DNA of 46,911 bases from Gammaproteobacteria bacterium (lineage in GTDB: Bacteria; Pseudomonadota; Gammaproteobacteria; Steroidobacterales; Steroidobacteraceae), in NCBI GenBank assembly GCA_028870355.1, contig JAGWPU010000120.1:1-46911 (forward strand). Reading direction: 5' to 3'. Shown here piece after piece: positions 1-46,911 of the stretch. The notes beneath the pieces were generated by a model. The model saw only the letters and a program-made list of their open reading frames with translations, made no database searches and was not told where the DNA came from. A program made the position numbers and the translations under genes. How positions within the stretch are numbered: the stretch's first letter is position 1; each line of letters begins with the position of its first letter.

Positions 1-371
1 GACAGCCGGTGCCAGCCGAACACCATCAGGCCGATGAACGTCGATTCCATGAAGAAGGCCATCAGGCCTTCGATCGCGAGCGGCGCTCCGAAGATGTCGC
101 CGACGAAACTCGAATAGAACGACCAGTTCGTGCCGAACTGGAACTCCATCGTGAGCCCGGTGGCGACGCCGAGCGCGAAGTTGATCATGAACAACTTGCC
201 CCAGAACATCGCCATCTGCCGGTAGATCGGCCGCCCGGTGGTCACGTAGACCGTCTCCATCGCCGCGAGCAGAAAACTCATCCCGAGCGTCAACGGGACG
301 AACAGGAAGTGATAGAGCGCGGTGGCTGCGAACTGCAGGCGGGAAAGATCGATCACCGTCCCGTCAATCAT
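1..371 (-). CDS. cydA: Cytochrome bd ubiquinol oxidase subunit I, 5' part only
   Basis: The first 123 codons of the subunit I gene; the rest lies outside the left edge. The protein is the quinol-oxidising, haem-bearing subunit of the inner-membrane bd terminal oxidase (quinol to O2). The motif [12 protein letters not shown] places His21 at the position of E. coli His19 (haem b595 ligand), and [20 protein letters not shown] gives Glu101 and Glu109, matching E. coli Glu99 and Glu107. Three hydrophobic segments are visible. A strong AGGAGGAG Shine-Dalgarno sequence lies just upstream of the ATG. cydB would be expected next, beyond the window. It is transcribed away from the rest of the window and may have its own promoter in the non-coding stretch to its right. 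Confidence 0.95.
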
Positions 372-683
372 GGCCGCTCCTCCTGTACGTCAATGCGGCA
401 TCGGCGACGCAGACCTAGGATAATTCGTATGACGATCCGTGAAGATGCGTACCTCCCTCGGCGGCTTGCGGGGACTACGTAAGGCGCCAATCGTAGCCGG
501 CGGGGCGCATGCCGGAAGGGCGCCGGCGCTGGCGCCGCACCGCTTGCCATCGGACGCACACGACCCTGCCCGGGGGAGGACCATGAATCCATCGATCGAA
601 CGCGAGTTGCACTCCCGAGCCTCGCGCACGAGCCACGCTGACCGGACACTCAGGGCCCCGGAGAGGCCGACGCCGTCGATCCG
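372..683. other. Non-coding stretch between cydA and the FAD oxidoreductase
   Basis: About 310 bases with no convincing gene. It must hold the cydA promoter and leader; AT-richer bases near 419-430 (minus strand ATACGAATTAT) could be a -10 region, but I see no good -35. A GGCGCC-N6-GGCGCC hairpin at 519-536 could end transcription of the FAD oxidoreductase, without a T-tract. Open frames on both strands here look like GC-rich shadows with no recognisable protein. Confidence 0.5.
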
Positions 684-2000
684 CTACCCGGGCGCCGGCG
701 CGTCGCACCCCCCGATCCGGTTGAGGCCTTGCTCGATCAGGGCGTCCACGACCCGGCGCCGATCGACTTGCTGGACCGACACCGACGTTTCCAGCGCGAT
801 CGCCGCCGCCGTACCCGCCGCCTGACCCATCGCCATGCATTGCGGCATCCCACGCACCGACGCGAACGCGACGGGATCCGCGCACACGAGCCTGCCCGCG
901 AACAGCAGATTCCCGATCCGCCGCGGTATCAGCGAACGCAGCGGAATCGTGTAGTAGGCGCCCCTCGCGACGGCTGCGGGGTGCGTCATGGCGCCGGCGC
1001 CGCGCATCACCTCGTCGATCGGGTTGTCACAGGCGACGACCCCGTCGTCGAACCGGGTGGCATTCGCGACCTCCTCGCCGGTGATGCGATGAAGGGCTTC
1101 GAGGCGCCGGGTTTCCCGGACGCCGACGGTCGGTCCGAGATCGATCATCCGGGCGTGTTCGAAGCCGGGCACGCGGTCGACGAGGAAGCGCGCGAGGTCG
1201 CGGCAGCGGCGACGACCCTCCTGGGTCGCGCGAACCCGCGCCGACGGGTCGGTCCCGTCGACGCCGCGAAGGTGGACCGTGTTGCAGAACACGGTCCCGT
1301 CGTGAAAGCCCCTCATCAAGTAGAGCTTTGCGAGGTCGGGGTGCAAGCGGCCTTCCCGGATCCCCTGCGCCGCGTAGTGCTCGAAGTACGGATCCGTTTC
1401 GGCGAACGCTCGGTCCCGATCCACACCGATCATGGTGAACGACAAGGTCACGCTCATCATGTCGCCGGTGCCGCTTCCGACGGTGTACGGGACGCCCGCC
1501 TTGGCCGAGAGATCGCCATCTCCCGAGCAGTCGACGACCATGCGGCTGCGAACCGACAGAGGGCCGCGCCGGTCGAATGCCCCGACCGCCGCGATTCGCT
1601 GCCCGTCGAGCGTCGGCGCGCCGGCGATCGTGTCGAGGTGCACGTCGACGCCGGCCTCTTCCAGCATCCCGAACATCGCAAACGTCGCGGCCTCGTGATC
1701 GTAGATCACTTCGGCACCGAAATTCTCGAGTGTCGAGGGGCGCACGGCGGCCGCCGGGGGCGTCGAACCCATCAGTCGGGTGGTCAGTTCCTCGAAGACG
1801 CCGCCGATGTTCCGGCCGACGGGATAGCCCCCGCCCCACGGCATCCCCGGGCAGCATGCCATCACGCCGCCGATCTTTGCGGCGGCCTCGATCAGGCTGA
1901 CTCGCAGACCCCGCCGCGCGGCGGCCAGCGCCGCGCCGAATCCCGCGGTACCACCGCCGATCACCAGGACATCGGTCGTCCGTTCACCCGAATCCGGCAT
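684..2000 (-). CDS. FAD-dependent oxidoreductase (FAD_oxidored family)
   Basis: A 438-residue flavoprotein. The N-terminal dinucleotide-binding motif is DVLVIGGGTAGFGAALAAAR, followed by the acidic end of beta-2 (LIEAAAKIGG) and a CCPGMPWGGGYPVG segment typical of the FAD_oxidored (PF12831) group. The C-terminal FAD-contacting stretch reads NLLFAGRLVCADPVAFASVR...GQAAGTAAA. The substrate cannot be told from sequence; family members include tricarballylate dehydrogenase-like and putative xanthan-lyase-labelled enzymes. GGGAGGGG lies just before the ATG. It starts 23 bases after the HD-domain gene and is surely cotranscribed with it, so the two probably act on one substrate. Confidence 0.8.
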   Translation of the reverse strand: MPDSGERTTDVLVIGGGTAGFGAALAAARRGLRVSLIEAAAKIGGVMACCPGMPWGGGYPVGRNIGGVFEELTTRLMGSTPPAAAVRPSTLENFGAEVIYDHEAATFAMFGMLEEAGVDVHLDTIAGAPTLDGQRIAAVGAFDRRGPLSVRSRMVVDCSGDGDLSAKAGVPYTVGSGTGDMMSVTLSFTMIGVDRDRAFAETDPYFEHYAAQGIREGRLHPDLAKLYLMRGFHDGTVFCNTVHLRGVDGTDPSARVRATQEGRRRCRDLARFLVDRVPGFEHARMIDLGPTVGVRETRRLEALHRITGEEVANATRFDDGVVACDNPIDEVMRGAGAMTHPAAVARGAYYTIPLRSLIPRRIGNLLFAGRLVCADPVAFASVRGMPQCMAMGQAAGTAAAIALETSVSVQQVDRRRVVDALIEQGLNRIGGCDAPAPG

Positions 2001-2023
2001 CGCCCCTCCCCCGCGCTCTGCGA

Positions 2024-2641
2024 TCAGGTGTCGCTCGCGCAGGATCCTCGCGGCACACCGATCACGACGCCGTCGCGGATCACCGCGGGATCATAGGCCG
2101 TTCGCGCGAAGACGCGCTCGACGGTCTCGGCGAAGGCCTCGAGAGGCTCCGAGCGGTACGCGGGATCGAACGAGGACTGGTCCCAGCGCTCGCAGAAGGC
2201 CGCACAGGAATCGAAGAACGGCGACCCGCGGTAGCGGTCGCGTGCATGACGATCCCAGCCGTAGAAGTGCCCGAAGTAGAAGCTCTGGAATACCCCGTGG
2301 TGCTCGACCACCCAGGCGCACTCTTGCCGCACGTAGGGTCGCAGGATCTCCGCGGCGAACCGATCGTGATTGGCCGGTGCCAGGCCGTCCCCGAGATCGT
2401 GGAGCAACGCGCAGACGATCCAGTCGTCGTCCGCGCCGTCCGCGCGAGCGCGCGTCGCCGATTGCAGTGCATGCTCGAGGCGCGTGATCCGGTAACCGGT
2501 CAGGCTCTCGTCGGCCTGGCGCTGCAACTCGCGCAGGATCCGGTGCGCGGTTCCGCGCGCGTGCTCGCGCTCGAGCGCCTGCAGCAGCTGGTAGTCCGCA
2601 GCCGTTCCATCCTTCATTTGCGTGAAGCCGACCGTGCGCAT
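2024..2641 (-). CDS. HD-domain protein, possible diiron oxygenase
   Basis: A 205-residue HD-superfamily protein. The ordered ligands are RLEHALQSA (His), ALLHDLGD (His-Asp), NHDRFAA (His), VVEHHGVF (His) and ERWDQSSFDPAY (Asp). Compared with hydrolytic HD proteins, the spacing and the late WDQ.SFDP block resemble the oxygenase branch (PhnZ, TmpB, myo-inositol oxygenase), which uses a mixed-valent Fe(II)/Fe(III) centre. No phosphonate genes are nearby, so the substrate is unknown. It is the first gene of a two-gene operon with the FAD oxidoreductase and is divergent from the CoA-binding protein gene. HD fold certain; oxygenase role is inference. Confidence 0.7.
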   Translation of the reverse strand: MRTVGFTQMKDGTAADYQLLQALEREHARGTAHRILRELQRQADESLTGYRITRLEHALQSATRARADGADDDWIVCALLHDLGDGLAPANHDRFAAEILRPYVRQECAWVVEHHGVFQSFYFGHFYGWDRHARDRYRGSPFFDSCAAFCERWDQSSFDPAYRSEPLEAFAETVERVFARTAYDPAVIRDGVVIGVPRGSCASDT

Positions 2642-2712
2642 GAACGCTCACCCCGATTTGCGCGAGAGCGGTAGCATAGCGGGAAGTCGAGGCCGATCGG
2701 AATGGAGCCGCC

Positions 2713-3159
2713 ATGCCACACGCCGACCCAGCGGCAACGCAGGACGACCGCGTCCGCCGGATTCTCGCCCGCACCCGGACCATCGCGGTCGTCGGGGCGA
2801 GCCCGGACGCCTCGCGCCCGAGCCATCGCGTGATGGCGTTCCTGCAGTCGAGGGGCTTCCGGACGATCCCGGTGAATCCTCGCGCCGCCGGCGGCCCGAT
2901 CCTCGGCGAGCGCTGCGTTGCGCGTCTCGAGGACATCGACGAGCCGATCGACCTGGTGGACGTCTTCCGGATGCCTTCCGCCGTCCCGGAGATCGTCGAA
3001 TCGGCGATCCGGGTCGGCGCCAAGGCCGTGTGGATGCAGCTCGGCATCCGCCACGACGCCGCCGCGGCGCGCGCCCAAGCGGCGGGACTCGAGGTCGTGA
3101 TGGACCGCTGTCCGGCGATCGACATGCCGCGTCTCGGCATCCCGGGACCGGGCGGGTAG
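2713..3159 (+). CDS. CoA-binding protein (YccU/CoA_binding_2 family)
   Basis: A 148-residue single-domain Rossmann protein. TIAVVGASPDASRPSHRVMAFL is the nucleotide/CoA-binding loop, followed by IPVNPRA and VDVFRMPSAVPEIVESAI and the late AKAVWMQLGIRHDAA and VVMDRCPAIDMPR blocks. These are the full set of conserved segments of the small CoA_binding_2 (PF13380) proteins, related to the alpha subunit of succinyl-CoA synthetase but without a ligase domain. The family's exact job is not established. GGAG sits 5 bases before the ATG. It is divergent from the HD-domain gene, with about 70 bases between them for both promoters. Confidence 0.88.
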   Translation: MPHADPAATQDDRVRRILARTRTIAVVGASPDASRPSHRVMAFLQSRGFRTIPVNPRAAGGPILGERCVARLEDIDEPIDLVDVFRMPSAVPEIVESAIRVGAKAVWMQLGIRHDAAAARAQAAGLEVVMDRCPAIDMPRLGIPGPGG

Positions 3160-3196
3160 GCGGCGCCGGCGGCCACGCACCGACCCCGGAATTTCG

Positions 3197-3202
3197 TATA
3201 CT
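3197..3202 (+). promoter_or_regulatory. Possible -10 box (TATACT) for the permease operon
   Basis: In the 141-base gap before the permease, TATACT matches the sigma-70 -10 consensus at five of six bases. No clear -35 is present at 17 bases upstream, so an activator may be needed or the site may be chance. Confidence 0.3.
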
Positions 3203-3300
3203 GAATGCAGGCTGCGGCCATCGCGGCCGGCGGATCGGGACGGCGGTTTTCCGGGCCGTGGCACCCGTCCGCGCGGGACACGGCAACGCGAGGCTCATCG

Positions 3301-4644
3301 ATGAATGCCGAATCACCGGCGGTTGCAGGGGAGTCCCCGGGCCTGCGGCGCGGCGCGCTCGGGTGGCGCGAGGTCGCCGCGCTCGGCATCGCCATCGCGA
3401 TTTCCGGCACTACCGCGGGCTGGAACTATGGTCTCGCCATCGGCGGATGGGGCGGCATGTTGCTCGCCGCGGCGGCGATGCTCGTCCTGTTTCTGTGTCT
3501 CACGCAAACGCTCGCCGAACTCGCGGTGGCCCTGCCGACGGTCGGTGGCTTCGACGGCTTCGTCCAGCGAGCGTTCGGACGCACGACGGCGTACCTCGCC
3601 GGAATGTCGGTTGCAGTCGCGCTCGCCGTGGGCGCGGGTCTCGCCGTCTCGTTCACCGAGGCGTATCTCGCCGGATGGACGGGGATCCATGGGTGGACCA
3701 TCAAGCTACTGATCGTGATCGCGGTCTTGATGCTGCAGCTGCGGGGCGCGCAGGAAGCCGTCGGATTGACGGCAGCCGTCGGTGTCGTCGCCATTTTGAT
3801 ATTGGTCGCGTTTTGCGCCTACCTGGCGCCGGCGTTCAGCGTGACGCGGCTCTATAGCCAGGTCGGCCCGGCCGGCCTCTCCCTGCTCCCGCACGGGATG
3901 TCCGGCGCCGCAGGATGCATCCCCTTTGCGCTGTTCCTGTTTCTCGGCGTCGAACAGGCCGCGCACGCCGCCTCCGAAATGCGCGACGGCGAGCGGTCCA
4001 TCCCGAAGGCCCTGGCGACGGCGATCCTCACCGTCTTCGTGATCGGCTTCTGTGTGCTGTTGATCGCCACCGGCGCGGCGGGTGCCGACCGGTTGGGCAA
4101 CGTCGCGGATCCTCTGATCACGGCGCTTGGGACCCAGCATGCCAGGCCCGGCGCGCTCCTGATGACTCGTGTGGTCGGTGCCGGCGTCGTGATCGCGATC
4201 GTCGGAACGTTCTTTTCACTGACCTATGCAGGGTCCCGGCAGTTCTATCACCTCGCGGTCGGCGGGTTCCTGCCTCGACGGCTGGGCCGCGTGAACCATC
4301 GCCAGGCCCCCGCCCCCGCCCTGGTCCTCGTCACGCTGATCGCCCTGATCAGCGCGTCGTTGCCGCCGAACGGCACGATGGTCGTATTCATCTTCATGAT
4401 CAGCGTGTCGCACGCGCTCCTGCTCGCGGCATTCCTGCGACTGCGGATTCGGGAACCTCTGCTCGCGCGGCCCTACCGGGCGATCGGTGGATCGACCGCC
4501 GCGTGGATTGCGCTCGGTCTTTCGCTGAGCGTGATGGCATCGTGCTATCGATTGCAGCCTCGGGCCCTGAGCATCGCGCTCACGGTGACCGCCCTGTTCG
4601 TCGTTCAATTCATGGGGTCGCGACGACCCTCCGCGACTCGCTGA
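3301..4644 (+). CDS. APC-family amino acid/amine permease
   Basis: A 447-residue integral membrane protein with about 12 hydrophobic segments. The first segment, LGIAIAISGTTAGWNYGLAIGGWGG, carries the unwound-helix glycine motif of APC (amino acid-polyamine-organocation) carriers. The ELAVALPTVGGFDGFVQRAFGR block is the conserved loop seen in ethanolamine permease-like members. The ATG at 3301 has GAGG seven bases upstream; an in-frame upstream ATG would add 32 polar residues before the first membrane segment and is unlikely. It is followed after 12 bases by the phospho-lyase-like gene and then the kinase, which points to uptake of a hydroxylated amine such as ethanolamine or 5-hydroxylysine. 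Substrate is inference from context. Confidence 0.87.
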   Translation: MNAESPAVAGESPGLRRGALGWREVAALGIAIAISGTTAGWNYGLAIGGWGGMLLAAAAMLVLFLCLTQTLAELAVALPTVGGFDGFVQRAFGRTTAYLAGMSVAVALAVGAGLAVSFTEAYLAGWTGIHGWTIKLLIVIAVLMLQLRGAQEAVGLTAAVGVVAILILVAFCAYLAPAFSVTRLYSQVGPAGLSLLPHGMSGAAGCIPFALFLFLGVEQAAHAASEMRDGERSIPKALATAILTVFVIGFCVLLIATGAAGADRLGNVADPLITALGTQHARPGALLMTRVVGAGVVIAIVGTFFSLTYAGSRQFYHLAVGGFLPRRLGRVNHRQAPAPALVLVTLIALISASLPPNGTMVVFIFMISVSHALLLAAFLRLRIREPLLARPYRAIGGSTAAWIALGLSLSVMASCYRLQPRALSIALTVTALFVVQFMGSRRPSATR

Positions 4645-4656
4645 CGGACCTCGCAC

Positions 4657-5937
4657 ATGACGACAGACGCGCTTCTCGCTCGCCGCTTTCGCGTGATCGG
4701 ACGGCACTCGCCGCTCTTCTACGACCGCCCGATCGAGCTGGTGCGCGGCGAGGGCGTATGGGTGTGGGACCGTGACGGCAAGCGTTACCTCGACGCCTAC
4801 AACAACGTCCCTCACGTCGGGCATTGCCATCCCCGCGTGGTCGAGGCGTTGTCGCGTCAGGCGGCGACGCTCAATACCCACACACGATACCTCCACGAGG
4901 GCATCGTCGCGTATGCCGAACGGTTGACGTCGCTCTTCGATCCGGCGCTGTCGATGGTGATGTTCACCTGCACCGGAAGCGAAGCCAACGAGCTCGCGAT
5001 CCGCATCGTTCGCGAGTGCAGCGGCGGAATGGGGATGATCGGAACCGCCCACGCCTATCATGGAAACACCGCCAGCGTGATCCAGCTCGGATCCCTGTTC
5101 ACGCCGCCGGAGAAGCGCGGCCCGTACGTACGCACCGTACCGGTGATGGACCCGTATCGCGACCGTGCGGGTCGCGGCGACGCGGCCCTCGCCGCCGCGT
5201 ACGCCGACGAAGTGAAGAAGGCGATCGATGCGTTTTCGGCGGCGGGGATACGGTTTGCGGGCCTGCTGTTCTGCACGTCGTTTTCGAGCGAAGGCCTCCC
5301 GACGCTGCCCGATGGATTCATGGCGCAAGCCCTCGAACACGTTCACGCGGCGGGCGGGTACTTCATTGCGGACGAAGTCCAGTCCGGATTCGGCCGATTG
5401 GGGACCCACCTGTGGGGACATCAGAAGCTCGGCGTCGTTCCGGATCTCGTGACGCTCGGGAAGCCCATGGGCAATGGGCACCCGCTGGCCGGCGTCGTCG
5501 GGCGCCCGGACCTGATCGACCGGTTCGCGAGCGCGAACCTGTACTTCAACACGTTTGCCGGCAATCCGGTTTCGGCGGCGGTCGGCACGGCGGTGCTCGA
5601 CGTACTGCGCGACGAACGACTGGTGGAGAATGCGCGAGACGTCGGCCGCGACACGCTCCAGGCGTTGAACCACCTGAAGGTGCGGCACGAGATCGTCGGG
5701 GACGTGCGGGGTACGGGGCTGTTTTTCGCGGTAGAGCTCGTCCAGGATCGTCACGACAAGCGTCCGGCCACCGAGGAGACGAAACGGGTCGTCAATCGGA
5801 TGCGGGATCGAGGCGTGCTGATCAGTCGCGTCGGGCCCGGAGACAACGTGCTGAAGATCCGCCCACCGATGCCGTTTTCGCGCGAGCACGCGAGCATTCT
5901 CGTGGACGCGCTCGATGCGTCGCTGAGCGACCTGTGA
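4657..5937 (+). CDS. Class III PLP enzyme, phospho-lyase type (ETNPPL/PHYKPL-like)
   Basis: A 426-residue fold-type I PLP enzyme. Conserved blocks are NNVPHVGHCHP, LNTHTRYLHE, CTGSEANELA (phosphate cup), HAYHGNT, FIADEVQSGFGR and the Schiff-base Lys269 in TLGKPMGNGHP, then NTFAGNPVS and GDVRGTGLF. Although built like omega-aminotransferases, these blocks match my memory of human ethanolamine-phosphate phospho-lyase and phosphohydroxylysine phospho-lyase, which eliminate phosphate and ammonia from phosphoethanolamine or 5-phosphohydroxylysine to give an aldehyde. The gene sits between a permease and an APH-type kinase, as such a pathway needs, and overlaps the kinase start. An ordinary transaminase remains possible. 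Confidence 0.85.
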   Translation: MTTDALLARRFRVIGRHSPLFYDRPIELVRGEGVWVWDRDGKRYLDAYNNVPHVGHCHPRVVEALSRQAATLNTHTRYLHEGIVAYAERLTSLFDPALSMVMFTCTGSEANELAIRIVRECSGGMGMIGTAHAYHGNTASVIQLGSLFTPPEKRGPYVRTVPVMDPYRDRAGRGDAALAAAYADEVKKAIDAFSAAGIRFAGLLFCTSFSSEGLPTLPDGFMAQALEHVHAAGGYFIADEVQSGFGRLGTHLWGHQKLGVVPDLVTLGKPMGNGHPLAGVVGRPDLIDRFASANLYFNTFAGNPVSAAVGTAVLDVLRDERLVENARDVGRDTLQALNHLKVRHEIVGDVRGTGLFFAVELVQDRHDKRPATEETKRVVNRMRDRGVLISRVGPGDNVLKIRPPMPFSREHASILVDALDASLSDL

Positions 5938-6989
5938 ACGAACCCGACCGACGCGGCGACTCGGACGGGTCCGCCTCGATCCTCGACGACGCACACCGGG
6001 TTGCGCTGGCGGCGCTCGAGCGATGGGACCTTGCGGTCGAGGAGATCGAACCCATCAAGATTCGCGAGAACGCGGTCTTCCGGCTGGACCGCACCGACGG
6101 CCGGCGCGCGGTTCTGCGCGTGCATCGCGCGGGATACCATACGGATGCGGAGCTGCGCTCGGAGTTCGCCTGGATGCGAACGCTCGCCGGCGCCGGGGTG
6201 CCCGTCCCAGAGGTCGTTCGCTCCCGATACGACAACGATTTCGAGGTGATCACCGCGTCCGGCGTGGCGGTTGCGCATCAAGTGGACGTTTTGGAATGGA
6301 TCGACGGTCATCCGCTCGGCAGCGTCGAGACGAGCCTCGCCGGCGACGCGTCCACCATCGCCGAGCGGTATCGGATGATCGGTCGCACGATGGCGCTCAT
6401 GCACGACCAGTCCGCGAACTGGCACCTGCCCAGCGGATTCGTGCGCCATTCCTGGGATGCCGCCGCCCTGGTCGGCGAACGACCGTTCTGGGGAAGGTTC
6501 TGGGACCTCGACGCACTGGCGCCCGTCGAGCGCGCTCTGCTGCGCAGAGCCCGTGCACGGCTTCAGCGGGATCTCGCGAACTACCCGATGTCCCGCGAAC
6601 GATATGGCGTGATACACGCCGACCTGGTGCCCGAGAACATCCTGGTGACGCCGTCCGGACTGCGGGTCATCGACTTCGATGACGCGGGCTTCGGCTGGCA
6701 TTGGTTCGATATGGCGACCTCGCTCTATTTCGTCACGGCGCAGACCTACTATCCGCAGGCGTTGGCGGCGCTGGTTCGGGGTTACGAGGAACGGCGTCCG
6801 ATGCCGGGAGACGTCGAGGAACACTTGCCCGTGTTCATGGCGGCGAGGGCGACGACCTATCTTGGTTGGGTCCACACGCGTCCAGGGACCGAGACCGCCC
6901 GTACGCTCACGCCCTACCTGATCGAGCGTGCGTGCGAGGTTTGCGCGAACTATCTCTCACGGCGTCGGCGCGCAACCATCCCGCGATGA
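5934..6989 (+). CDS. APH-family small-molecule kinase (hydroxylysine/ethanolamine/homoserine kinase-like)
   Basis: A 351-residue aminoglycoside-phosphotransferase/choline-kinase-fold protein. The N-lobe has RAVLRVHRAGYHTDAEL (the Lys of many family members appears as Arg) and the hinge DVLEWIDGHPLG. The catalytic loop is GVIHADLVPENIL (Brenner HxDxxxxN) and the metal-binding motif is VIDFDDAGFGWHWFD. The GTG start overlaps the preceding stop (GTGA), so translation is probably coupled. In context it would phosphorylate the imported amino alcohol so that the neighbouring phospho-lyase can act. An antibiotic-resistance role is unlikely given the operon. Confidence 0.82.
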   Translation: MNEPDRRGDSDGSASILDDAHRVALAALERWDLAVEEIEPIKIRENAVFRLDRTDGRRAVLRVHRAGYHTDAELRSEFAWMRTLAGAGVPVPEVVRSRYDNDFEVITASGVAVAHQVDVLEWIDGHPLGSVETSLAGDASTIAERYRMIGRTMALMHDQSANWHLPSGFVRHSWDAAALVGERPFWGRFWDLDALAPVERALLRRARARLQRDLANYPMSRERYGVIHADLVPENILVTPSGLRVIDFDDAGFGWHWFDMATSLYFVTAQTYYPQALAALVRGYEERRPMPGDVEEHLPVFMAARATTYLGWVHTRPGTETARTLTPYLIERACEVCANYLSRRRRATIPR

Positions 6990-7016
6990 CCACGAGGGGC
7001 GGTGCGCCCGGCCCGT

Positions 7017-7658
7017 TCACCAGCGCGCAAGGCGCGGCAGGACGTAGCGCGCGATCAGCACGGTCGCGGTGCAGCCGAGCCCGTACCAGGTGACGATGAA
7101 CAGCGGATCGTTGAACGGGCACGAGAACACGAACGAGAACGCCCCCCACGCGGCGGCGGCCAGCCCGACCAGCAGCCGGGTGCGCCGCATGTCCGTCGGG
7201 GCGCCACGGCGCCCGAGGAGCACGAGACCGACCAATGGCGGTGTCGAGAGCAGTGCGATGTGGGACGCGCAGCCGATTCCGTTCGTCCACTCGAGCCGCG
7301 CAAGGAGCGCCGACACGCCACCCGGGAAGCTGCCGAGGAACAAGCCGCCGACCACGCAAGTCGCGATGATCGCCGCCAGCCAGCGGATCGAACCCTTCGC
7401 CGAATAGGTCGGATCGAACGAACGGATCGCCGCAAACCCGCTCACCAGGGAGATCAATCCCAGGCTCGCGAGTCGCCACCCGACGGTGGGCTGGGTCTCG
7501 ATCCGGTGCATGTCGAGGTTCGCGAAGCCGATCACGAACAGCAGCGCGAGTTCGATCACCGCGATGAGCGCCATGATCCCGACGTCGATCCAGAGCCGTC
7601 GCGGGCGGACCGGGGCGAGATCGTCGGTCAATTGATCGATCAATGTTTCAAAACTCAT
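7017..7658 (-). CDS. nrsF: NrsF-type membrane anti-sigma factor (DUF1109)
   Basis: A 213-residue protein with a short cytoplasmic N-terminus (FETLIDQLTDDLAPVRPRRLW) followed by six hydrophobic helices, the layout of the DUF1109/NrsF family that holds an ECF sigma factor at the membrane. Cys130 (GIGCASH) and Cys180 (FSCPFNDP) fall almost exactly where the two metal-sensing cysteines of Caulobacter NrsF lie, as I remember it (near 131 and 181). It overlaps the end of the sigma factor gene by 11 bases, so the pair is translationally linked. It presumably releases SigF when heavy metals or oxidants reach the cysteines. Confidence 0.92.
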   Translation of the reverse strand: MSFETLIDQLTDDLAPVRPRRLWIDVGIMALIAVIELALLFVIGFANLDMHRIETQPTVGWRLASLGLISLVSGFAAIRSFDPTYSAKGSIRWLAAIIATCVVGGLFLGSFPGGVSALLARLEWTNGIGCASHIALLSTPPLVGLVLLGRRGAPTDMRRTRLLVGLAAAAWGAFSFVFSCPFNDPLFIVTWYGLGCTATVLIARYVLPRLARW

Positions 7659-8178
7659 GGCCTTCCGCCTGCACCAGCTCGCTCAGCCGGCGCAATCCTC
7701 GATGGATGTTGACTTTCACGAGTGCGATGGTCTGCCCCAGGCGCTCGGCCGCTTCCTTGACGCTCATTCCTTCGATCTTGACGAGGCGAATCGCATTCGC
7801 CTGCGCCGGCTTGAGTCGACTCAACAGCGCGTCGAGCGTGTACGCGCTGTGCGCCGCCTCACCCGTATCGGGCGCCGCCATTTCCTCTTCGAGTTCATCG
7901 GTCAACCCGTCCTTCATCGCACGCAGTCGGTCGATCCATCGGTAGCGCGCGATCGCCGCGATCCAGGGCCCGAACGGCTTCGATGGATCGTAGGTGTGCC
8001 GTTTCGCGTGCACGGTCAGCAGCACCTCCTGGGCGACGTCGTCGACCATGGCCGCCGGCAACCGCTTCGCGTAGTACGACCGGAGCCAGGTGCCCAGTTC
8101 GGCCAACAACCGACGATAGGCCGGCGCGTCGCCGCCCTGCGCGGCGATCATCAGCGTGCGCCACCTCTCTTCGGTCAA
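7648..8178 (-). CDS. sigF: ECF RNA polymerase sigma factor, SigF type
   Basis: A 176-residue sigma factor of the ECF group. Region 2 spans roughly residues 10-80 (DDVAQEVLLTVHAKRHTYDPSKPFGPWIAAIARYRWIDRLR), and region 4 roughly 110-165, with the helix-turn-helix KEAAERLGQTIALVKVNIHRGLRRL. The start is TTG, chosen because GGGAG lies 5 bases upstream; the next ATG would remove nine residues of the first helix. It is followed by its anti-sigma gene and faces the bufferin operon. A matching promoter upstream of both operons suggests autoregulation and control of the bufferin genes. Confidence 0.93.
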   Translation of the reverse strand: MTEERWRTLMIAAQGGDAPAYRRLLAELGTWLRSYYAKRLPAAMVDDVAQEVLLTVHAKRHTYDPSKPFGPWIAAIARYRWIDRLRAMKDGLTDELEEEMAAPDTGEAAHSAYTLDALLSRLKPAQANAIRLVKIEGMSVKEAAERLGQTIALVKVNIHRGLRRLSELVQAEGHEF

Positions 8179-8214
8179 GCGATCTCCCTGCCCTTTGCTG
8201 CGCGATCAGGAACG

Positions 8215-8242
8215 TATACGGCCGAGCGGTCGAAAAGGTTAC
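8215..8242 (-). promoter_or_regulatory. Predicted SigF promoter for sigF-nrsF
   Basis: Read on the minus strand: GTAACCTTTT begins at 8242, and CGTATA follows after a 16-base gap counted from the GTAACC hexamer. Its first ten bases are identical to those of the opposite-facing element at 8289-8316 and the spacing is the same. The predicted leader to the TTG start is about 30 bases. Confidence 0.8.
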
Positions 8243-8288
8243 AGTCCCGCGCGTTCGTACCGGGAACACGACTTGCGGCCGGTCGATT

Positions 8289-8316
8289 GTAACCTTTTGC
8301 CTCGTTGCACCGGATA
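8289..8316 (+). promoter_or_regulatory. Predicted SigF promoter for the bufferin operon
   Basis: GTAACCTTTT at 8289-8298 and CGGATA at 8311-8316, with 16 bases between the GTAACC hexamer and the -10. It mirrors the minus-strand element 46 bases away. The GTAAC -35 is typical of ECF sigma factors. The leader to the bufA start is about 80 bases. Confidence 0.8.
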
Positions 8317-8403
8317 CAGGGGAGCGATGCGGGGAGTCGTCGATGCGACTCGCCGCTGCACCGCAGAATCCGTTACGAACATTGCAACCAACTGGAGCGA
8401 TTC

Positions 8404-8676
8404 ATGACCAAGCAACAGACCGCGCGCCTCGCGTTGATCAGCGTCCTGACCGTGGGAGCCACGGCGTTCGGAGCCGTCGGCGCGCATGCGGCCAGTGCAC
8501 CGAAGATGGAAAAGTGCTACGGCATCAACGCGGCCCACAAGAACGACTGCATGTCGCCGGGGCACTCCTGCGCCGGGCAGGACGCCAAGGCGCGCGACCC
8601 GAACGCGTTCGTCGCAGTGCCGGCGGGACTGTGCTCGAAGATCGACGGCGGCAAGACGAAGCCGGCGAAGGGCTGA
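8404..8676 (+). CDS. bufA1: Bufferin precursor (DUF2282), copper-binding modified peptide
   Basis: A 90-residue precursor. Residues 1-30 form an export signal ([24 protein letters not shown]). The mature part has four cysteines, 38 (EKCYGIN), 49 (KNDC), 56 (GHSCAGQ) and 77 ([10 protein letters not shown]), in the DUF2282/bufferin-1 arrangement. In known systems the DUF692 enzyme converts cysteines to thiooxazoles and the product buffers copper in the periplasm. The ATG was chosen for GGAG seven bases upstream. It is first in the order bufA-bufB-bufC-doxX, behind a predicted SigF promoter. Confidence 0.93.
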
Positions 8677-8682
8677 GCGCCG

Positions 8683-9546
8683 ATGCGACGCGCATCGCAG
8701 GGTTCCGTGACGCCGATCCCGGTGCGCGCCGGGATCGGTCTGCGCGCACCACACGTGGCCCGGGTCCTCGAGGAGAGGCCGCGGATCCCGTGGCTGGAGG
8801 TGCACAGCGAGAACTATTTCGCGGCAGGCGGCGCCGCGCACGACGCGCTCGAGCGGATCCGGGCCGACTATCCGCTCAGCTTCCACGGCGTCGGCCTGTC
8901 TCTCGGTTCCGCGGATCCGCTGGACAGCACGCATCTGCGGCGCCTGCGCGAGGTCGTCGATCGCTATCAGCCCGCGCTCGTCTCGGAACACTTGTCCTGG
9001 GGCGCGATCGACGGAGCACATTGGAACGATCTGTTGCCCCTGCCGCACACGCGCGAGGCGGCGACGCTCCTGGTGGCGCGCATCCACGAGGTCGAAGACG
9101 CCCTCGATCGGCCGATCCTGGTGGAGAACGTATCCAGCTATCTGCGCTTTCATGGCGAGATGAGCGAGGCCGAGTTCGTGACCGACGTCATCGGACGAAG
9201 TGGCTGCGGGCTCCTGCTCGACGTGAACAACGTGTACGTGAACGGCGTGAATCACGGCTTCGACCCGATCGGGTACCTGCGCGCGCTGCCTCGCGGCGCC
9301 GTCGCCGAGATCCATCTCGCCGGCCACACGCGCAAGGCGGGCCTGGCGGAGCCGCTGATCATCGACAGTCATGACGATTTCGTGAGCCCCGAGGTGTGGG
9401 CGCTCTACGAGCACGCGATCGACCGGTTCGGTCCGCGGCCGACCTTGATCGAGTGGGACGCGCGCATCCCCTCGCTCGACGCGCTGATCGGGGAAGCAGC
9501 CCGCGCAACCGAACGGATGGAGGCTCGCCGTGCCGAGCTTGCGTGA
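8683..9546 (+). CDS. bufB: Multinuclear iron-dependent oxidase, DUF692 (bufferin maturase)
   Basis: A 287-residue TIM-barrel protein of the MNIO (DUF692) family. Metal-binding segments are visible in order: LSFHGVGLSLG, LVSEHLSW, ILVENVSSYL, LLLDVNNVYVN, VNHGFD, EIHLAGH, DSHDDFVS and LIEWDARIPS. Family members use two or three iron ions to modify cysteines of ribosomally made peptides. Directly after the four-cysteine bufferin precursor, its substrate is almost certainly BufA. It overlaps bufC by 17 bases. The ATG lies 6 bases after the bufA stop with only a weak ribosome-binding site, which fits translational coupling. Confidence 0.95.
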   Translation: MRRASQGSVTPIPVRAGIGLRAPHVARVLEERPRIPWLEVHSENYFAAGGAAHDALERIRADYPLSFHGVGLSLGSADPLDSTHLRRLREVVDRYQPALVSEHLSWGAIDGAHWNDLLPLPHTREAATLLVARIHEVEDALDRPILVENVSSYLRFHGEMSEAEFVTDVIGRSGCGLLLDVNNVYVNGVNHGFDPIGYLRALPRGAVAEIHLAGHTRKAGLAEPLIIDSHDDFVSPEVWALYEHAIDRFGPRPTLIEWDARIPSLDALIGEAARATERMEARRAELA

Positions 9547-10309
9547 ATTGCAGCGTCACTTCGCGGAAGCGATGCACGGCCGAGCCGACGGAATCGTGCC
9601 GGCGATCGACGGTGGCGCGCTCGGCGCGAAGGCGCGGGTCGCCATCTACCGCCATGCGATCGCGGCGACCCGGGTGCGCGCCCTGAGCGAGACCTACCCC
9701 GCGGTCCTCGCTCTGGTCGGCGAGGCGTTCTTCGAACGCCTCGCGCATCGCTATTCGGATCTCTACCCCTCGCGCAGCGGCGATCTGTGCGCCTACGGCG
9801 CGCGATTCGCGCAATTCGTCGCGCAATCCCCCGAAGCGATCGAGCCGGTCCCGTATCTCGCGGACGTCGCGCACCTCGAATGGTTGCGTCAGGAAGCCGC
9901 GCTCGCGGCCGACGCGGACCGCGGGCCCGAGGCCTTGCGGCCGCCGGTCGCCGGCACCGACCCGGCACGCCTGCGGGCGGCGCTGCACCCGGGCTTGCGG
10001 TCGATGCGCAGCGTGTTTCCGGTGTTCTCGATCCGCCGCTGGTGCGATTCCCCGGGCGAGCCCGCGCCGCAACTCGACGCCGGGCCGGAATGCGGACTGA
10101 TCTGGCGTTCGGGTGACGAGGTCGCGCAAGGAACCATTCACCCGGCGAGCTACGCGTTCGTCGAGGTCCTGCGCAAGGGGGGAACCCTGTCGGCCGCCAC
10201 GGCGGCCGGCGAGTTGCTGGACGACGGCTTTCGCGCGCGCGACTGCCTCGGCGATCTGCTCGGTCGGGGGCTGATCGTCGATTTCACCCGGGAAGCGAGG
10301 AAGCCGTGA
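9530..10309 (+). CDS. bufC: DUF2063 partner protein of the MNIO enzyme
   Basis: A 259-residue protein of the DUF2063 family. The N-terminal four-helix part reads LRELQRHFAEAMHG and then AIYRHAIAATRVRALSETYPAVLALVGEAFF, the family signature. The C-terminal domain (roughly 165-259) resembles a winged-helix or RRE-like substrate-binding unit in described partners. Its role is to help the DUF692 enzyme bind the precursor peptide. The start is GTG, supported by GGAGG seven bases upstream and inside the end of bufB. Confidence 0.9.
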   Translation: MPSLRELQRHFAEAMHGRADGIVPAIDGGALGAKARVAIYRHAIAATRVRALSETYPAVLALVGEAFFERLAHRYSDLYPSRSGDLCAYGARFAQFVAQSPEAIEPVPYLADVAHLEWLRQEAALAADADRGPEALRPPVAGTDPARLRAALHPGLRSMRSVFPVFSIRRWCDSPGEPAPQLDAGPECGLIWRSGDEVAQGTIHPASYAFVEVLRKGGTLSAATAAGELLDDGFRARDCLGDLLGRGLIVDFTREARKP

Positions 10310-10797
10310 TGCGTCCGCTCGATCGTTGCCTTTCCCTCCACGATCGCCTGGGGCGCCCGGCGGCGTCGATCGAGCCGATCGCCCTGCTGCTGCTGCGGTG
10401 GTGGGTCGCGATGGCGTTCTGGAAAGCCGGCGTGGTGAAGTTCGACGATCCGTCGGGCACCGCGTATCTGTTCCACGACGTGTACCACGTGCCCGTGCTG
10501 TCCCCGGGCGTGGCGGCGTTCCTCGGCACCTGGATCGAATTGGTCACGCCCTGGTTCCTCGGGCTCGGCGTCCTGACCCGCCCGACGGCCGCGTTCCTGT
10601 TCGTCTACAACCTCATCTGCGTGATTTCGTATCCGGACCTCTGGCCGCACGGCTTCTGGCACGGCCTCGTCGGCGACGCCTTCACCGATCACAAGGTCTG
10701 GGGGATGATGCTGCTGATCGTGATCGCCCGCGGCGCCGGCACGCTGTCGATCGACGCGGCGCTGGGTGGACTGCGCCGCAGGCATCGATCCGGCTGA
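10309..10797 (+). CDS. DoxX-family membrane protein of the bufferin operon
   Basis: A 162-residue protein with four predicted membrane helices: IALLLLRWWVAMAFWKAGVVKF, LSPGVAAFLGTWIELVTPWFLGLGVL, AAFLFVYNLICVISY and VWGMMLLIVIARGAG. The RWWVAMAFWKAG..KF start and the GTWIELVTPWFLGLG helix are the usual DoxX pattern. DoxX proteins are frequent last genes of bufferin operons; their job there is unclear, perhaps electron transfer or redox balance at the membrane. The ATG overlaps the bufC stop (TGATG); GTG three bases earlier is an alternative start. Confidence 0.88.
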   Translation: MRPLDRCLSLHDRLGRPAASIEPIALLLLRWWVAMAFWKAGVVKFDDPSGTAYLFHDVYHVPVLSPGVAAFLGTWIELVTPWFLGLGVLTRPTAAFLFVYNLICVISYPDLWPHGFWHGLVGDAFTDHKVWGMMLLIVIARGAGTLSIDAALGGLRRRHRSG

Positions 10798-10824
10798 TGC
10801 GACGCGCCGCGGCCTCGGCACGCT

Positions 10825-10855
10825 CGACCGGCGCCGCACCGCGTTCCGCCGGTCG
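10825..10855. terminator. Inverted repeat between convergent doxX and fabB
   Basis: CGACCGGCG and CGCCGGTCG form a perfect 9-bp stem around a 13-base loop, in the 65-base gap where the two operons meet tail to tail. There is no T-tract on either side, so it may be a Rho-aided bidirectional terminator. Confidence 0.5.
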
Positions 10856-10862
10856 CGAATGC

Positions 10863-12074
10863 TCAATAGCGCCGGAAGACCAGCGTCGCGTTGGTGCCGC
10901 CGAAACCGAAGCTGTTCGACATCGCGGTGTCGACGCGCCGCCGCTCGGTCGCCCGCAGGATCGGAAAGTCGGCGCAGGCTTCATCGAGCGCGTCGATGTT
11001 CGCGGATCCCGCGACGAAACCGTCGCGCATCATCAGCAGGCAATAGATCGCCTCCTGCACGCCCGCCGCACCGAGCGAGTGCCCGGTCAGGGACTTCGTG
11101 GACGAGATCGGCGGAATCGACGCGCCGAACGCCTCGCGCACCGCCTTGAGCTCGATCACGTCGCCGACCGGCGTCGACGTTCCGTGGGTGTTCAGATAAT
11201 CGATCGAGCCGCCTTGTAGCCCGTCGAGCGCCTGTCGCATGCAGCGGACCGCGCCTTCTCCCGAAGGCTGCACCATGTCCTGGCCATCGGCGCTGACCCC
11301 ATAACCCACGAGCTCGGCATGGATGCGCGCATTGCGCGCCTGCGCGTGCTCCAGCGATTCGAGCACGATCATGCCGCCGCCGCCCGCGATCACGAAGCCG
11401 TCGCGCTGCGCGTCGTACGCGCGGGACGCGGCCTGCGGGGCGTCGTTTCGTGCGCTGGACAGCGCGCCCATCGCATCGAACAGACAGGTCAGCGACCAGT
11501 GCTCCTCCTCGCCGCCACCGCAGAACATCACGTCCTGGTTCCCCCAGCGAATCTGCTCGGCCGCGACGCCGATACAGTGTGCGCTGGTGGCGCATGCGGA
11601 AGTCACCGAGAAACTCACGCCCTTGATCTTGAAGCTCGTCGCGAGACAGGCGGCAACCGTGCTGCACATCGTCCGGGGGACGCGGGTCGCGCCGACTTTG
11701 CGCACGCCGCGCTCACGCAGCAAATCCGCCGCCTCGACGAGGTTCGCGGGCGAGCCGCCACCCGTTCCGGCGATCAATCCGGTCCGCACGTGGCTGATCT
11801 GCGATTCGGTGAGGCCGGCGTCGGCGATCGCCGACTTCATCGAGATCGCCGCATACGCCGCCGCATCGCCCATGAACCGCAAATCGCGCCGATCGAGTTG
11901 CTCTTCGAGCACGATCTCGGGGACCCCGGCCACCCGGCTGCGCAGGCCCAGTTCGGCGTAGCGGGGCATCGCGCGGATGCCGGATCGGCCCTCGGCGAGC
12001 GCCGAACTGACCGTGTCGAGATCGTTCCCGAGACACGAGACGATGCCCATTCCGGTGACGACGACGCGACGCAT
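10863..12074 (-). CDS. fabB: 3-oxoacyl-ACP synthase I
   Basis: A 403-residue condensing enzyme that elongates acyl-ACP with malonyl-ACP and is required for unsaturated fatty acids in FabA-FabB organisms. The catalytic triad is Cys161 ([10 protein letters not shown]), His297 ([11 protein letters not shown]) and His332 ([11 protein letters not shown]), and the C-terminal [14 protein letters not shown] is intact. Length matches E. coli FabB (406). The cysteine-rich [12 protein letters not shown] context is the FabB rather than the FabF form. The ATG overlaps the fabA stop by one base (TGATG), so the two are cotranscribed. Confidence 0.95.
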
Positions 12075-12661
12075 CAGACTTTCGCTCCCGATCCAGGTTG
12101 CAGCATGGCGGCGCCTTCGAACAGGCCGACCCGCAGACCGCTCGCGGTATAGATCTTCTGACCATCCGCGGCGAGCGAGGCGTCCGCCGTCGCCATGATG
12201 AGGCGGCGCGTGATCACGCGCTTGATGTCGATCTGGTAACTCACTATCTTGACTTGCGGCTGGACCTGGCCGAAGAAGCGAACTTCATCGACGCCGAGCG
12301 CACGCCCCAATCCGCGGTGCCCGCTCCAGGCAAGGAAGAAGCCGATCAACTGCCACATCGCATCGAGCCCGAGGCAGCCCGGCATCACGGGGTCGCCGGG
12401 GAAATGACAGGCGAAGAACCACAGCGAGGGGTCGATGTCGAACTCCGCGCGCAGTTCGCCCTGGCCGAACGGGCCGCCGCTCGCCGATATCCAGGTGATG
12501 CGGTCGACCATGCGCATCGGCCCGCTCGGCAATCGTGGCGTGTTGGGCCCGAAGAGCTTCCCTTCGCCGCAGGCGATCAACTCCTCGAGGGAATATTGAG
12601 ACTGGGATTGCGCCCGCTCGACCGCGGTCGCGCCCTTCTTGTCCGCGATGGAATCCGACAT
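12074..12661 (-). CDS. fabA: 3-hydroxydecanoyl-ACP dehydratase/isomerase
   Basis: A 195-residue hot-dog enzyme that dehydrates 3-hydroxydecanoyl-ACP and isomerises trans-2 to cis-3-decenoyl-ACP, the branch point of anaerobic unsaturated fatty acid synthesis. The active site is His86 and Asp100 in [24 protein letters not shown], equal to E. coli His70 and Asp84. It has a 16-residue N-terminal extension and a slightly longer C-terminus than E. coli FabA. I see no Shine-Dalgarno sequence before the ATG. It heads the fabA-fabB operon and has an unusual inverted repeat upstream. Confidence 0.95.
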
Positions 12662-12930
12662 CGGAAGGATATGCTTTGGAAATCTCGCGTAGATCCGAGG
12701 TTAGCGATCGACAAAGATGACCCAAATCAGATCTACGCCTGGTCTGGAGCGGACCGCCGAGTCACGCTGGGACTCGGGTCCGACGTCATGCGTTATCGTC
12801 CACCCCTCTTTTTAACACGGAGCGGGCCGCGACGCATCCGATTTCCGGGTCGGGCGCGGGGCCGGGGCGACGCCCGAGACCCCGGACCGGCGCCGGACGG
12901 CGCTTCGCCCGGCCGGGGGATTCATGGCAC
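12662..12930. other. Non-coding region upstream of fabA
   Basis: About 270 bases. The fabA-proximal half is AT-richer and carries the inverted repeat at 12687-12738. The other half is the very GC-rich downstream region of the acyl-CoA dehydrogenase gene, with several short GC inverted repeats but no clear intrinsic terminator. I see no gene. Confidence 0.5.
12687..12738. promoter_or_regulatory. Spaced inverted repeat upstream of fabA (candidate operator pair)
   Basis: GCGTAGATC at 12687-12695 and its exact complement GATCTACGC at 12730-12738. The centres are 43 bases apart, near four helical turns, and the arms extend as GCGTAGATCYGA. It lies 25-80 bases before the fabA start, where a fatty-acid regulator would bind. 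It resembles neither the FadR nor the FabR consensus that I know. Confidence 0.4.
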
Positions 12931-14112
12931 TCAGGTCATCTTGCGCTCGTCGAAACCGATGCCGCGCGCGATGATCTCCTTCATGATCTCGGACGTGCCC
13001 GCGTAGATCCGCGACACCCTCGCGTCGGCGTACATGCGGCAGATTCGATAGTCCTCCATGTATCCGGCACCGCCGTGCAGCTGCACGCACTCGTCGAGGA
13101 CCCGGGCCTCGAGTTCGCTCGCGACCCATTTCACGCCCGCCGCCGTCTCGGCATCGAGCTTGCGTTCGTTGTGCTGCATCACGCAGTGGTCCACATAGAC
13201 CTGCAGCGCATCGAGCTGGGCCCGCATTTCCGCCATCTTGAATCGCGTGTTCTGGAACGCCGCGAGACGCTTGCCGAAGACGCGCCGCTCCTTCACGAAC
13301 TCGTAGGTGAGTGCGAACGCGCTCTGCGCGTTCGCAATGTACTGACAGGCACCGATCAGGCGTTCCTCGACCAGGAACCTCGTCAGGTAGTGGAACCCCT
13401 TCGTCGGCTCACCGAGCACGTTCGCGGCCGGCACGCGCACCCGGTCGAAGAACAGCTCCGAGGTATCCTGGGCCTTCAGTCCGAGCTTCTTCAGTTTCCG
13501 GCCACGCTTGAACCCTGGCATGTCGCGCTCGACCAGGAACAACCCGAGCCCATGCGAGCGTTGCGGATCCGTCCGCGCGACCACGATCACGAGGTCGGCG
13601 AGCTGCCCATTGGAGATATAGAGCTTCGATCCGGAGAGAATCCAGTCGTCGCCATCCCGTTCCGCGCGCGTCCGGATCCCCGCGAGGTCGCTGCCCGCAT
13701 CGGGCTCGGTCATCGCGATCGCGAGGATCGTGTCGCCGCGGACGCAACCCGGCAGGAACCGCTCCTTCTGCGTCTCGCTGCCGAGTTCCCCGAGATACGG
13801 ACCGACGAGCCGCGAATGCAGGGTGAGGAACAGACCCGATTCGCCATGCTGGGAATTCTCCTCGATCATGATCTGTTCGTAGCGGAAGTCGTCGACGGCG
13901 GCTCCTCCGTAGCGCTCTTGCGCCCACATCAACAGGTATCCGCCTTCCCCGGCCTTGCGGTAGATCTCGCGGTCGACCTGGCCCGCTTCGCGCCACCGCT
14001 GGGCATGGGGCGCAACCTCCCGCGCGATGAATTTTCGAAACGATTCGCGAAACATCTCGTGTTCGGACTCGAAGATGTAACGTTTCACCGGGGGCATCGG
14101 GATTGTCGTCAT
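12931..14112 (-). CDS. Acyl-CoA dehydrogenase
   Basis: A 393-residue flavoenzyme oxidising acyl-CoA to trans-2-enoyl-CoA. The N-terminal helical domain covers about 1-130. The FAD-binding middle has AIAMTEPDAGSDLAGIRTRA and LSGSKLYISNG. The C-terminal domain has LHGGAGYMEDYRICRMYADARVSRIYAGTSEIMKEII, with Glu375 as the likely catalytic base. Electrons would pass to ETF, which is not in this window. It shares the minus strand with the enoyl-CoA hydratase and TetR genes just upstream (33-base gap), forming a likely three-gene operon. Chain-length preference cannot be judged. Confidence 0.93.
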   Translation of the reverse strand: MTTIPMPPVKRYIFESEHEMFRESFRKFIAREVAPHAQRWREAGQVDREIYRKAGEGGYLLMWAQERYGGAAVDDFRYEQIMIEENSQHGESGLFLTLHSRLVGPYLGELGSETQKERFLPGCVRGDTILAIAMTEPDAGSDLAGIRTRAERDGDDWILSGSKLYISNGQLADLVIVVARTDPQRSHGLGLFLVERDMPGFKRGRKLKKLGLKAQDTSELFFDRVRVPAANVLGEPTKGFHYLTRFLVEERLIGACQYIANAQSAFALTYEFVKERRVFGKRLAAFQNTRFKMAEMRAQLDALQVYVDHCVMQHNERKLDAETAAGVKWVASELEARVLDECVQLHGGAGYMEDYRICRMYADARVSRIYAGTSEIMKEIIARGIGFDERKMT

Positions 14113-14145
14113 GAGCGGTGTTTCCAGGGTGTCGCGCCCGACGGC

Positions 14146-14973
14146 TCAGAGCGCGTCGGGCAGCGGGTACAGCGGATCCGACGGAGCCGTCTTGCGTGTC
14201 CGCATCGCCTCGACGCCGCTTCGCAGGTCTTCGACGTCGAGCATCCCCGCCTGCCAGTTGATCGCCATTCTCGAGGCGACGTCGACGGGGTAATCGCGGG
14301 CGAAGTTGATCGCTTCCTTCGACCCCGCGACCGCAAGCGCGGATCGCGACGCGATCCTTCGCGCGCAGGCCCGGGTCCCCGCGAGCAGCGCATCGGTGGA
14401 GTCGAACGTTCGATTCACGAAGCCGAGGCGATGGGCATCCGCGGCGGACCACCGATCCCCGGTGTACGCGAGTTCGCGCACGATGCCCGCCGGGATCAGC
14501 TTCGGCATCCGCTGCAGGGTGCCGAGATCCGCCATCATTCCGATGTTGACTTCCTGAATGCAGAAGAACGCATCCGACGTCGCGTATCGAATGTCGCAGA
14601 CGCACGCAAGATCGAGCCCACCGCCGATGCACCCGCCCTGGATCGCGGCGATCACGGGAAACCGTGCGCGCTCGAGGCGGTTCAGCGCTTCCTGCAGGAG
14701 AGTGCCGACGTTTCGCATCCGCTCGCGGCCGCGGGCCGACGCGGTCGCGGCGCCCGCGTCGGCGAACACCGAGACGTCCATGCCCGCGCAGAAATGCGGC
14801 CCCGTCGACGCGATGATCATCGCCCTCGTCCGCCCCGTCGCGTCGAGTGCGTCGACGATTCGCGGCAACCGGTTCCAGAATGCCGGCGTCATCGCGTTGA
14901 GCGTCGCCGGGGAACTGAGCGTCAGCTCCGCGATCCCGTCGGCTTGGGTGAGGTGGAGGCCGTCGTCGGTCAT
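14146..14973 (-). CDS. Enoyl-CoA hydratase/isomerase (crotonase family)
   Basis: A 275-residue crotonase-fold protein. The oxyanion-hole stretches are STGPHFCAGMDVSVF and AAIQGGCIGGGLDLACVCDIRYAT, followed by FCIQEVNIGMMADLGTLQRMPKLI and the C-terminal GSKEAINFARDYPVD. An Asp sits in MMADLGTL where delta(3,5)-delta(2,4)-dienoyl-CoA isomerases have an acidic residue, so isomerisation is as possible as hydration. The start overlaps the TetR stop (ATGA), and it is followed by the acyl-CoA dehydrogenase. No trifunctional FadB is present in the window. Confidence 0.9.
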   Translation of the reverse strand: MTDDGLHLTQADGIAELTLSSPATLNAMTPAFWNRLPRIVDALDATGRTRAMIIASTGPHFCAGMDVSVFADAGAATASARGRERMRNVGTLLQEALNRLERARFPVIAAIQGGCIGGGLDLACVCDIRYATSDAFFCIQEVNIGMMADLGTLQRMPKLIPAGIVRELAYTGDRWSAADAHRLGFVNRTFDSTDALLAGTRACARRIASRSALAVAGSKEAINFARDYPVDVASRMAINWQAGMLDVEDLRSGVEAMRTRKTAPSDPLYPLPDAL

Positions 14974-15668
14974 GGGGTCGCTCCGTGGTCGCCGTCGGAC
15001 TTCGTCGCACGCCGTTCGGGGACCCGGATTCCTCGAACGAGCGTCAACGCCAGGCTCTTGACGAACCGGGTTCTCTCGGCCCGGGTGCCGCTCGGAAATT
15101 CGATCAGGCCCATCGAGATCAGCCGCGCGAGGCCGTACGAAAAAGCGAACAGGGTGTAACCGCTTTGACAGTGCGCGTGCGACCAGGCGATGTCGTCCGA
15201 CCGGTACCGGTGCTCGCCGTCGACCCGATTCACCAGGTCCTCGAACGCGAGCTCCGAGGCCGTCCGGAAGCGCTCGTGATCCCGGGCATCGACGATCTGC
15301 CCGAACATCAGCCGGAACAGATCCGGGTGATCGACGCCGAACTCGACGAAACCGGTCGCGATCGCGGTCAAACGCTCGTCGAACGCGTCGATCCGGGACA
15401 ACCGGCTCCGCAGGCGCTCCCGCAACTTGTCGAGCCCCTCCGCCGCGACGTCGAGCAGTAGGTGATCGAGGCTCGGATAATGGTTGTAGAAATTGGCCGC
15501 GGTGACCCCGACCTCGCGGCACAGTCGCCGCAGGGTCAATCGATCGAGCTCGCCCGATTCGATCAGCCGCGAGGCCGCGTCGAACAGATGCCGGTCCACG
15601 TTGCCCTTGTGGTATCGATCCTCGTCGCGGGCCGACCGGGATGGGCGCTTGCGCTTCGCAGCTGTCAT
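14970..15668 (-). CDS. TetR-family transcriptional regulator
   Basis: A 232-residue repressor-type protein. The N-terminal helix-turn-helix (about 20-70) reads LFDAASRLIESGELDRLTLRRLCREVGVTAANFYNHYPSLDHLLLDVA, the TetR pattern with a YNHYP recognition helix. The C-terminal ligand-binding part is helical and includes FVEFGVDHPDLFRLMFGQ. The ATG at 15668 was chosen over earlier in-frame starts because the extra 51 residues look like a shadow. It is cotranscribed with enoyl-CoA hydratase and acyl-CoA dehydrogenase, so an acyl-CoA ligand is likely. It is the best local candidate to bind the ATAAAC-type sites described at 17.2 and 25.0 kb. Confidence 0.9.
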   Translation of the reverse strand: MTAAKRKRPSRSARDEDRYHKGNVDRHLFDAASRLIESGELDRLTLRRLCREVGVTAANFYNHYPSLDHLLLDVAAEGLDKLRERLRSRLSRIDAFDERLTAIATGFVEFGVDHPDLFRLMFGQIVDARDHERFRTASELAFEDLVNRVDGEHRYRSDDIAWSHAHCQSGYTLFAFSYGLARLISMGLIEFPSGTRAERTRFVKSLALTLVRGIRVPERRATKSDGDHGATP

Positions 15669-15783
15669 GACATCGGCTCCCCTGTACCGCCGCCTGCCGG
15701 CAGGCGGACGGGCGAAGGCGAGGAACGCCAGTCCGACTCGCGCGGTTTCAGGCCAGATGCTCGGCATTCTCGCGCGACGGCGC

Positions 15784-17151
15784 TCAGGCCGGCAAGGACC
15801 GCAACGAGTCGGCCACGGCATCGACGATGCGGTCGATTTCCGCGGGCGTATTGGCAGTGGACAGCACCATGAAGCCCTGTGCGCCCATGAAGACGCCGCG
15901 ATTCAGCAGTCCTCGGAACAGCGCGCCGCCGCGCGTCATGATCTGCGGGTCGGCAGCGACCGTCGCGACCAGATCACGATAGGTGCGGATCCTTGCATCC
16001 GTCATGAACAGACCGGTCAGCGAGGCCGCGCCGGTCACCGTGCCGGGTCGACCGGTGACCCGCAATGCGTCTCGCAGCCCGGCGCGCAATCGATCACCGA
16101 GCGCCGACAGTCGATCGAACGCCGCTTCGTCGAAGTGCGCCATCGCGGCGAGCCCCGCCGCCATGGTCAGCGGATTGGCGTTGAACGTGCCCGCATGGGC
16201 GAGCTTCGCGCCGCGCCGGGGATCGAACAGTTCGTCCATCAGATCGGCCCGTCCTCCGACCGCGCCGATCGGCAGACCGCCGCCGATGATCTTGCCGAGC
16301 GCGACCACGTCGGGTTCGATCCTGAGCACGGAGTGGGCCCCGTGGAAGCCGAGCCGCAGACTGTAGACCTCGTCGAAGACCAACAGCGCCCCGCAGCGAG
16401 CGGTTTCCTCGCGCAGCATCGAGACGAATTCCGGTGTGACCGCCATGAACGCGAGATTCTTCACCATCGGATCGACCAGCACGCCGGCGAGCCGAGCGGC
16501 GTGGCGACGGATCAGCCGACGCCCGAGTTCGACGTCGTTCATCGGCAATACCAGCACGTCCTGTGCGACGCCGGGAGCCGAGCCGCTGTCCTGGACCGCG
16601 GAAGGAGCATCGGCCTCGCCCCAGCGGGCCGGATCCGGCGAGGTGCTCACCGAAGCCGTTTCGGCCGATCCGTGGTAGGCCCCCTCGATCTTCGCGATCA
16701 GCGGCCGCCCGGTGAGCGCACGCGCGGCCTTGAGCGCGAACATCACCGCCTCGGTGCCGGAATTGCAGAAACGCACCCGCTCCACCGCATCGAGTCGCTC
16801 GACGAGCAACTCCGCCAGCTTCACCTCGCTTTCCGTGGGCAATGCCACGGAGATCAACTCCGAGGCCTGCCGCGCGATCGCATCGACCACCGCGGGATGG
16901 CAATGACCGTGGATCAGCGAAGAGTAGTTGTTCACGCAGTCGAGCCGCTCGACGCCGTCGACGTCCCAGATCCGGCTCCCTCGTCCCCGCGCCGCGTACA
17001 CCGGGTACGGCGGAAAGAAAACCGAGTGGCGGCTGTTACCGCCGGGCAACACCCGGCGCGCGCGCTCGTGCAGCACCGCGGAACGCGATAGCGGATCGGG
17101 GAACGGCGCGGCGCCGCCGGCCTGCCCTGGCATGGAATTCGGAGTCGTCAT
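15784..17151 (-). CDS. HemL-like class III aminotransferase/aminomutase
   Basis: A 455-residue PLP enzyme similar to glutamate-1-semialdehyde 2,1-aminomutase. Visible blocks are VLPGGNSRHSVFF, NNYSSLIHGHCHP, NSGTEAVMFALKAAR, EGAYHGSAE, LVFDEVYSLRLG and Lys287 in ALGKIIGGGLPIGAVGG, then GTFNANPL. It lies in an acyl-CoA catabolic region, divergent from a MaoC-acyl-CoA ligase operon, and the NNYSSLIHGH and VKNLAFM segments differ from those I expect of true HemL. I infer a catabolic or biosynthetic aminotransferase rather than tetrapyrrole synthesis. It shares the regulatory region at 17.2 kb. Confidence 0.82.
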   Translation of the reverse strand: MTTPNSMPGQAGGAAPFPDPLSRSAVLHERARRVLPGGNSRHSVFFPPYPVYAARGRGSRIWDVDGVERLDCVNNYSSLIHGHCHPAVVDAIARQASELISVALPTESEVKLAELLVERLDAVERVRFCNSGTEAVMFALKAARALTGRPLIAKIEGAYHGSAETASVSTSPDPARWGEADAPSAVQDSGSAPGVAQDVLVLPMNDVELGRRLIRRHAARLAGVLVDPMVKNLAFMAVTPEFVSMLREETARCGALLVFDEVYSLRLGFHGAHSVLRIEPDVVALGKIIGGGLPIGAVGGRADLMDELFDPRRGAKLAHAGTFNANPLTMAAGLAAMAHFDEAAFDRLSALGDRLRAGLRDALRVTGRPGTVTGAASLTGLFMTDARIRTYRDLVATVAADPQIMTRGGALFRGLLNRGVFMGAQGFMVLSTANTPAEIDRIVDAVADSLRSLPA

Positions 17152-17240
17152 ACGCGATCACCGTGGTTCGAGGCTGATGGGCGGGACGGACCGGCGGTGC
17201 GCTCGAGGCATCCGGACGCACCGCCGCCAGCCATCTCAAT

Positions 17241-17257
17241 ATAAACAGTGTAAATTT
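17241..17257. promoter_or_regulatory. Operator-like site A (ATAAACAGTGTAAATTT)
   Basis: The site lies in the divergent region between the aminotransferase and MaoC genes. It shares ATAAAC-N3-GT with two sites at 25.0 kb and resembles TetR-family half-sites. A minus-strand TTGACA (17274 to 17269) lies just beside it. Confidence 0.5.
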
Positions 17258-17275
17258 CCAGGTAATATTGTCAAG

Positions 17276-17296
17276 CTTCGGGCGCGGCGCCCGAAG
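17276..17296. promoter_or_regulatory. Perfect 21-bp palindrome in the MaoC gene leader
   Basis: CTTCGGGCGC (17276-17285) and GCGCCCGAAG (17287-17296) are exact complements around a single central base, 23 bases before the MaoC GTG start and just upstream of its Shine-Dalgarno sequence. It may be a protein-binding site, or an RNA hairpin that affects translation. Confidence 0.45.
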
Positions 17297-17318
17297 CGAT
17301 GAACGAGGAGACCAGGCC

Positions 17319-18185
17319 GTGCAATTCGCACTCGACACGATCGGACGGGATCTCGGATCGGCGCAGACCACCGCGACGACGCGGCGCGTGCTCGCATTCG
17401 CCGCGGCGGTCGGCCCCGACGATCCGGACACGCTCGACGATCTCGCCGCGGGCGGCCTGGCCGCGATCCCGTCGTTCTGTGCGGCGATCGAATGGGGCTT
17501 GCTGTCGAGCCCCGACCGATCCGGCGCGCTCGCAGTGCTCGGAGGCGAACTCTCGCGGTACCTGCACGTCGGCCAGGACTCGCTGTTCCACACGCCGATC
17601 CGCGCGGGCGCGGAACTGCGGATCGCAGGACGCCTCGTCGGACTGACCAGCACCCGCGCGGGTGCGTTGATCACGCTGCGCATCGAGACCCGCGACGCGA
17701 CACTCGGTTCCGCGGTCGTGACGTCCTGGTGCACCGTCCTGTGCCGTGGCGCGACGATCGAGGGCCCGGATCGGCTCGTCGAGCCACCGCCGTCGCTCGT
17801 CGCACCGGAGCCGGTGTCGAGGCATCGCGTCGAGATTCGCGTGCCCCACGGCCTCCCTCACGTCTATGCCGAGTGCTCCGGCATCATCAATCCGATTCAC
17901 ACCGAACGGCGCGCCGCCACGGAGGCGGGCCTGCCGGACATCGTGTTGCAAGGCACCGCCACCTGGGCGATGGCCGGGCGCGAACTCGTCCACCGGCTGG
18001 GACGACCGGCCGGCCGCCGTCTCCACCGTCTCGCGGGCGAGTTCCGTGCACCCGTGATCCCCGGGTCGTTCATCACGCTGCATCACGACGTCCCGGCCGA
18101 TCCCGCCGGGGTCGTCGGATTCGAGGTACGCAATGCGAGCGGTGCGATCGCGATCGCAAACGGACGCGCCGTCTTTGCCGGATGA
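17319..18185 (+). CDS. MaoC-like double hot-dog dehydratase/hydratase
   Basis: A 288-residue protein. The N-terminal half (about 1-150) is an FAS1-like dehydratase domain (TTRRVLAFAAAVGPDDP, with SRYLHVGQDSLFHTPIRAGAEL). The C-terminal half is a MaoC hot-dog with YAECSGIINPIHTERRAATEAGLPDIVLQGTATWAM; the Asn-Pro-Ile-His stretch resembles the hydratase-2 catalytic motif (D-x4-H, here N-x-I-H). Likely (R)-specific enoyl-CoA hydration or 3-hydroxyacyl-thioester dehydration. The GTG start has GAGGAG eight bases upstream. It overlaps or directly precedes the acyl-CoA ligase gene. Confidence 0.85.
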   Translation: MQFALDTIGRDLGSAQTTATTRRVLAFAAAVGPDDPDTLDDLAAGGLAAIPSFCAAIEWGLLSSPDRSGALAVLGGELSRYLHVGQDSLFHTPIRAGAELRIAGRLVGLTSTRAGALITLRIETRDATLGSAVVTSWCTVLCRGATIEGPDRLVEPPPSLVAPEPVSRHRVEIRVPHGLPHVYAECSGIINPIHTERRAATEAGLPDIVLQGTATWAMAGRELVHRLGRPAGRRLHRLAGEFRAPVIPGSFITLHHDVPADPAGVVGFEVRNASGAIAIANGRAVFAG

Positions 18186-18214
18186 ACCGCAACCGCCCTC
18201 CCGGAGAACGTCCC

Positions 18215-19801
18215 ATGCCGCCGAAAACCGCCCTCACCCCGACCGCAACGCACCCGTTCACCGGTCGTGACCTGCCCTGGCTGCTCGCGACCCAAGCGCA
18301 CGCACGAGCGGATCACCCGTTCCTCGTCTGGGATCCGTTCGACGGTGCGGAAGCCCGCTGGACCTATGGGGAATTCGCCCGAGACGTGGCACGACTGGCC
18401 GCCGGACTCGTCGCGCGGGGCGTCGCGGCGGGAGATCGGATCCTGATTCACCTCGGCAACTGTCCCGAGTTCCTGATCGCGTATTTTGCCTGCGCTCGGG
18501 TCGGTGCGATCTCGGTCACGACGAATACGCGGTCCACGGTCGACGAACTCGCGTACTACGCGGCGAACGCGAACGTCACTGCCGCGATCACACAACCGCA
18601 GCTGCTCGAGACGGTACGCGCGGCGGCGCCGGCGCTGCGCTGGATCGCCTGCACCGCGACCGACCTCGGCGCGGCACCGGCGGCACCGCCACCGATCGGC
18701 GTGCTCGGGTTCGCCGACCTGTTCGGCGACGAATCGAGCGCTCCCTCCCGCGCCGCCGAGCCGCTCGCGCCGAACAGCGTGCAATACACCTCGGGCACGA
18801 CCTCCCGGCCGAAAGGCGTCGTGTGGACGCACGCGAACGCGCTCTGGGGCGCGCGGATCGGATCCGAACTGCTGCACCTCCGGGGGAGCGACGTCACCCT
18901 CGTGTACCTGCCGCTCTATCACACCAACGCGATCTCGTATTCGACGCTGAGCACGCTGTGGTCCGGGGGCACGATCGTGCTGCACCCCAAGTTCTCGGCG
19001 AGCCGATTCTGGGATGCGATCATCCGGCACGGGTGCACCTGGTTCATCGGCATTCCGTTCAGCCTGCTGGCCCTCGTGAAGCAACCCAAGCCGGGACCGC
19101 ACCGGGTGAGGTTCATCGGACTCGGTGCATCCGACGTCTCGATCCTGCGCGAGGTCTGGGGATTGCGCAGCCTGGGGTGGTTCGGGATGACCGAGACCGT
19201 GACCTTGACGATCATGAGCGAACACGGCTGGCCCGGGCGCGAGATGGCGATGGGCGTGCCGGTGCCCGGCTACGAGATCAAGGTGGTCCGGGACGACGGA
19301 ACGGAGGTGGCCTTCGGCGAGAGCGGACACCTGAAGATCCGGGGAATTCCCGGCATTTCGCTGTTCCTCGAATATCTCGGCAATCAGCAGGCGACCGACG
19401 CGTGCTTCGATGCGGACGGCTGGTTCTCGACCGGGGATCGCGTGACGCCGTTCGCGGACGGTCAGATCCGTTTCGACATGCGGGACAAGGACATGCTGCG
19501 GGTCGGCGCCGAGAACGTCGCGGCGGCGGAGATCGAGCGAGTGATCTTCGCGAGCGGCGCAGTCGCGGAAGTCGCCGTCGTCGGCGCACCGGACGAGATG
19601 CTCGAGGAGGTGCCGGTCGCCTACGTGATCCCGCTCGCGAACACCCCGGACCTCGCCGACCGTTTGCTCGCGCGGTGCCGCGCCGAGCTCGCGGACTTCA
19701 AGATACCTCGACGCATCATCGTGGTCGCGGATCTGCCGCGAGTGACCCTCGAGAAGATCGACAAGAAGGCATTGCGGCTGCGCTTGCGCGAAGCGCGATA
19801 G
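18215..19801 (+). CDS. Acyl-CoA synthetase (AMP-forming ligase)
   Basis: A 528-residue member of the adenylate-forming family that activates a carboxylic acid to its CoA thioester. Motifs in order: VQYTSGTTSRPKGVVWTH (P-loop), LPLYHTNAISYS, GWFGMTET, DGWFSTGDR, RFDMRDKDMLRVGAENVAAAEIE and the C-terminal VTLEKIDKKALR, which supplies the catalytic lysine. The ATG at 18215 has GGAG eight bases before it. An in-frame ATG at 18182 overlaps the MaoC stop (ATGA) and would add 11 residues. It is probably the entry point for the acid imported by the nearby TonB receptor system. Substrate unknown. Confidence 0.92.
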   Translation: MPPKTALTPTATHPFTGRDLPWLLATQAHARADHPFLVWDPFDGAEARWTYGEFARDVARLAAGLVARGVAAGDRILIHLGNCPEFLIAYFACARVGAISVTTNTRSTVDELAYYAANANVTAAITQPQLLETVRAAAPALRWIACTATDLGAAPAAPPPIGVLGFADLFGDESSAPSRAAEPLAPNSVQYTSGTTSRPKGVVWTHANALWGARIGSELLHLRGSDVTLVYLPLYHTNAISYSTLSTLWSGGTIVLHPKFSASRFWDAIIRHGCTWFIGIPFSLLALVKQPKPGPHRVRFIGLGASDVSILREVWGLRSLGWFGMTETVTLTIMSEHGWPGREMAMGVPVPGYEIKVVRDDGTEVAFGESGHLKIRGIPGISLFLEYLGNQQATDACFDADGWFSTGDRVTPFADGQIRFDMRDKDMLRVGAENVAAAEIERVIFASGAVAEVAVVGAPDEMLEEVPVAYVIPLANTPDLADRLLARCRAELADFKIPRRIIVVADLPRVTLEKIDKKALRLRLREAR

Positions 19802-20429
19802 CGCGCGCCCACACGAGGCAACCGTCGGGGCCCGCGTGGAAGCCGTCACGCGCAAAGTGGCGATCCTCGACGTCCGGGGGGAACGGCGCATAGAGCGCCC
19901 CGGCATCGGCGGCCGCCCGCTTCGCCGCGGCGACGTAGACGAGCGCTCGTCGATCGAGAAAGCGGCCCAGACGACCGCGCAACGCCGGGAACGCCGCAAA
20001 CGACGGCAAGCCGGCGTGCACGACGCGGGCGTGCGGCCAACGGCGCCGAATCCGGGCGTGGAACTGCGCGATCGCGGCATGGTAGCGCCCGGGGTCGCGC
20101 CCGCGCAGCACGTCGTTGACGCCGCAGGAGAGCAGCACGTGGTCCGCCGGCACGCCGCGCGCCCGCTCGGTCAATTCCTCGAGCCGGTCCGCGGTCGCAC
20201 CGGAGACGGCGAAGCTCTCCCAGCGGGCCGAGCGTCCCGCGGCAATCTCGCCGGCGAACCGGGCGACCAGACCCTCGGACTGCGACTCGACGCCGACACC
20301 CGCGGCGATCGAATCGCCGAAGCCGACGACGGAGACGGCGGGCGGCACCCCGGGGACGCCGCCGCCGGGCTGCGGCGGCGTCGGCAGACGAATCGCCGTC
20401 GCCCACAGCCAGGCGAGGCGAGCGTTCAT
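19716..20429 (-). CDS. SGNH/GDSL-type esterase
   Basis: A 237-residue SGNH hydrolase. Block I is VSVVGFGDSIAAGVGVES with the nucleophile Ser in GDSIAAG. The oxyanion-hole Gly lies in ESFAVSGATADRLEEL, the Asn in LLSCGVNDVLRGRDP, and the catalytic Asp-His in FARDGFHAGPDG. An N-terminal hydrophobic segment (LAWLWATAIRL) could anchor or export it. The start is uncertain: the chosen ATG leaves a 28-base gap to fadH, while an earlier in-frame start would overlap fadH. The last 86 bases overlap the acyl-CoA ligase tail to tail. It may release an acid from an ester for the neighbouring ligase. Confidence 0.8.
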   Translation of the reverse strand: MNARLAWLWATAIRLPTPPQPGGGVPGVPPAVSVVGFGDSIAAGVGVESQSEGLVARFAGEIAAGRSARWESFAVSGATADRLEELTERARGVPADHVLLSCGVNDVLRGRDPGRYHAAIAQFHARIRRRWPHARVVHAGLPSFAAFPALRGRLGRFLDRRALVYVAAAKRAAADAGALYAPFPPDVEDRHFARDGFHAGPDGCLVWARAIALRASAAAMPSCRSSRGSLAADPRPR

Positions 20430-20457
20430 CTCCCAGCGCAGCAGAACCGCGTCGCGC

Positions 20458-22452
20458 TCAGAGGGACGCGGCGAGCTCGACGCCTTGGCGGATCGCTCTC
20501 TTCGCATCGAGTTCCACGGCGACGTCGGCGCCGCCGATCCGATGAACCCGGCATCCCGCGGCCCGCAACGCCGGCTCGAGGTCTCGCAATGGCTCCTGGC
20601 CCGCGCAGACGATCACGTGGTCCGCCTCGATCAGGCGCGCGTGTCCGTCGATCTCGACGTGCAGTCCGGCATCGTCGATGCGTCGATAGGCAACCCCGGC
20701 GATCATCTCGACGCCGTGGCTCTTGAGCGACGCGCGGTGGATCCAGCCGGTGGTCTTGCCGAGTCCGTCGCCGACCTTGGTACTCTTCCGCTGCAGCAGC
20801 GTGATCCGGCGCTGCGGGCGCGATCGCTGCGGCGCGCATACCCCGCCCCGGTGCCGATAGGCCGTGTCGATTCCCCACTCGGCATAGAAATCCGCGGGCG
20901 CGCCGAGCAGAAACGCGGCGACGTCGAACGCGATGCCACCGGCCCCGATCGTCGCCACTCGCCGCCCGACCTCCGTCGATCCGGCGAGCACCTCGACGTA
21001 GCTCAGGACCTTCGGGTGCGAGACTCCGTCGATCTGCGGAACGCGCGGCGAGATCCCGGTCGCGAGCACGATCTCGTCGAACCCCGCTCCCGCAAGCGTC
21101 GGCGCGTCGACCCGGCACCCGAGCCGCACCTCGGCACGATGCAGTTGCAGTTGGCGCAGGTAATAGCGCAGCGTCTCGCGGAACTCCTCCTTGCCGGGAA
21201 TCCGCTTCGCCAGATTGAACTGTCCACCGATCTCGGGCCCGGCCTCGAACACCGTGACCCGATGCCCGCGCCGGGCCGCGGTCGTCGCGAAGCTGAGGCC
21301 CGCCGGCCCGGCACCGACCACGGCGATGCGCTTGGGATGCTCGACGGGCACCTCGTTCAGCTCGCGCTCGCGGCATGCACGCGGATTCACGAGGCACGAG
21401 GTGATCTTGCCGGCGAAGGTGTGATCGAGACAAGCTTGATTGCAGGCGATGCAGGTGTTGATCTCGTCGGGGCGACCTTCCGACGCCTTGCGCACGAATT
21501 CCGGATCGGCCAAGAACGGTCGCGCCATCGACACCAGATCGCAGACACCGTCCGCGAGGAGCCGTTCGGCCGTCTCCGGCGTGTTGATCCGATTCGACGC
21601 GACCAGGGGAATGCTCACCGACCCGCGCAGGCGTTGCGTGACCCAGGCGAAGGCCGCCCGGGGCACCATCGTCGCGATCGTCGGAATTCGGGCCTCGTGC
21701 CAGCCGATTCCGGTGTTGAGGATGTTCGCCCCGGCCGCTTCGATCGCCTTCGCGAGCGTGACGACCTCCTCGAGGGTCGACCCGCCTTCGACGAGATCGA
21801 GCATCGACAGGCGGTAGATCACGATGAAGCGCGGACCCACCCGGTCGCGCACTCGACGGACGATCTCGACCGCAAAGCGGATGCGCGAGGAATAGTCGCC
21901 GCCCCACCGGTCGGATCGGCGATTGGTGCGCGCCGAGATGAACTCGTTGATCAGGTAGCCTTCCGAGCCCATGATCTCGACGCCGTCGTAACCGGCGAAC
22001 TGTGCGAGGCTCGCGCAATTCGCGAAGTCGTCGATCGTCTGCTCGACCTCGGCGTCGGTCAGTTCTCGCGGCACGAACGGGCTGATCGGCGCCTGCAGCG
22101 CGCTCGGCGCGACCAACTCCGGATGGTAGGCGTAGCGGCCGAAGTGCAGGATCTGCATCGCGATCTTGCCGCCGGCGCGGTGAACGGCGTCGGTGACGAC
22201 CCGATGACTGGTGGCCGCGGCCCGATCGTCGAGGCAGGCGCCGCCCGGCATCGGCCGGCCCGCCGCGTTCGGCGCGATGCCGCCGCTCACGATGAGACCG
22301 GCACCGCCGCGGGCGCGCTCCGCGTAGAACGCCGCCATCCGCTCGAAGCCGCCCTTGGCCTCCTCGAGGCCGAGGTGCATCGAGCCCATGATGACCCGGT
22401 TCGCGAGTCGCGTGGCACCGACGTCGAGCGGCTCGAGGAGCTTGCTGAACAT
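20458..22452 (-). CDS. fadH: 2,4-dienoyl-CoA reductase (NADPH), FadH type
   Basis: A 664-residue iron-sulfur flavoprotein. Residues 1 to about 340 are an OYE-like TIM barrel with FMN (LHFGRYAYHP, GSEGYLINEFISARTNRRSD, TGIGWHEAR). Four cysteines follow as CIACNQACLDHTF and then TSCLVNPRAC, the 4Fe-4S site. Then come the FAD motif AVVGAGPAGLSFATTAARRG and an NADPH-binding part (VATIGAGGIAFDVAAFLLG). The length equals E. coli FadH (672). It reduces 2,4-dienoyl-CoA formed from polyunsaturated chains. The start overlaps the thiolase stop by one base, in the order hydroxyacyl-CoA dehydrogenase, thiolase, fadH. Confidence 0.95.
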   Translation of the reverse strand: MFSKLLEPLDVGATRLANRVIMGSMHLGLEEAKGGFERMAAFYAERARGGAGLIVSGGIAPNAAGRPMPGGACLDDRAAATSHRVVTDAVHRAGGKIAMQILHFGRYAYHPELVAPSALQAPISPFVPRELTDAEVEQTIDDFANCASLAQFAGYDGVEIMGSEGYLINEFISARTNRRSDRWGGDYSSRIRFAVEIVRRVRDRVGPRFIVIYRLSMLDLVEGGSTLEEVVTLAKAIEAAGANILNTGIGWHEARIPTIATMVPRAAFAWVTQRLRGSVSIPLVASNRINTPETAERLLADGVCDLVSMARPFLADPEFVRKASEGRPDEINTCIACNQACLDHTFAGKITSCLVNPRACRERELNEVPVEHPKRIAVVGAGPAGLSFATTAARRGHRVTVFEAGPEIGGQFNLAKRIPGKEEFRETLRYYLRQLQLHRAEVRLGCRVDAPTLAGAGFDEIVLATGISPRVPQIDGVSHPKVLSYVEVLAGSTEVGRRVATIGAGGIAFDVAAFLLGAPADFYAEWGIDTAYRHRGGVCAPQRSRPQRRITLLQRKSTKVGDGLGKTTGWIHRASLKSHGVEMIAGVAYRRIDDAGLHVEIDGHARLIEADHVIVCAGQEPLRDLEPALRAAGCRVHRIGGADVAVELDAKRAIRQGVELAASL

Positions 22453-23636
22453 CAAAGGACCTCGAACAACCCGGCCGCGCCCATTCCGCCTCCGACGCAC
22501 ATCGTGACCACGACGTATCTCACGCCGCGCCGCTTGCCGGCGAGCAGCGCGTGCCCGACCATCCGCGCACCGGACATCCCGTACGGATGGCCGATCGAGA
22601 TCGCACCGCCGTCGACGTTCAGCCGTTCGTCCGGAATGCCGAGCCGGTCGCGACAATAGAGTACCTGAACCGCGAATGCCTCGTTGAGTTCCCACAGACC
22701 GACGTCCTCGATCTTGAGGCCGTGCCGCTGCAGCAACCTCGGCACCGCGAATACCGGCCCGATCCCCATTTCGTCGGCAGCGCAACCGACGATGGCCATC
22801 CCTCGATACGCGCCGAGCGGCTGCAGTCCACGACGCGCGGCCGCGCCCGCCTCCATCATCACGCACGCGCTCGCGCCGTCGGAGAGCTGACTTGCGTTGC
22901 CGGCGGTAACCACGCCGTGCGGGCCCATCACCGGCGCGAGTGCCTGCAACGCCTCCAGGCTCGTGTCCGGCCGCATGCCCTCATCGCTCGCGAGCCGAAC
23001 CTCCTGCAGCGAGACCTTGCCGGTCTGCTTGTCGGTCACCGCCTTCTCCGTGCTCACGGGAACGATCTCGGCGTCGAATGCGCCCGCGGCCTGCGCCGCC
23101 GCGGTGCGCTGCTGGCTTTGCAGCGCATGGCGATCGCAGACCTCCCGGGTGACGCCATACCGATACGCGACGACTTCGGCAGTCTGGAGCATCGGCATGT
23201 GGGCATCCGGGTGCCGCTTCAGCAGGCGCGGGTCGGGGGCTCGCGACGCGTTGAACTGCTTGTTCTGCACCAGGCTGATGCTCTCGACCCCGCCCGCGAC
23301 GCAGACGTCCATCCCGTCGACGACGATCTGCTTCGCCGCGGTCGCGATCGCCATCAGTCCGGACGCGCATTGACGGTCGATGCTCATCCCACCGACGGAC
23401 TCGGGCAGTCCCGCCGCCATCGCGGCCAATCGCCCGATGTTGAAGGTCTGGGTCCCTTGCTGCATCGCGCAGCCCATCACGCAGTCCTCGATCTGCGCCG
23501 GGTCGATGCCCGCGCGGCCGACCGCATGCGCGATCGGAATGCTCGCGAGCGTCGGCGCCTCGAGATTGTTGAAAGCACCCGTGTAGGCCTTGCCGATCGG
23601 CGTACGGGACGTGGAGACGATCACGGCTTCTCTCAT
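22452..23636 (-). CDS. Acetyl-CoA acyltransferase (thiolase)
   Basis: A 394-residue thiolase that cleaves 3-ketoacyl-CoA. The acylated cysteine is Cys90 ([14 protein letters not shown]), the base His350 ([15 protein letters not shown]) and the second Cys380 ([17 protein letters not shown]). N-terminal [14 protein letters not shown] is intact. The DRQCASGL and GHPYGMSG forms are common in fatty-acid and sterol-type degradative thiolases. It sits between the 3-hydroxyacyl-CoA dehydrogenase and fadH genes on the same strand, 24 bases from the former. Confidence 0.95.
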
Positions 23637-23660
23637 GAGGATCCTCGCGCGTTGCGGTGG

Positions 23661-24959
23661 TCAGGCGAACAGCAGATCGAGCGACGGGTTCGGCGCCCAG
23701 TAGCGGTCGGCGAACGCCGGATCCGCGCGGCGGCGCGCCGCGATCCCGTCTCGTACGGCCGGCAGTCCCAGTTGCCGGGCGAGGTAGACCGGCCCGCCCT
23801 TCGCGGCGGGGAAGCCGTAGCCATACACCCAGATCACGTCGACGTCGCTCGCCCGCGGCACGACACCCTCGGCAAGCACGCGGGCCGCCTCGTCGATCAC
23901 CGGCAGCAGACAGCGCATCACGATCTCCTCGTCGGTGAACGAGCGTTGCGCAACCCCGAGCTGCGACGCGATCCGATCGCGTATCTCGAGCGCACGCGCC
24001 GACGGGAGCGGCGTCCGCCCGTCCGGCCCGTAGTCGTAGTTGCCGGCGGCGGCCTTCTGGCCGAGCCGTCCCGCGTCGACCAGCGCCTTCGTGAGCGCCC
24101 CGTAGCGTGGATCGTCGGGGATCAGCCGAGCCTCGCGCAGCGCATGGATGTAGTGATTGCGGATGTCGAGGCCCGCCATGTCGGCCATCGCACACGGTCC
24201 CATCGGAAAGCCGAACTGCGTGAGCGCCCGGTCCACGTCCTCCGGCCGCGCGCCCTCGAGCACGAGGAACTCGCTTTCCCGGCCATAGCCCTCGAGGGTG
24301 CGGTTCGCCGCGAAGCCCGGGGAATTCCCGACGACGACGCCGATCTTGCGCAGGATCGTCGAGAGGTACAGCGCGCTGCGAAGCACCTCGAGCGCGGTCT
24401 CCTTCCCGCGGACGATCTCGAGCAACGGCATCACGAACGCCGGCGAGAAGAAATGCAGACCGACCACGTCCGCAGGACGACCGCTCGCGCGCGCGATCCG
24501 GTCGACGTCGAGACCGGAGGTGTTGGTCGCGAGGATCGCCCCGGGCTTCGCGATCGCGCCGAGCCGGCGGAACACGTCCTCCTTGACCGTCACTTGTTCG
24601 AATACCGCCTCGACGATCACGTCGCAGTCGGCCAGCGCCTCGAACTCGAGGCTCTCGGACAGGAGCACCGGCAAGCCCTTGGCCTGGCTCTCGAACATCT
24701 GCCCGCGTTTGACGAGCGAGGCGAACGCCTTGTCGACGCTCCCCCGACCCTGGTCGAGCGCCGACTGCTTGAGGTCGACGAGCGTGGTCGGCACCCCGGC
24801 GGCGAGCAGGCAGACCGCGATGCCCGAGCCCATCAGGCCGGCGCCGACGACGCCCGCGGTGCGGATCTCGCGTCCGCGCAGGCCCGCAGGCAATCCCGGT
24901 ACGCGGCCCAGCTGGTTCAACGCGTGGGCGAGATGGTGTTTCGGCGCGATGGTGTTCAT
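23661..24959 (-). CDS. 3-hydroxyacyl-CoA dehydrogenase (stand-alone)
   Basis: A 432-residue NAD-dependent dehydrogenase. The Rossmann motif is VVGAGLMGSGIAVCLL (Gly39-Gly46). TNTSGLDVDRIA, His169 in VGLHFFSPAFVMPLLEIV and VGNSPGFAANRTL complete the active site. Two C-terminal 3HCDH_C-like parts follow (FGFPMGPCAMADMAGLD and DVIWVYGYGFPAAKGGPVYLA), as in the second half of FadB/FadJ, but the N-terminal enoyl-CoA hydratase domain is absent. Hydration must come from the separate crotonase or MaoC genes. It heads the operon with thiolase and fadH and is divergent from the TonB receptor, with operator-like site B at its promoter. Confidence 0.94.
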   Translation of the reverse strand: MNTIAPKHHLAHALNQLGRVPGLPAGLRGREIRTAGVVGAGLMGSGIAVCLLAAGVPTTLVDLKQSALDQGRGSVDKAFASLVKRGQMFESQAKGLPVLLSESLEFEALADCDVIVEAVFEQVTVKEDVFRRLGAIAKPGAILATNTSGLDVDRIARASGRPADVVGLHFFSPAFVMPLLEIVRGKETALEVLRSALYLSTILRKIGVVVGNSPGFAANRTLEGYGRESEFLVLEGARPEDVDRALTQFGFPMGPCAMADMAGLDIRNHYIHALREARLIPDDPRYGALTKALVDAGRLGQKAAAGNYDYGPDGRTPLPSARALEIRDRIASQLGVAQRSFTDEEIVMRCLLPVIDEAARVLAEGVVPRASDVDVIWVYGYGFPAAKGGPVYLARQLGLPAVRDGIAARRRADPAFADRYWAPNPSLDLLFA

Positions 24960-25001
24960 GGGTTCGGCATCTCGATGGTCACTCCCGGGACTGACGGATA
25001 A

Positions 25002-25016
25002 ATAAACATCGTTTAT
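25002..25016. promoter_or_regulatory. Operator-like site B (ATAAACATCGTTTAT)
   Basis: ATAAAC and GTTTAT are perfect 6-bp inverted arms around three bases. The site overlaps the edge of a likely -10 (TATATA, minus strand 25021 to 25016) for the 3-hydroxyacyl-CoA dehydrogenase operon, so binding would block RNA polymerase. Confidence 0.65.
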
Positions 25017-25045
25017 ATATAGGCCACGCACGCCGGCTGCGTCAA
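25016..25045 (-). promoter_or_regulatory. Predicted sigma-70 promoter for the hydroxyacyl-CoA dehydrogenase operon
   Basis: On the minus strand, TTGACG (25045 to 25040), then 18 bases, then TATATA (25021 to 25016). The leader to the ATG at 24959 is about 50 bases. Operator-like site B overlaps its downstream edge. Confidence 0.55.
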
Positions 25046-25085
25046 GCCGCCCGGGCACCGCCCGATCCGGCACCACCGGTCGCAT

Positions 25086-25100
25086 ATAAACACCGTTGAC
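25086..25100. promoter_or_regulatory. Operator-like site C (ATAAACACCGTTGAC)
   Basis: The left arm ATAAAC is identical to that of site B, and the right arm GTTGAC is a diverged GTTTAT. The right arm contains the first five bases of the -35 of the TonB receptor promoter. Confidence 0.55.
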
Positions 25101-25124
25101 ATTTAACCGGACGAGGAATAATTT
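25096..25124 (+). promoter_or_regulatory. Predicted sigma-70 promoter for the TonB receptor gene
   Basis: A consensus TTGACA at 25096-25101, then TAATTT after 17 bases; AATAAT at 15 bases is an alternative -10. The leader is about 105 bases. The -35 overlaps operator-like site C. Confidence 0.5.
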
Positions 25125-25234
25125 CGGCCGTGACCTGGGGAAGGCTGGCCCGGAATCTGGGCGCCGATTCGGCGATCGTCCTGGTTGCGACCTCCTCCGA
25201 GGCCTTCGTATTCGGACTGAAATGGGGGAATTCC

Positions 25235-27529
25235 ATGCGAGTCAAATCCCGCGCCAGCGCGGTACTCGGTTCACCGGTCGTCACGTTCGGCTCGACTCTG
25301 TTGATCTGCGCGACGGCGGTCATCGCACCACCGCCGGCGCAAGCGCGCAGCAGCGATCCCGCCGCCACCCGCTCCTCCGACACGCTCGACGAGATCGTCG
25401 TGACCGCGCAACGGCGGCACCAGTCGGAATTCGACGTCCCTCTATCGGTCAGCGCGATCAGCGGCCGATCCTTGCAGACCGCCGCGATCACCTCGATCAA
25501 GGGCATCGTGCAAATGGTCCCGAACGCGAACGTGACCGAGAACCCGCAGGGCTACGAGACCTACGTCAGCATTCGCGGCATCACCCAGGGCGACGTGAAC
25601 GCCGAGGCGAATTTCGGCGCCTATCGCAACGGCGTGTTCACCGGCGGTCACCTCGTGAACCTGGGACCGCAGATCGACGTCGAGCGGGTCGAGGTCCTGC
25701 GCGGTCCGCAGGGCGGACTCTACGGGCGCGACGCGGTGGGCGGCACGATCAACGTGATCTACGCGATGCCGAAGCCCGGGGACCAAACGAACGGCTATGT
25801 CAGCGCAAGCTACGGCAACGAGCAGCGGACCCAGGTCGACGGCGCGGTCACCCTGCCGATCAACGACCGGATCGCGACGCGCACGACGGCCTGGTACATC
25901 GATCAGGGCCAAGGCGACTACTACAACATCACGCTGCACAATTACGTGGATCGCAGCAAGGATGAAGGCCTTCGATTCAGCACGGCGGCCCAGATCACCG
26001 ACCCCTTGAGCTTCCTGGGCACGGTCGAATACCAGAAGAACAACGACCCCGGCTTGCGCACCTATGCGCCGAACGGCGTGAAGAACGGACCGTTCGTGAC
26101 CTCCCCGTCGGAAACTCCGACCACGGTCCAGCGCGACACGGACTCCCGCCTCGCGTCCACGCAACTGTTCGCCTCGGCGCGCCTGCGGTACGCGCTGCCG
26201 GGAGGAAGCCTGTCGTTGCAGTCGGCGTACCGGGACTACCGCATCGGCCTCACGCTCGATCAGGACCACACGGCCTTGCCGCCGACCGCCGGTCCGCTGG
26301 TGCTGAAGCAGGTCGGCGCGTGGTCCGATTCGATCAAGCAGTATCTGGTCGACGCGTACTGGCAGTCCGACGCGACCGGCCCGCTCACGAGCCAGGCCGG
26401 CATCTCCTATCTCCACGAGGACTACGCGGTCGGCCAGATCTACACGACCTCGCTCGACACCGCGTTCCTCGGGGGCTTCGGCGTCCCGAACATCGGGGTG
26501 ATCACGGGTGCCGCCGGCATCCCGAACCTGGGGTCGGCGATTACGACGCATTCGTTCGCCGGCTTCGTCGATCTCGGCTACGCGCTGACCCGGTCCCTGA
26601 CGATCACCGGCGTCGTTCGCTACACGCAGGACGACGAGTCGCTGGCGTGGAGCCAGGGCATCATCCAGGGGGCGACCTCGCCCCCGTACGCGCTGCCGAT
26701 CGTTCTCGGCCTGTTCAGTTCGCAGGTCCCGACCTTCGCGCTCGCCGCGCACGACACCTACCGGTACACCTCGCCGTCGGTGAATCTGCAGTACAAGCTC
26801 GACCCCCACGTGAACCTGTACGCGCTCTACAGCACCGGCTTCCGCCCGGGCGGCTACAACACCACGGTGACCTCGCCGACCGAGATTCCCTACGGACAGG
26901 AAACCGCGAAGAACTACGAGGCCGGATTCAAGAGCCGCTGGCTCGGCGGCCGGGCGGCGCTGAACTTCTCGCTGTTCCGGATGGATCAATATAACCTCGC
27001 GATCCAGCAGACGGACCTGTTGAGCACCTTGAACTTCACCTACCTCGCGAACGCGGGTCGCGCCCGGACCGATGGCTATGAGCTCGAGGCGATGATCCGG
27101 CCAATCCGCTCGCTGACGGCGTCGCTGAGCCTCGGCCATCTGAACTCGAAATACACGCGCGGGATGGTGAATGCCGACACGCCGCAGCAGATCGACCTCA
27201 CGGGCCGCCCCCTCTCGGGCGTGCGACCCTGGACGATCAACGCGCAACTGCAATCCGAAGCGCCGATATCGAGCTCGATCCGGTTCACCGGGTTGGTCAG
27301 CGCCCGCCACGAGAGCGGCGGCGCGATCGGCAACAACTCCGATTATCCGCTGCAGTCGCTGACGTTGCTCGATCTCGGCGCGACTTTCACGCTCGCCGGG
27401 CATACCGAGGTGACGCTCTTCGACCACAATGCGACGGACAAGGTGATCCCGCTGTTCGTCTACGCGACCGGCGACGTCGGAACGAACATCGGCCGTCGCT
27501 TTGGCTTGCAGGTGACGGAGAAGTTCTAG
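25235..27529 (+). CDS. TonB-dependent outer membrane receptor
   Basis: A 764-residue receptor. Residues 1-37 form a signal peptide ending PPPAQA. The TonB box is TLDEIVVTAQRRHQ (about 50-63). The plug domain follows (VPLSVSAISGRSLQ, YVSIRGIT, VERVEVLRGPQGGLYGRDAVGGTINVI), then a barrel with the late FRPGGYNTTV and GYELEAMIRP segments and a terminal Phe. ATG chosen for GGGGGAA upstream; an earlier in-frame start adds 35 residues before the signal. This EIVVTAQRR class in sphingomonads and related gammaproteobacteria often imports hydrophobic or plant- and steroid-derived compounds. Being divergent from beta-oxidation genes with shared operators, its ligand is probably a lipid-like acid. No TonB or ExbB genes are nearby. 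Confidence 0.92.
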   Translation: MRVKSRASAVLGSPVVTFGSTLLICATAVIAPPPAQARSSDPAATRSSDTLDEIVVTAQRRHQSEFDVPLSVSAISGRSLQTAAITSIKGIVQMVPNANVTENPQGYETYVSIRGITQGDVNAEANFGAYRNGVFTGGHLVNLGPQIDVERVEVLRGPQGGLYGRDAVGGTINVIYAMPKPGDQTNGYVSASYGNEQRTQVDGAVTLPINDRIATRTTAWYIDQGQGDYYNITLHNYVDRSKDEGLRFSTAAQITDPLSFLGTVEYQKNNDPGLRTYAPNGVKNGPFVTSPSETPTTVQRDTDSRLASTQLFASARLRYALPGGSLSLQSAYRDYRIGLTLDQDHTALPPTAGPLVLKQVGAWSDSIKQYLVDAYWQSDATGPLTSQAGISYLHEDYAVGQIYTTSLDTAFLGGFGVPNIGVITGAAGIPNLGSAITTHSFAGFVDLGYALTRSLTITGVVRYTQDDESLAWSQGIIQGATSPPYALPIVLGLFSSQVPTFALAAHDTYRYTSPSVNLQYKLDPHVNLYALYSTGFRPGGYNTTVTSPTEIPYGQETAKNYEAGFKSRWLGGRAALNFSLFRMDQYNLAIQQTDLLSTLNFTYLANAGRARTDGYELEAMIRPIRSLTASLSLGHLNSKYTRGMVNADTPQQIDLTGRPLSGVRPWTINAQLQSEAPISSSIRFTGLVSARHESGGAIGNNSDYPLQSLTLLDLGATFTLAGHTEVTLFDHNATDKVIPLFVYATGDVGTNIGRRFGLQVTEKF

Positions 27530-27543
27530 CACCGGAAGCAGAC

Positions 27544-27576
27544 GGCGGCGCGCCGCAAGGGACGCGGCGCGTCGCC
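27544..27576. terminator. Bidirectional terminator hairpin between TonB receptor and MMSDH genes
   Basis: A 13-bp stem (GGCGGCGCGCCGC with GCGGCGCGTCGCC, one wobble pair) around a 7-base loop, in the 73-base gap between convergent genes. No T-tract is present. Confidence 0.55.
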
Positions 27577-27602
27577 CCCGCCGATTCCATCCGGCGCGGT
27601 GT

Positions 27603-29090
27603 TCAGCGCGTCTGCGGGAATCCGAGGTCGATGCGGCTCGTCGCGGGATCCGGCCAACGGCTGGTCACGACCTTGCTTCGCGTGAAGAACGCAACCCCGT
27701 CCGGTCCATAGATGTGGTGGTCGCCGAACAGCGAGGCCTTCCAGCCGCCGAAGCTGTAGTAGGCGACCGGGACGGGAACCGGAACGTTGATGCCGACCAT
27801 GCCCGCACGCACGTCGAACTGGAAACGGCGGGCCGCGCCGCCGTCGCGGGTGAAGATCGCGGTCCCGTTGCCGTACGGGCTGTCGTTCACGAGATCCACC
27901 GCCTCCTCGTAGCGCTCGACGCGCACGACGGCGAGCACCGGCCCGAAGATCTCGTCGCGATAGACGCGCATGTCCCGCGTGACGTGATCGACGAGCGACA
28001 CCCCGAGAAAGAAGCCGCTCGGCGGAAGCGGCGCGCGGCGGCCGTCCACCACGACCCGCGCGCCTTCGCGCTCGGCCTCGGCCAGGTATCCCGCGACCCG
28101 GTCACGGTGTTCTCGCGTGATCAGCGGACCCATCTGCGCGTCCGGGTCGGTACCCGGCCCGACTCGCAACCGGCGCATCCGCTCTTCGATCGCCGCGACC
28201 AGGGGGTCGCCGACCGAGCCGACCGCGACGACGACGGAGATCGCCATGCAACGCTCGCCGGCCGACCCGAACGCCGCGCTGATGGCCGCATCGGCGGCCA
28301 CGCCGATCTCGGCGTCGGGCAGCACGACCATGTGATTCTTCGCGCCACCGAGCGCCTGCACCCGCTTGCCCGCGGCGGTACCGCGCTCGTACACGAACTT
28401 CGCGATCGGCGTGGAGCCGACGAAGCTCACCGCCGCGATCGACGGATGCGCGAGCAACCGATCCACGGCCAGCTTGTCGCCGTGCACGACGTTGAACACC
28501 CCGGGTGGCACGCCCGCTTCCGCGAGCAGCTCCGCGAGGAACACCGCCGCGGACGGATCCTTCTCCGAGGGCTTGAGCACGACGGTGTTGCCGGCCGCGA
28601 TCGCGTTCGCGAAGATCCACATCGGGACCATCGCCGGAAAATTGAACGGCGTGATCCCGGCGACCACGCCGAGCGGCTGGCGAATCGAATACACGTCCAC
28701 GCCACCCGCGACCTGTTCGCTGAACTCGCCCTTCAGCAACTGGGGTATCCCACAGGCGTACTCGATGTTCTCGAGCCCGCGCGCGACCTCCCCGAGCGCG
28801 TCGGCACGCACCTTGCCGTGCTCGCGGGTCACGATCGCGGCGAGCTCCTCGCGCCGTCTGGACACGAGTTCGCGGACTCGAAACAGCACGTCGACCCGCT
28901 TCGACAACGAGGTCGCGCGCCAGCCCGGGAACGCCCGTTCGGCGCTGGCGACCGCCGCATCGACGGTCTGGAGGTCGGCGAAGGCGACCGCGGCGATCTG
29001 CTCGCCGGTCGCCGGGTCGTGGACCGGTCCGCACCGATCCGTCGGGCCGGCATGAGGCTGTCCGGCGATCCAATGAGCGATGGTTTTCAT
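27603..29090 (-). CDS. mmsA: Methylmalonate-semialdehyde dehydrogenase (CoA-acylating)
   Basis: A 495-residue aldehyde dehydrogenase of the CoA-acylating type. Diagnostic blocks are GVVAGITPFNFPAMVPMWIFANAIAAGNTVVLKPSEKDP, LGGAKNHMVVLPDA, the nucleophile Cys281 in GSAGERCMAIS, and the C-terminal INVPVPVPVAYYSFGGWKASLFGDHHIYG, which is specific to MmsA. It converts methylmalonate or malonate semialdehyde to propionyl- or acetyl-CoA, in valine, beta-alanine or inositol breakdown. It is divergent from a class I/II aminotransferase that could make such a semialdehyde. The valine pathway partners (mmsB, 3-hydroxyisobutyryl-CoA hydrolase) are not nearby. Confidence 0.94.
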   Translation of the reverse strand: MKTIAHWIAGQPHAGPTDRCGPVHDPATGEQIAAVAFADLQTVDAAVASAERAFPGWRATSLSKRVDVLFRVRELVSRRREELAAIVTREHGKVRADALGEVARGLENIEYACGIPQLLKGEFSEQVAGGVDVYSIRQPLGVVAGITPFNFPAMVPMWIFANAIAAGNTVVLKPSEKDPSAAVFLAELLAEAGVPPGVFNVVHGDKLAVDRLLAHPSIAAVSFVGSTPIAKFVYERGTAAGKRVQALGGAKNHMVVLPDAEIGVAADAAISAAFGSAGERCMAISVVVAVGSVGDPLVAAIEERMRRLRVGPGTDPDAQMGPLITREHRDRVAGYLAEAEREGARVVVDGRRAPLPPSGFFLGVSLVDHVTRDMRVYRDEIFGPVLAVVRVERYEEAVDLVNDSPYGNGTAIFTRDGGAARRFQFDVRAGMVGINVPVPVPVAYYSFGGWKASLFGDHHIYGPDGVAFFTRSKVVTSRWPDPATSRIDLGFPQTR

Positions 29091-29263
29091 CGCTTGAAGG
29101 ATAATGAGCACGCCCGATCGGAATATGCAGATACCGCATCGTGCGATCCCCTCTGCGCATCGGCTCGCCGCATCGTCTGGCTATCCTTCGGTGCATCGAC
29201 ATCACGTGGCACGCCTCGGCGGCGGGCGGTGCCCACCGGCCGGCGCGCGCCGAGGAGCAGCCC

Positions 29264-30455
29264 GTGACTCACCCTGGTTTCTCGCCCGAATCGCGCCCCC
29301 TCGTGCGGGCGCTCGCCGCCTCGAAGGTGCGCGAGATCGCGAACGCCGGTTTCGGCCGGGACGACGTCCTGCGATTCTGGTTCGGCGAGAGCGACGAACC
29401 GACGCCGGCGTACCTCCGCGAGGCCGGCGTCGCCGCACTGCAGGCCGGGAAAACCTTCTACACCCACAACCTCGGTCTCCCGGAGCTGCGCGACGCGCTC
29501 GCGAACTATCTGGGCACGCTGCATCGGCGGCCGTTCGACTCGGAGCGCATCGCGGTGACGAGTGCCGGCGTGTCCGCGCTGATGATCGCGATGCAGGCGA
29601 TCCTCGAGCCCGGCGATCGGGTCGTCGCAGTCGCCCCCGTCTGGCCGAACCTGACCGAGATCCCGTGTCTCCTCGGTGCGCGGCTCGCCCGGATCCCGTT
29701 GAGCGTGGTCGACGGCCAGTGGCGACTCGACCTGCAGCGACTCCTCGAGGCGATCACCCCGACGACCCGGCTGCTGCTGCTGAACTCGCCGGGCAACCCG
29801 ACCGGCTGGACCCTGCCGTCGGCCGATTGCGCGGCGATCCACGATCACTGCCGCCGCCTCGGCACCTGGATCCTCACCGACGACGTCTACGAACGATTGC
29901 GGTTCGACGCGCCGGGCACGGCCGCCCCGTCGTCCTTGCTCGGCTCGGCGGAACCCGAGGACCGGATCATCGGCGCAAACAGCTTTTCGAAGGCCTGGCT
30001 GATGACCGGGTGGCGGATCGGGTGGCTGGTGGTCCCCGCCGCGATTCGCGAGGACGTCGGGAAATTGATCGAATACAACACCTCCTGCGTCCCCGAGTTC
30101 GTGCAACGCGCCGCGCTGGTCGCCCTGGAGCGAGGCGAACCCCACGTCGAGGCCTTGCGTCGTCAGTTGCTCGCCAAACGTGATCGCGTCGCGCAGCGGC
30201 TGCGGGTGATGCGCGGCGTCGAAGCGCCGGATCCGCAGGGAGGCATGTACGCCTTCTTCCGAATCGCGGGCTACGAGGACTCGATGAGTCTCGCGAAGCG
30301 GCTGATCGCCGAGGCCCGGCTCGGGCTGGCGCCGGGCCGTCGCGTTCGGACCCGAGGGGGAGTCCTGGCTGCGCTGGTGCTTCGCGGCGAGGCCGGACGC
30401 CCTGGACGCGGGACTCGCCCGTCTCGAGACCTGGATCGACCGCCGGTCCGCGTGA
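29264..30455 (+). pseudogene. Class I/II aminotransferase with a 3' frameshift
   Basis: A fold-type I PLP aminotransferase. Conserved parts are TFYTHNLGLPELRDALANYL, VTSAGVSALMIAMQAIL, LLLNSPGNPTGWTLP, LTDDVYERLRF and Lys243 in NSFSKAWLMTGWRIGWLV. The frame is intact through LIAEARLGLAPGR (30340). One extra base at about 30338-30341 then shifts it; in the next frame a typical C-terminus (FGPEGESWLRWCFA to the stop at 30453-30455) is present. Read straight on, the protein would run into unrelated sequence over the next gene. The GTG start has GAGGAG upstream. This is either a recent mutation or an assembly error; without it the enzyme would be about 396 residues. Possible partner of the divergent MmsA. 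Confidence 0.8.
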
Positions 30456-30461
30456 CCGCAC

Positions 30462-30500
30462 GAGCAACCAATACGCATTGCTCATGGATCGATCGAGCAA
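30462..30500. promoter_or_regulatory. Alternating GAGCAA repeats before the epimerase gene
   Basis: GAGCAA at 30462-30467, TTGCTC at 30478-30483 and GAGCAA at 30495-30500: three copies in alternating orientation, with centres 16 and 17 bases apart. They lie between the aminotransferase stop and the epimerase start, where a regulator could bind. Confidence 0.3.
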
Positions 30501-30579
30501 TCGCATCAGCCCCGGCCGCACGCACCGCTATTCTCTGCGTCAGGTCATTTTGCATCCGGCGCCACCCGAGGACCCGTCC

Positions 30580-31575
30580 ATGCGCAGCTGCGAGGAGATT
30601 CGACTCTCGATCCGGCAGGAATCCTGGCGCGTCGATGGCGTATTCGCGATCGCGCGCGGCGCGCAGACGATCGCCGACCTCGTCGTCGTCGAACTTCGAT
30701 CCAGCGGGAATCTCGGCCACGGCGAATGCGAGCCGCAGGATTTCTATGGCGAGTCGGTCGAGTCGGTCATCGCCCAGATCGAGAGCGTGAGACCGCGGAT
30801 CGAGGCGGGAATCAGCCGCGACGAATTGCTCGAGTGCCTGCCGCCGGGCGCCGCGCGCAACGCGGTCGACTGCGCGATGTGGGACCTCGAAGCCAAGTGC
30901 GGGGGACGCAGCGCGTGGCAGATCGCGGGCCTGCCGCCGCGTACCGTCGTCACGGACTTCAGCCTGAGCCTCGACACGCCGGAAGCGATGCATCGGCGCG
31001 CGCTGCGATATCGCGACTGGCCGATCCTGAAGATCAAGCTCGGCGGCGGCGAGGTGGACGTCGAGCGGGTACGCGCGGTGAGGGAGGCGGCGCCGAACGC
31101 GCGACTCACGGCGGACGCGAACGAATCCTGGACGATCGCTCAACTCGAGCGCGATGCCCCGGTGCTGCGCACGCTCGGGGTCGAACTCATCGAGCAGCCG
31201 TTGCCGGCCAAGGCCGACGCACCGCTGCGCGGATACCAGCCGGAGATTCCGCTGTGTGCGGACGAAGCCTGTCATACGCGGGCATCCCTCGACCGAATCC
31301 AGGGCCTGTATCAGTTCGTGAACATCAAGCTCGACAAGACCGGGGGACTCACCGAGGCGCTCGCGCTCGCGAACGAAGCTCGGGCCCGCGGATTGCGATT
31401 GATGGTCGGCTGCATGACCGGAACCTCCCTCGCGACCGCGCCGGCGCTCCTCGTCGCGACCCTCGCCGAGTACGTGGACCTCGACGGCCCGTTGCTGCTC
31501 GCCGAGGATCGCGACCCACCGGTTCCCTACGCCGGCGGGGTGATATCCCCAGCGCCGCCGGCGCTTTGGGGCTGA
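30580..31575 (+). CDS. Dipeptide epimerase / N-acetyl-Glu racemase-like (enolase superfamily)
   Basis: A 331-residue enolase-superfamily protein of the muconate-lactonizing subgroup. The two catalytic lysines lie in ILKIKLGGG and FVNIKLDKTGGL, and the metal ligands in LTADANESW, ELIEQPL and LCADEACHT. This is the L-Ala-D/L-Glu epimerase type, also close to DgcA (N-acetyl-D-Glu racemase). The ATG was chosen for GAGGA upstream; an earlier in-frame start adds 34 residues outside the fold. Followed by a beta-lactamase-fold hydrolase and a P1 peptidase, it fits breakdown of D-residue-containing peptides. Exact dipeptide preference is unknown. Confidence 0.88.
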   Translation: MRSCEEIRLSIRQESWRVDGVFAIARGAQTIADLVVVELRSSGNLGHGECEPQDFYGESVESVIAQIESVRPRIEAGISRDELLECLPPGAARNAVDCAMWDLEAKCGGRSAWQIAGLPPRTVVTDFSLSLDTPEAMHRRALRYRDWPILKIKLGGGEVDVERVRAVREAAPNARLTADANESWTIAQLERDAPVLRTLGVELIEQPLPAKADAPLRGYQPEIPLCADEACHTRASLDRIQGLYQFVNIKLDKTGGLTEALALANEARARGLRLMVGCMTGTSLATAPALLVATLAEYVDLDGPLLLAEDRDPPVPYAGGVISPAPPALWG

Positions 31576-31624
31576 GGCACGATCGCCGCCGAAGGCATCG
31601 GTTCAATCGACAAGGAACAGCGAC

Positions 31625-33031
31625 ATGTCCGTGAAGGCCAATCCGTCGGCCGTGACCACCAATCTCCTGCCGCTGATGCGGCTGCACGGCGAAGCCGCGC
31701 GCTGGACGCTCGCCGAACGGCTCGCGCATTACCGGGTTCCGGGCGTGAGCATCGCGGTGATCGAGTCCGGCACGATCGCGTGGGCCGACGGTTTCGGCGC
31801 GCGCGAGCAGGGTGGCGACGCCGCGGTCGACCCGGATACCGTCTTCATGGGTGCCTCGACGAGCAAGCCGATCACCGCATTCCTGATCCTGCAGCACGTC
31901 GAACGCGGGATCCTGGATCTCGACGTCGACGTGAACCGCTACCTCGAGCGCTGGCAGGTCCCGCTGAACGAGTACACGCGCCGCTTCCCGGTGACCTTGC
32001 GCGCCTGCTTGAGCCACAAGGCGGGACTCACCGTCAACGGCTGGGGCGCCGCGCTGCGCGGCAAGCCGGTCGCGACCCTCGTCGACCTCCTCGAGGGCGT
32101 CCCCGTGTCGGGCCAGCCGGCCGTGCGGGTCGACAAGACGCCGGGCGGACGCGAGCGGTATTCCGGCGGCGGTTTCGTGATCGCCGAGATGCTCCTCGAG
32201 GACGTCACCGGCCGGCGGTTCGACCAGCTCGCCGAGGAACTGATCCTGGGACCGCTCGGAATGAGCCACACGACCTTCGTGAATCCGCTTCCCGAGCGCT
32301 TCCGGCACAACGTCGCGAGCGGACACGACCACAACGGCAGCGCGCATCCCGGCGGCTGGCTCGTATCGCCGGACATGGGCGCCGGCGGCCTGTTCACGAC
32401 CGCCGCCGACTACGCACGGTTCATGATCGCGACCCGCGATGCGTTCCTCGGCCAGAACGGCGCGCTGCTGCGCCGGGACCTTGCACAGCAGATGCTGACG
32501 CGGCAAGGGTCGGGCCAGTTCGGACTGGGGTGGCGGTCGATCGGCGACGGCCCGACCCGCCGGATGAACCACGGCGGGTCGAACGACGGCTACCAGAGCG
32601 AGACGACGCTCTACCTCGACAGCGGCGACGGTGTCGCGGTGTTCACCAATGCGGTGCCCGGGATCCTGCTCCATGGCGAGATCCACAATGCCGTCGCGGA
32701 CCTGCAGGGCTGGGGCGATTTCCTGCCGGCCCCGAAGAGAGCCCAGCTCGTCCCCGCCTCCGAGCACTGGCGCTACGTCGGCGAGTACCGGATCGTGAGC
32801 GGCGTCGAGATGCCGACCTTGCGCGTCTACGCGGAGGACGGCGTGCTCAAGAGCGGGATCGACGGGATGCGCGTCACCGGCATGCCGATCTACATCGACG
32901 AGAACGGCGTGTTGTTCTCCCGAATGGCGCGCCTGGAGACGAAGGTGTGTTACGGGCTCGACGGCCGGGCACGCCAGCTCGGTGCGTTCGAGGCCTCGGA
33001 CAGCGAGCTGCTGCGCGCGGTACGCGACTGA
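31625..33031 (+). CDS. Serine hydrolase, class C beta-lactamase fold (D-aminopeptidase/esterase-like)
   Basis: A 468-residue serine hydrolase. The nucleophile motif is Ser78-Thr-Ser-Lys81 in FMGASTSKPITAF, the second motif Tyr179-Ser-Gly in RERYSGGGF (YxN variant), and the third MNHGGSNDGY. The C-terminal 100 residues form an extra beta-rich domain, as in D-aminopeptidases and esterase EstB relatives. I see no signal peptide, so a cytoplasmic peptidase or esterase is more likely than a resistance enzyme. AGGA precedes the ATG. It follows the epimerase gene on the same strand with a 49-base gap. Confidence 0.87.
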   Translation: MSVKANPSAVTTNLLPLMRLHGEAARWTLAERLAHYRVPGVSIAVIESGTIAWADGFGAREQGGDAAVDPDTVFMGASTSKPITAFLILQHVERGILDLDVDVNRYLERWQVPLNEYTRRFPVTLRACLSHKAGLTVNGWGAALRGKPVATLVDLLEGVPVSGQPAVRVDKTPGGRERYSGGGFVIAEMLLEDVTGRRFDQLAEELILGPLGMSHTTFVNPLPERFRHNVASGHDHNGSAHPGGWLVSPDMGAGGLFTTAADYARFMIATRDAFLGQNGALLRRDLAQQMLTRQGSGQFGLGWRSIGDGPTRRMNHGGSNDGYQSETTLYLDSGDGVAVFTNAVPGILLHGEIHNAVADLQGWGDFLPAPKRAQLVPASEHWRYVGEYRIVSGVEMPTLRVYAEDGVLKSGIDGMRVTGMPIYIDENGVLFSRMARLETKVCYGLDGRARQLGAFEASDSELLRAVRD

Positions 33032-33059
33032 CGCGATCGACCTCGCTGTCGATGGCGTC
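33030..33059. terminator. Inverted repeat spanning the convergent hydrolase and P1 peptidase stops
   Basis: GACGCGATCGAC and GTCGATGGCGTC form a 12-bp stem with one mismatch around a 6-base loop, covering both stop codons. Likely a shared terminator. Confidence 0.5.
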
Positions 33060-34197
33060 AGGACGCGAGCGAAGGCTCGACGAGGCGTCCGTGCCGACGC
33101 AACAGCTCCCGCACCTGGCCGACCGGCAGGCCCTCGACCGTGTGTCCGTCCCGACCCACCATCGTCCGGTTGCCGACGAGCGAATTGATCACGGCTTCGT
33201 CGATCGACTGCACGGTCGCCTCGAATATCGGGCTCAACACGAAATCCGGCAGGAACTGTGCACTCGAGAGCCGCTCGGTCTCGTGGAACGCCGCCGAATT
33301 CGCGACGGACAGTGCGAGGAACAGATCACCGGAGCTGTTCGAGGGGATCGCCCCCGAACGGGCGATCCCCGACGCGCACCGTCTCGCGACGCGCTTCAAC
33401 TGATGCGGTAGCAGCGGCGCATCGGTCACGACGACGCCGATGATCGACCCACCGTCCTCGCGGACCGTTCCCGTCTTCGGCAGGTACTGCCCGACCGGGA
33501 CACCGGCGATCGTGCACAGATGCCGCAGGCCGTGGTTCGCCTGCACGAACGCGCCCACGGTGTACCGCACGCCGTCGACCGACACGATCCGCGACGCGGT
33601 GCCCGAGCCTCCCTTGAACTCGAAGCAGCGCATCCCGGTCCCGCCGCCGACGCTGCCCTCCTCGATCGCCCCCGTGCGCGCCGAATCGATCGCCGCGAAC
33701 ACGTGCTCCTCGCGCACGTGAAATCCGTTCACGTCGTTCAGGTACCCATCGAGCGTCTCGGCCGCGACGGGCATCGCAAACCCGTTGCCGGTATCGAACT
33801 TCCGGGGAAACCGCTCGACGATCCAGCGGATCGTCGCGTCCCGCGCGATGCCGACCGAGTGCGAGTTGGTGATCGTGATCGGCCCGTCGCAGCGGCCCGC
33901 CTCCTCGATCCAGTGCGTGCCGCACATCTCGCCGTTGCCGTTGTAGCTGAAGTACCCGGCGAACGCGCCGTCCGCGCCCTGCGCACGCCCCCGCGGCAGG
34001 ATCGCGGTGACGCCGGTGCGGACCGGGCCCTGGCCGACGACCAGCGCACCGTCGCCGCGGTTCAGGGTGCAGTACCCCACCTCGACGCCCGCGACGTCGG
34101 TGATCGCATTGCAGGGACCCGGCTCGCCCGGAAACGGAATGCCGGCGCCGCGTGCCCGCAGTTTGCCGCCGGGCGTACGGATGTGAGGATGTTCCAT
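33058..34197 (-). CDS. P1-family aminopeptidase (DmpA/BapA-like), self-processing
   Basis: A 379-residue Ntn-type peptidase of family S58. The expected autocleavage Gly250-Ser251 lies in REDGGSIIGVVVTDAPLLPHQL, equal to DmpA Gly249-Ser250; Ser251 becomes the nucleophile of the beta subunit. Other conserved parts are NAITDVAGVEVGY, ITITNSHSVG, EGSVGGGTGMRCFEFKGG and SNSSGDLFLALSVAN. Family enzymes remove N-terminal D- or L-residues, or beta-amino acids such as beta-alanine, from short peptides. It is the gene downstream of a LysR regulator and is convergent with the serine hydrolase. Confidence 0.94.
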   Translation of the reverse strand: MEHPHIRTPGGKLRARGAGIPFPGEPGPCNAITDVAGVEVGYCTLNRGDGALVVGQGPVRTGVTAILPRGRAQGADGAFAGYFSYNGNGEMCGTHWIEEAGRCDGPITITNSHSVGIARDATIRWIVERFPRKFDTGNGFAMPVAAETLDGYLNDVNGFHVREEHVFAAIDSARTGAIEEGSVGGGTGMRCFEFKGGSGTASRIVSVDGVRYTVGAFVQANHGLRHLCTIAGVPVGQYLPKTGTVREDGGSIIGVVVTDAPLLPHQLKRVARRCASGIARSGAIPSNSSGDLFLALSVANSAAFHETERLSSAQFLPDFVLSPIFEATVQSIDEAVINSLVGNRTMVGRDGHTVEGLPVGQVRELLRRHGRLVEPSLAS

Positions 34198-34261
34198 GGT
34201 CTCGCTACCTTACGGCGCGGACCGTCGCCCGCCAATGCAAAACGCGAATGCAGGTATGTCC

Positions 34262-35197
34262 TCAGGTTTTGGCCGCGGGCGGCGACGCCGCGAACGACTC
34301 GATCAGCGGACTCGCGATGCGCCTGAACGCGTCGGAGAACTGGCTGCGGTGGTAGATCCGCACCTCGAGCGGCGCCGTCCAGCGCTCGTCTCCGGCGGGC
34401 ACGAGCGTGCCGGCCTCGATCTCGGCGAGCGCCGTCCTGCGCGGCAGCCACGCGATGCCATGGCCTTGTGCCGCCATCGCCTTGAGCGATTCGGCCAGAT
34501 CGTCCACGTAACGCGTCTCGAGGAACGCTTGACGGCCGGGCGCATGCCGCAGTTCGTCGACGACCTTGCCCAGGTACGCGTTGGCTCCATACGAGAGGTA
34601 GGGCCGTGCCGCTCCCGGCTTTCCGGGCAGGGGGTGGCGCGGCGCCCCCTTCGGTCCCGGAGCGCACAGCGGCACGAGCTGGTCCCGCTCGATCAGCAGG
34701 TACGGATAACTGGTCGACGTGAGGAACAACGGCACCGAGGGATTCGAGAACACCAGCAGGTAGTGACAGGAACCTTCGAGGAACGCCTGCAGGCAGTTCT
34801 GCATGTTCTCGCACAGCATGTGCACCTTGAACGGACCGACGGACCGGTAGAATGCGTCGTAGTATCGCGGGTAATAATGGATCGCCAGACTGTGCAGAGC
34901 GGCGACGCGCACCAGGCTGCGGTCCTCGGCTCCGATCTCTCGAGCCGCACGCCGCGCGGCCCGCAACGACTTGACGATCTCGAGCCCGGCGTCTCGGAAC
35001 GAGATGCCCGCGGCCGTCAGCGTGATCGGATAGGAGGTCCGGTCGATCAGCTCCACACCGAGATAATTCTCGAGCGACTTGATCCGACGACTGAGGGCGG
35101 GCTGGGTCACGTGCCGCTCCTCGGCCGCACGGGAGAAGTTTCCGGTCTGCGCCAGGGTCAGGAAATCCTCGAGAAACCTCAGACCCATCGCGCGCAT
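34262..35197 (-). CDS. LysR-family transcriptional regulator
   Basis: A 311-residue LysR protein. The N-terminal winged helix-turn-helix is FLEDFLTLAQTGNFSRAAEERHVTQPALSRRIKSLENYLGVELIDR, followed by a linker helix (ISFRDAGLEIVKSLRAARRAA) and a co-inducer domain (about 90-300). An ATG three codons in is an alternative start. It lies 64 bases upstream of the P1 peptidase on the same strand and is divergent from the long GPH transporter-pepN operon. The 110-base divergent region is where it would be expected to act. Confidence 0.92.
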   Translation of the reverse strand: MRAMGLRFLEDFLTLAQTGNFSRAAEERHVTQPALSRRIKSLENYLGVELIDRTSYPITLTAAGISFRDAGLEIVKSLRAARRAAREIGAEDRSLVRVAALHSLAIHYYPRYYDAFYRSVGPFKVHMLCENMQNCLQAFLEGSCHYLLVFSNPSVPLFLTSTSYPYLLIERDQLVPLCAPGPKGAPRHPLPGKPGAARPYLSYGANAYLGKVVDELRHAPGRQAFLETRYVDDLAESLKAMAAQGHGIAWLPRRTALAEIEAGTLVPAGDERWTAPLEVRIYHRSQFSDAFRRIASPLIESFAASPPAAKT

Positions 35198-35307
35198 CCT
35201 CCGAGACCCGACTCGCGGTCATGCGTGAATGGTATCAAAACATCCGGAAACGGCATTGCGTCCGATCGGCGGTGACGACTACTTTGACTCCTCTCGGAGG
35301 GCACGAC

Positions 35308-36732
35308 GTGGACGAGCGACCGGTCGGCGGCAAGGCGGCGGAGAGTCCGGAGCGAATCCCGACGGGCGCGTTGCTCACCTATGCGTTCACGACCTTGCCG
35401 ATTTCGCTCGTGAACCTCCCGATCAACATCGTCCTGCCGAGCTACTACGTGCAGAACACCGCGACCTCGCTCGCGCAGATCGGCGCCGTATCGTTCGTCG
35501 CCCGCGCATTCGACGCGGCCGCCGATCCGCTGGTCGGCTATTTCTCGGACCGACTGGACACGCGCTGGGGCCGGCGCAAGCCCTGGGTACTGGCCGGATC
35601 GCTCGTCTGCGCCGGCGCGATCCTGTTCCTGTTCTCGCCACCACGAACCGCGACGATCGTGTATTACACCCTCGCCTGCTTCGCGTTCTACGTCGGCTAC
35701 GCGCTGTTCGACGTCCCCAACAAGGCCTGGGGCAGCGAGATGTCCCGGCATTACCTCGAGCGGTCCCGGATCGCGACCTTCCTCACGGTCGCGTCGGTCC
35801 TCGGCGCCCTCGGGTTCTGGCTTGCGCTGATCCTCCAGGTCCCCTTCACGCACTCGACCGAGATCAACCCCGAGGTCTTTCGGGCGATCGCCTGGTGCGA
35901 TGCGTTCGCGCTACCGGTCGTCGCCCTGCTCGCGCTGTACGCCGTTCCGCGCGGAGAGTTCGTCGGTAGCGGGACGCCTTCGCTCCGCGATCTGGTCCGT
36001 GCCGTGCGGTCGAACCGGCTGCTGTGGAGGTTCTGCACGATCGTCGGCTTCCTGCAGCTCGGCAACGGCATTTCCTCGTCCGTGTTCTACATCTTCGTGA
36101 CCGGCTACCTGCGGCTCGGACGGCAGTTCGCGTTCTTCATGCTGGCTTACTTCGCGGTCCAGGTATCGACCCTGCCGGTCTGGTTCAAGCTCTTGCGCCG
36201 CTTCGGCAAGCATCGCCCGGGCGCGGCCAGCTGGATCCTGAGCGCCGTGCTCCCGACCACGCTGTTCTTCATTCGGCCGGGTCCGGGGGCGCTGTGGCCG
36301 GCGCTCGGGCTCACGATCGTGATGGCCGCGATCGCCGGCGGCGGCCAGGTGGTGCCGATCGCCATGCTCGGCGACATCGTCGACTACGACCTGCTCAAGA
36401 CCGGCGTGAACCGCGCCGGGAATTACTTCGCGATCCAGAACGTGCTGTTCAAGCTCTGCATGGGCGCGGGGCTCGGCATCGGGTTGCCGCTGGTCGCCGC
36501 GTTCGGCTACGCGCGCGGCGTTCCCGTGGTCGGTCAGGTCAAGCTCGGGCTGATGATCGCGTACGTGATCCTGCCCGGTGTGCTGCAACTCGTCGCCGCC
36601 GCGGTGGCCTGGCGGTTTCCGCTCGACGCGCGCCGCCACGAGATCGTACGCCGGCGCATCGCGCAGCGCGCCCGTCGGACCGGTCGAGACGCGGCGGCGG
36701 GGTCACTGGCGGTGACCGGGCCGTCGTCATGA
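35308..36732 (+). CDS. GPH/MFS-family transporter
   Basis: A 474-residue membrane protein with about 12 helices. The segments FVARAFDAAADPLVGYFSDRLDTRWGRRKPWVLAGSLVC and LFDVPNKAWGSEMS, and later IPIAMLGDIVDYDLLKTGVNRAGNYFAIQNVLFK, are typical of glycoside-pentoside-hexuronide:cation symporters (MFS_2), which also carry other solutes. The start is GTG at 35308, with GGAGG seven bases upstream; an earlier ATG would add 29 residues in the LysR-divergent region. The end overlaps pepN (ATGA). In a peptide-degrading operon its cargo may be a small peptide or amide, but this is inference. Confidence 0.85.
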   Translation: MDERPVGGKAAESPERIPTGALLTYAFTTLPISLVNLPINIVLPSYYVQNTATSLAQIGAVSFVARAFDAAADPLVGYFSDRLDTRWGRRKPWVLAGSLVCAGAILFLFSPPRTATIVYYTLACFAFYVGYALFDVPNKAWGSEMSRHYLERSRIATFLTVASVLGALGFWLALILQVPFTHSTEINPEVFRAIAWCDAFALPVVALLALYAVPRGEFVGSGTPSLRDLVRAVRSNRLLWRFCTIVGFLQLGNGISSSVFYIFVTGYLRLGRQFAFFMLAYFAVQVSTLPVWFKLLRRFGKHRPGAASWILSAVLPTTLFFIRPGPGALWPALGLTIVMAAIAGGGQVVPIAMLGDIVDYDLLKTGVNRAGNYFAIQNVLFKLCMGAGLGIGLPLVAAFGYARGVPVVGQVKLGLMIAYVILPGVLQLVAAAVAWRFPLDARRHEIVRRRIAQRARRTGRDAAAGSLAVTGPSS

Positions 36733-39437
36733 CCGTCGCTCCCGCGACACCGACCCGGCTCGCCGACTACCGGGCGCCGGCCTGGCTGATCGACTCGGTG
36801 GACATCGAGATCGACCTGGACGGCGACCACGCCCGCGTCGCTTCGACGCTGCGGGTGCGACGCAATCCGGCCGGACCCGTCGGGGCCACGCCGCTCGTGC
36901 TCGATGGACGCGATCAGCGGCTCCTGAGCGTGCACGTCGACGGCCGGGAGATCCCCGCGGCGGAGCGAGACCTCTCCCCCACGGCGCTCGCCTTGCGCGT
37001 CCCGGAACACTGCGAGGTTCGCATCGAGTCGCAGATTCAGCCGAGCGCGAACCGCAGCGGGCTCGGAATGTTCGTCGCCGGCCGCGGAGTGATCGCAACC
37101 CACTGCGAGCCGGAGGGCTTCCGGCGCATCACGTATTTCCAGGATCGGCCCGACGTGCTGGCGGTCTATACGGTCACACTGCGCGCCGATCGCGCCCGCT
37201 ACCCCGTGCTCCTGGCGAACGGCAACCAGGTGGCGAGCGGCACGGACGACGACGGACGACACTGGACGCGCTGGCACGACCCTTATCCCAAACCGTGCTA
37301 TCTGTTCGCGGTCGTCGCGGGCGACGTCGCGCAACTGGAGGACCGGTTCGTCACCCAGTCCGGCCGATCGATCGCGCTGAAGATCTACGCGAGCCCCGAC
37401 CGGATCGCGTCGTGCCGGCATGCGATGGCCTCGTTGCGGCGGGCGATGCGCTGGGACGAGGAGGAATACGGTCTCGAATACGATCTGCACGCGTACCACA
37501 TCGTCGCGCTCGACGATCACGTCGGTGCGCAGGAGAACAAGGGGCTGAACGTCTTCGACGCGCAGACGATCGTCGCCGACCCGGATGTCGCCACCGACGA
37601 CGATTACATGTTGATCGAGCGCATCGTGGGCCACGAGTACTTCCACAACTGGACCGGCAACCGGGTCACCTGCCGCGACTGGTTCCAGCTGAGCTTGAAG
37701 GAAGGCCTGACGCGGTTTCGCGACCAGGAATTCTCCGGCGCGATGTCGGCCGCGGCCGAAAAGCGCATCGAGGCGGTGCGCCGCATCCGATCCGATCAAT
37801 TCCCCGAGGATGCCGGGCCGGCGGCACACCCGGTGAAGCCCGCGTCCTACGTCGAGGTCGCGAATCTCTACACCGTGACCGTGTACGACAAGGGCGCGGA
37901 GCTGATCCGCATGCTGCGCCTGCTCGTGGGCCCGGCGGCGTACCGGCGCGGCGTGGCGCTCTACCTCGCCCGTCACGATGGGCAGGCCGCGACCACCGAA
38001 GACTTCGTGCGAGCGATCGAGGACGCGTCGCAGCGCGACCTGACCCAGTTCCGTCTCTGGTATCACCAGGCGGGCACGCCGAGGCTCGAGATCGGGGAGC
38101 ACCACGATCCCGCCACCCGGACGTACCGCCTGCGATTCCATCAGTCCTGCCCGGCGACGCCGGGCCAAGCCCGCACGGAACCGATGCACGTTCCGGTCGC
38201 GATCGGCTTGCTCGACCGCCAGGGACGCTCCTTGCTCCCGCAACTACGGCACGAATCGCAGCCCCCGGGGGACCCCACACGCCTGCTCGAGATTCGAGGC
38301 GCTACGGAGGAATTCGAGTTCGTCGGCGTGCCGGACGCCCCCGTGCTCTCGGTGCTGCGGGGATTCTCCGCGCCGGTCCAGGTGTCGCTCCTGCGCCGCC
38401 CCGAAGACGAGGCGTTCCTCGCGGTTCACGACGTCGATCCGGTGAGTCGCTGGGACAGCGCCCAGTCCCTCGCGACCCGCGCGGTGCTGCGCGCCGCCGA
38501 CGATCTGCGGGCCGCACGCTCACCCGGCATCGACCCCTTGCTCCGGGATGCGTACGCCGAGATTCTCTCGCGCGAAGGCGACCCCGGGATCGCCGCCTTG
38601 CTGCTGCGGATCCCCGAGGAAAATACCCTGGGGGCGGCGATGACCGCCCCGATCGATTGGGACTCGATCGTCGCCGCACGCCAGCACGTGATTCGCGAAC
38701 TCGCCCGATCGCTGCGCGACCACTGGCTCGCACACTACCGGCGACTCGCGACGGACACACCCTACCAGGCACGCGCCGAGGACATCGCGCGCCGGCGCCT
38801 GCGAAACCTGTGTCTGTCTTATCTCTCGGCCACCGGAGAGTCCGAGGATCTCGACTGCGTCGTCGCTCAGGTGAGCGACGGGCGGAACGTGACCGATCGG
38901 CTGGCGGCGCTGTCGATCATCGCCGACGTCGATAGTCCCCAACGGATGGCGACGTTCAAGCGCTTCTACGAGCGCTGGGGCGGCAACGACTTGATCGTCA
39001 ACAAGTGGTTCCACGCGCAGGCGATCTCGCGCCTGTCCGGGACCGTCGATCGCGTGCGCGAATTGCTCGCGCATCCGGCCTTCGACGTGACCAATCCGGC
39101 GAAGGGGCTTGCACTCATCGGCGGGTTCTGCAGGCGCAATTACGTGCAGTTCCACGAACCGCGAGGCAGCGGCTATCGACTGTTTGCGGACGTTCTGCTG
39201 ATGGCCGATCGCCTCAAGCCGGAGAGCGTACACTGGCTCGTGCCGCAGGCGATGCAGTGGCGCCGCTTCGACGAGTCGCGCCAGCGCCTGATGCAGGCGC
39301 AATTCGCGCGGATTCTCGCGACGCCGGGCATCTCGCGCGGACTTCAGGATCTCATCGGGAGCGCGATTCGGCAGCCGTCACCGGATCGCGCGTCCGTCGC
39401 TGCGGCGGCGGCGCCGCCCCGCAGCGACGGAGCGTGA
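36729..39437 (+). CDS. pepN: Aminopeptidase N (M1 family), GAQEN variant
   Basis: A 902-residue zinc aminopeptidase, alanyl-aminopeptidase type. The zinc site is His302-Glu303-x-x-His306 (VGHEYFHNWTGNR) with Glu325 (LSLKEGL) as third ligand, and the catalytic Tyr is in LYTVTVYDKGAE. The exopeptidase motif is Gly-Ala-Gln-Glu-Asn at 266-270 instead of the usual GAMEN. The C-terminal helical domain is complete to about 890. Length matches E. coli PepN (870). The ATG overlaps the transporter stop. It probably removes N-terminal residues from peptides brought in or released by the neighbouring enzymes. Confidence 0.95.
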   Translation: MTVAPATPTRLADYRAPAWLIDSVDIEIDLDGDHARVASTLRVRRNPAGPVGATPLVLDGRDQRLLSVHVDGREIPAAERDLSPTALALRVPEHCEVRIESQIQPSANRSGLGMFVAGRGVIATHCEPEGFRRITYFQDRPDVLAVYTVTLRADRARYPVLLANGNQVASGTDDDGRHWTRWHDPYPKPCYLFAVVAGDVAQLEDRFVTQSGRSIALKIYASPDRIASCRHAMASLRRAMRWDEEEYGLEYDLHAYHIVALDDHVGAQENKGLNVFDAQTIVADPDVATDDDYMLIERIVGHEYFHNWTGNRVTCRDWFQLSLKEGLTRFRDQEFSGAMSAAAEKRIEAVRRIRSDQFPEDAGPAAHPVKPASYVEVANLYTVTVYDKGAELIRMLRLLVGPAAYRRGVALYLARHDGQAATTEDFVRAIEDASQRDLTQFRLWYHQAGTPRLEIGEHHDPATRTYRLRFHQSCPATPGQARTEPMHVPVAIGLLDRQGRSLLPQLRHESQPPGDPTRLLEIRGATEEFEFVGVPDAPVLSVLRGFSAPVQVSLLRRPEDEAFLAVHDVDPVSRWDSAQSLATRAVLRAADDLRAARSPGIDPLLRDAYAEILSREGDPGIAALLLRIPEENTLGAAMTAPIDWDSIVAARQHVIRELARSLRDHWLAHYRRLATDTPYQARAEDIARRRLRNLCLSYLSATGESEDLDCVVAQVSDGRNVTDRLAALSIIADVDSPQRMATFKRFYERWGGNDLIVNKWFHAQAISRLSGTVDRVRELLAHPAFDVTNPAKGLALIGGFCRRNYVQFHEPRGSGYRLFADVLLMADRLKPESVHWLVPQAMQWRRFDESRQRLMQAQFARILATPGISRGLQDLIGSAIRQPSPDRASVAAAAAPPRSDGA

Positions 39438-39468
39438 CGGATCGACGATTTCACGAGGACTCGAAGCC

Positions 39469-39522
39469 ATGTCGAATGCCAATCGCCGTCGCAGGCGCAA
39501 CCACGTCCGCCGCGCGCCATGA
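39469..39522 (+). CDS. 17-codon Arg-rich micro-ORF coupled to the amidase start
   Basis: ATG with GAGGA upstream, encoding MSNANRRRRRNHVRRAP. Its TGA overlaps the amidase ATG (ATGA). The amidase has no ribosome-binding site of its own, so this frame may deliver ribosomes to it. Seven of the 17 residues are Arg. Purely sequence-based; it could be chance. Confidence 0.4.
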   Translation: MSNANRRRRRNHVRRAP

Positions 39523-40937
39523 TCACCGGCAAGGTTCGCCTGCGCGGCGTGATCGAGATCGCCGAGGCGGTGCGGCGCCGGGAACTGCGCGCGAGCGACG
39601 TTCTGGAGGACTGTCTGCAGGCGCTCGCGACGATCAATCCGCAGGTGAACGCCTGCGTGCTCTCGCGAGCGGATCTCGCCCGCGAGGAAGCCGTCGCGCT
39701 CGATCGGCGCATCCAGCGCGGCGAGGACCCCGGTCCGCTCGCCGGCGTCCCGTTCGGCGTCAAGGACCTCGAGGACATCGCGGGCTTGCCGACCACGCAG
39801 GGGTCCTTGCTGCTGAAGCAAGCCCCTCCGGCGAGCGAGGACTCGGTTCACGTCGAGCGATTGCGGGCGGCCGGCGCGATCGCGATCGGCAAGACCAACG
39901 TGTGCGAGTTCGGGGTCGACTCGAGCACCTATAACCGGCTCTGGGGCGTCACGCGCAATCCCTGGAACCTGCAGCTCACGCCGGGCGGCAGCAGCGGCGG
40001 CTCGTCGGCGGCGGTCGCCGCCGGGATCGTGCCGCTCGCGACGGCGACGGACGCGTCCGGTTCCACCCGCGAACCCGCCTCGTTCACCGGTCTCGTGGGG
40101 TTGAAGCCGAGCCATGGCCGCATCCCGCGCAGCGACGGATTCGCCAACTGGGCGACCCACGGCGCGCTCACGCGCAGCGTCGCCGATACCGCGCGCTACC
40201 TGGACGCGGTTGCCGGACCCGATGACCGAGACCGTCAGTCGCTGCCGGCAAATGGCACATGCTACGAGCGGGTCATCGAGACCCTCGACGTTGCCGGCCT
40301 GCGGACGGTCTGGTCCGCGGATCTCGGCTATGCGGTCGTCGAACCGGAGGTGGTGGACCTCGCGCATCGGGCGGCGCGGACGCTCGTCGCCGCGGGCCAG
40401 CTGCGCTGGATGGAGCACGATTTGCGGCTGGTGAATGCGCGTGACGCGCTCGGGATCATCATGATCTCGAAGGCACGCGACGACATGACGCTGAGCGGTC
40501 TGCTCCCGCACCGCCTCCGCGATCTGGGCGCGCAATTCCAGCACTGGCTCGAGAAGGGCAAGGACATCGGGCCGGCCGAGGTGGCCGCCTCGTGGCGCAC
40601 GGTGCGTCAACTCGAGCGGGAGATGGCAGCGCTCTTTCTGGAGGCGGACGTCCTCCTGACGCCCGCGGTCGCCTGCGTGCCGTATCCGGCCGACGCGATG
40701 ATGCCGGAGGTCATCGATGGCCGGGACGCGAGCCGCTCGGGTCCCGAGCCGTTCGGTCTGATCGCGAACATCGCGTGGAACCCCTCGATCTCGGTGCCGG
40801 CCGGACTCACCAAGAGCGGTCTGCCGGTCGGACTGCAGATCACCGTGAAGCGGCATCGCGACGACGTGGCGCTCCGGCTGGCGAGGATTCTCGAGCACGC
40901 CCAGCCCTGGCACTTCCCCTGGGCACTCGACGCGTGA
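39519..40937 (+). CDS. Amidase (amidase-signature family)
   Basis: A 472-residue amidase-signature hydrolase. The catalytic Lys is in PFGVKDLEDIAG, the glycine/serine-rich signature is TPGGSSGGSSAAVAAGIVPLA, and the nucleophile Ser lies in ATDASGSTREPASFTG (usual form DxGGSxRxPA). The family hydrolyses amides such as indoleacetamide, peptide amides or N-carbamoyl compounds, or forms GatA. GatA itself is unlikely because gatB and gatC are absent and the operon is catabolic. No Shine-Dalgarno sequence precedes the ATG. It follows pepN by 81 bases and precedes asparaginase by 22. Confidence 0.9.
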   Translation: MITGKVRLRGVIEIAEAVRRRELRASDVLEDCLQALATINPQVNACVLSRADLAREEAVALDRRIQRGEDPGPLAGVPFGVKDLEDIAGLPTTQGSLLLKQAPPASEDSVHVERLRAAGAIAIGKTNVCEFGVDSSTYNRLWGVTRNPWNLQLTPGGSSGGSSAAVAAGIVPLATATDASGSTREPASFTGLVGLKPSHGRIPRSDGFANWATHGALTRSVADTARYLDAVAGPDDRDRQSLPANGTCYERVIETLDVAGLRTVWSADLGYAVVEPEVVDLAHRAARTLVAAGQLRWMEHDLRLVNARDALGIIMISKARDDMTLSGLLPHRLRDLGAQFQHWLEKGKDIGPAEVAASWRTVRQLEREMAALFLEADVLLTPAVACVPYPADAMMPEVIDGRDASRSGPEPFGLIANIAWNPSISVPAGLTKSGLPVGLQITVKRHRDDVALRLARILEHAQPWHFPWALDA

Positions 40938-40959
40938 CGCCCACGACCTGCGACACCCC

Positions 40960-41943
40960 ATGAGCCGTCGTGTCCACCTGCTCGGGACCGGTGGAACGAT
41001 CGCGGGCGCTCAGCCCGATCCCCGGCACGCCGGCTACAGCGCGGGAGTCTTCCCGATCGAGCGATTGCTCTCCGCGGTTCCGGGGCTCGCGGAACTCGCG
41101 CGGCTGTCCTGGGAGCAGATCGTGAACATCGGCAGTCAGGACATGGACGATTCCATCTGGCTCGCGCTCGCGACTCGGGTCAACGAACACGCGGACGGCG
41201 CTGCGATCGACGCCCTGCTGATCACCCACGGCACCGATACGCTGGAGGAAACCGCGTACTTCCTCAGCCTGGTGACCGCGAACGCGACGCCGGTGGTGAT
41301 CGTGGGCGCCATGCGTCCGGCAACGGCGATCAGTGCCGACGGTCCGGGGAACCTGTACAACGGCGTCGCAGTCGCCGCCGATCCGCGCGCACCGGGCCGA
41401 GGCACGCTGCTATGCATGGACGGCGAGATTCACCGGCCACGGTACGCGGTGAAAACCAGCACGATGGGCGCGAACGCGTTCTCGAGCCTGCTCGGCGGAC
41501 TCGTCGGCGTCGTGCAAACCGGTCGCGTCGCGTGGTTCGAGCCGGCGCCGGCCATCCGGGCCGCGACTTTCTCGGTCGCAGGACTCGACCGGCTCCCGCG
41601 GGTGGACGTCCTGATCGCGCATGCCGGGATGAATGCGGACTTGATCGACGCGGCCGTCGCCGCCGGCGCACGCGGTCTCGTGATCGCGGGCGTCGGCTCC
41701 GGCAACATGAGCGCTCGAGCCATTGCCCGACTGGCCGATGCCGCGGCGAGCGGCGTCGCGGTCGTGCGCAGCTCCCGCGTGCCCCGCTCGATGGTGCTTC
41801 GCAACGGCGAGGTCGACGACGACCGCTACGGGTTCGTCGCCGCTCGCGACCTGAATCCTGGAAAATCGCGCGTGCTGCTGCAGCTCGCGCTCACGACGAC
41901 GAACGATACGCAACTCATTCAGGAGGTTTTCGAACGATGCTGA
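40960..41943 (+). CDS. Asparaginase/glutaminase-family amidohydrolase
   Basis: A 327-residue L-asparaginase-family protein. The first threonine motif is HLLGTGGTIAG (Thr13), and the second is LLITHGTDTLEETAYFL with the catalytic Thr-Asp pair. VVIVGAMRPATAISADGPGNLYNGV and the C-terminal GSGNMS and SSRVPRS segments are intact. No signal peptide is visible, so it is cytoplasmic. It releases ammonia from Asn, possibly Gln or a related amide, after the peptidases act. It overlaps the following SDR gene by seven bases. Confidence 0.93.
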   Translation: MSRRVHLLGTGGTIAGAQPDPRHAGYSAGVFPIERLLSAVPGLAELARLSWEQIVNIGSQDMDDSIWLALATRVNEHADGAAIDALLITHGTDTLEETAYFLSLVTANATPVVIVGAMRPATAISADGPGNLYNGVAVAADPRAPGRGTLLCMDGEIHRPRYAVKTSTMGANAFSSLLGGLVGVVQTGRVAWFEPAPAIRAATFSVAGLDRLPRVDVLIAHAGMNADLIDAAVAAGARGLVIAGVGSGNMSARAIARLADAAASGVAVVRSSRVPRSMVLRNGEVDDDRYGFVAARDLNPGKSRVLLQLALTTTNDTQLIQEVFERC

Positions 41944-42692
41944 CACGATCGGGTGATGGCGGTCCGGGCCGCCTCGCGGGTAAGACGGCGCTCGTGACTG
42001 CCGCGGGACAAGGCATCGGCCGTGCGACCGCGGAGCGATTCGCGCGCGAAGGGGCGACCGTCTGGGCGACGGATCTCGATCCGGGGTTGCTGGAGAGACT
42101 GCAAGGTTGTCGGATCACCGCGCTGGACGTGACCGATCCCGCGGCGATCGCGGCGGTCGTCGAGAGCGCCGGAGCGATCGACGTGCTGTTCAATTGCGCC
42201 GGTCATGTCGCGAACGGCACGATCCTCGACTCCTCCGAAGAGGACTGGCGATTTTCCATCGATCTCAACGTCATTTCGATGGTCCGGATGATCCGCGCGG
42301 TCCTCCCGGGCATGCTGGACCGCGGAGCCGGATCGATCATCAATGTCTCGAGCGTCGCCGGCGCGCCGCGTGGTGTACCGAACCGATGCGTCTACGGCAC
42401 CACGAAGGCGGCGATCGTCGGCTTGACCAAATCGGTCGCGGCCGACTTCGTCACGCGGGGAATTCGTTGCAATGCCATTTGTCCCGGCACGGTCGAAACC
42501 CCGTCGCTGCACCAGCGGCTCCAGGCGACCGGCGACTATGAGAAGGCCATATCGGCCTTCGTCGCACGCCAACCGATGGGGCGCCTCGGCCGTCCCGAGG
42601 AAATCGCGGCGCTCGCGGCATACCTCGCCTCCGACGAGGCGGAGTTCACGACGGGTCAATGCCACATCATCGACGGCGGTTGGGCCAATTGA
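41937..42692 (+). CDS. Short-chain dehydrogenase/reductase
   Basis: A 251-residue classical SDR. The cofactor motif is ALVTAAGQGIGRATAERFA with Asp after beta-2 (WATDLDPG), suggesting NAD. The active site is NVSSVAGAPRG with Tyr and Lys in CVYGTTKAAIVGL; PGTVETPS and the C-terminal TTGQCHIIDGGW are complete. It resembles 2-keto-3-deoxy-L-fuconate 4-dehydrogenase and DHRS6-type enzymes. The next gene is a FAH hydrolase, the usual partner in that non-phosphorylated sugar route, but no sugar dehydratase is present. Start from the overlap with asparaginase (ATGCTGA). Confidence 0.9.
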   Translation: MLTRSGDGGPGRLAGKTALVTAAGQGIGRATAERFAREGATVWATDLDPGLLERLQGCRITALDVTDPAAIAAVVESAGAIDVLFNCAGHVANGTILDSSEEDWRFSIDLNVISMVRMIRAVLPGMLDRGAGSIINVSSVAGAPRGVPNRCVYGTTKAAIVGLTKSVAADFVTRGIRCNAICPGTVETPSLHQRLQATGDYEKAISAFVARQPMGRLGRPEEIAALAAYLASDEAEFTTGQCHIIDGGWAN

Positions 42693-42711
42693 CTGCACGG
42701 AGGCACGTTCC

Positions 42712-43572
42712 ATGAAACTGGTTCGCTACGGACGCCCGGGCGCAGAGCGTCCCGGCCTGATCGACGCGCAGGGCGCGGTACGGGATCTGTCGCCGCTGAT
42801 CGGCGACGTCGACGGATCATCGCTCTCGGGCGCGAGCCTCGCGCGGCTCCGTGCTCTCGACGTCGCGACCTTGAAACGGGTCGACTCCGTCGACCGCCTC
42901 GGCTCGTGCGTCGTCCGGCCGGGAAAATTCATCTGCATCGGCCTGAATTTTCGCGATCACGCCGCGGAAACCGGCGCATCGATTCCCGCGGAACCCGTCG
43001 TGTTCCTGAAGGCGACCAGCGCCGTCAGCGGACCGAACGATCCGATCATCATGCCCCGGAACTCCCGCAAGCTGGACTGGGAGGTCGAACTCGCCTTCGT
43101 CGTCGGCGAGGAATGCCGCTACGTCGACGAGTCCGACGCGGCCGCGAAGATCGCCGGCTATTGCGTTTGCCACGACGTCTCGGAGCGGGAATTTCAGCTC
43201 GAGCGCGGCGGACAATGGGACAAGGGCAAGGGCTGCGACTCGTTCGGCCCGATCGGACCCTGGCTCGTGACCGCGGACGAGGTCCGCAATCCCGATTCGC
43301 TGCGGTTGTGGCTCACGGTGAACGGCGAGCGGATGCAGGACGGATCCACGAGCCAGATGATCTTCCGGCCGGCGTTCCTGTTGTCCTATCTGAGCCAGTT
43401 TATGAGCCTGCAGCCCGGCGACGTCGTGACGACGGGCACGCCGGCGGGCGTCGGGCTCGGCCGCAAGCCGCCGCGATACCTGCAGGTCGGCGACGTCGTC
43501 GAACTGGGGATCGAAGGGCTCGGTACCCAGCGGCAAGTCGTCGTCCCGTGGAACGAGGGTCAGAGGACATGA
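42712..43572 (+). CDS. FAH-family hydrolase (2,4-diketo-3-deoxy-L-fuconate hydrolase-like)
   Basis: A 286-residue fumarylacetoacetate-hydrolase-fold protein. N-terminal MKLVRYGRPGAERPGLID is followed by the FAH core FICIGLNFRDHAAETGASIP, metal ligands in LDWEVELAFVVG (Glu-x-Glu) and CVCHDVSEREFQ (Asp), and TGTPAGVGLG. The family cleaves C-C bonds of 2,4-diketo acids, often magnesium-dependent. It could hydrolyse the product of the SDR just upstream. Labels such as ureidoglycolate lyase are common for this group but weakly supported. GGAGG precedes the ATG; the end overlaps the next gene (ATGA). Confidence 0.9.
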   Translation: MKLVRYGRPGAERPGLIDAQGAVRDLSPLIGDVDGSSLSGASLARLRALDVATLKRVDSVDRLGSCVVRPGKFICIGLNFRDHAAETGASIPAEPVVFLKATSAVSGPNDPIIMPRNSRKLDWEVELAFVVGEECRYVDESDAAAKIAGYCVCHDVSEREFQLERGGQWDKGKGCDSFGPIGPWLVTADEVRNPDSLRLWLTVNGERMQDGSTSQMIFRPAFLLSYLSQFMSLQPGDVVTTGTPAGVGLGRKPPRYLQVGDVVELGIEGLGTQRQVVVPWNEGQRT

Positions 43573-44708
43573 TGCCGATGCGATCCTGGCGAATCCGTTC
43601 CCTGCTGCAGGCGAACGGGCAGATCGAGTTGTCCCTCGTCGAGGAGACCATTCCCCATCCCGGCCCGGATGAAGTCGTGGTCCGCGTCGAGGCCGCACCG
43701 ATCAATCCGTCCGACCTCGGTCAGTTGTTCGCGGCCGCCGATCTCGGCAGTCTGCGGCAGTCCGGCACCGCCGCGCGCCCCGAGGTGACCGCGACGGTAT
43801 CGCCGTCGGTGGTCGAGGCGCTCGCCGCCCGCGTCGGCCGCCCGATGGGCGCCGGCAACGAAGGTGCCGGCGAGGTCGTCGCCGCGGGCACGTCCGCGGC
43901 GGCCCAGGCGTTGCTCGGCCGGACCGTCGCGACCTTCGCCGGCGAGATGTACGCGCAGTTCCGGTGCGTACCGGTCGCCCAATGCGTGGCGCTGCCGGCC
44001 GGCGTCACACCGGCCCAAGGCGCGTCCTGCTTCGTGAATCCGATGACCGTGCTCGGCATCGTCGAGACCGCGCGGACCGAGGGACATACGGCGCTCGTGC
44101 ACACGGCGGCGGCATCGAATCTGGGACAAATGCTGAACCGGGTCTGCGTCGAGGATCGACTCGACCTGGTCAATGTGGTCCGCGGCGACGATCAGGAGCG
44201 CTTGCTGCGCGCCCAAGGCGCGCGCTTCGTCTGCAATTCCTCCGCGCCGTCGTTCGATCGGACGCTCGCCACCGCGATCGAGGCGACCAACGCGACGATC
44301 GCCTTCGACGCCGTCGGTGGCGGGGTTCTCGCGGACCGGATCCTGGCCGCGATGGAATCGGTGCAGTCACGCAAGGCGAGCGGTTACTCGCTGTACGGCA
44401 CCTCGACCCGCAAGCAGCTCTATATCTACGGCGCGCTCGACACCGGCCCGACGATCCTGCGGCGTAACTACGGCGCCGCCTGGAACATCGGCGCCTGGCT
44501 GCTGCCGCAGTTCATGCAAAGAGCCGGATCCGAGACGATCGCGCGAATGCAGCGGCGGGTGATGGACGGTCTCCTGACGACGTTCGCGAGTCGGTACATC
44601 CAGGAGATCTCCCTGGCCGGTGCGCTGCAAGTCGACGAGATCGCGCGCTATGCGCAGCGCTCTACCAACGGCAAGGTTTTGATCAATCCGCAGCAGCCCA
44701 TCGATTAA
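43569..44708 (+). CDS. MDR-family (zinc-less) oxidoreductase
   Basis: A 379-residue medium-chain dehydrogenase/reductase. The GroES-like part has PHPGPDEVVVRVEAAPINPSDLGQL and a GNEGAGEVVAAG motif. The nucleotide part includes ALVHTAAASNLGQMLNRVC and AFDAVGGGVLADRIL. Zinc ligands of alcohol dehydrogenases are missing, so quinone- or enone-reductase-like chemistry with NAD(P)H is likely. The AAASNLGQM loop replaces the usual glycine-rich AxGGVG motif. A second ATG three bases on is an alternative start. Same operon as the SDR and FAH genes. Confidence 0.85.
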   Translation: MMPMRSWRIRSLLQANGQIELSLVEETIPHPGPDEVVVRVEAAPINPSDLGQLFAAADLGSLRQSGTAARPEVTATVSPSVVEALAARVGRPMGAGNEGAGEVVAAGTSAAAQALLGRTVATFAGEMYAQFRCVPVAQCVALPAGVTPAQGASCFVNPMTVLGIVETARTEGHTALVHTAAASNLGQMLNRVCVEDRLDLVNVVRGDDQERLLRAQGARFVCNSSAPSFDRTLATAIEATNATIAFDAVGGGVLADRILAAMESVQSRKASGYSLYGTSTRKQLYIYGALDTGPTILRRNYGAAWNIGAWLLPQFMQRAGSETIARMQRRVMDGLLTTFASRYIQEISLAGALQVDEIARYAQRSTNGKVLINPQQPID

Positions 44709-44746
44709 ACTGCTCCTCGGAACCGCGATCCGCGCAAGGAGCGACG

Positions 44747-45550
44747 ATGTCCGTCAAGATCGACCGGCCGGCCGAGGTGGGTGAGTACGACGAGCCGCTG
44801 CAGGCGCTGCTGCAACTCGTCTGGGGCGACGGATTCCTCTCCCCCGGAGGACCCGAGGAGATCGCCCGGATCCTCGAAGGCACGGATCTGCGCGGTCGAC
44901 GGGTGCTCGACATCGGCTGTGGACTCGGTGCCGTCGACGTGCAGCTGGTCGAACCCCACGGCGCGGCGCACGTCACCGGAATCGACCTCGAGCCCGATCT
45001 GGTCGAAAAGGCCCGAGCGCGAGCCCGCCGCGCGGGCTTCGCCGAGCGGATCGACACCCGGCAAGTGACCCCGGGGCCGCTGCCGTTCGCCGATGCGCGC
45101 TTCGACGTGGTCTTCTCGAAGGACTCGATCGTGCAGATTCCCGACAAGCGCGCGATCTTTTGCGAGGCCCACCGGGTGCTCCGCGCCGGCGGCGAACTCC
45201 TGGTGAGCGACTGGCTCCGAGGCGGCGAGGGAGCGTACTCGCCGGAGATGCTCGAATACTTCCGGCTCGAAGGAATCACCTACAACATGGCGTCGGCGGA
45301 CGAGACGCGCGCGGCGCTCGCCGAGGCCGGCTTCATCGACATCTCGGTGCACGATCGCAGCGACTGGTACCGCGAGCTCGCGAGGCAAGAGCTCGCGGCG
45401 ATGTCGGGACCCTGGCTCCCGACGCTGATCGAGACGCTCGGCCGCGAGCGTGCCGACCATTTCGTCACGAACTGGCGGCAACTGGTGCTGGTCCTCGATC
45501 GCGGCGAACTGCGGCCGACGCACCTGCGGGCGAGGAAGCCCGGCGCCTGA
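44747..45550 (+). CDS. SAM-dependent methyltransferase, phosphoethanolamine methyltransferase-like
   Basis: A 267-residue class I methyltransferase. Motif I is RVLDIGCGLGAVDVQLVE, motif II GIDLEPDLVEKARARA, and later FDVVFSKDSIVQIPDKRAIFCEAHRVLRAGGELLVSDWL. The N-terminal WGDGFLSPGGPEEIARIL matches the segment before motif I in plant and Plasmodium phosphoethanolamine N-methyltransferases (SGG-E pattern). Other small-amine methyltransferases look alike, so the substrate is uncertain. It is the last gene of the plus-strand operon (38 bases after the MDR gene). Confidence 0.82.
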   Translation: MSVKIDRPAEVGEYDEPLQALLQLVWGDGFLSPGGPEEIARILEGTDLRGRRVLDIGCGLGAVDVQLVEPHGAAHVTGIDLEPDLVEKARARARRAGFAERIDTRQVTPGPLPFADARFDVVFSKDSIVQIPDKRAIFCEAHRVLRAGGELLVSDWLRGGEGAYSPEMLEYFRLEGITYNMASADETRAALAEAGFIDISVHDRSDWYRELARQELAAMSGPWLPTLIETLGRERADHFVTNWRQLVLVLDRGELRPTHLRARKPGA

Positions 45551-45563
45551 GCGCGCGTGCCGC

Positions 45564-46911
45564 TCACCGGTCGGTCGGACGCCGGACGGCTGCAGCCGCC
45601 GCGGCATTCTTGCCGAGGTAATACCGCAGCACGGCCTTCTGGAAGGGTCTTCCGTACGGCGGATGGAATAGAGCGACCGGAAACCAGCGTCGTATCCGCA
45701 GCACCGGCATCGCGTGCGAGAGCTCGCGGAAGCCCTCCTCGCCGTGATAACTGCCGAACCCGGACCGGCCGGTGCCACCGAACGGCAAGTCGTGCTGGAA
45801 TGCGTGCCAGCCCCAGTCGTCGAACGTCACGCCGCCGCAAGGGCACCGCTCGATCAGCCGCCGGCGCTCGGCCCGGGTCAATCCGAATCCGTACATCGCC
45901 AGGGGCCGTTCCCGTGTCGCCAACCGGTCCAGCAGTTGGTCGAAGTCCTCGTACTCGTACACCGGCAGGATCGGACCGAAGATTTCCTCGCGCGAGACGC
46001 GCAGGGCCGGCGTGCATTGCCGGACGATGTGCAGGGGAATCCGCCGATCCGCTCCGGCATCGACGTGACAGTTCGTGACCTCGGCACCGTTGGCACGGGC
46101 ATCGTCCAGCAGATCGTGGATTCGCGCCGCCCGGTGAGGCGCCGCCAGGCTGGTGTAGTCGACGTTGCCGGCAATCGTCGGTGCGAGCTGCCGGAACGCC
46201 TTCACGAGATCGGCGCAGAACGCATCCGCGTGGGCCCGATGAACCCACGCATGATCCGGCGCCACGCAGGTCTGGCCCGCATTGAACGTCTTGCCGTGCG
46301 CGATGCGCATCGCGGCCCGCCCGATCGGCGCGCGCGAACCGACGATCGCCGGCGACTTCCCACCGAGTTCCAGCGTCACCGGGGTGAGCGCGCCACCCGC
46401 CGCCCGCATGACGTCCCTGCCGATCTCGCTCGATCCGGTGTAGATCAGGTGATCGAACCCGAGACCGCAAAAGGCATGGCCGACCGCCGGGCCGCCCCCG
46501 ATGATCGCGACCTCGTCCGGCGGGAAGGCCTCCGAGAGGAGTCTCTCGAGCACGGCGAGCGTGTTGGGCGCGTGTTCCGAGTGCTTGATGATCGCGCGAT
46601 TCCCCGCCGCCAGCGCCGCAATGAGCGGGCCGAGCGTGAGATAGACGGGAAAGTTCCAGGTCCCGAGGATCCCCACCACGCCCTTCGGCTGGTACGTGAC
46701 GCAGGCGGCATTGCCCGCGAAGAGCCACTCGGTGCGTCGTCGGCGAGTCCGCATCCACCGTCGCAGGTGGGTGATCGCATGGCGGGCTTGCAGGATCGGT
46801 CCGAGCACCTCGACGAATCGCGTCTCGGTCGCCGACCGTGTCCCGAAGTCAGCATTCACCGATTCGATCAACGCATGCTGGTTCCGCTCGAGCGCTTCGA
46901 TCAGGCGCCGC
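45564..46911 (-). CDS. Aldehyde dehydrogenase, coniferyl aldehyde dehydrogenase-like (5' end cut off)
   Basis: 448 residues of an aldehyde dehydrogenase; the reading frame stays open to the right edge, so about 20-30 N-terminal residues are missing. Blocks are YQPKGVVGILGTWNFPVYLTLGPLIAALAAGN, IYTGSSEIGRDVM, TLELGGKSPAIV, the nucleophile Cys in FNAGQTCVAPDHAWVH, and the late LPFGGTGRSGFGSYHGEEGFRELSH. The short form ending in a hydrophobic-basic tail (RRWFPVALFHPPY) is the coniferyl/fatty aldehyde dehydrogenase type. It is convergent with the methyltransferase (13-base gap). Substrate unknown. Confidence 0.9.
   Translation of the reverse strand, partial: RRLIEALERNQHALIESVNADFGTRSATETRFVEVLGPILQARHAITHLRRWMRTRRRRTEWLFAGNAACVTYQPKGVVGILGTWNFPVYLTLGPLIAALAAGNRAIIKHSEHAPNTLAVLERLLSEAFPPDEVAIIGGGPAVGHAFCGLGFDHLIYTGSSEIGRDVMRAAGGALTPVTLELGGKSPAIVGSRAPIGRAAMRIAHGKTFNAGQTCVAPDHAWVHRAHADAFCADLVKAFRQLAPTIAGNVDYTSLAAPHRAARIHDLLDDARANGAEVTNCHVDAGADRRIPLHIVRQCTPALRVSREEIFGPILPVYEYEDFDQLLDRLATRERPLAMYGFGLTRAERRRLIERCPCGGVTFDDWGWHAFQHDLPFGGTGRSGFGSYHGEEGFRELSHAMPVLRIRRWFPVALFHPPYGRPFQKAVLRYYLGKNAAAAAAVRRPTDR

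What the first reader, a model, noticed from the sequence alone, without database searches (positions are those of the whole stretch)
17241..25124. Three copies of an ATAAAC-N3-GT(T/A) operator tie a TonB receptor to acyl-CoA catabolism
Seen in sequence: ATAAACAGTGTAAA (17241), ATAAACATCGTTTAT (25002) and ATAAACACCGTTGAC (25086), all in divergent promoter regions and none elsewhere that I noticed. Site B has perfect 6-bp arms and overlaps a -10; site C overlaps a consensus TTGACA. Together they would control the ligase/MaoC operon, the HemL-like aminotransferase, the hydroxyacyl-CoA dehydrogenase-thiolase-fadH operon and the outer membrane receptor. Inference: one regulon for uptake, activation and beta-oxidation of an acid, with the TetR protein at 14970-15668 as the repressor and an acyl-CoA as inducer.
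Basis: partly seen in the sequence, partly recalled or inferred. Interest (0 to 1): 0.78.

Follow-up and report, generated by a model that had tools for sequence, protein, structure and literature searches.

The report
TetR operator regulon for beta-amino peptides
Three copies of a DNA switch site in this bacterium, which recur at the same genes in other bacteria, most likely let one repressor protein control a gene set for taking up and breaking down an unusual peptide or fatty acid that carries a beta-amino group.

Summary
ATAAAC-N3-GT(T/A) occurs at three places in the window, the only exact matches in the 2.93 Mb (92% complete) genome. A matrix from these three sites alone finds the same 21-bp palindrome at orthologous promoters in Rubrivivax albus (6 sites), a beta-proteobacterial MAG (12) and a same-genus genome (1). 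Rubrivivax and the MAG carry a 53-54% identical TetR with an invariant recognition helix (9 of 9). The window's LysR is an unlikely binder: no homologue was found in two clusters that keep the motif.

The substrate reading needs changing. The conserved genes join a beta-transaminase/GSAM-like aminotransferase, a DmpA/BapA-type peptidase, PepN, an amidase, a D-Glu-type racemase and a TonB receptor to acyl-CoA enzymes; the MAG regulon adds an MlrC-like peptidase. This points to a beta-amino-acid peptide. A microcystin/nodularin-type substrate is possible but unproven. Binding and inducer are untested.

The parts
17238..17258 (.). Operator A, 21 bp, centre 17248; covers the second hexamer of the minus-strand promoter-like match TTGACA-N16-TACACT (17274-17247)
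   Evidence: same position and similar sequence in G013 (L117 centre 1483)
24999..25019 (.). Operator B, centre 25009, perfect 6-bp arms ATAAAC/GTTTAT; before HCDH-thiolase-FadH
   Evidence: no strict promoter match
25083..25103 (.). Operator C, centre 25093; overlaps TTGACA (25096-25101) before the TonB receptor
   Evidence: no strict promoter match
14970..15668 (-). TetR-family regulator (TetR_N above cutoff, TetR_C_33 below), candidate repressor, in the site-A unit
15784..17151 (-). Class III aminotransferase, GSAM/beta-transaminase branch; first gene of the site-A minus-strand unit
14146..14973 (-). Enoyl-CoA hydratase/isomerase, overlaps tetR by 4 bp; not in the related cluster stretches
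12931..14112 (-). Acyl-CoA dehydrogenase; not in the related cluster stretches
17319..18185 (+). MaoC-type hydratase (FAS1_DH + MaoC), first gene after site A on the plus strand
18215..19801 (+). AMP-forming acyl-CoA ligase
20458..22452 (-). FadH/OYE-family flavoprotein (2,4-dienoyl-CoA-reductase type by family; no NCBIfam cutoff reached)
22452..23636 (-). Thiolase
23661..24959 (-). 3-hydroxyacyl-CoA dehydrogenase, first gene after site B (start ATG 24959)
25235..27529 (+). TonB-dependent receptor, first gene after site C (start ATG 25235 judged likelier than GTG 25130)
27603..29111 (-). Methylmalonate-semialdehyde-type aldehyde dehydrogenase (TIGR01722 above cutoff); no operator nearby in this window
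30478..31575 (+). DgcA-type N-acetyl-D-Glu racemase / dipeptide epimerase family (above cutoff)
31625..33031 (+). Serine hydrolase of the beta-lactamase family
33058..34197 (-). S58 peptidase, DmpA/BapA (beta-peptidyl aminopeptidase) kin
35221..36732 (+). MFS transporter
36729..39437 (+). M1 aminopeptidase N (TIGR02414 above cutoff)
39519..40937 (+). Amidase-signature enzyme
42472..43572 (+). FAA-hydrolase-family enzyme

Best explanation
A local TetR-family repressor (14970-15668) binds a 21-bp palindrome, ATATnnACRnYGTnnATAT, laid over the promoter regions of its own unit (site A) and of the HCDH-thiolase-FadH and TonB-receptor units (sites B and C). In the inducer-free state it shuts off uptake, activation and beta-oxidation together, and represses its own gene. 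An intermediate of the pathway, probably an acyl-CoA, releases it. The controlled pathway takes up a beta-amino-acid-containing peptide or lipopeptide through the TonB receptor and MFS carrier and trims it with S58, PepN, beta-lactamase-type and amidase hydrolases. It then removes the beta-amino group with the transaminase, activates the acid with the ligase, and passes it through MaoC, FadH, HCDH and thiolase. Shown here: the sites, the lack of other exact matches in the genome, their recurrence at orthologous promoters, gene conservation, and conservation of the TetR recognition helix. Inferred: binding, repression, inducer, and substrate class.
For: Three sites, the only exact matches in 2.93 Mb. 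A matrix from these three alone ranks cluster promoters at the top elsewhere: R. albus 70 kb, best six hits before cluster genes (26.7 to 16.1; next 12.0; random maximum mean 12.0, 95% 16.5, highest 20.3); beta MAG, 12 hits of 16.7 or more (next 11.2; random 95% 15.5, highest 17.3); G013, one hit at the site-A position (23.8; next 9.7; random highest 16.9). Sites lie before HCDH, ligase, TonB receptor, the racemase-MFS-AT3 unit (which in R. albus also holds tetR), FadH (in the MAG tetR lies downstream of FadH on the same strand), MaoC and MFS. TetR identity 53-54% in R. albus and the MAG; recognition helix 9 of 9 invariant against 59 of 152 in residues 64-215. Site A sits on a promoter-like match before the tetR unit. 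AT3 matches beta-transaminase and GSAM structures and keeps PGGN(S/T)R in the window protein and its 3 orthologues. S58 matches DmpA at 4e-99 and beta-peptidyl aminopeptidase at 2e-83.
Against: No binding or expression data. TetR was not found in G013, which keeps the site (the tool warns that an empty answer alone shows nothing); close ECH and ACAD copies are also missing there (best 35%) and the contig ends beside AT3, so an assembly gap and a true loss cannot be told apart. In this window the genes from 27603 to 43572 have no high-scoring operator (best 11.3 at 42271), so half the proposed pathway is not under the sites here. No strict promoter match at B or C. The best NCBIfam match of AT3 is GSAM, below cutoff (316 of 398), and GSAM structures score close to the beta-transaminases; AT3 also has Gln-Gly where beta-phenylalanine aminotransferase has Arg-Gly, so its substrate may differ. 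FabR is only a sub-cutoff hit (38 of 151 bits), so an acyl-CoA ligand is weakly based.
Confidence: 0.72

Rival explanations
1. The LysR-type regulator at 34262-35197 is the binder; the invariant T(-6) and A(+6) would be a T-N11-A LysR box (box recalled).
For: The 22-site set has T at -6 and A at +6 in every site, and LysR is conserved in G013 at 83%.
Against: No homologue of this LysR at E 1e-10 in the R. albus or beta MAG stretches examined, although the motif is abundant there; no site near lysR in the window; site A sits on a promoter -10 as expected of a repressor.
Confidence: 0.04
2. Ordinary fatty-acid regulon of the PsrA/FadR/DesT kind: TetR senses long-chain acyl-CoA and the cluster is a general lipid or unsaturated-fatty-acid degradation set.
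For: Ligase, MaoC, FadH-type, HCDH and thiolase are present. The PsrA box is given as (G/C)AAAC(N2-4)GTTT(G/C) in PMC10304680 (passages), close to the AAAC-N3-GTTT core of site B. The TetR profile weakly matches DesT (2.6e-6) and FabR.
Against: The conserved set also holds a beta-transaminase/GSAM-like enzyme, S58, PepN, amidase, racemase and beta-lactamase-type hydrolase in 4 of 4 clusters, the window's included, which plain fatty acids do not need; fabA/fabB and ACAD/ECH beside tetR are not in the related stretches; the flanks of the core are T/A, not G/C.
Confidence: 0.2
3. The sites are AT-rich promoter elements that look alike by chance in a 68% GC window.
For: Sites overlap promoter-like hexamers; with one mismatch the pattern is no commoner than its reversed control.
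Against: No exact match elsewhere in the genome; recurrence as a 21-bp palindrome at orthologous promoters in three other genomes, found with a matrix trained only on the window.
Confidence: 0.02

Closest known systems
PsrA-type TetR regulators of beta-oxidation (P. aeruginosa PsrA, S. maltophilia Smlt2053)
   Same: Autoregulated TetR in its own beta-oxidation operon, AAAC..GTTT palindrome in the operator region, fatty-acid inducer (PMC10304680, passages read)
   Different: Longer A/T-flanked 21-bp palindrome with fixed N3 centre; controls a peptide/beta-amino-acid cluster and a TonB receptor; no orthology shown
FabR / DesT-type TetR regulators
   Same: Best NCBIfam hit of this TetR is FabR (38 bits) and DesT is among PDB matches; these sense acyl-CoA (recalled)
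   Different: Well under the FabR cutoff of 151 bits; targets are catabolic, and no operator lies before fabA/fabB in the window
PA3973 of P. aeruginosa (TetR, acyl-CoA dehydrogenase operon)
   Same: TetR controlling adjacent acyl-CoA genes with palindromes over its own predicted -10 (PMC9736018, passages read)
   Different: More than 300 sites genome-wide and a different 13-bp motif; here three sites only
mlr microcystin-degradation pathway (MlrA-D)
   Same: MlrC-like M81 peptidase in the beta MAG regulon (7ylq, 1.3e-117); beta-lactamase-family hydrolase (that MlrB is of that family is recalled)
   Different: MlrC-like is below the NCBIfam cutoff (416.7 of 999) and no match was found in this genome or G013 (0 of 2); MlrA not looked for
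Beta-transaminase and BapA/DmpA beta-peptide degradation enzymes
   Same: AT3 and S58 match these families by sequence
   Different: No described regulon joining them to a TonB receptor and acyl-CoA enzymes was seen in the listings (some capped)

Membership tests
TetR family | TetR_N helix-turn-helix domain above Pfam cutoff | tested here: met
   29.6 bits against 24; all-helical model, mean pLDDT 82.1, nearest folds mostly TetR-family proteins
TetR family | Repression by binding a palindromic operator | not testable with these tools
   Operator conservation only; needs EMSA
FabR (NCBIfam NF008402) | Score above curated cutoff 151 | tested here: not met
   38.3 bits
PsrA box | (G/C)AAAC(N2-4)GTTT(G/C) | tested here: not met
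   Core similar, but positions -6/+6 are T/A in 22 of 22 sites; definition from PMC10304680
Beta-transaminase (class III) | Class III aminotransferase with the N-terminal PGGN(S/T)R-type arginine seen in 2yku and 4ao9 | tested here: met
   Invariant in the window protein and 3 orthologues; its carboxylate-binding role is recalled
Beta-transaminase (class III) | C-terminal Arg (PRG in 4ao9 and 2yku) | tested here: not met
   AQG, SQG or SYG in the 4 cluster proteins; 6k8h also lacks it
GSAM (HemL, NCBIfam) | Score above curated cutoff | tested here: not met
   316 of 398 and 312.7 of 527.3 bits
S58 (DmpA/BapA) | Peptidase_S58 domain and full-length match to DmpA/BapA structures | tested here: met
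   347.9 bits; 4e-99 and 2e-83
S58 (DmpA/BapA) | Activity on beta-peptides | not testable with these tools
   assay needed
mlr microcystin pathway | MlrC present | tested here: not met
   0 of 2 for this genome and G013; related M81 in R. albus and beta MAG, below the MlrC cutoff for the MAG copy tested
mlr microcystin pathway | MlrA and MlrD present | not tested
   no search made

The most novel reading that the evidence does not exclude
The cluster is an mlr-independent pathway for Adda-type peptides (microcystin or nodularin), run by a dedicated TetR. On this reading, hydrolases free Adda and the D-Glu and iso-Asp residues, and the transaminase turns Adda into a 3-oxo-2-methyl acid. Ligase and thiolase would then remove propionyl-CoA and leave exactly a 2,4-dienoyl-CoA, the substrate type of FadH, after which beta-oxidation goes on. 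The MAG regulon's MlrC-like and beta-aspartyl-peptidase-like genes fit the peptide's unusual bonds.
Probability: 0.17. Interest if true: 0.9.

Novelty: new member of a known kind. Interest (0 to 1): 0.6.

Why it matters
It gives a mapped, testable regulon: one candidate repressor, a 22-site operator set across four genomes, and a conserved enzyme set that predicts catabolism of beta-amino-acid peptides. For microcystin, some degraders lack mlr genes (Paucibacter toxinivorans 2C20, PMC8068134, passages), and no other mechanism had been fully elucidated when PMC6914704 (2019, passages) was written. A named strain that carries the cluster, Rubrivivax albus ICH-3, makes a test feasible.

Tried and rejected
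LysR as binder: judged unlikely, because the motif persists in R. albus and MAG clusters where no homologue of it was found. Genome-wide regulon: no further exact site in this genome; in 296 relatives 102 have a TATAAACNNNGTNNA match, with no excess over the reversed control to the eye (not summed). TetR orthologues: 2 loci in the genome-contig scan, which finds close relatives only; 1 of 399 in the order of R. albus, itself, at E 1e-35; 39 of 148 relatives have a match at E 0.001, all but the window's own at 21-35% identity; 62 plasmid records, all under 60%, the 15 shown at most 32%. fabA/fabB as targets: no site upstream and not in the related stretches. Steroid reading: nothing seen for it. 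MlrC in this genome: no match.

Rows dropped before the 22-site logo: L115 centre 15555 (16.7, one of the 12 MAG hits) and L121 centre 821 (15.9); L122 centre 3513 was added from the pattern search. Contig C247 of the MAG entered the scan because one search had shown sites there; C139 and C278 entered through TetR and the TonB receptor. The nulls are first-order Markov sequences, 100 runs. L115 and L120 overlap by 2 kb. Pattern TATNNACNNNGTNNA, which I loosened after seeing the relatives, matches genome-wide 6 times here (control 4), 10 in R. albus (control 4), 35 in the MAG (control 18) and 8 in G013 (control 6); so outside the clusters most matches look like background, and the MAG's wider regulon is not settled.

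Errors of mine: the HCDH query began in a wrong frame; one search uses the right one. One search asked beyond the end of a locus and one search was a script slip. One search failed on a bad frame; one search scanned the PepN gene in frame, with a changed list in which the SGNH frame no longer appeared.
Full report
OBSERVATION. The pattern gives 4 matches at 3 places in the window against 0.01 expected, and those are the only exact matches in the 2.93 Mb genome, which is 91.85% complete. With one mismatch allowed there is no enrichment (23+32 against 30+31 in the reversed control), so the information sits in the exact core. Sites A, B and C lie in two divergent intergenic regions.

GENES. Minus-strand unit from site A: class III aminotransferase (15784-17151), TetR (14970-15668), enoyl-CoA hydratase, acyl-CoA dehydrogenase. 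TetR is thus in the site-A unit, if the 115-bp gap after the aminotransferase holds no promoter of its own. A promoter-like match TTGACA-N16-TACACT on the minus strand has its second hexamer inside operator A; for B and C the same scan finds none. Plus strand from A: MaoC and AMP-forming ligase. From B: HCDH, thiolase, FadH/OYE. From C: TonB receptor. Further right: aldehyde dehydrogenase above the MMSDH cutoff, class I/II aminotransferase, DgcA-type racemase above cutoff, beta-lactamase-family hydrolase, S58 peptidase, LysR, MFS, PepN above cutoff, amidase, asparaginase, FAA hydrolase.

RELATED CLUSTERS. A scan of genome contigs (described as 84,980 species) with the TetR protein, which reaches close relatives only, found two loci, in Rubrivivax albus ICH-3 and in a MAG titled uncultured beta proteobacterium, at 53-54% identity. 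The aminotransferase found a same-genus genome, G013, at 80%. Of 24 window genes compared at E 1e-10 with the stretches fetched, 16 are in both R. albus and the MAG: TetR, AT3, MaoC, ligase, FadH, thiolase, HCDH, TonB receptor, class I/II aminotransferase, racemase, beta-lactamase-type, S58, MFS, PepN, amidase and FAA hydrolase. MMSDH is in R. albus and G013 but not in the MAG stretches. FabA, FabB, ACAD, ECH, LysR, asparaginase and the SGNH-like frame are not in the R. albus or MAG stretches. TetR is not found in G013 and ECH and ACAD have no close copy there (best 35%); its contig ends beside AT3, so this is either an assembly gap or a loss.

OPERATOR IN THE RELATIVES. A symmetrised 21-bp matrix from the three window sites only was run over these stretches. 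R. albus, 70 kb: the six best hits (26.7, 26.2, 21.3, 21.0, 18.8, 16.1) are before HCDH, ligase, TonB receptor (two) and the racemase-MFS-AT3-TetR-S58 unit (two); the seventh is 12.0. Random sequences reach a mean maximum of 12.0, 95th percentile 16.5 and highest 20.3, so four hits exceed every random run, five exceed the 95th percentile and the sixth falls just short. Beta MAG: twelve hits of 16.7 or more before TonB receptor (three), racemase (two), ligase (two), MFS (two), MaoC/SDR, HCDH and FadH; next 11.2; random 95th percentile 15.5, highest 17.3, so eleven exceed every random run. One of the three MAG contigs had been chosen because it held pattern matches. G013: one hit, 23.8, in the AT3-MaoC gap as in the window; the stretch that would hold B and C falls between two contigs. 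A further site (23.8) lies before an amidohydrolase-hydrolase-asparaginase_2-creatininase run next to dnaA in the MAG. The 22-site set gives wATRTnnACRnYGTnnAYATw with T(-6) and A(+6) invariant. Pairs of sites are common: MAG 34, 63, 63 and 64 bp apart; R. albus 34, 113 and 166; window 84.

WHO BINDS. TetR is the only regulator I found in the window, R. albus and MAG clusters alike; not every frame of the relatives was scanned. Its recognition helix (residues 55-63) is invariant 9 of 9 and residues 40-63 are 20 of 24, against 59 of 152 for residues 64-215. No homologue of the window's LysR was found in the R. albus or MAG stretches. A GntR gene sits near the MAG cluster. Kinship of this TetR is remote: FabR 38 bits (cutoff 151), DesT 2.6e-6 and 3ang 3.1e-4 (that 3ang is a FadR is recalled), best fold match 3on2 of unknown function. 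An acyl-CoA ligand is therefore a guess.

WHAT IT DEGRADES. AT3 matches structures named aminotransferase class-III (6k8h, 2.6e-120), ForI, beta-transaminase (1.2e-74) and beta-phenylalanine aminotransferase (3.1e-73), with GSAM close behind (6e-73); in NCBIfam GSAM is best but below cutoff. It keeps the PGGN(S/T)R arginine in 4 of 4 proteins aligned but lacks the C-terminal arginine. S58 matches DmpA and beta-peptidyl aminopeptidase. In the MAG, the motif-bearing contig L119 holds an M81 peptidase matching Microcystinase C (1.3e-117) though below NCBIfam's MlrC cutoff; no match was found here or in G013, and R. albus has a 62% relative on another contig. Together these favour a beta-amino-acid peptide or lipopeptide. 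The Adda reading is attractive because removal of C1-C2 from deaminated Adda would leave a 2,4-dienoyl-CoA for FadH (chemistry reasoned here from the Adda structure given in PMC9144602, passages), but iturin-like or other beta-amino lipids are not excluded.

LITERATURE. The listings showed, by title and start of abstract, no paper describing this cluster or operator; some searches were capped (20 of 27, 15 of 220, 15 of 32 shown). Passages were read in PMC8068134, PMC9144602, PMC6914704, PMC9736018 and PMC10304680; no paper was read whole.

VERDICT. Observation confirmed; local TetR regulon strongly supported by comparative genomics; substrate and inducer open. As a regulatory device it is a new member of a known kind.

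Noticed in passing
window 29141-30790: The class I/II aminotransferase matches its family only to about 361 of 396 profile positions, then runs on into a long overlap with the racemase gene; the G013 copy is a 401-aa frame. It may be frameshifted near its 3' end in this genome or its assembly.
   Followed up: partly
window 19716-20507: An SGNH-hydrolase-like frame on the minus strand overlaps the ligase 3' end by about 86 bp and the FadH end by about 50 bp; conserved in G013 at 59%, not in the R. albus or MAG stretches. The SGNH label comes from reading the sequence, not from a call.
   Followed up: partly
window 10863-12661: A fabA-fabB-like pair lies just beyond the acyl-CoA dehydrogenase; no operator upstream and not in the related stretches.
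   Followed up: yes
L122 (beta MAG C370) 1948-7728: A high-scoring operator and an amidohydrolase run with a beta-aspartyl-peptidase-like gene sit directly beside dnaA-dnaN, so part of the regulon may have landed near the replication origin.
   Followed up: partly
L126 34-1035 (R. albus about 60 kb): An rve-type integrase/transposase gene lies beyond the R. albus cluster; it could bear on transfer of the cluster between lineages.
   Followed up: no
L112 9192-10409 (R. albus): A cytochrome P450 sits between the PepN and amidase genes of R. albus; none of the window proteins I scanned is a P450.
   Followed up: no
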